Position numbers and translations under genes: made by a program
Part shown: positions 1-64,000 of the stretch, in pieces
How the letters are laid out: the number at the start of each line of letters is the position of its first letter
Numbering within the stretch: position 1 is the stretch's first letter
From: Dendrophyllia cribrosa
Lineage: Eukaryota > Cnidaria > Anthozoa > Scleractinia > Dendrophylliidae
Assembly: GCA_024195265.1 (NCBI GenBank)
Contig: JAJLRJ010000004.1
Span: 38,246,811 to 38,310,810 of the forward strand
DNA length: 64,000 bases
Direction: 5' to 3'
The notes under the pieces: generated by a model
Databases searched by the model: none
Told to the model about the DNA's origin: nothing
The model's input: only the letters and a program-made list of their open reading frames with translations

Positions 1-16
1 ACCTTGCCATGACCTT

Positions 17-499
17 GTGGATCTTTTAAGACATTTCATGCCAGTCACGTTATTCCAGTATTCTTTCACAACGGTGTGTCTTGAAAATGTGCCCTTGATG
101 ACACCTCTACCCGTGGTAAACCTTTCTTCAAATGACTGGGCCTCAGCATATGGTGCAGCAGTAAAACAAAGGACAGTGCGGCAAGAAACAACAATAGCTA
201 AGTATGGGACATTGCCAGAATTTCTTTATCAATGCCACCTCGAAGTTGGTGATAAAGTACATTTGAACTTCGGGTTTAACGAGAATGAAGATTGGACAAG
301 GATGAAGCGTGCGAAGAAGCCGATGACTCAGATGAAAGCCAGAACAAACTCGATGAGAGCAGTGACGAAGATGTTGATATCAGTACCAATGACAACAATT
401 GGCCAACAAGATGAATTAGGAACATCCACTAACTCTCTCTTTGGAGCAAGGTCGTGGTATGGAAGGGAGGTGAGGTTTAATAAGCGACTGTTATGTTAA
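17..499 (+). pseudogene. Unrecognised protein fragment with acidic tail
   Basis: A 160-codon open frame whose family I do not recognise. The first two thirds (to about base 300) read as ordinary mixed sequence. From about base 300 the neighbouring forward frame instead gives a strongly acidic, Asp/Glu/Ser-rich stretch to about base 400. This suggests a one-base frameshift in an old coding exon. No initiator context, splice donor or conserved domain is visible. It may be the upstream part of the same decayed gene as the exon at 1394-1981, but nothing proves that. Confidence 0.2.
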
Positions 500-1393
500 A
501 AAAGTAACTCATATACGATTATCTTACCACCACTACTCTGACACATGATAAATTGGGTCTTTCTGCAAGTACCGGAAAACATTGTATTTCTATTGTTTGC
601 GAGGTTTTGTATTTAGTCTTGTTTTGGAGTTTTACTGTTTTCTGTCTTTTGTTTCTTTTGTTTTATGTCATTTGTTCTCCACTACTCACAGAAGGAACCG
701 GTAAATTGGTTTTACGACTAGAACTGTGCCATTGTACCATCGCAATGGCGTACATGTTAAATAAGACAACCTTTAAACGAAGAAACAATCCGAAAAAAGC
801 TAAATTCGCTGTAAATTTATCAGAGCACAAAAAAGTGTCGGCCATCTTTTCCCCTCGTCCACTGACCAATGATTCCTTCGACATTTTGATCCTATCTCCA
901 AATACAGGTCTAAGTTCTCAAAACTGCGATGTGGAAAGGATAGCCTGATTTATGTGATCAGAAATTTCCCCCAAAATCCTGTGTTTCATTGGAGGATTTT
1001 GTGAATTCTCCTAATTTAAACAGAGTAGAAGACATACCAGATTCACAACTATAGCATCCACAAATACTGTATGCTCCACATGTCACAAATTGGAAATTGG
1101 GAGTATCGGTTTTGGAGAATTTTTCGTCTGGTTTTTCGGTTTCTAATAGACCCCAACGCCCCCTCTCTTGAATGTCAGAACCACAGAACATGGCTTTAGG
1201 TTTCACATTGGTGGTGAAGGTGTTACGATGTACAATAGGTTTAAAGGCTAACCCTAACCCTTTAACCTCCAGTATGTTTCCGGAATTACAGTTATTAGTT
1301 TCAGGCAAGGTGCATATCTGTCATTTGTTAAGTTTATAATACTGATATAAAACAGTAGTGTTCATACTTTTCACACAATTTTTATTCTTACAG

Positions 1394-1981
1394 ACAATGA
1401 ATGCAACATGCAAGAAGCTGCTCATAGACAGAACTAAAGCAACAAAAGTGGAAACATTGAAAGATATTTCCTTATTTGGAAACTTCACCTTTCCAACCGG
1501 AGGCCAATTTGTGAACGGTCTGCAGCTTAGGCCATTAGCAGGGATTGGAAATGTTATCAATAAGACCAAGGAACAAATTTCACAACTGTCTGGGCATCAG
1601 ATTCCAAAAGATGGTGCAACTGGTGCATTGACATCTGAAGAACAGCCAGCATCAGAACCACTTCAGTCCCCTACACCTTTTTCAGCTTCAATGAATGAGG
1701 GATGTGCTGTGAGATTTATTCAACATGCCCCTGAATAGTCAGTTGTTTCCTCATTACATCCTATTGTGGTTGACCAGTACCTGTCACAGAGGCTGGAAAA
1801 TGGATATGCCCTGAAACATGGTCCAGGAAAGAGAACAGTGTTCAGCCAAGCTCAGAAAGACATTATGGTTGAGTTTTACAACAGACAGGCAGTAAATCGC
1901 ATTAGAGCTGAACCAAGAGATGTTATTAAAGCAATGCAAGATACAGGCTTGGAAGTACTTTCAGCAGCCCAAATCAACTAG
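1394..1981 (+). pseudogene. Exon of unknown, possibly DNA-binding, protein with one premature stop
   Basis: The exon opens after a good acceptor (pyrimidine run ending in TTACAG, AG at 1392-1393). It reads in one frame to 1981, interrupted only by TAG at 1736-1738. Beyond that stop the peptide contains GPGKRTVFSQAQKDIMVEFY and then RAEPRDVIKAMQ. This basic, helix-rich pattern is reminiscent of the small helical DNA-binding region seen in some cnidarian transposon-associated proteins; that comparison is from memory. The first half is Ser/Thr/Pro-rich. I cannot name a family. The in-frame stop makes a functional product unlikely unless the sequence contains an error. Confidence 0.35.
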
Positions 1982-2374
1982 AAATTTGTGTCTCGCAGAA
2001 CCTCGCGAAGCTCGGGAGAGGGTGCACCGCGAGTCAAAACTCTCGATTTGCATAGGAGGCTTTTCGCCATTCAACTTCATCTTCTTTGCAACCAAAAACG
2101 TTGGTAAAAGGTCCTTTTGATGGTTCGCGTACCATTTACCGTCCGCCATCTTTGTTTACCATGCTCCTATATAGGCTTACATGAAGTAGTACCACATTGT
2201 TGCCAGGCAACTGCAGGACACCAGCAAGTATATATATAAATATATTTTTCGCTCAAATTTGCGCGGCTTAGCTCCCGAGGCACGACAAATTTATTAACCT
2301 CCGCTACGCTCAGGCCTTCGGCCTTCGGCCCTGTCAGGTGCTGTAATAGAATTTCTTTTTTCCTGAAGATTTCA

Positions 2375-3132
2375 GCCAGTCCCCTATTGATAGTAGAAAT
2401 GGAAGCAACGCTTGTGCTTTCATTTCTCTGTACTTTGGACAAATGGCTTCCAAGGGTCTTCTTCCCCCAAGGCAAGGGCTTGCATTGGATGTTCATTGGA
2501 AGGATGCCCTCAAGGAGGCATTGATTCGAGGAAATGACTTGCATGATGAAATGTTTGATCATGAAGGAATCAATCCAAATGTGGATGCTGTTGAAATGGC
2601 TGGAGAGGACTGTGGTGTCCTCTGTCTTGGACACCAAAGAGAATGACTTAGATGGTAGCATTGTCAGTGCCCTGTTATTTGTTCTGACTTACTGTTTTTA
2701 TTTCAGAAAGAGAGTTTTGCAACCATGTGGAGATGGACCCTCTGAATCGAAGCGCATGAAGTTAGATTCTTCGGTGAGTATATTTGTTCATTTCTAAACT
2801 TTCAGATATTTTCGTTAACTATAATCGGAATTTTCTTTTCTCCATGTAGAAGATGAAACTATGCGGACTTTCTGAAAAAAAATCCATTGCCTAAGAAACG
2901 ACTGGCGATGCAGGGCCTTAAGCTTGGAAAACATTTTGCCACACTATCAACCGAACAAATTGTTACCCAAGCAACCGCTGAGGTTTACGGCATTGATTGT
3001 CTTGCGGCTGGAGACGAAAACTGCAAGTCAGTGGCAGAATATCTGAAAGCCAACAAGCGGTCATTTGAGATCAAGAATGAAATCATGGCTAATGAGGACA
3101 AGAAACTTCGCACTGTGTGGGACAACTTTTGA
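2375..3132 (+). pseudogene. Exon chain of an unrecognised protein
   Basis: Three coding-like blocks follow one another. An open frame covers 2443-2646. A short exon at 2706-2773 is bounded by an acceptor (TTATTTCAG) and a donor (GTGAGT). A block after the acceptor at about 2849 runs to a stop at 3132 and contains PKKRLAMQGLKLGKHF and a Lys/Glu-rich C terminus. The last block changes frame at an A-run near 2878, which breaks it. Polyadenylation-like AATAAA signals lie near 3367-3380. The splice signals support a real former gene, but no domain is recognisable. Confidence 0.3.
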
Positions 3133-3139
3133 CAAGCTT

Positions 3140-4838
3140 ACTTGTACAATCAAATACGTTTTGTTTTAGCATGCCTGATTCACGATCATGACCTAGAGTT
3201 GTAATCTCTTTACATGTACCATACAATTCCATTAATAAGCACACCCTTCCCCCCATCCCCCACCCGTAAAAACCAGCCATCAAAACTCAGACGCGCAAGG
3301 CTCCCTTTCCTGACTATAATCCCATGTATTGTTTAGTGCAGGCTGTTTTTGTGTAAACCCCTCTGATAATAAATGCAATAAAAATATAAACCCATGTCTT
3401 ATTGGAATTTTACGGTATAAGACGTTAAGCGAATGATGCATTTATGTAACCATGGCAGTCTCCAACATCAAATTATTTCCTATTGTTATCCTAACGTTTT
3501 ATTCTTCAGTTTGGATTCTTTTTTATGAAATAGAGAAATGCTTTGTGAAATTTCGTAAACTTTCCATGTTTATGTTTTCTCTTATATACATTCAGTCATC
3601 AATTTCACATTCACGGAGATGTGTACTCTGGGGATACGGGCGGGGAAGGGGCGGAGAAGGGGGGAGGATGTGGTGATGTACACACTGAATTTCTTCAACC
3701 GATCAAAATACTCCCCCTTATAAATATTTCAATAATTACACTTATTGCCAATTGTCACAAAATGAGAGAACAAGTATTCAGGGCACTTTCTTGCAAATGA
3801 TAATATAATAAAAATGTTTATGTGCTGAAGTTGGTAGACTACAAGGCTAACTGGAAATGATCTTAAACCAAGAGAAACATACAGAGCGTGTGAGAGGTAC
3901 TGTGTTGGATACGAAAATCAACATACAAGACATTGCAATTTTCAGTGCAGGCAAACACCAAACAGTGGCACATGTGACAAAACTGGTAAAATGTATTCAA
4001 ACCGGTCGGAACACACCAAGGGACAACAAAGTAAAGCTAAGAAGCCTATATTGTGTAATGTTTTCGCTTTTTCTATCGCTTCTCGATCCGTTACAAATCG
4101 TATTGTTACCTTTATTTTATTACAATGTACCAACGTCAAATCTGTAATTTGATGTGGCTCACACACTACGCTTGGGCTGCCTGTGTATTTTCACAATCTA
4201 CAACTGGGTTTCCCATCCTTTGGAATAAACAATACAGCTCTATTCTATTTTTGGATGGATCGATGGGAACCCCAATAATAACCTCTTAAATCTTGCAATA
4301 AAAATCATGCCTAAGTGCAAACAACATATTACAATTTTCTGTTTTCTGATCTGAAATGGGGCAATTTAATACCATAAAACAAGAACCTTAATCACTATAC
4401 TCTGAACAATCAAAAACCTAATAGAGAATGTTATAAAATAAACCATTAGTGCCGATTTAGATGGTACATGGTCGCATGTGACAAGCTAACAACACGAATT
4501 GTTTTGTCTAAATAAAGGCTACAAGTTGCTTGCAATTGTCGCATACAACACAAAAAATGTTGTAGGATTTTGAAACTTACTTCAAACCCTACAATACTAC
4601 AGGTAACATCAGACAATGCAATGCAATTGTCAAAACGCCATGAGCAAAGTTGACTTGCCTCTGTTCCATATTTTTAGATTTAGACAAATTCCTGGAATGA
4701 TTTGGCCATCAAAACAACAGTGAGTAACTGTGGATCGAAAAATGATGCCAAGAAATAAGATGCCGGCTAGCGGAAACATAAGCGCAGATTCTGCCAATTT
4801 GGCACTTTCTACCGAGTATTTGTAGTTCCACCAAAAGT
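3140..4838. other. Non-coding stretch
   Basis: I see no supported gene. There is a purine-rich GGGG tract near 3635-3675 and an AT-rich remainder. A short imperfect inverted repeat lies at about 4560-4607 (TGTAGG...CCTACA). Confidence 0.5.
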
Positions 4839-4846
4839 TTGAAGCA

Positions 4847-5137
4847 ATGGAAGCTAATTTATTTTTTTGGCCACTTGTGTTTGATCATCTTGGCCCAGAA
4901 GATCTTGCAAGTGTGGCTTCAGTTTGCCTTACTTGGTGGGAGTCTGTTTTTCGAGGAAGAAAGTCCACTGCACAAACATTCCTCGAGTGTCAAAGATCTC
5001 ACCTTGGTAGACACAGGAAGGCTTTATCAGAAAGTACTGCTGAAATTATTCTCTGGGTTATACAGAATCGACTTCCCCCTATTTGGCGCTCAGAAATTGT
5101 CCAAATTTTAGATATGTTACATTTTTTAATGTATTGA
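4847..5137 (+). CDS. Short F-box-like open frame
   Basis: This 96-codon frame starts at an ATG and contains LVFDHLGPEDLASVASVC followed by LTWWESVF. The pattern of hydrophobic residues, the D-L-x-x-x-x-x-V-C core and the trailing W-x-x-V match the F-box consensus that recruits SKP1 in SCF ubiquitin ligases. An F-box of about 40 residues at the N terminus is typical, but the substrate-binding repeats that normally follow are absent: the frame ends 50 residues later. It could be the first exon of an F-box gene, a degraded copy or coincidence. No flanking splice signal settles it. Confidence 0.3.
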   Translation: MEANLFFWPLVFDHLGPEDLASVASVCLTWWESVFRGRKSTAQTFLECQRSHLGRHRKALSESTAEIILWVIQNRLPPIWRSEIVQILDMLHFLMY

Positions 5138-5443
5138 ATGGGTAGCCGAAATAAAAAGTTGTTTGAATGGTTTACAAGCTATGTTAATTGAAATTATGAA
5201 TTCGATATTTTCTTTCAACTCTTAGAATTCATGTCAAAATTTGATCTTGACTATTGACTTCACTTTGCAAAAAAACATCGTACAAGTTTTCTTGTTCGAT
5301 TTACAAGCTTTTTTCGTCCTTCAGTTCGTGTAAACAGGCCGCCATTTTGTTTTCAAAGCATGTGCTTTCACTTGCATAAATTAGTTTTGCATATAAGGAA
5401 AGTAGTGCCCAGTCTTTCACAAAAGAAGATAATTTGTTTGTTT

Positions 5444-5502
5444 GGCCGGTTTTCCGGCCATAGGTGGGCCAGGCCTTTATTGCTTTGGCCGGAAAACCGG
5501 CC
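5444..5502. repeat. Paired palindromes GGCCGGTTTTCCGGCC / GGCCGGAAAACCGGCC
   Basis: Two perfect 16-base palindromes stand 27 bases apart, at 5444-5459 and 5487-5502. Each has GGCCGG/CCGGCC arms around a T4 or A4 core. They are also exact reverse complements of one another, so the pair can form two small hairpins or one larger one. Confidence 0.85.
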
Positions 5503-5608
5503 ATCAGTGGTGAAAGGGTTAAATATTACAGCACAATTAAATGTAGTGAAACAAGCACAGACAGGCTCACTGACAATGAGCTTAACAGAATTTTTTGCCA
5601 TGCAGTGA

Positions 5609-6055
5609 ATGTCTGTTCTGTATAATCAGCTGAAATCATTCTGTACAAATCCCAGATTTAGTCCCAAGTTGCTCTATCTCATTCCCTGCAGCTTACGTTT
5701 GTTCAGTAATTCAACATTCAATACTGACAAAGTTGCTGAACACTCAGAAAAGCTAACAAAGAGTGTGTTGGGCTATCATCTTAACCTCGCCACAGTGGAC
5801 TATGATTGCCCTAGCGATAGCATTTTTCTCAGTGTTATTGGCCAATTGAAAGAAATGTCAATGTCATCACCCACTCTATAAGAGCATTTGTCCAGCCTTG
5901 GAATTTTATTGGCAGACAGTAACATCATAAAGATCATCCAATCATTACGAGAGATTGTTGTCAATGAGTTGCTAAGCAATGCTGGAAGATACAAACATGC
6001 CTTATTCTCTCCTGAAAACGTTAACAAATACAGAGTGTGGATACTTTTTAAGTGA
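5609..6055 (+). pseudogene. OTU-like cysteine protease remnant
   Basis: The frame reads through one stop at 5879-5881 and stays coding-like to about 6052. The order of elements follows the OTU (ovarian tumour) deubiquitinase fold: a hydrophobic lead-in (LGYHLNLATVDYD), the position of the catalytic D-G-x-C-x-F loop (here CPSDSIFLSVIGQL), then a helix with LREIVVNELL and a Y-x-x-x-L segment. The catalytic Cys of the family motif appears as Ser, and Gly as Ser, so this copy would be inactive even without the stop. OTU domains are frequent in animal transposon polyproteins. I infer, without proof, that this is a transposon fragment. Confidence 0.35.
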
Positions 6056-6329
6056 GTAATCACATGCATTTCAGTATATTTCTGTTCATAAAGTGCTTAT
6101 CAATGTCAAGCTCAAGGGAGGGGGCATATCTGGGGCATACGACTTGATAAGAATAATTTTTTGTTAAAAACCTCACCCTAGGGCCTGAAAAACTGAAAAC
6201 AGATTCAATTCTCTCACCATGGGATGGCTACCTCTCAATGGCTATGATTTGGGTCCATTTGCATTCTGTTGAAGGATCCTTCAGAAAGCTCCGAGTTGCA
6301 AAATTATATACAACCATGTTCCAGTCATG

Positions 6330-7090
6330 TTCCAATCAACTCAGATCTTACGTTGGTAGACAAATGGTACGATCTGAACAGACTCAAAAGAAACAATTCG
6401 AAATACCAAGCTATTGTACAACACAAAATAAACCGACTTTTTAAAGGCGCAAGAAAAACATTCTTGAATTTATTTTACCAAAATCCGACGAACTTCGTGA
6501 AAAAACGGACAAGAAGTAATTCAACGCTCCACGCACCGCCATCATTCCCATAACTTCTCATTTGGAGATGCTTGGCGTCAACATCGATGACCAGTTAAAG
6601 TTTTATAATCATGTGTCCAAGGTTTCCAGAAAAGTGTCACAACAGATAGCAGTACTCAGGCGCATGAAAAAAAAATGTTACCTTTCGAAATTAGACGTGA
6701 TTTGTATTTATCTTTCATTGCTCTGCATTTTAACTATTGTTCTGAAACGTGGCACTTTTGCAGCAGAGGCGCCACTGACAAGTTAGAGAAAATAAACGAG
6801 CGGGCCATCAGATTTGTATTTAGACAAGCATACTAAATATGAATTATTAAGGAAACTAGGCCTCTTGACACTTCAAAACCAGACTCATTAAAATTGTAAC
6901 ATCTGTATTTAAAGTCATGCATAGCAACTATGCGCCACTATGTATTAGGGAATTAATTAGCTGAAGGAAAGTTAGCTATAATCTCAGGGGCAACAATATA
7001 CTGATTTTACCTAAGCTTAAAACAACCTCATACGGCCTACAAATCGTGGAGCTACTTAGCGGCAAAATTATCGAATGCAATTCCAATTCT
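6330..7090 (+). pseudogene. CR1-like LINE reverse transcriptase, C-terminal remnant
   Basis: Fragments in several forward frames reconstitute the region downstream of the reverse-transcriptase catalytic core of a CR1/L2-type non-LTR retrotransposon. They include an LTLVDKWYDLNRLKR-like segment, MLGVNIDDQLKFYNHVSKV, the SQQIAVLRRMKK helix, a FNYCSETWHFC counterpart in another frame, KLEKINERAIRFVF, and a tail with YNLRGNNILILPK and TTSYGL. The polymerase YxDD motif lies upstream and is missing, so the copy is 5'-truncated. Several frameshifts and deletions mark it as old. A tRNA-headed SINE begins immediately downstream. Confidence 0.8.
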
Positions 7091-7120
7091 CTATTATTAT
7101 ATCCATACCGTATTTTTGTG

Positions 7121-7330
7121 GGGGCGTGATGATGTAGTGGCTAGGGTGTTGGACTTCAGATCTAAAGTTCATTGGTTTGAGGCCTGGTCACTCCTATCGT
7201 GTTTAAAATCTCCTTTAAATTTATTAATTAATAGTTATTACAACTTATGGCATTTTGACTCTTGTGTGGTTTTCTTTATCGAAGCAATTCGACCACTTGG
7301 GTCCACTGTGCATTTGAAGAACTAGAGTCA
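7121..7330 (+). mobile_element. tRNA-derived SINE (head plus short body)
   Basis: The head at 7121-7195 has the internal RNA polymerase III promoter of a tRNA gene: an A-box-like GTAGTGGCTAGGGT at 7134-7147 and a B-box-like GGTTTGAGGCC at 7174-7184, correctly spaced. The acceptor and anticodon arms do not pair as in a working tRNA, so this is a SINE head rather than a tRNA gene. An AT-rich body follows. It lies directly after the LINE remnant. The 3' boundary is approximate. Confidence 0.6.
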
Positions 7331-7510
7331 AGACTTTAATAGTTGTTCAGTTTAAAACTGTTGCAATCCATCAATAAATCATTCTCCATGACTGCACCAA
7401 AATACTGTGCAAGGCTGTGCTCTTAGAAGAACCATAGAGTGCCCCGCTCTAATTGGTACACTGTAGTTATGTTTTCACTTTTTTATTTAAGACATGATCT
7501 GTTTAAAATT

Positions 7511-7867
7511 TCAAGACCCCCCTCCATAACAAAAAATTAAAAATAATGTTATGTCACTGAGAAATATCAGTGGCCAAGAACTCATACTCTCACTTTCTTT
7601 TACCCAGCCATCCTTAAGTGTCAAAGGATCTGGCAGAGAAATCCTGTTCGGCATTAGCAGCAATTTAGCCTTTTCTTTCTCGGTGGTAGCAATAAGTTCC
7701 TGGGCATTTGGCTGTACCACTATGCCCATTTCAGATGCAGTAAATACGCGGGCAACAAGTTCAGCTTTGGTTCCTGAAACCTTCAAGTCCCGCTGGCGAC
7801 AAAACTCCTTTAAAGCGTCAGTTTTCCACGTCTGAACCACCTCGAAAGGAAGCTCTTCAGAGCTCAT
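7511..7867 (-). CDS. SAP-domain N-terminal exon
   Basis: The frame starts with ATG at 7867 and reads MSSEELPFEVVQTWKTDALK. Residues 17-48 form a SAP motif (TDALKEFCRQRDLKVSGTKA followed by ELVARVF): two amphipathic helices joined by a Gly-containing turn, used to bind AT-rich DNA or chromatin. It continues with IPDPLTL-like and DGWV segments and a W-P-x-I-F-L-S-D-I region. In cnidarian genomes (from memory) such exons head proteins with SWIM or YqaJ-type domains, several of them transposon-associated. Only this first exon is visible. The frame runs into low-complexity sequence after about residue 105, where a donor may lie. No downstream exon is found on the minus strand. Confidence 0.55.
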   Translation of the reverse strand: MSSEELPFEVVQTWKTDALKEFCRQRDLKVSGTKAELVARVFTASEMGIVVQPNAQELIATTEKEKAKLLLMPNRISLPDPLTLKDGWVKESESMSSWPLIFLSDITLFLIFCYGGGS

Positions 7868-8712
7868 GTTAGACCCATAATGAATGTAAGCTTAAATGGA
7901 ATCGAAAAAATTATCACGCTTAAGGGCCCTCTCAGAAGACAAAAACAAATAAAATATTCACTCTTACCTCCTAAGTCCTTTCTTCAGTAGTTTGTTTTTC
8001 GAGTCTGTTCTCTAGAGAGCAAATATATAAGGTATAAACGAGATTAACGTGCAGAGAAAGAAATCCTTCGAAATCCAATATGGCGGCCCTCCTAGGGTTG
8101 GTGCTCACTTTTCTGAGCTCACCTACCCAGAATACAGTGCGATCCAACTGGAAGCCGGAAACTCCTGACGCATGTATAGGCGTAGTGTCGAATGATACTG
8201 CAGTAGTGGCATATTGTTGTATAATAGTTGTGTCTGTAAAAGGTATATTTATTTGCCAAAAGTAATCTGTCTTTATTGGGGATTTATTGGAAGAGGAGCA
8301 CGCTAAATACAGGTAGACTGTAGGCCGTAGAGGTGTACAGGCATATACTTGGTCAAAGAAATTGACAAGTATTTATTGGAACAGTGCTAACTCCCCAAAT
8401 ACAGGTTGACATTAGGCCGTATTAAGTATGATGTAGAGCGGTATTGTCGGTGTTGCTATGGCAACAGAAACACAAAGAAATAAAGGGTTTGCAGAAAAAA
8501 AAGGAAATATGTCATGTAGAGGTGTAGAGGGTGTACGCCAAACTGCACGCATTCAGATACATCCAAAAATGGGCTTCTTTTGAGTTGGAGCAATGGTTGC
8601 TACAAAGATCAAGTGTCTTGTCAAGCAGAAAACCTAGAACGACATATTTAAGCTGGCATCTGATGTGGTAAACAGTGTTCTGGAAAACAATGTTTTCCTC
8701 AACAAGTAAACA

Positions 8713-9949
8713 GACGCTTCTTGCCCCAGCCTGCCCCGTCTAGACAGTCTAAAACGAACTAACCACTTCCATCAGCAGTTGCGCCCACAAGACCCCAAAG
8801 ACTTGGAGACGGAGCACGTCCCTGATGCCTTCTTTCGTGAAGATGTAAAGGTAAGCATACTGGGTAAACAAATAAGCACATTACTTGAGAAGTAATGGAG
8901 GAGGAAGAAAATACAGTCAAAGCTCTCATAAGCGACCACCTTGGGAATTCAAAAAAGTGGTCATAACTAAAGCTTGATCACTTACGAGAATGGGCTCTCT
9001 TAAAACAATAGAGGCTGGTCACTTTCAAGAGCTATTCGCAAAAAGCTTTGAATATGTAAATGGTTATGTTATAATGCAGTGATGATATTAAATACGGCAG
9101 TTATTGCCAATCACAGAATAAGTTCACGAAAACGTCTCTTATTCATTTCAACTGTAACACAAATTGTTGACTGTAGATTTAGCGCAGCAAAGGAAATAGT
9201 AGAAATATACAACTTATGAACGGAATTTTTATCTCTTGTTTGGAAACTAAGACCAAGTCAACCCTGGACTTAGAAAAAACGATTATTATTGATGATTCTC
9301 GAGTAATTGTAGTCTTAAACAAATCAAAAGAAACACAACAACAGAATTAAATGTCCTCTGTTCAAATGCACGGTTAATGAATGACGCTAGCTAAGAATTT
9401 ATCTAACATAAATTGTTTTCCATTTCGACTAGGTACAATTGAGTTTTGCCATTAGGAGGCTTATACTCAATTCCCTGGCACACACGACTTTATCAGGAAA
9501 CTGATGGCTTTGTCATTCCTACCGGCAGACAAGATTGAAAGAAAATATTTTATTGGCTCCAGTGATAAGCGACTACAGACACTTTAAGAACTTCACCAGT
9601 TATATGGATGGTAACTGGATTACCAGTCACATCTTTCCCCCAGCCACCTAGAGCGTCTACATGCAAGCTGTTAGGACCAATAACGACCTGGAGGGATGGC
9701 ACTATAGCCTTAACAGATGCGCCAAAGGCAAATCCCAGCTGCCCTTGTATGTCCTAATACAGCTACTGCACAAGAAAGCATTGTTGGTGTTGCTCCAAAT
9801 CAGACTCGTGTTGGACAAAAGTCTCTAAAAGACAACAGCAAACTACTTAAAAGAAGTTGCAGAAGCTGTGGAATCAATACGAGAAGGTCAGAAGAACTCC
9901 AAACAGCTGATGGAGGCGTGCTTGCATTTAATAAATCCATTGTAAGTTA
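8713..9949 (+). pseudogene. MULE-type transposase, fragmented
   Basis: The 5' block 8713-8849 reads LPRLDSLKRTNHFHQQLRP, DPKDLETEHVPDAFF and REDVKV, then a GTAAGC donor. This matches the segment before the DDE core in animal Mutator-like (MULE) transposases. The 3' block 9480-9949 contains FIRKLMALSFLPADKIE, SYMDGNWI, SVYMQAVRTNNDLEGWHYSL (the conserved R-T-N-N-x-x-E-G-W-H signature), LPLYVLIQLLHKKA and an amphipathic C terminus ending at the TAA at 9947-9949. The catalytic core between them is missing: 8850-9480 holds repeat sequence instead. Internal stops and frameshifts show it is dead. Neither TIR was found. Confidence 0.65.
8932..9045. repeat. pogo/Tigger-like MITE fragment
   Basis: The stretch begins CAGTCAAAGCTCTCATAAGC and contains several short 'ataagcgacca' and 'gtggtcataac' variants in both orientations. 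A very similar start lies at 40311 next to a pogo-type transposase remnant. It interrupts the MULE pseudogene. Confidence 0.35.
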
Positions 9950-11860
9950 AGCTAGTTGTAGTATTTTAAAATCACGAAATCAATAACTTTTAAGTTAATT
10001 CAGTATAGTATAAGAATCACAAAATCAACAAGTTAAAAAAAAAACAGCAAGAAAATTATTTTAGAATCGCTAACTGAATCAGCAAGTTAACCTTTTTGTA
10101 ATAAGTTTTGTATATAAGAATCATAAAAACAGAGTAAATTATTTTAGAATCGCAAACTGAATCAATGAGTAAGTTATGATTTTTGTAATAAGTTCAGTTT
10201 CATGTATATTAGAATCGCGAAATCAACAAGTAAGTTCGTTGTAGTATTTTAGAATCGCGAAATGCAGAATATGTAACTTAAGATAAGGTAATTTTAGTAT
10301 TAGAACTAAATAAGATAGTTGTAAAATGTACAAGTTATTTGAATTGTGTAAACTTCGTATATAATTAAGTCTTATATATAGTTATAAATAGGTTTGCTTA
10401 AAAAAGTGTATGATTAATGTCTATTAATATTGATAATGCAAATACATAAAGGAATCCTATTATTGTACTCAAGTCCTTGATTCAGTATCAACAAGCAAAA
10501 GCAAGTCATGCTTTTAATCGATGATTACTGCTTAGTAACCGACATATCAAACTGTTCAAATTTCATACACAATACCATGGTAAGATTTGGGTAATGAGTG
10601 TCACAAAACCTATTGTTTTCACCACGATACTGCAGTCGTATTGGTCAGCAGTTGCGGTCATGTATAAAACGTGCATATTGATCAAATGACCACATCCCAA
10701 GCCAACATGCCAAAACGGCCCAAGTTGTCTTTATGGTTGGGTCTTTGCAAACCACAATAAACCAACTTTCTATGCTGAGGACAAATCTGTTAAAGGAAAA
10801 AACAATGCCAGTGACCCCTCCTGGTGCCATTCTAAACAGGTTGGACTTGACAATTTTCTGGGTTCTACTGGATCTATGCAATGTTGATTCCTTAACCAAC
10901 GATGTGGTACCACTAGTTCCAGTAAATGTGACATGTAAGTTATCATTAATTATTACTGTATACTATAATTCAGTTATATACATTTTACTGAGAAGGACTA
11001 AATTGGCCCACATGTTTTTTTTATCTTTTGTGTCATTTAACTTACTTATTATTACGGCTATATTATTTCATGGATCCGTTGAGAAAACTTTTTAGTGCAT
11101 CAGCGCAATAGAAACAGTTGCTTTCTACCATGTAAAGTAACTGTTTTTTTGCTGATGAATAAATTAATCCTGTTGTAATCTACTGGTATATTTAATGATA
11201 CCGGGATTTTTATAGTATCACAGTAGCTGGCCAACTGATATGTATACATTTACTTTACACTATAAAGAAGCAGGAAAATTAAATTTCAGATTTATAGAAT
11301 TTTTGAAGAGCAGCTCACTTGACTTTCACTAGACAAATCCTTTTTATGAGCTTTCACGCAGGCAAAGTATTAGTGTTAATACACAAAATCTGACAATCTG
11401 AGAAACAGAGTTTTAGACTTTCTTTTATGTTCCACTTAGCATCTCTGTGGCAGTAATCTCAAATTACACAAATGCTTGCTTGAAAGCTGCAATTTTCAGG
11501 CAAAATGGCTGAGAGAACACACATGGTTAAGATACAAAATCCAACCTACGTTTTGCCATTTTTGCCACTTGGGCAAAAAGAAAAACCCTTTTGCAAGTGA
11601 TAAGGGCTTATTATTTACAAACATTTTATATTTACCAATGAAATAAAATATATTAAATTTGCTGTAACAATAAAAACACTTTTTGTCCACTAATTGTTCC
11701 TGTTTGTCCCCTTCCAAAGGCCTTGAAGGGACAAATTGTCTCCTAAGGCCCAAGAGCTGGCTTAAACCCTGTATGAACCTAAATGCATTCTAGCTTTTCT
11801 CCAGCAATCACTTGAACTATCTGAAAAAAAAAAAATGATATTCATGTGTTTTCTTTACCT
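9950..11860. other. AT-rich non-coding stretch
   Basis: From 9950 to about 10400 the sequence is built of loosely repeated units containing 'agaatcgcgaaatcaa' and 'aagttaa', an old short-period repeat. A coding-looking run at 10686-10895 (TCQNGPSCLYGW...) ends in a stop and matches nothing I can name. The rest shows no gene. Confidence 0.4.
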
Positions 11861-11863
11861 TAG

Positions 11864-12393
11864 GGAAAATATGACCTATGTCATCTGGATTCCAGATGCA
11901 AGCATGAGGGCAATATTTGCACCAAAAAGAAAATAACTGACCCTCAAGCAATCCAAGCCTACACAGTGACAAAAACCCCACTGATTATCTTCTGGTTTGT
12001 ATGCAGTTGTCAACTCCTTTGTGGCCTGTGCATTGGGATCAGTGAGAAACAGGGAGGCACTGACCACTCAACTCACTCTTCCCACTCCTGCATAATTACT
12101 ATCATCTCTATCCACCAGCTGAGTGTGATGAATCAGGGCAAACAAGATTCAACAGGAAGTACAATAAACGCACAAAGTATTGGGATGTTGTTGTGCATAA
12201 AGCTGACAAGGACTATTCGTACATTCCTATGCTAACAGCAAAAATTTTCAAGATGCCTCAAAATGATCCTGGGTGCATGCAAGACCATATGGAAATGTTT
12301 ATGTATGATCCACGATGCATTGCACCCACTATTGCAAGTACATATCCTTTGCCTACTAGTGAACTGGTAGGAAGGCATAGGAGGCACATATAA
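11864..12393 (+). pseudogene. Unrecognised transposon-like coding blocks
   Basis: Two blocks look coding in forward frames. After an acceptor-like CCTTAG, the first reads GKYDLCHLDSRCKHEGNICT and then KKKITDPQAIQAYTV. The second, 12100-12393, reads LHNYYHLYPPAECDE, then KYWDVVVHKADKDYSYIPML, IAPTIASTYPLPTSELV and GRHRRHI before a stop. Both resemble, from memory, pieces of large cnidarian transposase-like proteins of unnamed families. The blocks are in different frames and no catalytic motif can be assigned. Confidence 0.3.
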
Positions 12394-12399
12394 CTAACT

Positions 12400-13340
12400 C
12401 TGGTTCGAAGCCGACCGAAGTCTTCCAGGGCAAAAGGGCCTGTATTATGCGGCTAGTAAGTCCCAAGAACCTAAAAAAAGCTTAAGCGTATGTTGGTTTT
12501 ATTAAACGTTTTGATGATTGTTGATGTTGAAGATCAGGAATAACTGAAATTGTTTCTTCCAAAAACGTGGGTATAAACACTAATTGCTCTGCAAAACAGA
12601 TTTTGAAAGTCTTTATAAGCTTAATGGCTTTGGCCATCCTCGGAGACCCAGGGGCAATAAGTTGGGCGCGACGAAAATCGGCATAAGTTTTCAAGAATGG
12701 CGAAGAGAGCCCCCTTGGGAACTGATACTTACACGAGTATTTCAAAAAGGCCGTGCAAATGCAGGCTCCTGATTGGGCAGAAAAAACACTTTGTATTATT
12801 CTGCCCAATCGGCGAGCAGTAGGTCTAGAGTCACTTTTGTGTGTTCTTACACAGCGCTTGTTGCCATTGTTGTTCGGTCACCATTGTCTGGTTTGTACAC
12901 CAAAATTCTGCATTCGAGGGAAATTTTCATTTTTTAGTTTTGTCAGAGATCCTAAATGTTTGAGAAATCATTCCGGATGTCAGCAGCAAAAGACTTTACA
13001 ACATCCAACGGGAAAATTATCTTTTGGACCGATCAAAGGTATCGTAAATACTTGCTTGTTTATGGGCCAGTTGATAAGTTTTCACTTTTAAATTTTCTGA
13101 GCTTTTTGGTAGGCAGAATTTTTCCCTTTCATCGTTCGTGGCAACCGAAAATTTCCCACACTGCGTGCATTATTTTGGTACACGGGCCAGATAAGCATGC
13201 TGACTGGCCGCCGGTGCATCGTACGGTCCTTTATGCTTACTTTCGCGCAGAGTGTGGGCTATGTGTTCCCCATACCATGTGTGGATGTTTTGTACATGTT
13301 TTAGATAAAAACGAGCTCTCTTCGAATCACAATGAATAGT
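12400..13340. other. No supported gene
   Basis: Open frames exist on both strands, but they overlap each other and show no domain, splice pattern or family resemblance. Confidence 0.4.
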
Positions 13341-13344
13341 ATTA

Positions 13345-13878
13345 GAGATTGCTGTCATACATGTGGTCATGAATTTGTTGATAAAAGAGAAATAAATATT
13401 ACTGGTGAATTCGAAGATATTTGAAGTTGTTCTGAGTGAAAAGTTAAGCAAAGATGATAGCCTACCTCGTGCAGTTTGCGATAAATGCAAGTACCAAATA
13501 GAAAAGGTATGGCGACAGTCCAATAGTCTCAGTTTACAATAGCCCTCCGTTCAACAGCTATTAAAACGAAAACATCCAGTGTCCCCTTTGACATCTACCA
13601 AAGGTGATGATGAAACAGTTACTATTACAATGAGCGCAAAAAGAAGGGTCATAGACGTGTCTTTGATTCCATCTGCTCTGGACCGTCGTCGACAGGATAT
13701 GTTAATATCCAGCCCAAATTCCTGGAAGTTGCATCTGCTCCACATGTTCCATGTCCCAGTGGATTACCATCTGTTATTGTTCACCATCCACAAAAACTGT
13801 GCATACTGTTGCATCCCAAACCTTGAAATCAAGTTGTCAGTGCTGGCCAAGTACAACAAAGGGTACAAGTGTGAAGGT
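13345..13878 (+). pseudogene. ZAD-like zinc-finger protein, 5' coding part
   Basis: The first coding block reads RDCCHTCGHEFVDKREINI followed by TGEFEDI. After a one-base frameshift near 13422 it reads VVLSEKLSKDDSLPRAVCDK with CKYQIEKVWRQSNSL. The CxxC pair about 60 residues before a second CxxC pair, with the intervening hydrophobic pattern, is the layout of the ZAD zinc-coordinating dimerisation domain of many arthropod and cnidarian zinc-finger proteins. A Ser/Lys-rich linker (KRKHPVSPLTSTKGDDETVT) and a short frame-shifted block follow, ending at a GTAAAT donor near 13876. No C2H2 fingers are visible downstream. The frameshifts and a stop suggest a pseudogene. Confidence 0.45.
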
Positions 13879-13884
13879 AAATAC

Positions 13885-15320
13885 TAAAATAGTCAGCACG
13901 TTAAATATTAGTAAAGTCCACCCTGAATGACCTTTCCTCAAAGTGGCTAATAAATGACTGGCAGCTAGCCACTGACAGTCTTTGAAACACTAAATGACTG
14001 GCCAGTAGTTCAATATTTTTTATTAGCCCATCCCGACCCACTCACGGCAAACCTCTTATACGTGTATAATGCATTTGATTTAATTTTTCAAAATGCCCCA
14101 CTGGTCGGTGCCTCACCAAGCAACATCTTCACTTTTTAGACCAAATGTAAGCAATTTTGAACATTTACATTCAAATTCTTGACGTAAACTATCATAGCTT
14201 GCATTAATTGTCACGATCATCCGTTGGACACCTGAAATAATTCATTCCGATTATGACCAACAAAAGTGTTTTGTAGATAGTCAAATGCTTCTGACCACGT
14301 TGATCATTCAAATTTCCCAACTACGAGGAGATAACTTTGCGGGATGTTTGTCTTTGGAACTGACTGATACACAAATTTGTCAAGAATATCGAACCACTGG
14401 TCATTTACTGTGCCCCTATGGCATAGGAGTTCGATCTAGTGTTTTGATTTAGTTTAGTCGTTTTCGAGTAGTCCTTAAAGTCACACTAGGTTGTCACGCG
14501 CATTTCAATTGTCATGGGTTACACAATGTCACATGCTCAGGAGGAAAGAAATTATCTGAATTGTCTGTTAGTCATAACGAAGGAAGGAAAAGTTCTATGG
14601 ATGTCAACTCTCGCCAGATCCGGCAATAATGTAAGTCTAATTTACCTGGAATATTTCTTTGGCTTTTTTCTTTCCCCTATACGATACAACAATAAAGGCA
14701 TTCTAAAGAACTGGTGTGAGTCACGTTGTGTTTATCCGTGGAATTCGTGCAGTCCAGCTAGCGGTGGACAAGCGCCACTATAACATCAGTTATTAAACAA
14801 TCGCAAAAATGGTATTTTTGTTTGGCATTTTTGGTTCTGTTAAATTAATTATGTGTACAAAAAAATCTATATCAAACATGAACATTATTTATTAGAACAC
14901 TGATGTTATTAATAATAAATTTACAATAAGGGAAATTTAATTTGCTGTTATAATATAGACGTTTTCATGCCATATTATATAATAATTATTATATAAGCCT
15001 TTACTCTAAAAGCTTTGTTATGAGCAATAACACATTTATGCAAAATTTAAATGGCTCATGAATACTTTCCTATAAATTTTTGTTTTTACCCTCTGCTCAT
15101 GCTGTGGCCTAAGCACATGCATAAAGGAAAAATTGTTGTCATATTAGTGAGATTTGATAAAACAGTAATACATTAAGTTAATTTTGCTGTTAAATTCTTT
15201 CTAAACCAGGTAATTGCACAATTCAAGTCCAAAACTCTAACAAGATAGCTACCCAAAAGCCTCAACAGCCTAGGAATTGCCATGTGCTTAAAAAGACCTA
15301 GTTCAGGAATCAGTTTGGCT
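13885..15320. other. Mostly non-coding stretch
   Basis: An open frame with an ATG at 14514 ends near a consensus donor (AAT|GTAAGT at about 14630). It could be a 5' exon of an unknown gene, but I cannot support it further. The region 14780-15180 is strongly AT-rich. Confidence 0.35.
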
Positions 15321-15858
15321 GCTTTCAAAAACAGGAATTTGAGGAATGCATTGATCAAACATACCTGCCAGCAAATCAACAAGAAGAGAGGAGCAAGTGT
15401 TGACACCAAATACAATCATGTGGGGACAGGAGGCATACACCATAGAAGACATGGAGTTAGACGGAAATGAAGTCACCAAGTTGCATGCATGGCAGAGGTG
15501 GAAGAGTATGTTCGCGGCCTCATGGAAAACCACCGTGTCAAGAGAGGCGAGAGTAATTACCCAGAAATCGGAGAGGTCGTACTTATCATCGGTGATGTGA
15601 AAAACAGAAGAGAATGGAAGAAAGGCCGTGTCCTGAGACACATCAGAGGCAGAGACGGGGTGGTGAGAGGAGTCGTTCTTCGCCACAAGGGTCACTCAAT
15701 TGAGACCACTTACACTCGTGTGTTCGCTGGAGATCAAGGGACCTACAGTTGCTGATAACACACCTACAACAGAAGTGCAGTTGATGAGACGGAGCAACAG
15801 GCGTGCAGCTGTCGAAGCACAAGCTCGCATAGAAACAATGCTCAGAGATGATGACTAA
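15320..15858 (+). pseudogene. BEL/Pao retrotransposon pol, C-terminal end
   Basis: The region reads, across frameshifts, as the end of a BEL/Pao polyprotein. It has the linker after the integrase core (TPNTIMWGQEAYTIEDMELD), then a Trp/Arg-rich helix, then the DUF5641 chromodomain-like module: SNYPEIGEVVLIIGD, REWKKGRVLRHI, GRDGVVRGVVLRHKG. After a shift near 15700 the last block contains LVCSLEIKGP and an Arg/Ala-rich tail ending at TAA 15856-15858. In intact elements this module closes the pol gene just before the 3' LTR, and an LTR-like start follows here. Integrase, reverse transcriptase and gag are absent, so the copy is strongly 5'-truncated and inactive. Confidence 0.7.
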
Positions 15859-15912
15859 TGACTTTTAAGATTCAAGAGTTGTAAAAATTGTATTTTACAA
15901 TTTTTAGGGGAG

Positions 15913-16440
15913 CGTGACCGGAACTGTCGTGACTGTCATGACGTTACCTAGCGTTAATCGGATGTGACATTCTAGTATCGGTATTTAGATGATTGACAAG
16001 TGAAATAGGTTTTGAGGAGAGAGACAAAGCGAGCAATATGATGAGAACCATGAGGCTAGTTATTTTGTATTTTTTTGTTTATTTCTTTCATTTAACACCG
16101 GATTTGTCTACACTACATTGTGAGAACGTGTGTCCCCTACAACTTCGGAACAAAAGTTTTAAAAAAGTTAGATCTTTCGCAGTGTTTAGCAGAGCAGTAA
16201 AGTCGTTACTTCCCTGCATTTTTTCGCGGTTTGCTGCTCAAGACAGGGATACTAATAAATGGATACTCAGAAGCCGCTTTAGTGGAAAAAGAAGAGCTTT
16301 CGGGGATAAAATCTTGCTTCGAGGAACCCTCATACATTTTTATCAATGCAGGAGCAATGCGGGGAGATGCCTTGTTTTTATTGCGGATTTCAGAACCGAA
16401 GAAGCGGAGTTTTAATGAATTTCCAAGCAGTCCAGTGACT
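15913..16440 (+). repeat. Probable 3' LTR of the BEL/Pao remnant
   Basis: About 55 bases after the pol stop, following a purine tract (AGGGGAGCG), the sequence TGACCGGAACTGTCGTGACT looks like an LTR start. The 3' boundary is not certain, and no second LTR is present to define it. Confidence 0.4.
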
Positions 16441-16444
16441 TAAA

Positions 16445-17490
16445 ATTAAAATAAATCACATTCTTCGATGGGAATTTATGTTGATATCAATTTTTGATTG
16501 ACTTTTTCTTTGTGTTCTCTTAAGTTTTGGAGACCTGTTTATGAAACGTGCTCAAATTAAGTCGTGTTGTTATCTTGAATTTCATCGAGGACAGCTTTGC
16601 CTTGATGCGCTATAAATGGAACATGTTTTACTTTTAAACATCAACTAATGAAGATTTGAATGAAATTTTTCGAAAGAAGGTTGTGTTGTCCATTTTTGTG
16701 CTTGTTCATTCATTACATAGATTGAAAAGCGATTTTATGTAAACAAAACAAGACTTACATTTTCTGTCTTCACTCGCGTCGCCTTATGCAAATATGTTTG
16801 TAATTTTGCAATTTTGATTTCCAAATCAGTTTCTCGGGCAATTTTTGACAAACAAAAACTGTATTTTATTCGAAAGAAAGAAAGAAAAAACGCACAAAGA
16901 GATATCCGCCAGAAAAACTGAGTCAAACAAAAAATACATAAAGAACCTCTCAAATTCTGAAATGACAACTGACCAGATCAAACTCCTCTCCCCTCCCCTT
17001 ATCGCATACAGAATTTTAAAGCAAATCCTTGGGGGATAACTCGTTAGATCAAAACTCTAAATGTCACATTCCACATTATCACCAGCTTATAAGTCGTGTC
17101 TGGCCTGTCAACACCTCTTTTCATGTTTGGAAGTTGGCATTTTTATTTCCATTATTGTTGCAAAATGTCAAAGCGTACAACAATGATTTTTTATAATCCT
17201 TTGGGGACAAGTAACAGGGACAGCACACTCTTTATCAACAGGTCTACTGGCTCAAACATCTCTGGAGAGAAAAGGCATGGGCGGGGCAATAAAAAAAACT
17301 TAATATTGCATGCAGTGGACATGGGATCAACTTGCAATATGCAAGCAGAAAGGTTTTCCTAAAGGAGAGACACCGCAATTGTGTCACTTGCCTTAGGTCT
17401 TTGCTTTCTCATATAAGGACATGGGGACCCTGCTTATCATAAAATTTTAAAACTGGGTTTAGGAATTCCAACCCTTACCAGTAGTAATTT
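16445..17490. other. No supported gene
   Basis: AT-rich sequence without recognisable coding or repeat structure. Confidence 0.4.
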
Positions 17491-17497
17491 CTACAAC

Positions 17498-18840
17498 ATG
17501 GTGAAACAATCTCATCCATGTGTGAAATCTGTTTTGGATGAGATTTGTGAAATGGGCGTAAATGAAATGAAGAGAAAACCCACATCAAAGCTTGGCAGCT
17601 GGAAGAAGGCCATCACCACCTCTGATGGCTGCTGGCTCATTAGGGGACATCAAAATCAATGTTGTACTTTTGCCATTGTTAACGTTTTAACTGGGTGCAC
17701 ATTATACTATGGGCATACGTGTATGAGGGGTTCAAACAATATTTGAGACTCTGACCTGTGGCAAGGTACAGCAAAAGCTAAAGAGGGGCACTTGGCTGAG
17801 GATTGCTTCTCAAAAGCTAAAGAGGAGGAAATGGTGGTTGCTATAAACTGGCAAGATGCCAACTCCTCATCAGCAAAATCATTTCAGTAGGCGTTTCCAG
17901 ACAGCTCCCTAAGCCGTGTTATGCTTTGTGGAGGTCATGTGGGTCGCACACATGATAAAAATCTGAAAGAACACAAGGGGAAAAAGCAGGTTGACTAGTT
18001 GTTCGTTGCCAGCTATAAAAAAAGATCCACAGCTGTCAGCAGCTAAACCGAGTGTAATGGTAAGCGGGCACACTCAAGAAATCGTGGTTGCATATCTGAG
18101 GAGTTCCAGGCAAGGGCAAAAAGCAACCACTTTTGTGCCCTAAAGCAAAGTGGGAGTCGTATGCGTATTCTTGGGAAATACCATTCTCGAGACATTCGTG
18201 AGTGGGTAGGGGATAATGCGAAAAAGTACCAGTTCGTGTGGTGAATGTGACAAAGAAGAAAGGTCAGTAAGTGTGGAAGGTAGTGGGGTGGCTTGTTGTG
18301 TAGCGAAAAAAAAGTGGGGTGGCAGACAGTGGGGATAGTGAAGATAGTAACTGGGAACACAATACCAAATTTAGGTGCAAGGACAAGCCTTATCAGGTAA
18401 GGGGCAAGGGTACTCACTTGTGAACTCCAGCCTTCTCTACAAGATTGAATGCAATCGCATTGCAAAGAAGGCAAACGAGGTCATAGATCCAGTGATGGGC
18501 AGAAGTCACTCTAATTTACCAGAGAGAAAGTTCCATGTCCTCACAAAGTTTAGACCTAAGGACATCAATCTACACTAGATTCACTACCACGTGTCAACTA
18601 ATATGGACCTTTGCCAAAGCAATATGACATCTTATTCAACGCAAAGGCCCATCTTACCACAGGTTAAGGGACCTCTTTCGACAGATGGGCTTATCAAAAG
18701 TTGATGGATTGGAGAGAATTGAAGATGAGAACATGGGACGTATGAAGGGACTTCAAAAAAAAAATAAAACAGATTAAAAAAGCAGTGAATTTTGCACAAA
18801 CAGTTGGGAAAGCAGGAGCAAAAGAAAAGGTATGAGAAGT
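17498..18840 (+). pseudogene. Transposase-like protein of the DGxW type, heavily broken
   Basis: The first block contains VNEMKRKPTSKLGSWKKAIT, then TSDGCWLIRGH, QCCTFAIVNVLTGCTLYYGH and TCMRGSNNI. Further fragments in shifting frames include LWQGTAKAKEGHLAEDCFSK, VVAINWQDANSSSAKSF and VMLCGGHVGR. A late block, 18445-18578, reads IECNRIAKKANEVIDPVMGR, SHSNLPERKFHVLTKFRPKD and INLH. The D-G-x-W-x-x-R-G-H motif parallels the first catalytic motif of the Mutator-like transposase at 51060-51100, so I place both in one broad DDE superfamily. That placement is inference; the family is otherwise unnamed to me. More than six frameshifts and stops make it dead. Confidence 0.5.
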
Positions 18841-19681
18841 GATTGATAATGAATACAAATTATCACAAATTTCATACCTTGCCGTTTATGAAACATTTTC
18901 ATGCAAAATTGGATCAAAAGGTTATGTTTGGGTGAGGGGCATCAGTAAAAGGAAAGAAATACAGCTTATTCTGTCTGCAATTTCTCATAGATGAAAAGAA
19001 TGTTCCTTTATTGAGAATAGAATTTACCAAGATCAATATACTAAAAATCTGCTGCTGTCAGTGAACTCCGGAATATTCGTATTTTGGCTTTTATTTGTTT
19101 GAATTGAAAATTGGCTTTAATTTTCTCTAAGGTTTTTATCATGTGGTGTGAGATCTTAATGCTTGGTGCAGCCTTTGCGAGTGATGGCATTTTGTCAGAT
19201 CTTTGAGCATCTGTGCCATTTCGAGTGACCACACCACTGATTAAATATTTAAAGTAGACTTTGGTTGTGGAGGCTTTTCACAATGCGAGACATTAATCCA
19301 AAGTACAGTTTCTGAATACCAGCCTTGTTGGACAGGTCTTTAACACACAAAAGTTTCCTTTTGTGGTTTCAAAACATTTCTGTAATATTATCGGCCAAAA
19401 AAATATTTTTACTTTTGGATAGTTTATTTGCTTTTTTCAATGATCTTTTTTCCTTTTATAGTAGAAAAGTATCCCCAACTTCTCTGACTGAAAATGGGCG
19501 AATTTCTGGTCCTGAGCGCAGTGGGAGAAGATGCTTTAAAGAAGATGCTCAGAGACCATCAAGGTTGCCCAAGCTCTTCATGGAGCACCTCATCACAACA
19601 TGCTTCCTGCCTATGAAGGCATTCATAAATTCCAAAATTTACAGACAAGGTTTTCCCAAAGGTTGTTCAGGATCAGATTAA

Positions 19682-19896
19682 AGGGGAACTACGGGGTAAA
19701 AATGAAGTTATTTTGTATTATTGGCCTTTGTCCCATGCTTCAATTTTTGATAATATTATTTACTGATCGTTTCTTACAACTCAGGAATTTTACCTGAAAG
19801 ACGAGCAAAAAATGCATATAGAGTGGCGCCATCTTGGAAAAATACGCGCCGCGTTACACTGGTCAGCAGTAAGTTGTGACGTAGAATCGTCATTGG
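19682..19896 (+). repeat. Kolobok left terminal inverted repeat
   Basis: The sequence matches the reverse complement of 30724-30939 over about 215 bases with scattered substitutions and small gaps. Shared blocks include AGGGGAACT, GGTAAAAATGAAGTTATTTT, TTTACTGATCGTTT, AGAGTGGCGCCATCTTGG and GACGTAGAATCGTCA. The THAP gene starts about 150 bases inward, so the repeat probably contains its promoter. Confidence 0.85.
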
Positions 19897-20044
19897 ATTT
19901 TTCGCGGGACTTTCATAAAATCTTACACGCAGGGTTGTAAACACTGTTTTTGCACTCGCTATTCTGTTAACTTGTATTCGGATTTAAACATATTTCAGCC
20001 GTGATTTTACTAACGTGCTTTAAACTGTGTATATTTAAACGAAA

Positions 20045-23000
20045 ATGGTGGGCTGTGTTGTACCTGATTGTTTCAATTATTCCAAGAAGACAGGAGACAA
20101 GGTGTCTTATCACAGGATCCCAGACGATTATCGTACGAAGGCATGGTTGGACAGGATACGACGAGAAAAAAAAGCCTCCGCTCGAAAATTGCTATGTTTG
20201 CAGCGACCATTTCGAACCAAGCTGTTTTGAAACCGATCTCCGGACAAAATGAACGGGGCAAAAGTGTAAAGGGAGCTTGAAGGATGACGCTATACCGTCC
20301 TTGTTTAGCTACGGTCATGTTCAAGCAGCGAAAAAGCCGCGGTTATCGAGCGAACGTCGCCTTCATCGACAGATGCGTCAAGAAGTTAGTGCATTATTAT
20401 TGTTTGCTAGCAGTTTACGCTGATTTATGTTGTACAAACTTGTCTAGTGTTGATGGGATTTGTAAGTCCAATTTAGAGGCCGATTTTACATGCTACAATA
20501 ATTTATAGGTTATAAGTCTTAAGTTGTTTATCATGGGAATCAATGCAAATCGGTCTGATACACAGGAGTTTGCATTGCATCTGATTTTATCAGAATCATG
20601 CTCATCAGTGAAAAATCAGATCGCGTAGTGTATAATCGGCCTTATAAAATTACCGACGTTGTAATAATTGGTTGTTTGTGTACGTGTAGCGAAAACCATT
20701 TCAATAGACCGCTGATTTGAAATTGATAAATTTTTCGTTCCACGTCGCGGTTTTACGTATAAAGCGTAATGGGCCAAAATTATACTTTATTTTAATAGGG
20801 AAACAGGGAGATTTTCCATTTGGTAAGGAATATTTTAATTTCTACTTCTGCTAAACAATATTAATTTACCCTTTAGAAGTAAAGCATCACCTTTGGCCTT
20901 TAGAGTCTCGTGGATTCATTTTTCATTTGACTGGCAGTCACACAATAAATTTTCACTCTTAGTTTTCACTCATAAACTGCCATAAGATTTTAAAACTTTC
21001 TTAGGGGCTGAAACACTCATTTAACTCATTTTAAATTGAAACGAATCATCTATCATCTGTGCATTTTAAATTATTCTATCAGGTTGTTGAAGAACTGCTG
21101 ACTGAAAATGATGACAGCACATCTGCAGAGGAACCTGTGCTTGACGATGATTCTGTGGAACCATGTCCTGTTGCCTACCCTGTAAGCCCAGGAATGCACG
21201 ACATTGGGATTCAGTGCTGCTTTGACCCCATTACTTTGAGAAGTGTGGCAAGTCAAACTGATTGCAAAGCTAATAATATAAAAAATTAAGCACTGCTGTT
21301 TCTCCCCCTGTTCAAGCTGAAGCATATGCCCCAGAACATTCTAATGCTACACAATGGGGGGTTTTGCATGACCATAGTTATGCCATGAAGGCATCCCCCA
21401 ATGTAGTTTTTCCTACCTTTGATGATGATGACTTCACAGTGTCCTTACCTCAACTGGAGGATGTTGAAACTGTTGCTGTTGATGGTCATGAAAGTGATGA
21501 TGACGGTGACGATGATCAGGATGATGATGATGGCGACAAAGATGATGAACTCCTTGATCCCCTTTGGCAACTACCTGATGATCATGAAAAGTTGGTAACA
21601 GATGATGACATGGTGCCACTTGCAGATAAATGCTCTCCTGACAGTGATAAGAAATTTCTGGTGTTTGGATCATGCCTCAATGAACTTCTTAAACGATGCC
21701 CTGACTGTGGGGATGTGATCATCCAACAGGAGAGAAAAACGATTGGAACCATACTGTCCATTAAATTAACTTGCCAAAGTGGCCATACAAAGCTATGGGA
21801 ATCCCAACCAGTAGTTAAAAAGAAACCCCTGGGAAATGTGTTACTGGCGGCATCAATTTTATTTACAGGCAACACCTTTGCAAGTATCAGTCGGCTTGCC
21901 TCATGCCTCAATCTTCAATTTTTCAGTGAGAGTGTTTTTTATGACACTCAACTGAAATATTTGTTTCCCGTTATTAACAAGGCATGGGAGAATGAAAGTA
22001 GGAATCAGATTGACAAACTTGCATCCAAGGAAGTTGTCAATCTAGATGGTGATGGGCGATGTGATAGCCCTGGTCATTGTGCAAAATATGGCACGTACAC
22101 TCTGATGGAGGAGGACACAGGAAATGTGGTGGCATTTGATGTTGTCCAGGTAACAGAAGTTTCGTCATCGAATGCCATGGAGAAAGAGGGCTTTTCCAGG
22201 TGCATAGAAATGTTGGAAGGCAAAGGGGTGAAGATCAACAGGGTTGCAACAGACCGCCATGTGTCCATCAGCAGTTGTATGGCCAAGGATTACCCCCATA
22301 TTAATCATCAATATGATGTTTGGCACCTCTCCAAGTGGGTGGTCAAAAAGCTCACTAACAAAGCCAAACAAAAGGGTTGTGAAGAATTGGCCCCATGGAT
22401 CCAGTCCATTTCCAATCACCTATGGTGGTGTGCTGCAACCTGCAATGGTAGTGTGCCACTTGTACGTGAAAAGTGGAAGTCGGTCTTGGATCATGCACAA
22501 ACAAGCACAAATGGACAGGGAACACCCTCTTCCATCAGTGCAGCCACAGGCGGATTCCATCCTCTGAAGCTAAGAAAATCTGCTGGCTCAAGCCAGGCAC
22601 TCCAGCTCACTTAGCTTAGCCAGATCCTTTAGCAGTTTGGTATTCAAAACTACTTCCTCTAAAGCTAACTGACTTCTGTCACACTGGCAAAATTGAGGTC
22701 TACCACTCCATGATGCTGAAGTATTGCTCGAAACGGGAGCATTATTCACACAGGGGCATGGTTGCCAGGACCCAGCTTGCTGCTCTTGACAACAATGCAA
22801 ATACTGGCCGCAGTCAAGCTGTAGTAAAGTCGGGTGAACAGGCAGGTGAGGCACGGTACAAACTTTGCTTTCCAAAAGCAAACAAGCGATGGGTCGTAAA
22901 GCCAATCAGTGAGAAGAAGTCATATTGTCATTTGTCGACTTTGCTTTCCGAAGTCATTAAGCTTGTGGAGCAAGGGGTTGCAGTTGCCCAGCCAGTGCCT

Positions 23001-23087
23001 GTTCAACTACCAAAGAACATTGCATCAAAGCCTGCACCGACAAAGGCAGATGCAATACAACAACACCGTTCAAGATTTAATAAATAA
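20045..23087 (+). pseudogene. Kolobok THAP-domain transposase, inactivated
   Basis: Exon 1 (20045-20384) begins MVGCVVPDCFNYSKKTGD, a THAP C2CH zinc finger (CxxxxC, later CxxH in CYVCSDHF and the family's terminal hydrophobic block). A frameshift in the A8 run near 20170 and a TGA at 20250-20252 break it. The donor GTTAGT follows Gln-Glu. Exon 2 starts after the acceptor at 21081-21082 with VVEELLTEND. It has an acidic linker, a zinc-knuckle-like CPDCGD, and a DDE core with VNLDGDGRCDSPGHCAKYGT (first Asp), NRVATDRHVSISSCM (second Asp) and YDVWHLSKW. It ends with FCHTGKIEVYHSMMLKYC and a tail to 23087. Frameshifts near 21285 and 22495 and an inverted 58-bp segment at 22611-22668 add to the damage. 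The protein would cut and rejoin the TIRs. The remaining coding order is complete, so the parent was full length. Confidence 0.8.
22611..22668. other. Micro-inversion inside the transposase reading frame
   Basis: On the plus strand this segment reads as nonsense with stops between the coding blocks KPGTPAH and LTDFCHTGKIEVYHS. Its reverse complement reads LALEEVVLNTKLLKDLAKL, an amphipathic helix that fits exactly between the flanking blocks. The segment ends in the inverted pentamers TTAGC (22611-22615) and GCTAA (22664-22668). Confidence 0.75.
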
Positions 23088-23214
23088 ACAGCACTTGGCT
23101 TGGATTGGAAGGTAGTGGTTTCGCCCTGTAGAGTACCAGAAGGGAAAGAAGACATCAAAACAGCACCTGAGAAAATTTGCACCTTTACACCCTGTTGGAA
23201 GACTAAAGAAAAAA

Positions 23215-23230
23215 GGTTCTTTTAAGAGCC
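23215..23230 (+). promoter_or_regulatory. Histone-type 3' stem-loop, copy 1
   Basis: GGTTCT-TTTA-AGAGCC forms a six-base-pair stem with one G-U pair and a four-base U-rich loop. It is preceded by A-rich sequence and followed by CCCCACC. This is the shape of the replication-dependent histone mRNA terminator, but it may be fortuitous, because the surrounding sequence could still be coding. Confidence 0.35.
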
Positions 23231-23311
23231 CCCACCCTGCATTGCACACCACAGGGAAAAATCCTGTAGGTCGAGCGTTCGGCATTGTAATCTACAGGTA
23301 GTATACAAAAC

Positions 23312-23327
23312 GGCTCCTTTAGGAGCC
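23312..23327 (+). promoter_or_regulatory. Histone-type 3' stem-loop, copy 2
   Basis: GGCTCC-TTTA-GGAGCC has a perfect six-base-pair stem and four-base loop. The flanks AAAAC and ACCA are those of metazoan histone stem-loops, which bind SLBP and direct cleavage without polyadenylation. The top pair is C-G, where histones normally have U-A. It stands 225 bases after the last clear transposase codon on the same strand. Confidence 0.45.
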
Positions 23328-23334
23328 ACCATGT

Positions 23335-23845
23335 ATAATAAAAGTTATGACCAACATTATTATTACCTCACTGAAACACCAATGACTCAAGCGAAATAAA
23401 ATGACGCCCTTGTAAATTGTTGAAAGCTTGCTTCACCACAAAAAAAAAATAATCAGGGGTGAAATCGATCAGAGGCGAACTTGGAAATAGGGGGAGGCGG
23501 GGGGTTGTGGGAGATTAACTCACTACAGGGCGAAACCATGACCATTGCTTGGACTATAAGCCATAACAAAAACCCTTGACCCCTTTATGAGTTTCTGGCC
23601 AAATTAATATTAATTGAATAATTACCACCGCCCTCAGGACACTCAGTAGATATTCAAATGATACATATAAAAAGGAAAGCAATCTCTGTTTTAAAAACTT
23701 AGCAATATCATTTGGAACTGTTCAGGAAATTGTCCAGCAGGTTCAGTGTGCACTAAGGTAACATGCAGATCAAGCAACAATTATAATTTGAAATCAAACA
23801 CAAGTATAAAAGAAATCAAATCTCTTGAAATTTGACCACAAATAT
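23335..23845. other. Intergenic stretch between the convergent Kolobok genes
   Basis: An A-run and the G-rich segment GGGGGAGGCGGGGGG near 23491-23505 are the only notable features. Confidence 0.4.
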
Positions 23846-24240
23846 TTATTCATCTGCATAACGAAACCCTTCAAAGGCAAACTCTTCCTCTGGCCCAGGT
23901 GGAGGATAGAAGCTCCGTATACACATAACTGCACAGGATGGAAGAACTACTCATTTCTTTACCCAAAATTCCCCAGCACCATCGAGCCAATTGCCTGTAA
24001 GCAATGTGCCTGAAAAGTTTGTCCTCTGGCCCATTATAGGGATCTTTGTATTGTTGCTTGTATTGCAACCAAGCTGTCTGCAAGACCCATCTATTTATGC
24101 ATACTGGATTAAACCCAGGATGCTGGGTAATGCATGTGGGTTGTTCTTCACATTCACCACTAGTAACTGCCTCAATAAGTTTATTTTTAACTTGCTCGAT
24201 TTCTTGGCAACATATGCATGCTTCCACTCTTCCCATAATC
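23846..24240 (-). pseudogene. P2X7-type cytoplasmic ('ballast') domain protein, main exon
   Basis: Read on the minus strand, the exon gives EACICCQEIEQVKNKLIEAV, then CITQHPGFNPVCINRWVLQT, AWLQYKQQY, LFRHIAYRQLARWCWGILGK. After a one-base frameshift near 23942 it gives VVLPSCAVMCIRSFYP and a short tail to TAA at 23846. The CC pair, the spaced Cys residues, the H-x-A-Y-R signature and the (V/I)LPSC(A/C)xxxIR motif are those of the zinc-binding intracellular domain of the P2X7 receptor (Pfam P2RX7 intracellular domain). No P2X channel segments are present. The domain is here a soluble product of the transposon, expressed from its right end. Its role in transposition is unknown. The frameshift inactivates this copy. 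Confidence 0.75.
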
Positions 24241-24243
24241 ATA

Positions 24244-24694
24244 AAAAAGGAAAACTGAAATTGTGCTGTGTACAGTGATATGAAACAAGTAATAAACTTG
24301 CTCCTAATATAAATATCACACAAGCGATAATTGAAAAAATATTGTGAGCTTATATTTGTTGCAAATCGGTTATATTTCTAAGCATTCAAAGACAACAACA
24401 CAAGTCAGACTTTACATCCTGTTCGAGTAGGAATTATCCTGATCACAGTTTTATTGACAGGGATTTTATTATTGTTTCTGTTGTTAATAAACAGCTAAAT
24501 AAATCGACCAAGCGGCGAAATCGAGTGAGTAACCAGCACCTCAAATCGATAAGTTAATAAGTTTTTCCGTGGAAATTAAATGTGGAAATTCAAGCTTACT
24601 TAATTTCCTAACCTCAACGAAAGCAACGCTTTAAAAAGAGAACATCAAGGAAATTAATTACACAAATACAAACGCCACAGTTGAGTTGAGATCA
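24244..24694. repeat. Tandem-duplicated intron segment, copy A
   Basis: The sequence from 'aaaggaaaactgaaattgtg' to the Penelope insertion point recurs, with few substitutions, at 27850-28215 and, for its last 85 bases, at 30290-30380. Copy A was split by the Penelope-like insertion; the short piece 27768-27790 continues it. Confidence 0.85.
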
Positions 24695-24748
24695 CGAGAA
24701 TTTAGTTTTATCGACTGAGTCGATAAGGTAAATTGACCACCGTAAAAA

Positions 24749-24797
24749 GATTCAAATAGCTGACGTTTCGAGCGCTAGCCCTTCGTCGGAGCGAATC
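24749..24797 (-). ncRNA. Hammerhead-like ribozyme motif of the left Penelope-like copy
   Basis: On the minus strand the order is GATTC, GCT, CCGACGA (core, with C in place of the invariant U4), a GGGC/GCTC stem, GAAAC, GTC, AGC, GAATC. Outer pairings GCT/AGC and GATTC/GAATC build stem I with an internal bulge. Penelope-like elements are known to carry such type I hammerheads in their terminal repeats. The U4 change probably weakens or abolishes cleavage. Confidence 0.55.
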
Positions 24798-24887
24798 AAG
24801 GAATTGTGGGTAGTGTGTGGTTTTATATAGTAAGCGGTGGAGCTACGCTATTGGTGGAAATTTGGTGACGTGAAAAACAAATGTAGA

Positions 24888-26240
24888 TTAGTTGAATGAA
24901 AAGCGTTCGTTGATTCCGTGGGGTTTGAGAGTGCCGATTTGAAAGATGATTTTTTGTTCTAGGTTTTTACGGCTTTCTGTGTTACCCTGGTGTAGGGAAA
25001 GGCCGCAGATTGTCATGTGTTGTTTAGAATGGTTAGTAAGATTAAAATGGCGCGCGACTGGTTTGGATGCGTCTTTGTCATTTTTTTCAACGTCTCGGAG
25101 ATGTTCACGAAAACGGTCGCCCAGTCTCCTCCCTGTTTCGCCAATGTATATCTTTTTGCAAAAAGTACATGTAATGCAGTAGATAACATTTACGGAGGTG
25201 CATGTAAAACGATCAGTGATTTTAATAGATCGTTTGGGTCCTGTTATTTTGTCCGCGTTGTGAATGAAAGGACAAGTGTTACATCGTGTGCGTGTGCATT
25301 TGAAAGTTCCCGGTACATCGTCAGATTTCAGTGCGCTCGTAACTAGAAAGTTGCCTATGTTTTTGTCACGTTTGAATGAAATTAGTGGGGGTTGTGAAAA
25401 AATTCTGCCAGTTTCGGGGTCGTTTTGGAGTAATTTGAAATTTTTTAAAAAGATGCTTTTGACTGTGTTGTTGTGTGGGTGGAAAGTGAGGGTGAATGGA
25501 ATTCTCTCGTTCTCTTCCTTCTGTGGCGTTTGTAGTGCTGACTGTCTGTCGATCTGTTGTGCACGTTGTTGGCCCGTATTAACAACAGAGTCAGGGTACC
25601 CACGTTTCTTGAAAAACTGGCACATTTCTTCTGATTTGTTGGAAAAATCAGAGTCATCACTACATAGACGTCGAAGTCTGAGAAATTGAGAATACGGAAT
25701 GGCGTTTTTAACGTGCGATGGATGTGAGGATGAATGTAACAGATAACTGTGGGAATCTGTAGGTTTGTAGTGCACACTTGTGGATAAACTGTTACCGTTG
25801 ATTGAAATATTAATGTCAAGAAAAGCGACTGAGGTTTCGGAAATTTCCCAGGTATATTTTAGAGCTGGATGAAAAGTATTGACAGAAGTTATGAATTGAT
25901 TAAGTTCCTCTTTACTGGAAGAGGTAGCGCCAATGCAATCATCGATGTAACGGCCGTAGAGTTCGGGTTTGGTTCCGTGGTACTGATTAAAAAATTTGTC
26001 TTCGATGTGGCCTACAAAAAGGTTAGCGTAGCTTGGTCCCATTTTGGTGCCCATGGCGACTCCATTTACTTGTTTGTAGTAGTTTTGGGAAAATGAAAAA
26101 CAGTTAAGTGTCAAAACTAATTCGGCTAAGCGGAGCAGTGTTTCTGAGCTTGGGTTTTGAATGGAGCGCTGGTCGAAAAAATATTTTAGTGCTTGAAGTC
26201 CTTCGTCATTGGGGATGACGGTATCGTCATTGGGGATGAC
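24888..26240 (-). pseudogene. Penelope-like RT/GIY-YIG protein, left copy (5'-truncated)
   Basis: The frame includes the end of RT motif A (VIPNDEGLQALKYFF, with VIPND duplicated), LAELVLTLNCFSF, the motif B region NGVAMGTKMGPSYANLFVGH, the catalytic YGRYIDDCIGA (motif C, Asp-Asp), VAFLDINISI and a Cys-rich zinc region (CTRTRCNTCPF). It ends with the GIY-YIG nuclease IYIGETGRRLGDRFREHL and the family's closing ILKPHGINERF-type motif. Such proteins copy the element RNA at nicked ends, often telomere-like. The fingers domain and most of motif A are missing, so it is not functional alone. The frame is otherwise open to its natural TGA/TAA end. The first residues of the open frame read from the opposite arm. 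Confidence 0.85.
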
Positions 26241-26290
26241 GGTATCAAAACCCAAGCTCAGAAACACTGCTCCGCTTAGCCGAATTAGTT

Positions 26291-27517
26291 TTGACACTTA
26301 ACTGTTTTTCATTTTCCCAAAACTACTACAAACAAGTAAATGGAGTCGCCATGGGCACCAAAATGGGACCAAGCTACGCTAACCTTTTTGTAGGCCACAT
26401 CAAAGACAAATTTTTTAATCAGTACCACGGAACCAAACCCGAACTCTACGGCCGTTACATCGATGATTGCATTGGCGCTACCTCTTCCAGTAAAGAGGAA
26501 CTTAATCAATTCATAACTTCTGTCAATACTTTTCATCCAGCTCTAAAATATACCTGGGAAATTTCCGAAACCTCAGTCGCTTTTCTTGACATTAATATTT
26601 CAATCAACGGTAACAGTTTATCCACAAGTGTGCACTACAAACCTACAGATTCCCACAGTTATCTGTTACATTCATCCTCACATCCATCGCACGTTAAAAA
26701 CGCCATTCCGTATTCTCAATTTCTCAGACTTCGACGTCTATGTAGTGATGACTCTGATTTTTCCAACAAATCAGAAGAAATGTGCCAGTTTTTCAAGAAA
26801 CGTGGGTACCCTGACTCTGTTGTTAATACGGGCCAACAACGTGCACAACAGATCGACAGACAGTCAGCACTACAAACGCCACAGAAGGAAGAGAACGAGA
26901 GAATTCCATTCACCCTCACTTTCCACCCACACAACAACACAGTCAAAAGCATCATTTTAAAAAATTTCAAATTACTCCAAAACGACCCCGAAACTGGCAG
27001 AATTTTTTCACAACCCCCACTAATTTCATTCAAACGTGACAAAAACATAGGCAACTTTCTAGTTACGAGCGCACTGAAATCTGACGATGTACCGGGAACT
27101 TTCAAATGCACACGCACACGATGTAACACTTGTCCTTTCATTCACAACGCGGACAAAATAACAGGACCCAAACGATCTATTAAAATCACTGATCGTTTTA
27201 CATGCACCTCCGTAAATGTTATCTACTGCATTACATGTACTTTTTGCAAAAAGATATACATTGGCGAAACAGGGAGGAGACTGGGCGACCGTTTTCGTGA
27301 ACATCTCCGAGACGTTGAAAAAAATGACAAAGACGCATCCAAACCAGTCGCGCGCCATTTTAATCTTACTAACCATTCTAAACAACACATGACAATCTGC
27401 GGCCTTTCCCTACACCAGGGTAACACAGAAAGCCGTAAAAACCTAGAACAAAAAATCATCTTTCAAATCGGCACTCTCAAACCCCACGGAATCAACGAAC
27501 GCTTTTCATTCAACTAA
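26291..27517 (+). pseudogene. Penelope-like RT/GIY-YIG protein, right copy (5'-truncated)
   Basis: This is a mirror copy of the left protein, starting within the helix before motif B (LNCFSFSQNYYKQ). It retains YIDD, the Cys-rich region and the complete GIY-YIG domain. Compared with the left copy I see only two amino-acid differences: Glu to Lys after FVGHI and Phe to Ile after KSI. It lacks motif A and the N-terminal half of the reverse transcriptase, so it cannot act by itself. The intact reading frame and near-identity indicate recent insertion or ongoing gene conversion between arms. Confidence 0.85.
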
Positions 27518-27607
27518 TCTACATTTGTTTTTCACGTCACCAAATTTCCACCAATAGCGTAGCTCCACCGCTTACTATATAAAACCACACACTACCCACA
27601 ATTCCTT

Positions 27608-27656
27608 GATTCGCTCCGACGAAGGGCTAGCGCTCGAAACGTCAGCTATTTGAATC
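27608..27656 (+). ncRNA. Hammerhead-like ribozyme motif of the right Penelope-like copy
   Basis: This is identical in sequence to the left motif but on the plus strand. It has the core CCGACGA, a stem II with TAGC loop, GAAAC, and the cleavage-site triplet GTC at 27641-27643. Stem I is formed by GCT/AGC and GATTC/GAATC. Confidence 0.55.
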
Positions 27657-27849
27657 TTTTTACGGTGGTCAATTTACCTTATCGACTCAGTCGATAAAAC
27701 TAAATTCTCGTGTTTCATCCCCCCACCGACGCAGCACCACAGTTTCTCTAGAAACTAACCCCATTCATGAGTTGAGATCAGTTTTTTTGCCCTGAATCTT
27801 TTAGCTAATGCATATTCTGGCAATTATCACATGTACACCTAAATTATAA

Positions 27850-28215
27850 AAACGGAAAACTGAAATTGTGCCATGTTCAGTGATATGAAACATGTAATAA
27901 ACTTGCTCCTAATATAAATATCACACAAGCAATAATTGAAAAAATATTGTGAGCTTATATTTATTGCAAATCGGTTAACTTATATTTCTAAGCATTCAAG
28001 GACAACAACACAAGTCAGACTTTACATCCTGTTCGAGTAGTAATTATCCTGATCACAGTTTTATTCACAGGGATTTTATTATCGTTTCTGTTGTTAATAA
28101 ACAGCTAAATAAATCGACCAAGCGGCGAAATCGAGTGAGTAACCAGCATCTCAAATCGATTTTCCTTAAGATTGCGTTAAGTTTTTCCGTGGAAATGTGG
28201 AAATTCAAGCCTAGT
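27850..28215. repeat. Tandem-duplicated intron segment, copy B (first part)
   Basis: This matches 24244-24605 with scattered substitutions and an 11-base replacement near 28160. The copy is interrupted after about 28215 and resumes near 30282. Confidence 0.85.
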
Positions 28216-28749
28216 ACTTAAGCTTAATTGATCGGGCTGGCTTGTTTGCCAAGCCTGCCCGACATATAAAATGGACGCTGTTTCGTAGTCACTTATTGAC
28301 ACGCCGGGGGGTCCGCCATATGAAAATGACGGGGTGTCCTTTAAGAATTTCGTTTGATGGGCATGGTTGAAAAGAAGTTTTATCGTTAAGAGCTACTAAT
28401 TGTAAATTTTATATGGAAGTCTCCCCCCTCCGGATTTTGGAGATTTGAGAGTAGATAAGTTAAAATATGTGGTGTAGGTGAAGTAAATGGGGATGTGGGT
28501 AGGCTAAGAAATTGATTAAAAGGTTATTTGTTTATAGCGGTGTGGGAGGAAAAGATGAAGGGTGAATCGTCTTGATTGTTACGGCGTGCATTGAACGAGA
28601 CAAAGCCCGAATTTGTCTCGCTTATGCCTAAAACGAGCCATTCTTCTCGGTCTTGTCTCGGTGATAATCTCGCTAGCATTTAGCATGATTACATTGAGCG
28701 AGACTGATTTGATCCGATTTGTGAAACGCAACAAGCTATTTGTCAGGCT

Positions 28750-28913
28750 GTATTCTGGGCGAAAATTGAACGTGACAGAGAGAGACAACACATCTGTATT
28801 GTTTTAGAATGCGTTGTTTTAGTTAAACACATAAACTCACGGCTATGCACTCTGGGCGAGAATTAAACGTGACAGAGCGAGACATTTTCAGCATTTTAGA
28901 ATGCGTATATTTA
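28750..28913. repeat. Two tandem units of about 99 bp
   Basis: 'ctgggcgaaaattgaacgtg' at about 28754 and 'ctgggcgagaattaaacgtg' at 28853 start two similar units. Each continues with ACAGAG-GAGAC and ends in TTTTAGAATGCG. Confidence 0.7.
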
Positions 28914-29649
28914 GGCTATTAAACTCGAGCACTAACCAAATTCACTGCACGCAAAACGGCAAGCAATTCGAAAAATACATTGGCAAATAATTTTCCCAGT
29001 CGTGAAAAGAGAGAGGTGAGCAATTACATTGTACATGGAACATTAAAGAAACGTGGTTTTCTCCTATCGTTCATTGTTCTCTCAGTGATAAGATTTTCTG
29101 CTAAAAGCATTTAAATTAATTTTGAATGACGCAGGCTGGAAAACTTCAATTTAATTAAATGAGAAATAGAACATGATCTTTATGTCAACAATCACTTTGA
29201 CCGAGGTCATGTCAAGGATGCTTATATTAGTATTTTACACACAGGAAAAAGTGAAGTGGCATTTATTGAGATAACTTGCAATGCATTTGTTAAAGATGTT
29301 ATAAGCTTATTAGTATTTTGTGAAAGAAGGGGAGAAAGAACTAACGAATTTAATATGTACGTTGGAGTCTTATTAAAAATTATCTTCTATGATTTATGTT
29401 TGATGTGGTGTCATCTTGTATCTTTTATTACGAGAATAGATCGCATGTACAAAACTCTAAAAGGTACCACGTGGTAATGTTTTTTCCCGCCGTTTCTCAT
29501 TTTTTATACCTGTTTATAAAAGGCTCGTATTTCATTACTGAATATGTAGTGTTAAAAGTAACGTTATTGTTGTGGTGACTTGTTGAATTTAATAATGTGG
29601 TTTGTGATTTATATTGGTTAAGGGACGGACCGTTTAATTTTTTTGTTGG

Positions 29650-29679
29650 GGGTGGGGGGAGGGGGGGGGGGGGGGGTTA
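29650..29679. repeat. Poly-G tract
   Basis: An interrupted run of more than 20 G bases, able to form G-quadruplexes and prone to length error. Confidence 0.8.
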
Positions 29680-30422
29680 AGCAATTTCTTCTGAGTATGA
29701 TTTTTTTTTCAGCATCCCTATTTGCAAGAATTTTCTTTTTTACCAAAATGCTGAAATGTTTTTTCACATGCTTACTTGTGCACGATTTTTTTTCTCTTAA
29801 CAATTTCTTCTGCAGGAATTTTTCATACTTATCTTTCTAATTCAACACAAAAAGAATGCCTTATGTTAACTGAAGTTCCTGATGTTGTTTGTATGGGAGA
29901 GTTAACTTTCAATAAGAGTATAGTGAAAGTTATTATGGAGATTTACATTATTTGAATGACAGTATAATAGAAGAGAGTTGTTGTTTACCTTTGTTTGAGG
30001 CTTTTGAATCGTTGTTACGTGATAATTATAAGTCATTTATTTTGACAAAAATAATTTATACAGTCGCTATTTTTGACACAAGGGATGGTTTGATTCACAT
30101 AGTAGAGATCGTAGGGGAATGAATGATCTATGTGGGACGCCGTGTGTATTGATTGAAATTAGTTCTCTTAAAGAGTTAGTAGAGTATTTTGAAAATTTGT
30201 ATTTGGGACGTAATTGTTCAAATTTTAAGGTAAAAGGAGTGAAGAAGGAAGCCCGATTATAATACTCGCAGAGTTTTCTTGTTCCTAACCAAAACGAAAG
30301 CGACGCTTTGAAAAGAGAACATCAAGGAAAATTAAGTACACAAATACAAACGCCACAGTTGAGTTAGAGATCAGTTTATTTGCCAAATGGTCTGTTATAA
30401 GGTATTACAATAAATGGAAAGC

Positions 30423-30635
30423 TTACACTACATACCAGTCTGAATTTTGCAGTCGAGGATTTGTTTCTTCGTCGCTTCCCATTGAATCATCGCCTGAAAG
30501 GTCTTCAGGGCTACTGTCGGCTTCATCCGAGTTTACACGCAGTTCAAACCGATACGGCTGGATAGAAAAGCTTTCAACATCTTGTTCACCTTGTTCCTCG
30601 TCGAAATTATCGGACTCCGACCCAGATTTGGACAT
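30423..30635 (-). pseudogene. P2X7-ballast protein, 5' exon
   Basis: The frame starts at ATG 30635 (MSKSGSESDNFDEEQGEQDV), just inside the right terminal repeat. It is highly acidic, has PYRFEL in the middle and ends ETNPRLQNSDWY. From memory, P2X7-ballast proteins of cnidarians commonly have an acidic, Ser-rich leader with PYRFEP and a (R)LxNTxW junction leading into the Cys-rich domain. A good donor (GTATGT) overlaps the Trp codon at about 30435. The next exon would be 6 kb away at 24240 and below, across the nested insertions. The exact join cannot be fixed: the simplest splice leaves a phase mismatch, and one Cys-containing segment is not found. Confidence 0.6.
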
Positions 30636-30723
30636 TATAACAGCGATATTCCGGCCAAACTATAGGATGTTTACTGATGCAAATACTGCACACAACTAGA
30701 AGATGCGCAAATATCGAATTACG

Positions 30724-30939
30724 TTTGACGATTCTACGTCATCCGATGATACGCTGACCGCTTTCTGAACAAGCAAGCAATTTCCCAAGATGGCGCCACT
30801 CTATTTGCATTTTTGCTCGTCTTTTAGGAATAATATCCGAGTTGTTAAAAACGATCAGTAAATAATGGTATCAAAAATTGAAACATGGCTTAAAAGGCAA
30901 ACATACAAAATAACTTCATTTTTACCCCGGAGTTCCCCT
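30724..30939 (-). repeat. Kolobok right terminal inverted repeat
   Basis: This is the reverse-complement partner of 19682-19896, ending AGTTCCCCT before TTAA. It lies directly upstream of the minus-strand P2X7-ballast exon and probably holds that gene's promoter. Confidence 0.85.
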
Positions 30940-31054
30940 TTAAATTGTTTGAAACAAGTGATGTAAACTTGGCAAGAAATGTCAATGTTCTTTACCGAGG
31001 GGGGGGGGGATTGCAAGCAAACAAAACTACATTGCAATCAAATCATCCCTCTCA

Positions 31055-31607
31055 ATGTATGTAAAGGAAAGTTGCAAGAGAAAGAACATTGAGTTCATAA
31101 AAAGGGTCCCAGTTCCTAATTTGATTACTTATCAGAAATTAATGGAGTGGGTCAACCAAATTGACAAGTTGCACGATGTAAGGAAAATCCTATGTAATGG
31201 CCTTAGTGAAGAAAACAAGGAAAATGGAAAGTTTAGGAACCTTCCTAAACTTCTAGTTAGGACGTCCCATTTTTATCTGACAGCAATAAACACAGAGAGG
31301 ATAAACTTGAAAAAAAGAAAGAACAGTCAGGTAAGTCAATATTGAAGCCCAGCACAATGCGAGAGAAAATGACCACTCTCAATCCCTTGAAAAAATCCAG
31401 ACAAAAATTCCCCCCTCTTGTTGGTAAATTTATTGACAGAGCTAAGGCAGAGCCACTTCACTTGAAAAACAAAGCCTGGCAACAATGGAACTTATCTGTG
31501 TTAAATTATGCATTGTCACGAACAACCTTGGCAATTGTCCGTCAATCAATGATGTTCCAAACAACAGCTGTTTTGCTAAGTATTTTCACTAGATACGTTT
31601 CATTATA
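31055..31607 (+). pseudogene. Unrecognised transposon-associated protein, frameshifted
   Basis: Two overlapping frames meet at about 31335. The first reads KESCKRKNIEFIKRVPVPNL, MEWVNQIDKLHDVRKILCNG and a Lys-rich end. The second reads FPPLVGKFIDRAKAEPLHLK and NKAWQQWNLSVLNYAL. The G-x-F-I-D-R-x-x-x-x-P-L-H-x-x-x-N-x-x-x-Q-W signature is one I associate, from memory, with large unnamed cnidarian transposon proteins. A consensus GTAAGT at 31331 may be a relic donor. It stands just outside the Kolobok right end, so the Kolobok may have jumped into or beside this older element. Confidence 0.35.
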
Positions 31608-31614
31608 AAGGTTG

Positions 31615-33655
31615 AGGTTTTTTACTTTTTTACTACTGATATGATTAAATAGCATATGTAATCATAAAAACAGTTATGGTCATTTACATAATAATTATTT
31701 AAAAGGTTCTCATCAAAAGTATGCTAATCTGGATGGAACCTAGCCAGAGACAACACCTGATAAGATAAAGAAGCTGATTGCCTTGTAAATGGCACACAAT
31801 AATAGTAGTAAAAGAGATAGTTGTGTTTTTTTTGCACAAAGAACGCGTAAAATAGAAATATGAATTCGTACTTCATTTAAAAGAGGCAGCCTTTCAGTAG
31901 TGGAGATGAAACTGTTTTGACTTTAAGCGATATTCAACATGTTGAACTGATGTTTGTTAAAGTAATGTATGGGAAGCTGTTGTACTTATCGTCTCAAATC
32001 AAAATTTGAAATTTACATCTCATCTATGTAATTTGAGGAAGGATGGTGCTATGAGAGATAGAGCTTTCATGTTAGTCAAGAGAAAAGTTACTCTCATTGA
32101 GAGTTGGAATCGAGGACGAGAAATTTTACATAAAGCAGGGTACTGCGCAGGAGATGAGCCTTTTTCTCAATTCCAGAAGAATTAATTTTGCGCCTTCATT
32201 TCATGGCGTCGTCCACTGTTGTGCAAGTTGTGTTGCAACCTAATCCAAAAGAAGTAAAGAGTGTTAATGAGTGTTGAAATTGCATAGAGGACAATTGATG
32301 AAAGATGTTGATGGTAGCAGACATTTATCTGGAGAGGATGCTCATCAAGAGGATGCAGTAAAGAAAGATGTAGAAGACCTCATGAGGGAAATAATTGAGT
32401 CATTCAGCAGCCTTCAATTTTTTTATTCATGCCAACGATAAATAAAACGTTTTATCCATTTGGACTTGCATTTCTTTACATGGAATTATGAACAATGATA
32501 TTAGGCAAGGTGTTTTGCATGTATTCGATTTAGGTAACAGGTGTCGCAATTTCATTATTTTTTGAGATGATATTTGGTGGAACCATATATTGGTCTTTAT
32601 GAAACAGGCCAAAGAAATAACGGATGTTAATAATTTTAAAGTAGTTGGAAGTGTAAATTTTAATTGTGACGCACCATGTTCACCCAAGTTGAAAATGTCG
32701 ATATTTACAATATTGATCCTGCTTTTTCAAAAGCGAAACCATTTACCACCACTTTAAAAAATGACAAATACTATCTTCTACCGTTTCTAGTGCTGTCGCT
32801 ACTACAGTAGACGTACATGCAGCATCATCTAATTTAACCATCGCTACTGGAAGAAAAGATAGGAGGAAAAAAGGACCACTAATGGTAATGGCAAAAAGGG
32901 AATGGTGGATAGCATTTCCTACACTGCCTCTCCAGCTACAATTGGTAGTTCCTGTTTTGAGATTTCTGTTTTAAACAGAAAACACTGCTTACAGAATGTA
33001 CTAGGCGTGTTGTTTTTGAGCAACAAGATCAGTCTTCTCACTTCTTCAATGAAAACAAAGCAACACAAATGTCGTTTACTCAGCCGAACATTCCTGAAGA
33101 AGCTATATGGGCTGCCACCTGCAGTTAGAATCAGAAGTATTGCAGAACACCGGTGTGAACGATAACACTATGCCTTTTCCCCAGTGCAATAGCAGCATGG
33201 CAACTAGCACCAACAAAAACGAGCTGCGAGGTATTGGTATCCTAACAAGTGCATGCTGCCCTGCTCCGGCCAAAACAGAAAATCCTCTGCTAAAGAACGA
33301 ATCTTTCTATGTTTGTTTGCACAAACCAGAAGAACAACCATGCAGCCATGTACTCTGTGCAACAAAAGTGGGTATTCAAGCAGAAGCCATTACTATGGCT
33401 TACAAAAATCGTAGTAAGAGAATAGAGATAGAAACGTCTTTGGCTATCATTCTTAAGTTCTTGTAATGCATAACAGCCTTATGTTTATGTCCCAAACTGG
33501 CACAATCGTGATACTGACATCTACAAAACCAGGTTTCATTAGAAGCCAGCAAATACATCAAGGCCCTTTATTTCAGGTTTAGTGTATTTTAAACATTTTA
33601 GCTTGTTTATTTTTTGTACAGTACCCTATTGAAAACCACTTGTAGTGACATAGGC
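31615..33655. other. No supported gene
   Basis: AT-rich sequence. Forward frames at 32902-33165 and 33107-33466 overlap and show no domain, so I do not call them. Confidence 0.4.
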
Positions 33656-33674
33656 CACCTGTACAAAGATATCT

Positions 33675-34130
33675 TTTTATTATTATTATTACTACCACAT
33701 CTTTGACTATTATTATTATTTTTTTTTATTATTTTTTTTTCTTGTAATTTTCTTTTTTAACTTTTGGTGATTTTTCTTATTATTATTATTATTATTATTA
33801 TTGTTATTATTATTATTATTATTATTATTAAAACATAAATAATTAAAGTTCGAAAAAGGACACGCAAACATATATATTTTTTTTTAAATAAGAAAAAACT
33901 TTATTAAAAATAGCAATAATTATAATTTTCAATAACTATAAATTGATACTCATAAATTGATAAATTGATACACGCAAATATTCATTAAAAAGGCATTGAG
34001 AACACTATTTCTATTTTTTTTTTCTTGTAATTTTCTTTTTTAACTTTTGGTGATTTTTCTTAGTAAGATGAGGTTTTGTTGCATTCATAAGTCAACATAA
34101 CCAGTTAAAATCTATATTCTCTATGTTATA

Positions 34131-34167
<37 letters not shown>

Positions 34168-34180
34168 TATTATTAAAACA
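33675..34180. repeat. TTA/ATT microsatellites with a duplicated 40-bp unit
   Basis: Long (ATT)n runs lie at about 33777-33830 and 34130-34176. The 40-base string beginning CTTGTAATTTTCTTTTTTAA occurs identically at 33741 and 34024, indicating a duplication of about 283 bases. Confidence 0.85.
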
Positions 34181-34213
34181 TAAACAACAAATTTAATAAA
34201 AGCCTTTCTTGTC

Positions 34214-34530
34214 TTCACAGCTCTCCAAATATTTGATGTTACGGCTGCCATTCTAAATAAATATGAGGAGGGTTTTAGAGAGTATGGAGTCAAAGATGTG
34301 GTAATTCTGGCTGAACACTTCTTCCAGTAAGAGGATCAGAAAGATGAAAAGGAGGAACTTGTTTCTGAGTGGCAAAAGTTGAAATACAATTTTCTGCAAT
34401 TAAAAAAAGATATCCCATCTGTGATTCTAAAGCCAAAGAAACAAAACCTGATGACAAAGTGTCTGACAGAGTGGATACTAGAGCAGATATTCCACACACT
34501 AGCTGCACATTGCCTAGGTCTGTCTTTCCT
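34214..34530 (+). pseudogene. hAT-like transposase fragment
   Basis: After the acceptor TCTTCACAG the frame reads LQIFDVTAAILNKYEEGFRE, YGVKDVVILAEHFF, a stop, then KEELVSEWQKLKYNFLQLKK. The sequence 'YG...D...LAxHFFQ...LxxEWxxFKYxLL' resembles the region before the C-terminal dimerisation block of some hAT-derived (ZNF862/KIAA1586-like) proteins. The catalytic residues and the dimerisation block itself are absent. It is short and broken, so the family call is tentative. Confidence 0.4.
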
Positions 34531-34579
34531 TGCCAGTAAGCAATTTTTGCCCTGAAATGAGTGCCTCGGCAATTAAGCA

Positions 34580-35640
34580 CATGAAGTCAAAAATGAGGGG
34601 TAGGATGTAGGATGACATGCATGTTCAATGCATTGATGCACGTCACCATTAATAAACCTTATTCGCGCTATGGTCAAGTGATCTGTATTGGGAAAACAAA
34701 CTGAACAAAATGGTGTCTTTGAGTGACTATCAGGTGGACTATCTCCAGCATGGAGAGAATAATGCTATCATTTGGACTAAAAGTCTTCCCCTTTTGCCAA
34801 AGTTTACTAACTCAACAAATACAAAAACGCCTGGAAGGATGTGGCAAAAAGGACATTGGCTCCAAAGGTTATAATTTTTTTACCGAAAATTATATTCCAT
34901 GATGTTTACATTGGCTATGACAAATCTTCCAGTAGTCAAGCACTTCAGGGTGCAACGTTAAATCACTGTGTTTTGGAAGTCAGAAGAAAATGAAAATTCT
35001 CACAAATTCACCCTTCTTGTTTTTGTACGGTCCACAAAAATATGGATAGACAGATTCCTTTCTTTCCGTTGTAAAATGCTTAGAGTGAAAGCATCTTTTT
35101 GTCACTTTGAAATATTTATTCGGATCCCTTTTAATTTGCGTAATCCAAACCTTGAAATAATAACAATAATAAAAAAAAAACAGATAGCTTATAATTTTTA
35201 ACCTATAGAGTAAACACCAAAACACATGCGACGTCAAATTTGGCTATATTTTTCACCTTTACAAGTTTTTCATCCTTGGGAAAGTCATGAAATGATAATT
35301 CCTTATCAGCAGAACTATTGTAACAATAAAAAACACAAGAGTAATGAACTATAGCCGCGCAAGATCAGAATTTCACACCAGAAAGCCACAGAGCTCTTAA
35401 TGAACAAGCTTCAGCAACTGAAGAAGGATCCGTTCATTAGGAATCCGAAACCGGTCTTGCATTTACAAGCTTAAACGAATCAAATGCACCGCTAAATGTT
35501 CCTGATGAATCTTTATTCATCATTTCCCCTAGCGCACGATGTCTCTCCATTCAAGTCATGAACGTACTGGTTGCATCTTAAGGAAGGAAAACTCAGTCAG
35601 AGACTAAACACATTGACCTTAGCTGACATCAGGATCGAAA
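34580..35640. other. No supported gene
   Basis: AT-rich sequence with a short poly-A-like run near 35165. No coding pattern can be supported. Confidence 0.4.
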
Positions 35641-35654
35641 ATCCTCTTGCGTCA

Positions 35655-35750
35655 TTGGCTTGTTTTAAAGAAACACCATTGGTTCAAACTCTAGAACCAA
35701 TAGAAAAGCAGGCGTGAAATTCTGATCGGCCTAATGGCATATATAAACTC
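35655..35750 (+). promoter_or_regulatory. Promoter-like region upstream of hammerhead copy 1
   Basis: CCAAT-type boxes in both orientations (ACCATTGG near 35677, ACCAATAG near 35696) precede a TATA-like CATATATAAACT at about 35738-35749. The hammerhead begins some 45 bases downstream. Confidence 0.4.
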
Positions 35751-35792
35751 AAAACAGCATAATTTGCTCCGACTGCTCACAGAACTTTCCGT

Positions 35793-35836
35793 GGCAACTG
35801 ACGAGATTCATAGAGAATCGAAACTGCAGTCTTGCC
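35793..35836 (+). ncRNA. Type I hammerhead ribozyme, copy 1
   Basis: All invariant core positions are present. Stem I is GGCAA (35793-35797) with TTGCC (35832-35836). Then come CTGACGA (35798-35804), stem II GATTC/GAATC with loop ATAGA, GAA (35820-35822), and stem III AC/GT closed by a TGCA tetraloop. The cleavage nucleotide is C at 35831, after GT. Stem III is only two base pairs, as in the small metazoan hammerheads found in retrozymes and Penelope-like elements. The predicted cut lies between 35831 and 35832. Confidence 0.85.
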
Positions 35837-36042
35837 TTAGAAATCCTTCTGCAATATGGCAGAAACCAGTGTCACTACAGACGGTTTTTTTAGAAACCAC
35901 ATCCATGGATCCTCTCCATGAGGATTCGCCTATGGAAACGGGAGATTTGAGCAAAGAAGAAGCAGCTCTCTTGTGCAGAAATCCCGGTGAAGACGTAGAG
36001 CCAGAGAACGAGATTTCATGCGCTCAGGTCAACCAGGAGTGA
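35837..36042 (+). pseudogene. Acidic open frame downstream of hammerhead copy 1
   Basis: The frame that runs through the ribozyme continues as MDPLHEDSPMETGDLSKEEA and an acidic, Glu-rich stretch to a stop at 36042. No domain is visible. It may be the start of the protein of the ribozyme-bearing element, or the N terminus of the piggyBac-type transposase whose core begins at about 36080, since piggyBac proteins have acidic leaders. A frame change would then lie near 36040. Confidence 0.3.
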
Positions 36043-36059
36043 GAGAAAAAGACCAACAA

Positions 36060-36928
36060 GCCAGTCACGCATGGTTCAAAGTTGTGGTGCATTGGTTGTT
36101 CTTACTGGGTTTTCAGCTCTATGCTGGTAAAGAGAAGGACATTGCAGAGCAAGGTTTGAGTTCTCGGGTGGTTTGCGATCTTTGCCACCCCACCCTTGAT
36201 AACTGTGGTCATATTATCTACATGGATAACTTCTTCACCAGCATTGCCCTCTGCTAGAAACCTACATTGGGGGAACTCTTCATTCAAATAAGCTGGGATA
36301 TCCTAAATGCCTAAAAGACAAATCATTACTCAAGAGGATGAAACGGGGAGACTACCACTCAGCAACATTCAAGAAAATAACTGTGACAGTGTGGAAGGAC
36401 ATCAAAGATGTATCCTTTTTGTCCAATTTCCATTCTTCCAGGGGGGGCAAGACAATGTTTCAAGAAAGAAACGGGATGGTTCAGTTGTTTAAATAAGTAC
36501 TCCACCCGTCTTGAAAGATTACAACAACAACAAGGGTGCAGTTGACAAGAATGATCATTCCATTGACCAGGAATCCAGGAGATGGTGGATGCGTATTTTC
36601 TTTCATCTTTTAGACATTTGCCGTGTAAATGCATTCATCGTGTCTAAGCAGTGCTGAGATAGAACAGTGGCCCACAGATGAGGATGTAGCCCCAGCGATG
36701 GATCAGAAGGCCTTCACTTCTAACCTTGCCAAATCCCTTTGCGGCAGTAACACCTTCCGCAAACAAAGAGGCCGCCCTTCAATGTCTTCCTCTACAATCT
36801 TACTTCGTTCCTCAGGCCATGAATCAGTCAATGTAGTCAAAAGTGGAAAGCTGAAGGGAGGTGTGCTGAGTGCTGCATGGGCGAGCACAGGAAAAAAGCC
36901 AGAGATGAAACAGTTTATGGCTGCGTAG
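36060..36928 (+). pseudogene. piggyBac-type transposase, C-terminal half, inactivated
   Basis: The region reads, with several frame changes, LGFQLYAGKE, LSSRVVCDLCHPTLDNCGHI, IYMDNFFTSIAL (the second catalytic Asp), GTLHSNKLGYPKCLKDKSLL, KRMKRGDYHSATFKKITVTV, WKDIKDVSFLSNFH, KDYNNNKGAVDKNDH (the third catalytic Asp region) and SRRWWMRIFFHLLDICRVNA. These are landmarks of the DDE_Tnp_1_7 core of piggyBac transposases, which excise precisely at TTAA sites. The last frame, 36629-36928, has KQRGRPS and a basic tail but not the usual Cys-rich finger. At least three frameshifts inactivate it. The first Asp block is missing. Confidence 0.75.
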
Positions 36929-36929
36929 A

Positions 36930-38445
36930 ATGCAGTGTTTGACTTGCCATGACCTTAATCACAGTAGGCTAACATTCCCAAATTAATGGTATTAGTAAGT
37001 AATTGAGACCCTTTTTGCAGCATATAAATGTTTTTCTTCAAAGGAAAATCATTTTATTGATTAAGTGGCATTTTTTATTCCTCTTTGTTACACATAAATT
37101 GGACATTTTTTACTCATTTTTACTGCTTTTTATCATTTAAAATCAATGAAACTTTTTACATATTGAGAGCAAGTTCTTTACAACATTGTGAACCATTTTA
37201 ACCAAAAACTGTAGGAAAATGTAGACAAAAGAGCACAAAATCTGCCTTTTTCCCATTGTTGGCGACCATTTTTAATATCTAATAGGAAAAGTTAATCATT
37301 AACTGGAATAAACAGTACATATTTGCAATCCTCAATCATTCAGCTTTTCAAAAATGCATGGTTATCTATATATCTATACGTAACAGTAACGAAACAGCTC
37401 ATATTTGCTGTTTTTTGAACATGGGTGCTTCTGGCATTATGACACTTTAAAATGTCATAATGAAATAGAGGCACAACACATCCACCTATTGGCTCTTGGC
37501 AAGATAGGTGAGTATTCAAGGAATGCTGAAGGACTTTTCAATTGAATTAAAACCAATTCAGCTCAGGTTACAGAACTGCAGTAGTGTGTGAAACGAATTT
37601 TAATCTGATTTCTCTTCTTCCAGCCAGTATTAATGTCACATCATGGACAGTAGGATATGTCATTCCCTACCATGTAATTTTTTTTTTTCAACGCAGCAGC
37701 AAAGGGTGACAGCAATGTTTTACGTGCAGTGGTATGACCACATTGTAACTTGGGAGTGAATCGGGAAACAACAAATCTAGCTAGGGACCAATGAACATCA
37801 TGCAATAAGGATGAAATAAGTGAATCATATCATGGTGGTCGGTTGCCATGACTTTTCCTCCTGCAACTCTGATGCTTTCTGGTGCAGAAATTTTCAGCCA
37901 CAGTTGGCGCCAATAGTGAAAACCTACTAAACAATGGTGGCAAGTTAAAATGGTAATGAGAGTGCGAAGAAAATAAATTTAAGGCCTTTCGGCATGAAAA
38001 ATGAGATGCGGAGGAACCTTTGATAGCATAATGGACAGATGTTTTTAAAGAAGCTCCAATCTATTCCTTCCAATAACTCTAAATAGTACACTATATAGTG
38101 GCTGTACAAGTCGTCTAGATGTTCCCCTAGTCATCCTTCAGATGACAAACAAGAAGACAAGTAAACAAAACTCCAGCAAAGAAATATCTCCTGCGCACAG
38201 AACTGCCATGTGCTGAAACAAATTCAAACATGGTGTCTCCATTACTAGCCAGAACAACAAGCTCTAAAACCGAACCGAATTTGAAAAATCCTGCGATTGT
38301 CTTCTCTTTATCATGGTTACTCCTCAAACCAACAATAGTATGGGGAGCAGCTCTTTTCCCTGTCCAGTCGTCCGTTGCTTCCCAAAGCATTCCTGCAGCC
38401 GCCATGATGGTGGTGGCTTTGTCATCGGCTGCTTCAGTCACTCAA
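36930..38445. other. No supported gene
   Basis: Mostly AT-rich sequence. A minus-strand frame at 38127-38441 has no recognisable domain and overlaps the start of the gag-like remnant. Confidence 0.4.
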
Positions 38446-38449
38446 TCTG

Positions 38450-39490
38450 GTGCGCAAATGGCCGGGCCAATTTCCTCTATTTTGCTCAAGCTGGTAGCCC
38501 TGGTCTCGCAGGTGGTGCAGGCTGTGCAAGTCATGTGGCCGCCGTTCCTTCAAGCGTTCAGGCCTCAATGAGCAGTCTGACGAGTTCGTTCTTGGCGTCG
38601 GTTGCTGGCTTCAAATCCGGGCTGTGTGTCAACATTTTCTACTGTGTTGCCGGTGCTTCTGTCTTCATCGGCACGCGGCATGAGCGGTTTCTCTCGCAGC
38701 ACCATGCGATGTCGCCCCAAGTTCAAGCGTCAGTTCAATTCCTTTAGTGGACCAACTGTTTGTCGTGGGCCCGGGCTTCTCGCCAGTTCTGGCCAAGCTA
38801 GTCAACCAAATCGTGGAAATATATTGATTTATCTGAGCTTTTGGCCGCTAACTTGGTTCTCTCAGAGAACGAACCGCAACTTCTGGATGGCCGTCTCGTT
38901 TAAACTTCACCCCTAGCAAACAACATCGACAAATCAAAGAAATCTCCAGTTGGATGGAAGCCTTTACGATATTCTCGCTCGTGCTTACATCGTACTTTCC
39001 CCATCAATGGAAGCATTTAACAGCGTATAAGCTTCTTATCCTTTGTGCCCATCTCCATTTTAGCGGTCAAGTCTGGCTGGCCTACAATCAGGTTTTTGCG
39101 AGCACGCGGCGGCCACGAGGCTAGTCAATTGGTCCTCAATGAATGTACTATTGTTCAATTTTCATGCGACTGTAGCTTCGGTTCGTGGTTCAAGCGGGGG
39201 ATCAGCGGAACCCGTGGGTGCCTATTATTCGCAGATTTCGTGAATATCTTGGAACAAGGGACGTTGCACAGCTCCTTACGTTTTGTGCCGCTATGCTCAT
39301 TGTTGCAACGTGTGCTCAGGGTCACATGCTATTTCGTGTTCAAACGGTTCGAAGAGGAAAGCTTATGGCGACGGCAAACGCAGAGCAAATTCCCCATCGG
39401 CCAGTTTCTCATCTAAGGTCCGATGCCAGTGATCAAGCATGTTTTGGAACTTTTTGCCTTTTAATGACTGGTGCCGCGTGGTTGCTTGTT
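38450..39490 (+). pseudogene. Gag-like protein of a retroelement, frameshifted
   Basis: Successive frames give a Ser/Ala/Val-rich N-terminal part (SSVQASMSSLTSSFLASV), then VDQLFVVGPGFSPVLAKLVN, KYIDLSELLAANLVLSENEP, a block with SKQHRQIKEISSWMEAFTIF, YFPHQWKHLTAYKLLIL and SGQVWLAYNQVF. This order, especially the 'YIDLSELL' block and the W-x-E-A-F...Y-K-L-L-I helices, matches gag-like proteins I recall from cnidarian retroelements, probably of the tyrosine-recombinase (DIRS-like) type. The assignment to that group is inference. No recombinase or reverse transcriptase follows. Unlike its surroundings, the region is comparatively GC-rich. Multiple frameshifts make it inactive. Confidence 0.45.
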
Positions 39491-39494
39491 TAAC

Positions 39495-40300
39495 CGTGCG
39501 GCTCGCAGTTAGTGACTCTTGATTTTTGATATCATGTATTTTTTCGAATAATAATTTATTGTCGCCCTTGTTCAGCTGAATGTTTAATTGGAACTTTTTT
39601 TTTTCCTTTTTAACTTGTGAATATGACTTATTGCAGTTACTGGAGAAAAGTCACTCTCTCATCGTAAACTTCATATTAAATTTATATTAAACTGTTGATG
39701 TTACACTTCGGTAATACATGTAGCATACATGGAGTAAATGGGAGTAAACCAAGTCCGCCATTACGACAGTTGTGTTTACGAATGCTCGACGAGCTCAAAC
39801 GTCGGTTTTGGAAAACGTTTGGGGTTCTTTTACTTGTTATTGTTTGGCACGGATATCTCACATTAATAATGAAGAAAAAGGTAAGTTTGTCCCGTAATTT
39901 TCATTTTCGCTAGTAAACACATTCCTTTATGTTTATTTACTAGCTACACACAAAGGTTTTAGAGGTCCTTCTTTGGTAAAAGATATTAGTACGTGGATCT
40001 GCAACACAAGGGAAGTAGTCATAACATGTACTAAGAGGACCCACCTTGTGTAGGGCAGGAAAAGGTCCGATGGTTGTTTCATATTCACGACTTGGCTTGC
40101 AAGGAGCCTTTGATTTGCACTAGCTTCGTGTGGTGCTTTGTTTAACTGTGTGGTCGCTGTCAGGCACTCTTAATTATTGATATCATGTATTTTTCGATTA
40201 TTAACTACATTGTTTGTTTAATGGAACTTTTTTCCTTTTGTGGACTAGCTCTGTGTGGTGCCATTGTTTAACCGTGGGGCTGGATGTTAGGGACTTTTGA
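39495..40300. other. No supported gene; partial internal duplication
   Basis: The strings 'ttttgatatcatgtattttt' near 39515 and 'attattgatatcatgtattt' near 40170, with similar flanks mentioning 'accgtgcggctcgcagtta' and 'ctgtgtggtcgctgtcaggc', indicate an old duplication of about 650 bases. Confidence 0.4.
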
Positions 40301-40307
40301 TTACAGA

Positions 40308-40941
40308 TACAGTTGAAGCTCTCTTAACTGACACTCTCATAAGCGGACAGCTCTACTTACAGCCGCCTTGTTTGAAACCCTGTTTTAACTCCCATACAAA
40401 CTCTATTTTGACATTCTCATAAGTGGACATTCCCGTAAGCGGCTGCGGACACTTTCAGAGATTACGACTTAGACTTTTTCTTTGTTTTTAAGCTCCCTTA
40501 AGCAGACACCCCAAAGAAAATCCTATTAACAACCTCTGTATCTTGTTTTTATCAATCAACTTCACATCGCCGTTCGTCACAATCATTTTACAGTAATTAC
40601 AGTACCATATTTCAGTGTTTGTTTTGTCGTCTGGTTACATTTCGAAACACAACTTACATGCATATGCCCTTGTGACTGGAATTACAACGTAATGATATCC
40701 TCGGGGCATCAGAGGAGACTGAAGCTAGTGACGAAGAGTCCATTGAAGAGTCTGAAGAATTAAAGACTCAGATGTCAGTTCAGTGAAAGGTGCGCTCAAG
40801 CTTTAAAAGAAGTTGTTGGATTTCTCTGACTGGCAGGGAAACGAAAAACTGTCGCAAGCCATCACACGCGTAAAAGATGCCTTGATGGACTTGCAACTTA
40901 AATCTTTGAAGCAGTCTTCCATCCACAGTTACCTATCATAA
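40308..40941 (+). pseudogene. pogo/Tigger-type transposon remnant with transposase C terminus
   Basis: The left end reads ACAGTTGAAGCTCTCTTAAC with several 'ataagcggaca' units, as in Tigger-type termini. At 40690-40941 a decayed frame gives DWQGNEKLSQAITRVKDALM, then DLQLKSLKQSSIHSYLS and a stop. Pogo-like transposases end with a helical acidic region and a short PCNA-binding box of the type Q-x-x-(I/L)-x-x-(F/Y)-(F/Y). QSSIHSYL matches it except for the last residue. The DNA-binding and DDE domains are missing, so the copy is a deletion derivative. Confidence 0.5.
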
Positions 40942-40944
40942 CAA

Positions 40945-41980
40945 ACCAGACTAATATAAACTGAAGCCTGACTGAAAGACACACAGGTCGTAAACATTTT
41001 AAACTGTATCACTACTTTTTGTTAAGGCTGTTAATGTTGAATATGTTGATGTTGGTTGCAATTATAATTTGTTTTTTTAAAAAATCATACCATGTATTTT
41101 GAATAATTATTGAAGTTGCGATACCAAGTGTTATTAATTATGAAATGCTCAATTAATTAATGAGATTAGTACTAATCATAGTTTAGTGGGAGAGGAATTG
41201 CTAGCCAGCGGTCTTCGCCCAGCGACTCAAGCTCATGTCAGCTGCCATAAAGTGATCACTTTCAGATACAGGGGAATAAAAATTGGATATATTTTTGTGT
41301 CTGATTGCAAGATGTTTTATGAAATAGCTGCGTTATGCATTACTGGAAAGGTTTCAAATTATTTTTACCTCAACTTTTCTCTCCTAAGTTATCACTTCTG
41401 TCGTTAACTTTGATTGAATTTATAAGTTTCATTCAAAATTTATTATAATAATGGTGGGAATACTTCCAGCAAAACTTTCAATTCAAAAAGTTGTTTTGAC
41501 CCCGGGTCCGGGCAGGCAAAATAAAAAGATTCATAGCTTTGAAAGGCCACTTTGCAGCTACATTTGCATTCACTTCAATAGTGTCTGAAATACAGCTAGT
41601 TACAAGGTTTAGCTAAAACCAATAACAACCATCAGGAAACTCTGATCTACAACCCTTTTTTCAACAGTAAGTACTGAAGTAGGCATCGATTTGTATTTTT
41701 CAGTACTCTTTTGACACGGTGGACACACTATTTTAATAATTTGCGTGCGGGCTTGCAGTCTTTTCACTTGTGTGAAATTATTTACCGTGGGATACCAATG
41801 TACTTATTCTGTACATCTAGTAAGATGACAAGAATTTTCTTTTAAAGTTTATAAAGGAACTTCATAAACAAAGCATTTTAAACAAAGCAAAAGCATAAAC
41901 CATACTATTGGTCTTTAGGTTCTGTTTCCCTATGCAAATGTACTGATTTGCATTGCAGCTTCAACAAGAATAAAGAGCTC
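40945..41980. other. No supported gene
   Basis: AT-rich sequence with one forward frame (41186-41407) that lacks any recognisable pattern. Confidence 0.4.
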
Positions 41981-41999
41981 ATATTATCTAATCCTGGTG

Positions 42000-43340
42000 C
42001 TTTTGCTGGAACAGACTTTGAAATCTCACAAGACTTTCCTTGAGAGAGTGAAAATATCAAAAGGCTTAGTGAAAGTTTTGAAAGAAGCAAAGAATGAGGG
42101 TCGCAATGATAAACTTGCCTATGACAGTCAAAGATACAAACACAGCTCATAAAAAAGAGAGCTTTACTGATATCAATAACAATCCTCTGATGAAAGGCTT
42201 GGCATCTATTCACAACACCTTCTTACATTAGTGGCAGATCACTGCTGCTCCCGTGCTGTTGCCCATTAGATGAAATGTGCCCTCCAATCTGTTTGGTAGC
42301 CCGCTGGATACCCAAACAGAGGTTCTGGAGTATTTAGAGCGAATTTCTCAGCAACAACAGTGTCACACATACCGCCAACTCACTTTAGAACGGCTTGATA
42401 CTATGATAGCAGTACTCAATGACCCTACAGAAACCCTTCCCATGCCAGTTCCAGCTCTTGCAGAAATCAACCCTGTACCATTTCAATCACTGCAGCCATT
42501 CACTCCACCTGCTGTTCATGAGCCTACAACAGTTGGGATCAAAGGAAAGTCCAGAGAAAAACTTTGCCCTGCAGCTGCTCCACCATTTCTTCCAGCCTTC
42601 AACCTCCCGGTCTTATCAGCTTTTTAAGTGTTTGACCCGATGTCTGTGCCTGAAAAGAATTCTGCAGGATACTATGACAGCAGTACTCAATGACCCCACA
42701 GAAACCCTTCCCATGCCAGTTCCAGCTCTGGCAGAAATCAACCCTGTACCATTTCAATCACTGCAGCCATTCACTCCACCTGCTGTTCATGAGCCTGCAA
42801 CAGTTGGGATCAAAGGTAAGTCCAGAGAGAAACTTTGCCCTGCAGCTGCTCCACCATTTCTTCCAGCCTTCAACCTCCCGGTCTTATCAGCTTTTAAGTG
42901 TTTGATCCGATGTCTGTGCCTGAAAAGAATTCTGCAGGATACTATGACAGCAGTACTCAATGACCCCACAGAAACCCTTCCCATGCCAGTTCCAGTTCTG
43001 GCAGAAATCAACCCTGTACCATTTCAATCACTGCAGCCATTCACTCCACCTGCTGTTCATGAGCCTGCAACAGTTGGGATCAAAGGTAAGTCCAGAGAGA
43101 AACTTTGCCCTGCAGCTGCTCCACCATTTCTTCCAGCCTTCAGAACAAGAGGGAAGCAATGTCAGGGGGGTTGGAGGCAAACTTTCAGTTAATTCTGACA
43201 AAATAAGTAAGATAAGAGACATTGTGTTTCAGTATTATCTGATCACTGTATCACAAGAACTTTTGTGGCGTGATTGTCACAAAGCCATCGACAGTTACAG
43301 TGTACTTGATAAACCAAACATCAGACACAGTATTTAGAAG
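42000..43340 (+). pseudogene. Unrecognised protein with internal tandem amplification
   Basis: A leading block near 42035-42150 reads LERVKISKGLVKVLKEAKNE, GRNDKLAYDSQRYKHSS, then a stop and frame change. From 42277 the frame reads LDTQTEVLEYLERISQQQQC, then a Pro-rich repeat unit (LNDPTETLPMPVPALAEINP...) present three times, and finally DKISKIRDIVFQYYLITVSQ with LLWRDCHKAIDSYSVL before a stop at 43335-43337. The block order suggests one protein whose middle was amplified. The second unit differs in length by one base (one extra T at the first unit's end), so the frame breaks at each junction. No family is recognised. Confidence 0.4.
42403..43142 (+). repeat. Three tandem units of 270-271 bp
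   Basis: The units start at about 42403, 42674 and 42944 (ATGAYAGCAGTACTCAATGA). The first two are 271 and 270 bases long; the third is cut short by unique sequence at about 43142. They differ at only a few positions. Units 2 and 3 carry AAAGGTAAGT, a consensus splice donor, where unit 1 has AAAGGAAAGT. Confidence 0.9.
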
Positions 43341-43344
43341 ATAA

Positions 43345-43840
43345 GTTTGTAATGATGGTTTCAATATTCTTTTATTTGGAAAAATTGCAACTGTTATTGT
43401 ATTAATTGCACAAAGTGGGTAGTTTTTGTATCATTACCATAATTGCAACTTGCAAATTGTACTTTGTGCTACTTTAACGTGATATTTTTTTCCTTTTTTG
43501 TTTTTTTTTTGTCTCTAACTCTTTCATATCAATCTGTGTTCATTTTTAAACAAGACAGCCTTAGTGATTTCAAGTTTTCCTTCGTTTTGCTTCAAGTTTG
43601 TGCATTCAAGTCTCCTTGTGTTAATTTGGTCTGCCATGTTGCAAAATGCAAACAAGAGCATGCAGTTGCTGACCTTTCAAATGGCTCATAAGTAGCCATC
43701 ATTCTCGCATTAAAATTTTCGGCCAAAAGTTCTGTCTCAGCCTGTCTTGTCTTTTACAGTCCAAAGTACATGTACTACTTCAAGTTCACCAGCAGCTACT
43801 GCTTTGGTTTTGTCTCCAGGTCATTGCATTTATTATGTAA
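43345..43840. other. No supported gene
   Basis: T-rich sequence, no coding evidence. Confidence 0.4.
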
Positions 43841-43849
43841 GTCGAGAAG

Positions 43850-44520
43850 ATGCCATTCACTTTTACCTTCTGTTTTCAGTCACTTAGAAAGTCTATCAAC
43901 CAGTTGATGGCAGTTGGCTTAACTCCCAGGCGATGCAATTTAGCAACTAATATGTGGTGATCCACCAACTTGAAAGCTTTGCAAAAGTCCAATAAAGGAG
44001 TTCTTACAGATGCTCCAGTGCCATCCGTAGCGCGCAACCAATGGTGAAACATAGAAATCAGCGCAAAAGGAGTCAATGAGCCTGGAATAAAACCAAATTG
44101 GATTGGAATATAACACCACAGGCTTCAGAGCCTGGTCAATCACAAAGCTCTCCTCAACTTTAGACAAGGTGGACGTGGGCAAGATAGGTCCAAGATCTTT
44201 GTTGAATCACATATTATGGTGCTTGGGTAAAGGGGGGACATTAGCAAGCTTCCACGAGCAAGGAACTTTGCATTCAGAGAACGAAGTGTTAAGAATGTCC
44301 GCAAAAGATGCGCTAAAATATCTGCGAACTCTTTTAATGCCCAGTTCGGGAGGTCATCTGGACCGCCGGCATGAGATGTGCTAATCTCTCACAGTTTGTT
44401 CGCTACAGACTGCTCAGTAACAAATATTGGTTGATCACCGTCAGTTGACACGCACTCAGAGCCGGTCAGGGGGGAGTAGATTGAGTCATTGAAAGACAAA
44501 CTCGTGAGAGCTAAACTCTT
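43850..44520 (-). pseudogene. CR1-like LINE reverse transcriptase fragment
   Basis: Minus-strand frames give, in order, AGGPDDLPNWALKEFADI, CKVPCSWKLANVPPLPKH, KDLGPILPTSTLSKVEESF, IPGSLTPFALISMFHHWLRA, TDGTGASVRTPLLDFCKAFK, LVDHHILVAKLHRLGVKPTA and INWLIDFLSD. This covers RT motifs from the N-terminal 'GPD' block to motif A (LLDF-x-K-A-F) of a non-LTR retrotransposon. The YxDD block would lie further left and is absent. Frameshifts occur near 44180 and 44080. The PIF/Harbinger element is inserted just upstream of this fragment. Confidence 0.75.
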
Positions 44521-44566
44521 AAGGTCAAGTACACAACAGAGTCGCGACAGCCTGTCATCACTTTAA

Positions 44567-44790
44567 AGCCTGGTTCCCACTAGTGAAATAAGCATAAGCG
44601 TAAGCGCAAGCATAAGCATAAGATAACGCTAGTGGGAACCGGCGTGAAATAAGCATAAGCGTAAGCACAAGAAAAAGGAACATTTTCCTTTTTCTTACGA
44701 CTGCGCTTATGCTTAATTCGCTTGTGTTGTGCTTATTTCACAAGTGGGAACCGGCGTGAAATAAGCATAAGCATAAGCACAAGAAATCAA
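44567..44790. repeat. Harbinger left terminus with repeated subterminal motifs
   Basis: The outer TIR GGTTCCCACTAGTGAAATAA is followed by further copies of GTGGGAACCGGCGTGAAATA at about 44631 and 44745 and by inverted copies near 44710-44745. All are built from 'ataagcataagcgtaagc' units. They are probably transposase or MADF-protein binding arrays. Confidence 0.8.
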
Positions 44791-44853
44791 CCAATCAGAA
44801 TGACAAAGTTCCAGATCTCCTTGGCCTCACGGTCGAGGCTCACGGTCAACAAA

Positions 44854-45001
44854 ATGGCGGCAAGCGATCTCGATGAGAAGTTGGCTGAGCTAGTTCGAAG
44901 CTATCCAGCACTATACGATAAATCTCTACCCGACTTTAAGAATGCCCATAAAAAGGAGCTGGCATGGGCCGAGATAGCGAGACAAATGCGTTTGAAAACA
45001 G
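44854..45001 (+). CDS. Harbinger MADF/Myb-like DNA-binding protein, exon 1
   Basis: The ATG at 44854 is in good context (AACAAAATGGCG) just inside the left terminus. The exon encodes MAASDLDEKLAELVRSYPAL, YDKSLPDFKNAHKKELAWAE and IARQMRLKT: the first helices of a MADF (Myb/SANT-like) domain with its conserved aromatic residues (Y-P-x-L-Y-D and the W before the second helix). It ends at 45001 before GTAGGC. In Harbinger elements this second protein binds the subterminal DNA and carries the transposase into the nucleus; both are needed for transposition. Joined with exon 2 it gives a 340-residue protein in frame. Confidence 0.8.
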
Positions 45002-45629
45002 GTAGGCAAAGGCACAAAGTTAACTGAGTTTGTGGGCTCAACGAATGATTCGACAAATCAGTGCATGTAGATTGTTCTTTGCTTGTATCATATATGGATT
45101 TAAAGCGTTGTAATATTCTTTCTTGCTGTGGTAACACCTTTTATTCATAAACTTTATCAGGCAATTGTAATTTACCACTGAATGTCATTGTCTACAGTCA
45201 CAATTTCATATGTGCACTATGATTTATTGACTAGCTATTTATTGACTTTATTCGGCACTTTATTCAGCTTTATTGCATTGTAGTTAACTGGAATAGTTAT
45301 CCATATAGCACTTTCAGTCCCTCCAGCTCATAGTCCAGCAGCAACAACAATGTAAAATAATTATTTATCCTATGTTATTACATCAAGTGAAGGATGGTGT
45401 GAGCACAAAAATGAAGAGAGGTGTATTTTTATTGTGAAAGAGCTGTATGCTTTCATCTGGTTTCTTGCTGCTAGAGTAATTTTACTTGGCATGTGAAATA
45501 TTTATCACACTATTAGTCGGTACTAGATATTGTTTCATGGGCCAGGTAAAATCACTCCACTGAAAAAAAAAATTGTAGTAAGGGGCTATATTATATAACA
45601 AATATTAAAGAGTTGTTCTGTGATTATAG

Positions 45630-46504
45630 GCAAAGAGGCAAAGGAACTATTCAAAAATCTAAGAAACCGCTATAACCGAGATAAGAAAAGGATTAAAAGT
45701 CAGAAGGTTAGCGGAAAAGGAAGTCAAGATGTCCAGCAAGCTGAACAGCAGAGTTCAGAACTTTTTAAATATCTGAGGTGGCTTGATCCATACATCAGAC
45801 CACGCAAGAGCAAATCTAATTTATATCCAAGTTCTGGATTAGCTCATGAAGAGAGTAATGACGAATCAGATGAGTTGGATGATCTAGACTCAGAATCCCA
45901 GTCTTCTGATAACCTCAGAAGCTCAACTCCATCAAGTGAGATAAGCAACATGGATGCCGATAGAGGTGGTACGACTTCTGGCACTCAGAACAAGGAAATA
46001 TGTGGCAATGTGAAATCTGATGTAACAGGGCAACAAAAGTACAGGAAAAGGAAAAGTGCGGTGGATAAGACTGTTGATAAAGTTGAGCTTGAACTTATGC
46101 AATCAATAAGTTCTAAACTTACCAGCAGGCCAGAAGAAAGAAAACAAAAAGATGAAGATGATTTGTTTTGTGAGCTGCTTGCCACCCAGTTACGTCAGTT
46201 CAACCCCAGAGATAAGTTGCTAATCAAGATGCGTATCAATAACACTGTATATAATCAGCTAATGAAGCCATCAATGAGCACACCTTTATATTATGAGCAA
46301 GCTGCAGGAGCTCCCCCAGTTCAAAGTCAATTTAATGTTCCAAGTGTAGGGGGAGTTGATACTAGCCCAGTTAGTAGGCAATTTCATGTTCCAAGGTCAG
46401 AGGAAATTGAGTCAACGCCAATTAACAGGCCATTTCACATTACAAATCCCGAGGAAATTGAGTCAAGGCCACAATTTCCCCCTGGATTCTTTTTTCGTAG
46501 TTAA
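45630..46504 (+). CDS. Harbinger MADF/Myb-like DNA-binding protein, exon 2
   Basis: The exon begins after the acceptor GATTATAG (AG at 45628-45629) and continues the domain with GKEAKELFKNLRNRYNRDKK, the third MADF helix. A W-L-D-P-Y-I motif, an acidic Ser-rich linker (about residues 115-150), a basic patch (KYRKRKSAVDK) and a C-terminal helix with DDLFCELLATQLRQFNPRDK and LLIKMRIN follow. This is the BESS-like self-association region typical of MADF proteins. Three imperfect repeats containing 'QFxVP...E(E/G)(I/V)(E/D)S' precede the stop at 46502-46504. The transcript faces the transposase gene. The intron of 628 bp carries no coding sequence. Confidence 0.8.
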
Positions 46505-46908
46505 ACAGACTAATAGCTAGTCATTTGTTTGAGATTTGGTCGAAAAGACATTGACATTTTGTTTGTTGGTAAAAATTCTGTTCACTTCTGTGTACCAAGT
46601 GTTTGAAGAGAAACACTAGTTTTACCAAGTGTTGAAATTATTACCAGTTTGTTTTCATGTATATGAGATACAGCCATGTATTAAAGTTTACACTTGCTAG
46701 CATAAAGTTGAAATGAATAAAAGACAAAAATGTTGTTGTTGCAGGGGAAGTTTATTTATGTATTGTTTATTTGCCTAAACCTAAGTAGAAATGACACTAA
46801 TTAATCCTCAGGGGAGACAGGAGTTTCTTTCAAATGGAACATTGATAAGCAGTAGTTAATACACCAAGAACTGCAGTCTTGTACTGCCCAAAACACAACA
46901 TGTGTATT

Positions 46909-47058
46909 TGTTGCAGGTTAAATTGAGCCTTAGGTTAAAATGATCTTAACCTAGGTTGGTTTTGAACTGTCTTTGTTTGGTACTTATGATTATTATGATA
47001 ATGAGTGAAAAACAAAAGGAGTTTCATTTTAACCTAAGGCTCAATTTGACCTGCAACA
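46909..47058. repeat. 150-bp palindromic MITE-like insert between the two Harbinger genes
   Basis: Arms of 34 bases at 46909-46942 and 47025-47058 (TTGCAGGTTAAATTGAGCC...) match with one mismatch around an 82-base core that has its own short CTTAACCTAGGTT palindrome. Confidence 0.8.
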
Positions 47059-47357
47059 TATTCACTCTCACTTAACTCTTTTTGCATATCCTTTTTATAT
47101 TTTCATACCACCCAGTAGTGTTAGATGATTACTTGGGTCCATTTACCAGTTTGAAATGCATATACATACAATTTAAAACTCAAAATGCAGTTGAACAAGT
47201 ACATGAACATGATTTAGTGTTTTAATAAGTTTTTCTATTCAATTCATTTAAAACTTTATTGAAACTACATTTTATAGCTTAATCAACACTTAATTAATTA
47301 TTAATTATTATTAATTATTATGTCTTTCTTTGCCCAATAGTGGAAACTGCATGCACT

Positions 47358-48462
47358 TCAACGCCTTGGGCCCTTGCACCTGACATAGTCCCATTGCCAG
47401 GGTACAGCACCCTCTTGTGAATTAACATATTGTTTCAAATTTTCTCTGACACTAACTGCAGACTGCTGGTACCGTGATCCTCTAGGACGACACAAAGGCC
47501 TCAATGCACCATTACACTCATCCTCCACAATTCTTCTCCATTCACCAGGGCGTATTTGTCCTGTGCTGTCCTCACTGTCCACAAATCCAACAGGGCAGTA
47601 CAATGCATTGTTTGTTTGTCTGAGATAATTGTGGAGGCACACAGTAGCCTGTGTTATGGATTGAGCAGTTTCAACACTTCCTTGGATAGGCCGGTGAAAT
47701 ATACGCCATCTCGCTGCAAGAATGCCAAATGCATTTTCAATCACCCTTCTTGCTCGAGAGAGCCGGTAATTGAAAATTCTTTGGTCTTCAGGTAACTCCC
47801 TTCCAGAAAATGGTCTTTGCATCCATTGCTTTAAAGCAAATGCTTCATCACCTATTAAGAAGTATGGCAAAGGATTATCTCTCCAACCTTCAAGTGGTTC
47901 AGCACTGGGAAGATTCAGTTGCTCAGCTTCCAAAGCGTGCCCCATAGTTGAATGTGATAGAACACCACTGTCATTATTGCTACCATAATTCCCAATATCC
48001 ACTAAAGTAAATGAATAGCGAGCATCGCACACTGCAAGCAGATTTATACTGAAAAAGCCTTTATAATTATAGTACAATGAGCCACTGTTCAGTGGACATT
48101 GTATTGCCACATGTTTTCCATCGATAGCTCCAACACAGTGTGGGAAATTCCACAACCTTTGAAATTCACCTGCAATGTCTTTCCATTGTTCACTTGAGTT
48201 AGGAGGTCTCAAGTACTCCTCATGCAAAACAGCCCAAATAGCGTCGCATGTTTCTCGAATGATCTTTGAAACTGTTGCCCTCCCTATTCTGTAGGCAAAA
48301 GAGTTAGACTGTTGGCTATCACCATATGCTAAGTAGTGTAGAGTTAAACTTAACCGTTCTGCTGGTCCAATTGCCTGCCTCATTTTGGTGTCTTTCTTGG
48401 TAATTAACAGAGCCACTAAAGACAATAGATGTTCAAACCTGTCAGGTGACATCCTCATATAC
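47358..48462 (-). CDS. HARBI1-like: Harbinger transposase (HARBI1 type), exon 2
   Basis: The exon starts after the acceptor GTACCTAG on the minus strand (exon base 48462) and encodes the catalytic body. A helix-turn-helix-like region has ERLSLTLHYLAYGDS and YRIGRATVSKIIRETCDAIW. The DDE nuclease core has VGAIDGKHVAIQCP (first Asp), YFLIGDEAFALKQWMQRPFS (second Asp) and SRARRVIENAFGILAARWRI (Glu). The C-terminal helices read ATVCLHNYLR and MSPDRF-type leader sequence. These are the signatures of DDE_Tnp_4. The frame is open to TGA 47358-47360. Together with exon 1 it gives 438 residues, a normal length for the family. Confidence 0.9.
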
Positions 48463-48522
48463 CTAGGTACAAAAGTTGGGATAGACAATTGTAACTTAAA
48501 TCAAACACAGAATGGATAAGGT

Positions 48523-48542
48523 GGGGGGGGGGGGGGGGGGAT
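48523..48542. repeat. Poly-G/C tract in the transposase intron
   Basis: A run of about 18 consecutive G bases on the plus strand, C on the transcribed RNA. Confidence 0.85.
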
Positions 48543-48703
48543 TCGGGGGTCAGAAATTCCCTCCTACCCAGATATAGCATTGGGAACAATTGTCTCCCAT
48601 TTGAACGACTACGGGGTTGATAAATAAAAACCTGTTCTGTTGCCGAAATTTACTTACAAGTGTGTTAACTTAAAATCTCATCTGAGCTTGACTTACCATA
48701 TTT

Positions 48704-48795
48704 ATTCGATTAAACTCCGCGGCATTTATTAAATTTTTCGTGCTTCGAGTGCAGCGTTTATTCGAGGGCGGCGTTTAATCGAATAAATACGGTAT
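48704..48795. repeat. Short inverted-repeat MITE in the intron
   Basis: Arms TATTTATTCGATTAAACTCC and the reverse complement at 48765-48793 (GGCGTTTAATCGAATAAATA) enclose an unpaired core of about 40 bases. Confidence 0.75.
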
Positions 48796-48954
48796 GTGGG
48801 GCAATTGTCGAGACAATTTGCTAGAGTCAGTATCTTCCTTTGTCACAACCAAACGATTTATTTTTTCCTTCCATTGCGAAGTTAAGAAACTTCATTTTAA
48901 GCTATGTAAAACAAAATCCATTTGTTCCACAAATAAGAAAAGATAAAAGCTAAC

Positions 48955-49166
48955 CTGAAGTACAACTCTCTGTCGCCAAGACGGAGCTCTTGAACGAGAT
49001 TATGATAGTCTCCTTGCAGTATTCTTCTTGAATATATATCCCGTACCCATACACTCCTTCCGTGTCTTCGATTTTGGACTCTTCGACGTCTCCTCCGTCG
49101 GAGTAGCACCCACGTTAACACGATCATAACAAACAGCAACCCTTCCTCCGCTGCCATTTCCGCCAT
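48955..49166 (-). CDS. HARBI1-like: Harbinger transposase (HARBI1 type), exon 1
   Basis: I take the ATG at 49166 (AAGATGGCGGAAATGG), since the longer frame above it lacks an ATG in this reading. It encodes MAEMAAEEGLLFVMIVLTWV, a run of Arg residues (RRRRRRRVQNRR, possibly a nuclear-localisation signal), then YSRRILQGDYHNLVQELRLG and DRELYF. This last block is the conserved lead-in to the family's 'YFRMSxxxFExLL' motif, completed by exon 2 as FRYMRMSPDRFEHLL. The donor is at 48953-48954. Promoter sequence must lie in the right terminal repeat. Confidence 0.8.
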
Positions 49167-49202
49167 CTTGTTTCCTACCGAGACTTTCACTGCGCATGCG
49201 TA

Positions 49203-49297
49203 CGTCGCCAGTGTTATGCTTATTTCACAAGTGGGAACATTCTTGTGCTTATGCTTGCGCTTACACTTATGCTTATTTCACTAGTGGGAACCAGGCT
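49203..49297. repeat. Harbinger right terminus with two motif copies
   Basis: Two inverted copies of the terminal unit, TTATTTCACAAGTGGGAACA near 49221-49240 and TTATTTCACTAGTGGGAACC at 49274-49293, are separated by 'tgcttatgcttgcgcttac' units. Confidence 0.85.
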
Positions 49298-49639
49298 TAA
49301 ACCATCACCGTTTATGACAGAGCTCTATCCTGCATCGTGCTTTTAAAATCAACTATCAGGCTGCAAGTTTAAAACAGTGCCTTCAAAAAGGCATGGAATA
49401 GCAAGCAACATATACGCAATTCCACTACACTGTCTCTTTACGAGATGCTACAGCTGTAGACGTTATAGCTCCAAAAAGCAGCCAAATGACCTTCAAAAGA
49501 AACAACCAATTCGATCTGGAAAGAGGACCTGCATGAAAACCAGCTGCGGCTGATGTGGCTTTCCTCTCTAAATATAGTTATTTATTTATTTATTATTATT
49601 TATTAACCATTTCAGGATTAAAAAAAACATTTGGCCCAA

Positions 49640-49695
49640 TAAGAAGCCAGGATTTTGGATCCTCAAAAGAGGATACAACAAGTATAAAACCGTCA
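49640..49695 (+). promoter_or_regulatory. Promoter-like region upstream of hammerhead copy 2
   Basis: A CCCAATAAG box (about 49635) is followed by AGTATAAAACC at 49680-49690, a TATA-like element about 70 bases before the ribozyme. Confidence 0.4.
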
Positions 49696-49760
49696 AACTT
49701 CTAACAAACTACGGAATGCTATCAGTTTTTACTGCCATTCCACTGAGACCTTTAACAAAG

Positions 49761-49807
49761 AAACAACTGACGAGATTCACTATAGAATCGAAACTGCAGT
49801 CTTGTTT
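49761..49807 (+). ncRNA. Type I hammerhead ribozyme, copy 2
   Basis: Stem I is AAACAA (49761-49766) with TTGTTT (49802-49807), CTGACGA lies at 49767-49773, stem II is GATTC/GAATC with loop ACTATA, GAA is at 49790-49792, and stem III is AC/GT with a TGCA loop. The cleavage C is at 49801. The core is identical to copy 1, but stem I has changed on both sides while keeping pairing. The cut is predicted between 49801 and 49802. Confidence 0.85.
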
Positions 49808-49812
49808 AAGAA

Positions 49813-50150
49813 TGGAAAACTTAACATTTTCAAAAGACGGCATGCTAATACCTGGCCCATCCACATCAGGCCAAAAAGAGCTTGAAAAAGAAAACAAGCT
49901 GTTAGAATCCGCTGACGACGAGCTGCAGAGCGGCCAACATTCACCGATCAGAAAACCCCATCAGTACGGCCAACGCTCACCCATCAGAAAACGCCGCCAC
50001 GAGCCGAGAGAACAATATAGGCCCAGCAAATGGTCACGGTTCGACTACAGCGCCACTGCCTTGGATACTAAAATCATAAAATCAGAACAGTCAATCGAAA
50101 TGATGAAAGCACTTTTTTACAAGTGTTGTGTATATTTAAAATTAGATTAG
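49813..50150 (+). CDS. Short open frame directly after hammerhead copy 2
   Basis: The first ATG after the predicted cleavage site opens a 112-codon frame: MENLTFSKDGMLIPGPSTSG, a charged helix (KELEKENKLLESADDELQSG), Ser/Pro/Arg repeats (SPIRKPHQYGQRSPIRKRRH), then SRFDYSATALDTKIIKSEQS and a short C terminus. A polyadenylation-like AATAAA lies near 50183. The basic, Ser/Pro-rich middle and the 'ATALDxKxxKxxQSIExM' block resemble N-terminal regions of ORF1/gag-like proteins of cnidarian retroelements (from memory), truncated here. No catalytic domain follows on this strand. Confidence 0.4.
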
Positions 50151-50391
50151 GACAGGTGAATACCGGTATTTTATAACACTAAATAAAGCACTCTGTCTTG
50201 TAAAAAAATGGAGTAAAACTGGAAAGAAAACACAGCATTTGTTTCCTAGAGGGCCTGGGCCCAAGTGAATACACATTGTGTGTACTACAGAGAGTACCAA
50301 GCCACTCAATTTGTAATCTCGAAGTGTTCATGGCAAAATCATCGCTTGCGTTCAATTCTATAGAGTTTTTCTGTTGTTTAGCTTTTAAAAA

Positions 50392-52174
50392 ATGTCTCAG
50401 AAGTTCCGTTCTCAGAAAAGAAAGAGGAAGTTTGCTGCAAACCAGTTTACTGCCCAAGGTCACTCTTTAACTAACAAATCACTTGGTGAAACAAGTCGAA
50501 ACAAAGATGGTGGCAAGCAATTGTCAAAGGAAACTGCCTCTGATGAGAAGATTGCAAGTGGAAAGAAATGGCTGTCTGATCTTAAGGAAGATGAATCGGA
50601 AGAAGAAATTAATGGTCTTGAAGATTGTTCAGGACGCCAAATTTTTGATGCTGAAAGCCTTGCTTCAGCGATTGAGCAAGCTGCAGTTTGCAAAAACTGC
50701 AAAGAAGGCTCTCAGCATCTTCGTGAGGATGGAAGAATGGGTTTGGCCTCCCAGATGACCTTCAGGTGTGTTGAATGTGGTGAAGAAACCTCTTTTAACT
50801 CTGACTGCAAGACAGGACGGGTTTTCCCAGTAAATAGGAGTGCTGTTTTTGCTTCCAAGTTAATTGGACGGGGTTATGCAGCCTTGTCAGGTGTGCAATA
50901 CTTTGGACATCCCTGGGCCCATGGCCAAAAGAACTTATGAGAAACATTCAAAGCACATCAGGGATGCAGCTGTTATGAAGGCCAAGGAGAGCATGAGAGC
51001 AGCTGTCCAGGAGATCAGAGAAATTAACAATTGTGGAGAGGATGAGCTGGCTGACATTGCCATTACAATTGATGGCACTTGGATGAAACGGGGGCATAGT
51101 TCCCTTTATGGAGCTGTGTTTGCCCTTTCTTGGCAAACTGGCAAAGTCATTGACTACTGGGAGAATCAAGATGAGAGACCCTTGCAGGATTACCTATGTT
51201 GGAGAGCATCTCATGTCTGCAACATAACCCATGAAGGATCTGCAAATTCAATGGAAATGCGAGGAACGGTCGACATTTATTCTCGATCCATAAAGCAGAA
51301 CAAGCTGAGATATGTCACCATGACTTCAGATGGTGATTGCAAAAACCATGCAAGTGTAGTAGAACTGAAACCTTATGGTGAGACTGCTATTGTGAAGGAA
51401 GACTATGTGGGTCGCGTGCAGAAGAGGATGGGGCGAAGGCTTTTTGATCTCAAGAATGTGTACAAGGGGAGAAAGCTTGAAGATGGAAAGACTCTTGGAG
51501 GGAGAGACTGTTTCACTGAGGCTAAAATTAAACTGTTTCAAAAATACTATGACAAGGCCATACAAAGCCATAAGAATGACAAAGATGGAATGAACAGAAA
51601 TCTGGGCCATACTGTACCACTCTGCCTCCTCAGATGAAAACCCTCAGCACGACAACTGCCCGGAAGGTGAAACTTCATGGTGTGGCTGGCAGCAGGACCA
51701 AGCAAAGGGAATTGACAGTGACCAACACAAGTCACCCTTGCCCCCAGCTGTAGAGGAAGTGATCAAGCCAATTTTTAAAGCATTATATGCAGATGACTTG
51801 CTGGATTGCTGCCTTGAAGGGGCAATCAGAACCAAAACGAGTCCCTGAACACTGTTGTTTGGGGCCTATGCTCAAAAGATTCATTTGCTGGCCTGAATTC
51901 TGTGGAGACAGCATGTGCCATGGCTGTAGCACGCTTTAATGATGGTGCACATACCACTGCAAACATAACCAGAAGGCGTGACCTCAATCCGGGACAGTAT
52001 GTCTCTGAAGCTGCCGACAAAGAAGACAGCAAATGCATTTACCATGCAAGGAAAAAGTCAAGAGTGGGTGCCTTGGAGGCAAGACAGCAAAGGAGGAGTA
52101 ACAGACCTTTTTATTATTCACTGAAAAAAATTATTGCTACCCTTAATATGCTTTATATACTAAAGATGGCCTGA
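50392..52174 (+). pseudogene. Mutator-like transposase (PF20700 type), nearly full length, frameshifted
   Basis: The N-terminal frame (ATG 50392) has a basic start, a zinc-knuckle (CKNC...CVECGEETSFNSDC) and VNRSAVFASKLIGRGYAA. A shift near 50890 leads to LDIPGPMAKRTYEKHSKHIR, then the DDE core with IAITIDGTWMKRGHSSLYGA (first Asp), VTMTSDGDCKNHASV (second Asp) and VGRVQKRMGRRLFDLK. A shift near 51610 leads to AILYHSASSDENPQHDNCPE and TSWCGWQQDQAKG. A further shift near 51835 leads to QNQNESLNTVVWGLCSKDSF, ACAMAVARFNDG and a basic tail. Order and length match the Mutator-like transposase domain family found in animals. Three frameshifts in about 590 codons and no obvious large deletion mean the copy died fairly recently. 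Confidence 0.8.
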
Positions 52175-52179
52175 AGGAA

Positions 52180-55100
52180 ATCACCTTTGTTTCATATTAT
52201 GGCTATGAAGGATTTGTTTTAAAAGCCATTCAAGTGTTGGGAAGAAAATAGGATGGATTTATCCTTATCTTCCCCCAAAATATTTTCTGACTAGCGGGCA
52301 ACCCCAGGATGAGTAGACGGCGATTTTCGCCAGTCGCTGGAGCTTCCGGAGAACCCTGAATTTATTATTATTCAGATAATCAGATAATTCTGGTGTTTAT
52401 AGACTTGCCTACAAGTTGAGCTCAGTGAGTGCAGAGCACGATCAAAATGAAGTGAGCGCGGAACCCAACCAAAATAAAAGTGACCACGGCGCGCGACCGA
52501 AAGCTCTAGCCTAAGGCTTGGCTACCAGGTGATGCCTGTTGGCTAGTAAATTATAAACCTCACTAGCCCAAGGACTAGTAAGTTAAAAAGTTAAGGTCGA
52601 GCACTGAGATGTAAAAGTTTTAAGAAAAGTACCTATAAACCATACAGTCATTTTTAGAATCTGTGATAAATTTTCCGTGCAATGAACCTTTAAAGTCTTT
52701 ATTTTTGATAAACAGAAATGTTACTAGCTTTTACAATGTTGTATTATGTCGCTGTTTTGGGGGCTTAATGTTCATCCTGACATTTCATAACTGTAAATTA
52801 GGGTAGCAATGCAATTTTTAGGTTTATTGCACAGAGCTATCTTTGCTCTTATTAGAAAAGACTTAATTGGCCCCCTATATAGTAAAGTAAATTTGGCACT
52901 GTTGCCACAAGATAAGTGATTGTGCAATCAGGGACCTGTGTTTATGGGAGCAGTATGCTTTCTGGATTTAACAATTGCCTTTTTTTAATTTCTAGTGTGA
53001 TAGACTATTTCTTGCAGTTTAATTTGATATATAGATCTTTTTTTTAAAGCTTGCAAGATTACTTTGTTCATAAAATGTATGCAAATGAAGGTAGGCTGGC
53101 CCCTTGAGAACAAATCCATATTAAACTTGACTTTAAGCGGCATCACTGTTTTAAAACATTAAGTATTGTTCCACATAAGAACGATAGCAAACTTCATTGT
53201 TCTGCGGCATTGGCTCTTTCCACATAAAATATCTTTGATTTCAAGAATAGAGGAGGAGCTGATGGTTAATAATTATATTTCATTATAAAATAAAGAAAAT
53301 CAATTTGCGTCAAATAAATTTTAGGAAATGTTCGTGCTTAACCAATCAGAATAGCAGAAGACAATAGCTAATAATTTTGCTTCTTTGATGAAGTTCCCCA
53401 AATACAATTTCTTTTAAAAATTGTATGTTGTGCAATTGGGTCTCAAATTACTTGAAACCTTAAAAAAATTAGACAAAATGCACCTTGAACCTTAACTTTT
53501 TAGCGGTTTTTTAGTCTAGGCCAATGAGATCACTAGTTTTAACAATGAAAAATCTTGACATTCCATTGTGTTTGACATTCCATTGCCGTTGGCGCTATCC
53601 TTCTTATGCGGATCATTACTTAAGCCTAATTTAAATGTCCAGACGGACTCCATACATGCTAAACTTTTTGTTTAACCTGTAACTTATTCATTTGTTACAG
53701 TTTCTTAATTATCTGTTGTTCTTTTTACTATTTATATACTATATTTATATACGTCAAGCTAGCGTTGAAACATTGTCACTTTTTTAAATATTAAAATGTT
53801 TTTAAGTAATGTTTTATTGCATTTTTTATAGTTAAATGTATCACTGTGGTAAATAACTTAAATGTCAACTTAAAACTATGAAATTAACATAGTGTGACAA
53901 ATATGCATTGTGTGAAACAAGACAACCAGATGACATAATACACTGGGGAATTACCAACAAAGGTTTCCAGCTAAGTGAGCGAGCGATCAAGATTTTCATA
54001 TTGCCTGTGTATCTTGTATATACACTTCTTAAGTGCATTAGCACTGAAGGTCAATGTGAAATGATAGTTTTCTCAAAATCCTTTTCAAGTTTGCCTAATC
54101 GAGAACTCCTTGTTTCTCAACTCCAATCCTTGATGTTCTATCCACGAGGATTGAGTCAAGACTGTCAACTTACATTTGGGCAGTACTGCATGCCATATAT
54201 ATATAACTAAGCAGTTACATATTACTTACAGTTATCCATTATGTGACTGCAAAAGTGAATTCCATAATCACTGTAGTGACATTTTGCACCATTTTACAGC
54301 AAAGGAAAGTCCAAATCTGAAATTTAAATATTGTTAAGGGGGTTACACAGAGCAGACTTGGTCACCATCATTTCTAGGAGTACTTAATTGCTACAGAAAA
54401 CTGCTACCACTTACATTGATGTCCACAGGCATGGAAAACTTCTCATTCATTAAATAATCTATTAAAAACTAAGCCTGTTAAATGTGATTTTATATATCTA
54501 CAAAAGAGTTTCTTTTTGCTGATGGCTACTTTCCCACACGATCAGGGTAAGCCAAATCTAACAAAAAACCTACACAGTCTAGTTAGGGCATATTATCTAA
54601 CCCAAGCCAACAGTGCTGGTAATAACAGTCAGTCATCATATCAAAATCCTATATAATGTCCAACTATCAACTTGTGCCAGATATGGCAATGAGGTAAGGT
54701 CTGCCCTCTATTTTTCTTTTTATTATTGTTATTATTATTATTATTATCATTGTTTTACATACATGTCAGCATTTTCCCACACATTATGCATACAAATTCT
54801 TGTTGTCAAGGCAACTTCATTGACAAACAGGGTGCTTCTAAAAATACCAGCACAAGAGTATAGGCTACACTGCATGCATATCCTCTTGTTTTACATCATG
54901 TTCGGACCAGGGGGAGGAGCAACTTCCCATACATTCTCTTGAATGCAATCTAAACGCTATTCTTACAACTTGCAAAGCAATTATCGAGGCTTTTGCCAGC
55001 AGATTCTTTTTTAGTGCGTGTGCAGACGTTCAAAAATGACGATAACGCAGGACTTGGTATGGCTCTTTTATTTTGATAACTCAGAAAAAGACAATATTCG

Positions 55101-55580
55101 TATTCTCGGTAGTAAACTGGAACTAACTTGAAGTCAGGACTCATGTGGGGAAATCTTTTCACATGCAAATATTTTTAATGATATTCCCCTTTATGAGCCT
55201 CAATTGCAAGCTAGTTCCAGTTTAATACCAAGAATACAAATATTATCTATACATGTATCTTGAATTTATGTCGCTTTTCAGACATCATACGTGTACTTTG
55301 CTTCTTTAAACAAATTTTCCTCCAGTCTTCCAATGTCAAGACACAGAGCCACAGAGTTTAACAATCAAGTATTTATATCTCTTTGCTATGCATATATACG
55401 GCAAGGTTCAAGGTAATGAGTTTACAAAAAAAATTGTGCTTTGCACTGGTATCGTTGAGGTGAAAATCAAGGTCATTATTTCACATTCTTTTGTCAGTGG
55501 TTTTGACACAGTAATAATCACAGGGCTCTAAGAGCCATCTCATTAACGCGAAACAAGGTAAGGTTAATTTTAAGGGTAAA
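52180..55580. other. Non-coding stretch
   Basis: No supported gene. A (TTA)n run lies at about 54720-54748. Forward frames at 53908-54210 and 54613-54942 show no domain. Motifs such as ACCAATCAGAA recur but are too short to interpret. Confidence 0.4.
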
Positions 55581-55584
55581 TTAA

Positions 55585-55995
55585 AGGGAGGGTTTCACGG
55601 TTCGGCCCATGTGCAAGCTATGACATAACCCATTTAATTTCATTGTTTAGACCAATCGGAAGCGAGTAGATAACTCTGGCGGGAAATTTGCCCGTGAAAA
55701 TGTCACGGTCAGTCAGCTGATTGAATGGATGATTATACATACCCATGGGCGCCATTCAAAACCACCAGAGCGTAGAATAAATCCTTCGGGTCAAAGGTTT
55801 TATTCAGTGCTGACTTTGTCGGTGTAATTCGTTGAAATTCAGTGAATTTTGGTCATCCTTAGCTTTGTTTGGATTAATTATAGTATGTGATTATTGAAGT
55901 AAATGTGAGTCGTTTTTTAACCGATAAAGTGTTGGTAAGAAAGCTAATAAAGCATTTTAATCTGTGCACATGTGCTGAACCATGAAACTCTCCCT
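55585..55995. mobile_element. TTAA-type MITE, 411 bp
   Basis: Imperfect terminal repeats of about 32 bases (AGGGAGGGTTTCACGGTTCG at the left, the complement of AACCATGAAACTCTCCCT at the right) are flanked by TTAA at 55581-55584 and 55996-55999. The TTAA duplication and AGGG start match Kolobok-type termini. No coding sequence. Confidence 0.75.
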
Positions 55996-55999
55996 TTAA

Positions 56000-57285
56000 G
56001 GGGCCAGTAGTTATCTTGCAACAAAGACAAGGGAAGTGTTCAGTAGCATTTTGGTTTGGAGTTAGCAAACAAATGACAGTACTTTTTTCAAATCTGTTTC
56101 CAATGGAACGCTTAGATTTCAAATCCAAAAAATCTGGATTTGGATTGAATTCATCTAATCCTTCCTCTGAGTGGATTCGATGGATTCGAAATCCTTTTTA
56201 TAAAGCTTGCGCTGCCATTAAAAATTTTCTTCTGTGAAGGCGAGCTCGAGGAAAACAAAAAAGATCAGCCTTCATCTTTCTGGCCTTATTGTTGATCACA
56301 CCGTTCAAAGAGACTGTAAACACTGCTGACCACAATTTAGGTGGACCACTTTGAAAGTTTTGAGAACACCGTTACTAGGTCCCAGGCCTCATTTCTCATT
56401 TCAAATTTGACGCTTTCAAGTTGTTTCCATGGCAACTTTCGTATTGCACTTTATAACCTAATTTGCACTCTATAATGTATTTATGCATTCGTCATTGACC
56501 AATCAGAAACTGTATATTTTGTTGAGTATATTATAAAGGTTCTCAGGGCTTTCAATAAGCACCGACGGCCGACGAAAACCGTCGGCTACTTTGCCTGGAG
56601 AAGTCAACTATTTCTTCCACCAAACTGAAGAAATATAAGAAAAATTATTTTAAAACTTGTTGATACAGTCGGTTACTGTACTCAAACGCACTGCCTACTT
56701 CAAATTTTATTGAAACCCCTGGGTTCATTAACAGGTTCTTATTTTTATAAGAAAGATATGATACCAGTGCCTGGTAGAAGGGCGGCATGTATATTAATTT
56801 AATGCCAAAACCAGCCTGGCGTTTGGACAGTACTGTATGTACTGTATATATACGAAATTTAGAGATTTTTATAGTACATACATGTTTAAGTTCACTACAG
56901 TACTTTTGAGAGTCATGTCTTTTATCTTTGCCTGAAGATCTTTAAGGTTCATTTTCTAAAATAAGAACCTGTTTCAAATTTTAGGCTAAATAGGTTCTTA
57001 TGTAAAGAGGGTCTAAATTGATATTTTTAGGCTAACAGGTTCTTAAATTCTAGGTTCTTATAAGCGGGTAAGTACTGTATTTCTTCTGTTTGTACTGTTT
57101 ATTTTACGAAAAAAATTTAAAAGGCAGCACAATTTAAAAATTGCCCTATTATGCATTGCAAACCGTAAAACCCTCTTATAGCATGTCATGTACATTGTAT
57201 GCTTACAGACTGTGTCCCAAAAAATCCAAAACAACAACAACAACAATGACATTTATTAACATACAGTACCTCCCAAAAGTAAGTG
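56000..57285. other. Non-coding stretch with AGGTTCTTA repeats
   Basis: Several copies of 'aggttcttat' (about 56733, 56990, 57032, 57051) and a GCCGACG...CGTCGGC hairpin at about 56565-56585 suggest decayed MITEs. No gene is supported. Confidence 0.4.
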
Positions 57286-57293
57286 CCCGTCGT

Positions 57294-57336
57294 CGCGCGC
57301 TACGCGATTTGCGTCGCGCGAATCGCGTAGCGCGCG
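57294..57336. repeat. Perfect CpG-rich hairpin
   Basis: CGCGCGCTACGCGATT (57294-57309) and AATCGCGTAGCGCGCG (57321-57336) are perfect 16-base arms around an 11-base loop. Confidence 0.9.
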
Positions 57337-57339
57337 AGG

Positions 57340-59525
57340 TTTTAAACAACATATACCATGGCTAAACCTTCTTGTGCGATTTTAATACCCCATCGTAACG
57401 TCAACAATAGAGCTACAGCTGTAAATATGCGAGCGAATTGAACACCATGGCGACCAGAAAACCCCATTGAAAAGTATCGCATGGACCTGACTCACTCACT
57501 CACTCCCGACTCGCAACCCACGACATAAAGTGCTTCTCTACTGACGGTAGACAAGTCAAAAATTGAATGCTTGAGTCGAGCGAACCTTCTCGCCACAAAA
57601 TTATATTAAAGATGTAAAACTTTACATTTGTATGTCAGGTTAAAGCAACCGAAAGCCAGTGTGCTGCTTTTTACCTACCCTAGTCTACTGACATTCGTCC
57701 AATGAAACATGACACCTGAAGCGAGAACCGTTTATGCTGCAGCTTCCTCCATCTTCATCGTCCGTTCGTTGCATCTGTGAGGAAAATTACAAACGTTTCA
57801 ATACAAAAGACCTTACAGGACGCAGTATGATAACTATTTGAAAAGTTGCAAAATATATGAGTTTCTAAAGAAACGCTGCCCTCGTAAACCCACTTCGGAG
57901 CGACTAAAACTGAAAGAGACATGCTTTCGAATCAACAGGCACACGATGCAGCCTTTCTGTTGCTTTGTCGGGCAATAGCCACTAACCCTTCATCTAAGAA
58001 ATCTGTTTTCTACAATTGTTTAGCCTTGTCTTCGGCTTATTTATCAAGAGAAGTGCAAAACCTGAATAGAATGACACCCAAAAGCATACATGCACCTACC
58101 TTCGAGCTTTCGGCGCGCTTCTATCCAACTGCCAGAGACTGCCAGACCATGTGACTGCAGCACGAGAGGACTGGAACGAGAAACAAAGGAAAATCGCGAG
58201 AGTCTCGTGGTATATCTCGCGTGGTGTTTGGCTCTATAAAAAGTTTTCTCAAACTTACTTGTCCTTGTCTCCTCTTTGCACATGAACAAAGTTGTTTTCA
58301 TCATCTAGAACAAAGAACTAACGTTAAAAAAATTCGAAGGGCAACAGTGATCTCAAAGCCAAAGTGGAAGCCATTGACTGACGCGCTTCCGAAAACAAAT
58401 TGAAGTCAATTTTGCAATCACCTTGATATTGCCCTATATGGCCTTCGATTTTGGGATTTTGGGAACAGTGGAATAACAAGATTTTAATCCAAGATGGTGA
58501 AATTAATATTAAAAAAGGAATAAGGGACTTCAAATACCGCAAGGGCCACAGATTTTTGAAAAAAATACTCGTTTAAATTATTCCGCCAGTGCTCTCGGAC
58601 ACAAGCGATTACGTATCGGAACGGTTTTTTGAGCTTGATTTGAATGATAAGCATAGAGAAAAGTGTCGAAAGAATCCGGTAATGTTCATGCCCGGAAGTT
58701 TTATCTGATTTAACACCAGAATAATCTAGAATAGTTGGAAACATTACAAGAAACGCATGGGATGTCCCGGAATATCACTAGAACGCATCATGTAATGACA
58801 AATGGTCCTTGTGCCGGCTAACAAGTGGAGACGAAATCGATCATAATTTATATCCCGCTTTGCGAGCTTAGCTGAAAGGGCGCTTCCGCGGTTATGATAT
58901 ATCGATTGAGACTCACTTAATGGATAACGTGGGTCCTGTGAGGAGTGATTCGCTTCAACATTCGCTGCTCTGGAAATGTTGGCTTGTTTAATTTCAGAAC
59001 TGGGACAGAAGCCGTCACCTTCTCGTTAGAGGGAATTTCTTGACATGTTTGATAAATTTACCACGTCCTTCTTTTTTCGATTTGCGCCATGGTCATTTTT
59101 GCTGTAAGGAGAAAGTTCAGAACTCACCTGGTCATCGTCGACATGTTGCAAGTGAACTTGCCATTATTTTTAGCCGGTGAACTCCGACAGGGATGCAAAC
59201 TTTTATATAAAACACGCAAAACTCACTTCAATAGTACCAGACTAAACAACAAGAATTTGGAATACCGAATGCTTGTAACTTGTAAAGGCTGCTTCCTACC
59301 AAACATTTTTAACGCTGGTTGCAAGACCGTCCCAGTTGCAGATTGAAAGCATATTAACTACTTTTTTGTCGAGAAAAATGTCAGAATAAATTATTATTTT
59401 AAATTGACCTAATAAAGGATATGCAAATAGCGCGCCTACATTCCACACCAATTTATGTGCGCCAAGTTTACATCCTATTGGACCCAAAAGGCCGGGACGA
59501 ACGACTTGTCAAAACATAAAACCTT
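57340..59525. other. No supported gene
   Basis: Overlapping frames occur on both strands with no domain. A repeat-like 'tctcgtggtatatctcgcgtgg' occurs near 58203. Confidence 0.4.
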
Positions 59526-59535
59526 AAAGTGTGTA

Positions 59536-60013
59536 TGACAGTGATTTTTTTTATTTGCTTGATCGATTTTTCTTCTCTGCGTTGTAGCCGTCAAAAAACG
59601 TGAAATTTCACTTCCGGTGTGTTACAAAACCGTGCAAGAAGAAAGACTGGAAATAGTCCGCTGTGACGTCAATACAGGAATGCCGGTGTCGAGGTTTCTC
59701 AGTTCCTCACATTTTTTTATGTGCCCTGAGGAAAAAACATGGTTCTATTAAGGTGTGTTGTCTATGGTTGTAGCAACACGCACCAAAAAATGGAGAAACT
59801 GAGAAATCGCGACACTGGCATTCTTGTATTGACGTCACAGCGGACTATTTCCAGTCTTTCTTCTTGCGCGGTTTTGTAACACACCGGAAGTGAAATTTCA
59901 CGTTTTTAGACGGCCAAAACGCGGAGAAGGAAAATCGATATCGAAATTTTTTTCCATTTTCTTATCAGAACATCATGTAGATTCGATCAAGCAAATAAAA
60001 AAATCACTGTTAT
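59536..60013. mobile_element. Fold-back element with a THAP start codon region in its loop
   Basis: Arms of about 180-200 bases (starting CAGTGATTTTTTTTATTTGC at 59536 and ending with its complement at about 60013) match closely in inverted orientation, including TGACGTCA sites at about 59663 and 59829. The loop, at about 59740-59790, contains an ATG followed by VLLRCVVYGCSNTHQK, the first Cys pair of a THAP zinc finger. It therefore looks like an internally deleted derivative of a THAP-encoding DNA transposon. Confidence 0.65.
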
Positions 60014-60070
60014 TGCGTCGACGAAGGAGACGCTTCCTAATCTTGTCGGCTAGGCGGAACGAATCGAGAA

Positions 60071-60218
60071 AAGTGTCGGTACCAAATCTGCGCCATCTTG
60101 AAACGTCACAATAGTATCCAGCATGCTTAGCGCGTCGTCAGTCTAAGCGGAAGGAATTGAGAAAAGTGTCGGTACCAAATCTGCGCCATCTTGAAACGTC
60201 ATAATAGTATCCAGCATC
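60071..60218. repeat. Direct duplication of 54 bp, 94 bp apart
   Basis: 'aagtgtcggtaccaaatctg' starts nearly identical 54-base copies at about 60071 and 60165, with only one or two differences and similar flanks. Confidence 0.85.
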
Positions 60219-60219
60219 G

Positions 60220-61250
60220 CGTGGAAATCAGGCATCATCCTGGGGAGCTGGGGTTCCGAAATGTCACATGTGAATAATCTATTTGTCTTGATTTAGTTTC
60301 GGATATTTTCCCGATTTTGGAATCGTACGGCTCAATATTTCAATGCCTACTAAAAGTACGCAGTGGAAAAATTGGACTAAGGTTCTTCTCCGGACCAAGT
60401 AAGTTGTTGGGTCTCTTTGGAATCAAGCAAGAAGTTACAGATTTTCCTCGCTACCGTTCTGGTATGTTTTGAATGTTCTATCTTGATTTTGCTGTGGTTC
60501 TCTGCCTGATTTGGGAAACTTTCACCTAAATACCGACGTCGTTCTTCGCGATGTTCTACGGTACGGTGCAATTCGCTTGTCTTGTAGCAATATTAATTCA
60601 CTGACCGGCCGCGCCAGGCGAACGCAGATTAACTTTACAGTGCTTGAAATTGCGCCTGTATCGGGCGCATTTGCGACTAAAGATTTCGCAGTTTTGTGAC
60701 TAAAATTTGTCTAGCTAATAAAGGAATTATATTCAACAGTCTTGTGTCTTACTTGCAACTGGTAGTTGTAATTTTATCCGAAAAATCCTGCGAAATTCAC
60801 GTTGAATGTTGCGTGATTTAAACGTCGATTTCATGCTCCATTAACGCGATGTCCAAGAACAGGCTTTCACAGAAATTTCTCATTTCCGGTTCCGGTATTA
60901 GTACATGTACTGAGGAGTATGATTTCAGAATCGGAGAAATAACCGAAATGAAATCAAGACAAATATACTACTTATATGTCGGAAAAATCTGAGACCTTTC
61001 GGAGTACACAGCACGGCAGGATTTTGCCCGATTCCACGGCGATAGCGTGAATTTGTTTGATGTCGGCCCGACGTTTTTGCCTGCGTGACATATCTCGCGA
61101 CATAGCCCTTTTAAACAGTGGCTGAATTAATTCATGAAACTGAGGTACTAGGTCAAGACGAGGTGCCACGGGATAAGGAGACGCACTGTAATCTATGATT
61201 ACTACTAGTATACACTTTAAATAAGCCGTATTCTAGAACTGGCAACGGTC
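60220..61250. other. No supported gene
   Basis: Only short frames on both strands with no pattern. Confidence 0.4.
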
Positions 61251-61261
61251 AAACGAGACGC

Positions 61262-61838
61262 GTTTCGAACCACAGGCTTCCCAAGCACAAAATTCGTCTT
61301 TTTGATGTGTTTTTGAGAGCCCTTCGGGCGGCCGACTCTACATACGTGGTGTATGCGACAGCTTGTGTACATAGAGAAATGTGTGGAAAATCACGGATTC
61401 TCTAAAATTGGGTAAATAACTATCAATTTTGAAATAAAGTTTACCTACCTCAAATGCGTCGCTTACTTGTGTCTTGTACCGAATTTGAAGCTATTCCGAC
61501 GCCATTTAGCGAAGTTATTCGAAGTCGTTGTCTCCCCTTCTATTATAAAAAGAAGACAACGAAGGGGAGACAACGACTTCGAATAACTTCGCTAAATGGC
61601 GTCGGAATGGCTTCAAATTCGGTACAAGACACAAGTAAGCGACACATTTGAGATAGGTAAACTTTATTTCAAACTAGATAGTTATTTACCCAATTTTAGA
61701 GAATTCGTGATTTTCCCATACATTTCTCTATATACACAAGCTGTCGCATACACCACGTATGTAGAGTCGGCCGCCCGAAGGGCTCTCAAAAACACATCAA
61801 AAAGACGAATTTTGAGCTTGAGAAGCCTGTGTTCGAAC
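61262..61838. repeat. Long palindrome with arms of about 280 bp
   Basis: The left arm (to about 61545) and the right arm (from about 61556) are inverted copies with roughly a dozen differences, around a short centre CTATTATAAAAAGA. Both contain the hairpin-like GCCCTTCGGGCGG. Neither arm encodes a recognisable protein. The outer ends fade, without a clear target duplication. Confidence 0.85.
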
Positions 61839-61839
61839 T

Positions 61840-62900
61840 TGTTTTTAAACCAGATGTTTTCGTCTTATTATAAACACCCGCGATAAGCTATATCGGCATG
61901 TGTGACATTTTCGAAAAATCGCCTTACCTGAACAATCAAAAAACTGAATAGCTCATGTAGCCGCAGTTTTATGTTGAAAGCGAATTTAAAATTCTGAGAT
62001 AAAATTGTTTTGAAACTGTTTATTCCCTGAATTAAACAGTGTTGAAACCATTCCAAAAGGACGTACAAAAAAATTGACAAAATTCAAACAAACTTCACCA
62101 GCTACTCTCCAGCATTTAAAAAACCTCCACTGTTGGAACAAATTGACGTAAAATGTTGAAAATAAAGTCTAAATTCCAATTCTTTTTTTAGCAAGTTTCG
62201 CATACGCAACAAACGGACAACCATATGACGTCATCAAATATTTAATGGACATGCGCGATAGGCAATAATTATATCCTGTTTCGTCTGACACTGAAACATC
62301 ATTTCCATGATTTTTCAAAGAAATTTGAAATAAGACGGTATTTCCAACAATTTAACGTCAATTTCTTTCAAGAGTAGAGGCAAAATTGCTCGCAAAAAAT
62401 GGCTATAGAAACGACAAACTCGTCAATCCTGTACCTTAGACATCAAATAGAACTTCTAATTCATGCTATTCTACTTAAACAAGAGATTATAATTAGACAG
62501 AGAGGGAGTCTAGGGGCCTTGGCTGGGATATGTTAATTGCAAAAAAGTTATTCTTATTAACAATGCGGACCAATGCGGAAACATTTTCCGGTCAGCGCAT
62601 CAAATCGATTCAATCACTTTTCCAGAAATTGTACTTACACTTTGGCTCTAAATAACCTCTAACCTGTCAGTATAGAGTTTCTTGGTAGCTGACCTCAACA
62701 GAACTGATATTCATTTTCCATGGAAAGAAGTTGCACCTGACAAAGGCCTTCCAAACGTATAAAAGCTTATAGAAAACAAACGTCCATGCATGCATGCATG
62801 CATGCGAGACGGTTTTAGCATTTTTAACTCCTTGCCGTGTTGAAATCCCTAAAAAGTGATTTTCCCAGAAGAGCATCCTTCTATCCTTCAGCTACATATG
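61840..62900. other. No supported gene; (CATG)n tract
   Basis: A (CATG) run of about five units lies at 62785-62805. Otherwise the sequence is unremarkable and AT-rich. Confidence 0.4.
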
Positions 62901-62911
62901 CTATATTCTGG

Positions 62912-63047
62912 ACTGGACTCTGGACTCTGGACTCTGGACTCTGGACTCTGGACTCTGGACTCTGGACTCTGGACTCTGGACTCTGGACTCTGGACTCTGG
63001 ACTCTGGACTCTGGACTCTGGACTCTGGACTCTGGACTCTGGACTCT
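62912..63047. repeat. 7-bp minisatellite (GGACTCT)n
   Basis: About 19 near-perfect units. Because 7 is not a multiple of 3, every forward frame reads the same heptapeptide (WTLDSGL in rotation), so the open frames here are artefacts of the repeat. Confidence 0.95.
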
Positions 63048-63059
63048 AGAATGTAGACT

Positions 63060-64000
63060 TTATGAAAACATTTAACCTGAAATGGTGTTAAAATATTGGA
63101 ACACTGAAAAGGTTTGTGCGATCAACTATTTCAGGAGAACACCCCACGGTTTGCAATGGTTTTCTTTATTGTAGGTATTGGGTTAAAGAAATCGGCGAGC
63201 AGAGCGAAACGAGCGCTAATTAGGGAAAGGGTTAGGTTTGGGTCGGCCCTTCCCTCTCCACAGTCTCCACAGGCTAACTTACATTTCGATTCAAGGATCC
63301 AGTGAGTGAGAAGAGACGGAGAAGAGAGAAAAAGGTGGGGGGGGGGGGGGAGAGTGGGAGGGGTTAGGGGAGGGTCCAGTCCAGATTATAGCCCAATAGA
63401 AGTAAATCACGTTATCTTAATTGCACGATTAATGTACAGCTTTAAACGTGCGAGTTCCCTGTCAATGCTACAAACTGTGATGATTAAGGTAATTAATTTC
63501 TATTTTCTTTTTTAATTTTTCTGTGACGACGTTATTACAATTGGGTGTAGATGTCACATTTGTAGTGGTAAGAAAATAAAACAGCTGCAACTTCCAATGA
63601 AAGTTATCAAATGGAGTTTGAGTTTGAGGAAATGAAGTGTTTAGGATTCATATCTTATTGCTTATATTTGTTTTCTTCGCTCGAATTAGTACATTCGTCA
63701 GCGATGGGGTTGCATGTTTTTTTTTTAAAATAATAGTCTACTATTTTCCAGTTTTTATCTTCTTCCAAGATTCTTAAATTTAGCTGGAAGGGTGAAGGTG
63801 CTAGGATTGGGGATCGAAGAGGGTAAGTAGCATTGTTTCCATCTCTCCAAGTTACAGAAATTGTAGATAGCCAACGGCATTGATTGCTTTCCGAGAGTTC
63901 TTCAATCCCCAAGATTGTAATACTACTAATGACATGAAGCTTTCGCCACATTGAACATTTTCATTTTACAAAAATTGTGAAAATTCGAGGACACAATAAA
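63060..64000. other. No supported gene; poly-G tract
   Basis: A run of about 13 G bases occurs near 63336-63350 within a purine-rich stretch. A minus-strand frame at 63655-63951 has no recognisable pattern. Confidence 0.4.

Follow-up and report, generated by a model that had tools for sequence, protein, structure and literature searches.

Two minimal hammerhead ribozymes in a 64-kb stretch of the Dendrophyllia cribrosa genome, probably from the 5′ ends of Penelope-like elements

The window (i.e. the whole 64-kb stretch analysed here) contains two minimal type I hammerheads, HHR1 and HHR2. Both lie on the forward strand among the following features:

35740..35747, + strand: putative pLTR promoter box TATATAAA, 58 nt upstream of the HHR1 core (consensus match only)
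35793..35836, + strand: HHR1, minimal type I hammerhead, predicted cut after C35831
35855..35917, + strand: broken start of a Penelope-like ORF (MAETSVTTDGFF...), ATG beginning 24 nt past the HHR1 cut base
35991..36654, + strand: piggyBac-type transposase relic (DDE_Tnp_1_7 pieces), a neighbour outside the ribozyme element
49683..49689, + strand: TATAAAA, putative pLTR promoter box, 84 nt upstream of the HHR2 core (consensus match only)
49761..49807, + strand: HHR2, minimal type I hammerhead, predicted cut after C49801
49812..50147, + strand: open frame of a Penelope-like element (PLE) N-terminal region (MENLTFSKDGML...), ATG 11 nt past the HHR2 cut base, the remainder of the element being absent
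50389..51637, + strand: Mutator-like transposase pieces (PF20700), a neighbour of HHR2 outside the ribozyme element

Both copies have the invariant hammerhead core (CUGANGA...GAA...A-U closing stem III, cut at NUH). The positions listed in the initial annotation (i.e. CTGACGA, GATTC/GAATC, GAA, the A-U pair closing stem III and the cut-site C) are all present at correct coordinates, and loop II does differ in length, as it reported (5 versus 6 nt). The two motifs share stem II (GATTC/GAATC) and the stem III palindrome ACTGCAGT. HHR1 has a 5-bp stem I, GGCAA/TTGCC, with T-T at the sixth position, and HHR2 a 6-bp one, AAACAA/TTGTTT; two pairs differ on both strands (G-C versus A-U) and the three inner pairs are the same. 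Over 47 aligned columns, all seven differences fall in loop II or the outer part of stem I (P 1.3e-5, for column classes picked post hoc). The idea that the stem I strands changed together holds for these two pairs, but not as a single event: compared with the commoner stem I, AGCAA/TTGCT, pair 5 is altered in HHR1 and pair 4 in HHR2, which implies two separate changes. The flanks of the two copies have no clear likeness (19/300 shuffles are as good as the best case, 300 nt downstream).

HHR1 and HHR2 are the sole matches in the window in a descriptor scan of both strands, where chance predicts 0.01 matches per 64 kb (200 Markov-chain sequences, same descriptor). The proposed covariance-model match fails at the Rfam gathering score, at which the window yields no hammerhead, but stands as a sub-threshold result, with type I the best local match for both HHR1 (22.2 bits, E 0.0035) and HHR2 (31.0 bits, E 4.1e-6; 251 nt searched in each case; model RF00163, gathering cut-off 34 bits). 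A search of the entire window at E ≤ 10 lists a single hammerhead, HHR1, which scores as HH9 (18.8 bits, E 7.4); HHR2 does not appear. Among genome copies of the motif searched at E ≤ 1, L032, L039, L050 and L051 give no hammerhead and L052 gives HH9 only (27.3 bits; cut-off 52). Minimal variants are likely to score below a curated cut-off, which we do not take as defining. Minimal type I hammerheads of PLEs were reportedly described by Cervera and de la Pena in 2014 and by Lunse et al. in 2017. The tight motif has no match in prokaryote and viral collections; loose-pattern matches in viral contigs (L001–L006) were dropped, stem I being absent by eye.

The exact core occurs at 37 places in the genome, the window's two included, and the reversed-pattern control at none genome-wide. 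The initial annotation held that copies with stem I pairings not maintained would speak against the fold. In a scan that made no demand on stem I pairing, all five inner positions are paired in 36 of the 37 copies, and only L043 breaks pair 1. A looser pattern with no stem II requirement finds 48 places, where stem II is paired at 5/5 positions in 43, at 4/5 in four and at 2/5 in one, in versions that include GGAAC/GTTCC, GAATC/GATTC and GGTTC/GAACC. Across 15 distinct variants, two-sided changes affect 8 of 15 pairs and are spread over all three helices; slid partners give 0–2 such pairs, and one of five measures, further pair types, is unexceptional (102/500 shuffles). These cells count sequences rather than independent events, and five of the 15 rows (L047b, L050, L051a, L051b and L052) come from or pass the structure scan, which favours paired rows (≥4 pairs in stems I and II, 2 in stem III). 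That scan itself gave 15 distinct motifs, from which L025 (another type) was excluded and to which the broken L043 was added for the alignment. The core is constant except at positions 7 and 17, where the hammerhead rule permits variation. Covariation was not the strong evidence claimed when taken from the two loci (110/500 shuffles are equal), but became so once genome copies were added (0/500 shuffles reach 8 of 15). At the level of sequence, these copies settle that the paired fold has been preserved by evolution, and together with the motif they confirm HHR1 and HHR2 as genuine hammerhead ribozymes with predicted cleavage.

Of the 15 distinct variants, 14 have an exact 8-nt palindrome as stem III; the palindrome is kept despite sequence change, and natural palindromes elsewhere in the genome include TATA and TCGA versions. 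Its inner pairs covary though they are unable to close in cis. An 8-nt palindrome becomes fully paired only when two ribozymes join, which points to dimeric cleavage. The folding models speak for this in HHR1, which cofolds as two hammerheads with a common 8-bp stem III at -27.1 kcal/mol, versus 2 × -11.4 kcal/mol for the monomers. Other predictions count against the reading: (i) the predicted HHR2 dimer loses one stem I; and (ii) the monomer hammerhead fold lies 6.3 kcal/mol above the minimum in both copies (predicted misfolding), at a stability that is unremarkable (13/200 and 15/200 shuffles are equally stable). Since cis-folding is predicted to be poor, a monomer cleavage assay might fail even with a real ribozyme. 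Natural variants with covarying dimer-only pairs make the dimer model testable by sequence and simple RNA assays.

We then consider the elements that carry the motif. A reverse transcriptase (RT) adjoins it in five of 35 fetched loci (L030, L032, L034, L035 and L039; tblastn with the window PLE, E ≤ 1e-3), and a GIY-YIG endonuclease lies beside it in L048, a family A copy. The other 29 yield neither at this threshold; most are short derivatives. In L032 no stop codon interrupts the frame between the hammerhead and the RT, and the stretch inspected gives 621 aa. Three further loci chosen only for an open RT frame (L050, L051 and L052; 841–877 aa) all have a hammerhead upstream, and that of L051 has the stem I of HHR2. 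The order in these relatives is pLTR, hammerhead, start codon, N-terminal domain and RT. Full-length relatives run from the pLTR start through about 0.42 kb to the hammerhead and a first in-frame ATG 11–39 nt past the cut base, followed by a single ORF that encodes an N-terminal domain, which has a TCPxxLRYN-like motif, and then the RT, a stop and the next pLTR start. In L050 and L051, the pLTR motif lies 416 nt upstream of the hammerhead and recurs beyond the RT frame, at 45 and 38 nt respectively; the ORF is flanked by pLTR repeats, and the ribozyme lies inside this unit, which spans about 3 kb. A search of L052 that allowed up to 9 errors finds no pLTR motif, target-site duplications are not clear in any of 16 copies examined, and a solved-structure search with the RT gives no match. 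The RT of these relatives puts the motif in Penelope-like elements. Selection had been proposed at least in the parent elements, and these are now identified as PLEs that have this hammerhead a short way ahead of the ORF. A host-gene 5′ UTR was rejected as the source, the motif being multi-copy with PLE homology.

Two other readings bear on these copies. HHR1 and HHR2 could be animal retrozymes, i.e. small non-autonomous repeats of 170–400 nt that have canonical hammerheads and propagate as circular RNAs; such retrozymes bear type I hammerheads according to PMC7229834, and the family A copies (derivatives shortened by internal deletion to about 1.2 kb, with no long frame) indicate that non-autonomous spread does occur. 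However, the L050 and L051 hammerheads sit within RT-bearing units, neither HHR1 nor HHR2 lies in a 170–400 nt repeat array, and the structure scan finds 42 motifs in the window and 38 loci, with at most two per locus. Retrozymes are rejected for want of a short tandem array and are very improbable. Alternatively, the palindrome and covariation might reflect DNA-level or inherited subfamily differences among dead passengers with no ribozyme activity. Most copies are fragments, both window copies are truncated and covariation counts sequences, yet compensatory changes occur in all three helices around a near-constant core, and open frames beside variant ribozymes (L050, L051 and L052) suggest recent function of those elements. 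We consider this unlikely, if somewhat less so than retrozymes.

Within the window, HHR1 resembles the family B copies L028, L035 and L039 from about -7 to +70 of the core (about 77 nt, 80–83%), a nucleotide similarity that extends beyond the start codon. Protein similarity of its downstream frame to the HHR2 family is not significant; a match to P0003 (score 37) was dropped, 253/2000 shuffles being as good. The HHR2 motif ends 4 nt ahead of its truncated N-terminal frame, which shares 40% identity over 100 aa with the ORF of L051, an RT-bearing 3 kb element (E 5e-14), and less with L030 (29% over 41 aa, E 9e-4). Relatives of this frame are P0001–P0003; viral contigs hold no confirmed one. CCAAT/ATTGG occurs upstream of HHR1 at 35654, 35678 and 35697, and CCAAT upstream of HHR2 at 49636. 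The CCAAT+TATA test was picked after viewing both loci (background 0.5–0.6%); TATA alone precedes 25 of the 37 genome copies versus 6.8% of background.

Both window copies are 5′ fragments beside DNA-transposon relics, and no RT is attached to either. Each hammerhead lies 5′ of a transposase relic on the same strand, and could in principle be the 5′ leader of that transposon (piggyBac at HHR1, Mutator-like at HHR2). But a search for 14-nt inverted repeats with up to 4 mismatches finds no TTAA-flanked pair between 33.5–36.06 and 36.9–40 kb, PLE ORFs follow the genome copies of the motif, and the frame after HHR2 is PLE-like. Lacking a TIR/TTAA pair in the tested range and with a PLE frame after HHR2, this explanation is rejected as the least probable of all.

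We consider it very probable that HHR1 and HHR2 derive from the 5′ pLTRs of two PLE families, of which the window has 5′ fragments only. We infer the following mechanism from sequence: transcripts of tandem or pLTR-flanked copies would contain a pair of hammerheads joined through mutual pairing of their palindromic stem III halves; the dimer would cleave after position 17 and yield RNA units with a 5′ end just ahead of the start codon. For the window, the result is modest, i.e. two fragments of elements of a known kind; in the genome, such ribozymes are now connected with open RT frames that lack the usual endonuclease.

The window also holds an endonuclease-bearing PLE with a hammerhead-like motif of another family than HHR1 and HHR2:

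27616..27645, + strand: different hammerhead-like motif (CCGACGAAGGGCTAGCGCTCGAAACGTCAG) of this PLE
24760..24789, - strand: second copy of the CCGACGAAGGGCTAGCGCTCGAAACGTCAG motif, in an inverted repeat of this PLE

The CCGACGAAGGGCTAGCGCTCGAAACGTCAG motif has no Rfam hammerhead score at E ≤ 10. The L050, L051 and L052 frames align with the window PLE to residue 279 of 425 and then stop, short of the C-terminal GIY-YIG of canonical EN+ PLEs. Pfam finds no GIY-YIG in these three, and tblastn with the window endonuclease (E ≤ 1) finds none in the readable parts of L030, L032, L034, L035, L039 and L050–L052. Of 131 RT matches, 50 were measured, and all of these are at least 1 Mb from a contig end; about two would be expected nearer, and contig ends may not be telomeres. 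Among the 81 others, at least one is nearer (C1:123708, 0.12 Mb away). An EN-less PLE lineage in chromosome interiors, with a hammerhead selected to work only as a dimer where copies meet, is a possibility that we hold tentatively, at somewhat less than even chance. If true, the dimer-only hammerhead would be a copy-counting processing switch that cuts in tandem transcripts, and the endonuclease could come in trans from the genome's EN-bearing PLEs.

Compared with known systems, HHR1 and HHR2 are a known kind of ribozyme, the PLE hammerheads, with one unusual feature. According to PMC7761336 and PMC6155905, PLE minimal type I hammerheads are pLTR-borne, have a very short or missing stem III and may self-cleave as dimers. 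Ours are alike in minimal type I form, pLTR site and possible dimer, and differ from those accounts in an exact 8-nt palindromic stem III and in three open host ORFs without a C-terminal endonuclease. Poseidon PAc of Anolis (PMC11167929) likewise has a hammerhead at the pLTR-ORF junction, tandem copies and a pLTR-ORF-pLTR structure; its ORF starts within the hammerhead, with the cut 26 bp past the start codon, and GIY-YIG is present, whereas here the first ATG follows the cut base and the ORFs checked have no GIY-YIG. Repeat-type hammerheads of Aedes and others have a palindromic stem III/loop III that similarly permits a dimer (PMC3088659); here, in addition, the palindrome covaries and the host element has an RT frame. 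Athena and the hammerhead-bearing Terminons, as PMC3846280 and PMC6431247 describe them, are endonuclease-deficient PLEs that share an RT without GIY-YIG but are largely confined to chromosome ends, whereas the measured RT matches here all lie at least 1 Mb from a contig end, at least one other match being nearer.

Two forward-strand features are the subject of this analysis:
35793-35836 (+), HHR1, hammerhead with predicted cut after C35831
49761-49807 (+), HHR2, hammerhead with predicted cut after C49801

Both are complete minimal type I hammerheads and lie where they were initially annotated; a descriptor scan of both strands finds only these two in the window (chance expectation 0.01 per 64 kb, from 200 first-order Markov sequences). 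The proposed Rfam check is partly favourable: type I is the best local match for each (HHR1 22.2 bits, HHR2 31.0 bits), but both scores fall below the cut-off of 34, at which no hammerhead is reported in the window. A model built from the two motifs finds no good third match there (next E 0.13, without the core, and E 0.59).

The likeness between the motifs extends over ∼49 nt (35795-35842 versus 49764-49812, 90%), and neither the 60-nt nor the 300-nt flanks show clear likeness. Of 47 aligned columns, seven differ, every one of them in outer stem I or loop II. Changes on both strands of stem I are present, as the initial annotation stated, but to call them strong evidence of selection from two sequences was premature because 110 of 500 shuffles equal the two pairs with both-sided change.

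The window's own assembly (627,238,274 bases, 22 contigs) contains 37 exact-core matches (19 forward, 18 reverse), while a reversed-pattern control matches nowhere in it. Inspection of all 37 (the two window copies and 35 further loci, L015-L049) indicates that stem I pairing is maintained: the five inner positions pair in 36, including L016 with one U-G pair, and only L043 has a break, at pair 1. Relative to the commonest stem I, AGCAA/TTGCT, HHR1 has G-C instead of A-U at pair 5 and HHR2 has A-U instead of G-C at pair 4. A more permissive pattern, which leaves stem II unconstrained, finds 48 places, with stem II fully paired in 43 (including three alternative sequences), 4/5 paired in four and 2/5 paired in one, which is probably a chance match. 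Both-sided changes affect 8 of 15 pairs in a set of 15 distinct variants, a value reached by 0/500 shuffles and compared with 0-2 pairs in slid control structures; however, five rows (L047b, L050, L051a, L051b and L052) came from or passed a scan demanding at least four pairs in stems I and II and two in stem III, which favours paired rows. This set leaves out an L025 motif of another type and includes the broken L043. Four of five covariation measures beat all shuffles; the remaining one, further pair types, is unexceptional (102/500).

For single HHR1 and HHR2 molecules another fold is predicted, with the hammerhead 6.3 kcal/mol above the minimum. Neither molecule stands out in stability (13/200 and 15/200 shuffles as good, respectively). 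Two HHR1 strands are predicted to cofold into two hammerheads on a common 8-bp stem III, and two HHR2 strands do nearly the same, with one stem I lost. The inner two palindrome pairs cannot close within one molecule because the loop would be 0 or 1, yet they vary (TGCA, TCGA, TATA, CG-C-CG) with pairing retained in 15/15 variants, a set partly from the pairing-favouring scan. From this we infer selection for dimers; PMC3088659 and PMC7761336 propose dimers for motifs of this kind. The target would be a transcript of adjacent copies, and the cut may fall just before the start codon.

The hosts are Penelope-like elements (PLEs). In tblastn with the protein of a separate PLE in the window, Penelope-type reverse transcriptase (RT) adjoins the motif in five of the 35 loci (L030, L032, L034, L035 and L039), the GIY-YIG endonuclease domain adjoins it in L048, and neither is found in the other 29. 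Pfam RVT_1 matches L030 (E 7e-5), L039 (3e-4), L051 (5e-6) and L052 (8e-9), only L052 passing the Pfam cut-off; L050 has no RVT_1 match and shares 62% identity with L051 across 853 positions. In L032 a single open frame (621 aa within the piece examined) runs from the hammerhead through an N-terminal domain into the RT, and another RT copy lies upstream. The hammerhead also precedes the frame in all three loci chosen for long open frames among the genome matches of the L039 RT (L050, 860 aa; L051, 841 aa; L052, 877 aa). A conserved motif of the pseudo-LTR (pLTR) lies 416 nt before the hammerhead in L050 and L051 and recurs beyond the RT frame, at a distance of 45 and 38 nt, giving units of ∼3.1 and ∼3.0 kb; no occurrence was found in L052. 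L051 carries an extra hammerhead 3' of its RT; the stem II of this hammerhead, GGTTC/GAACC, is altered but keeps its pairing. Of the 37 copies, 25 have a TATAWA box 25-90 nt ahead of the core, versus 6.8% of background positions; a Penelope pLTR with a TATA box is on record in PMC3846280.

The window copies are both shortened. Family B (L028, L035 and L039) matches HHR1 with 80-83% identity across ∼77 nt, and two of its members, L035 and L039, carry RT downstream. After HHR2, a frame starting 11 nt past the cut base resembles the L051 N-terminus (40% identity over 100 aa, E 5e-14) and, weakly, L030 (E 9e-4), and has three relatives in public assemblies. A piggyBac-type relic follows HHR1 and Mutator-like pieces follow HHR2. 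Other features of the window are:
21277-22614, weak Mutator-like frame, followed by the stem-loops below
23210-23254 and 23307-23349 (+), a histone 3' stem-loop (34.6 bits, cut-off 34) preceded at ∼100 nt by a weaker one (15.6 bits); visual inspection showed no histone frame directly ahead of the stronger one
24693-27712, the separate PLE, inverted and GIY-YIG-bearing, with its own different hammerhead-like motif; two head-to-head copies, 24693-26160 (-) and 26245-27712 (+), 99.9% identical over 1468 bp
24237-24598 and 27842-28213, a 0.37 kb flank repeated on both sides of that PLE
42351-43142, a 251-nt stretch three times, spaced 270-271 nt, 84-99% identical
44563-49301, PIF/Harbinger-like transposon with 61-bp inverted ends (95%); it has frames for MADF and BESS and, on the opposite strand, one for DDE_Tnp_4; HHR2 sits 460 nt outside it

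Further variants occur elsewhere in the genome. The L025 motif (5372-5429, -) has a 10-bp stem II, stem III ACAG-TT-CTGT, stem I GTTTAA/TTAAAC and a cut at A. Family A includes short, internally deleted derivatives (L016, L017, L019, L027, L031, L038, L041-L044, L047 and L048) with variable 5' ends and a constant 3' end that lies within a partial pLTR (...CAACCCCATTTATAACC), 812-817 nt past the start of the core. In L026, L036, L037, L045 and L049, also of family A, the stem I strand is directly followed by a sequence that these loci share but that is unrelated to the family, TTGCTTTACCCTTGCT...; it may be an element gained by capture or recombination.

As a genome query, the L039 RT gives at least 131 matches. 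A large amplified array at C1:23910222-24188898 holds 23 of them in 0.28 Mb (91-95% identical), 20 within a 279-aa open frame and 15 stop-free. Endonuclease-deficient elements are said, in PMC3846280, to be mostly restricted to chromosome ends. None of 50 high-scoring matches measured on contigs of known extent, with the array omitted, lies <1 Mb from a contig end, which is only mildly informative against ∼2 expected (4.3%); the 81 other matches include one, C1:123708, that lies 0.12 Mb from an end. Among the papers listed, no title or abstract describes dispersed elements that lack the endonuclease and carry hammerheads, a search mostly outside subscription papers that does not establish absence. 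In PAc, a PLE tested in vitro, hammerhead mutants left insertion unaffected and cleavage required the protein, according to PMC11167929, which cautions against assuming a role for the hammerhead in insertion. Hammerheads in Penelope-like pLTRs are already known; the unusual feature here is that the host ORFs stop immediately after the RT, ending ...AKL or AKI in L034, L039, L050-L052 and the RT copy that lies upstream in L032; in L035 the stop comes two residues beyond that point. No GIY-YIG was found by tblastn in these loci or L030, or by Pfam in L050-L052.
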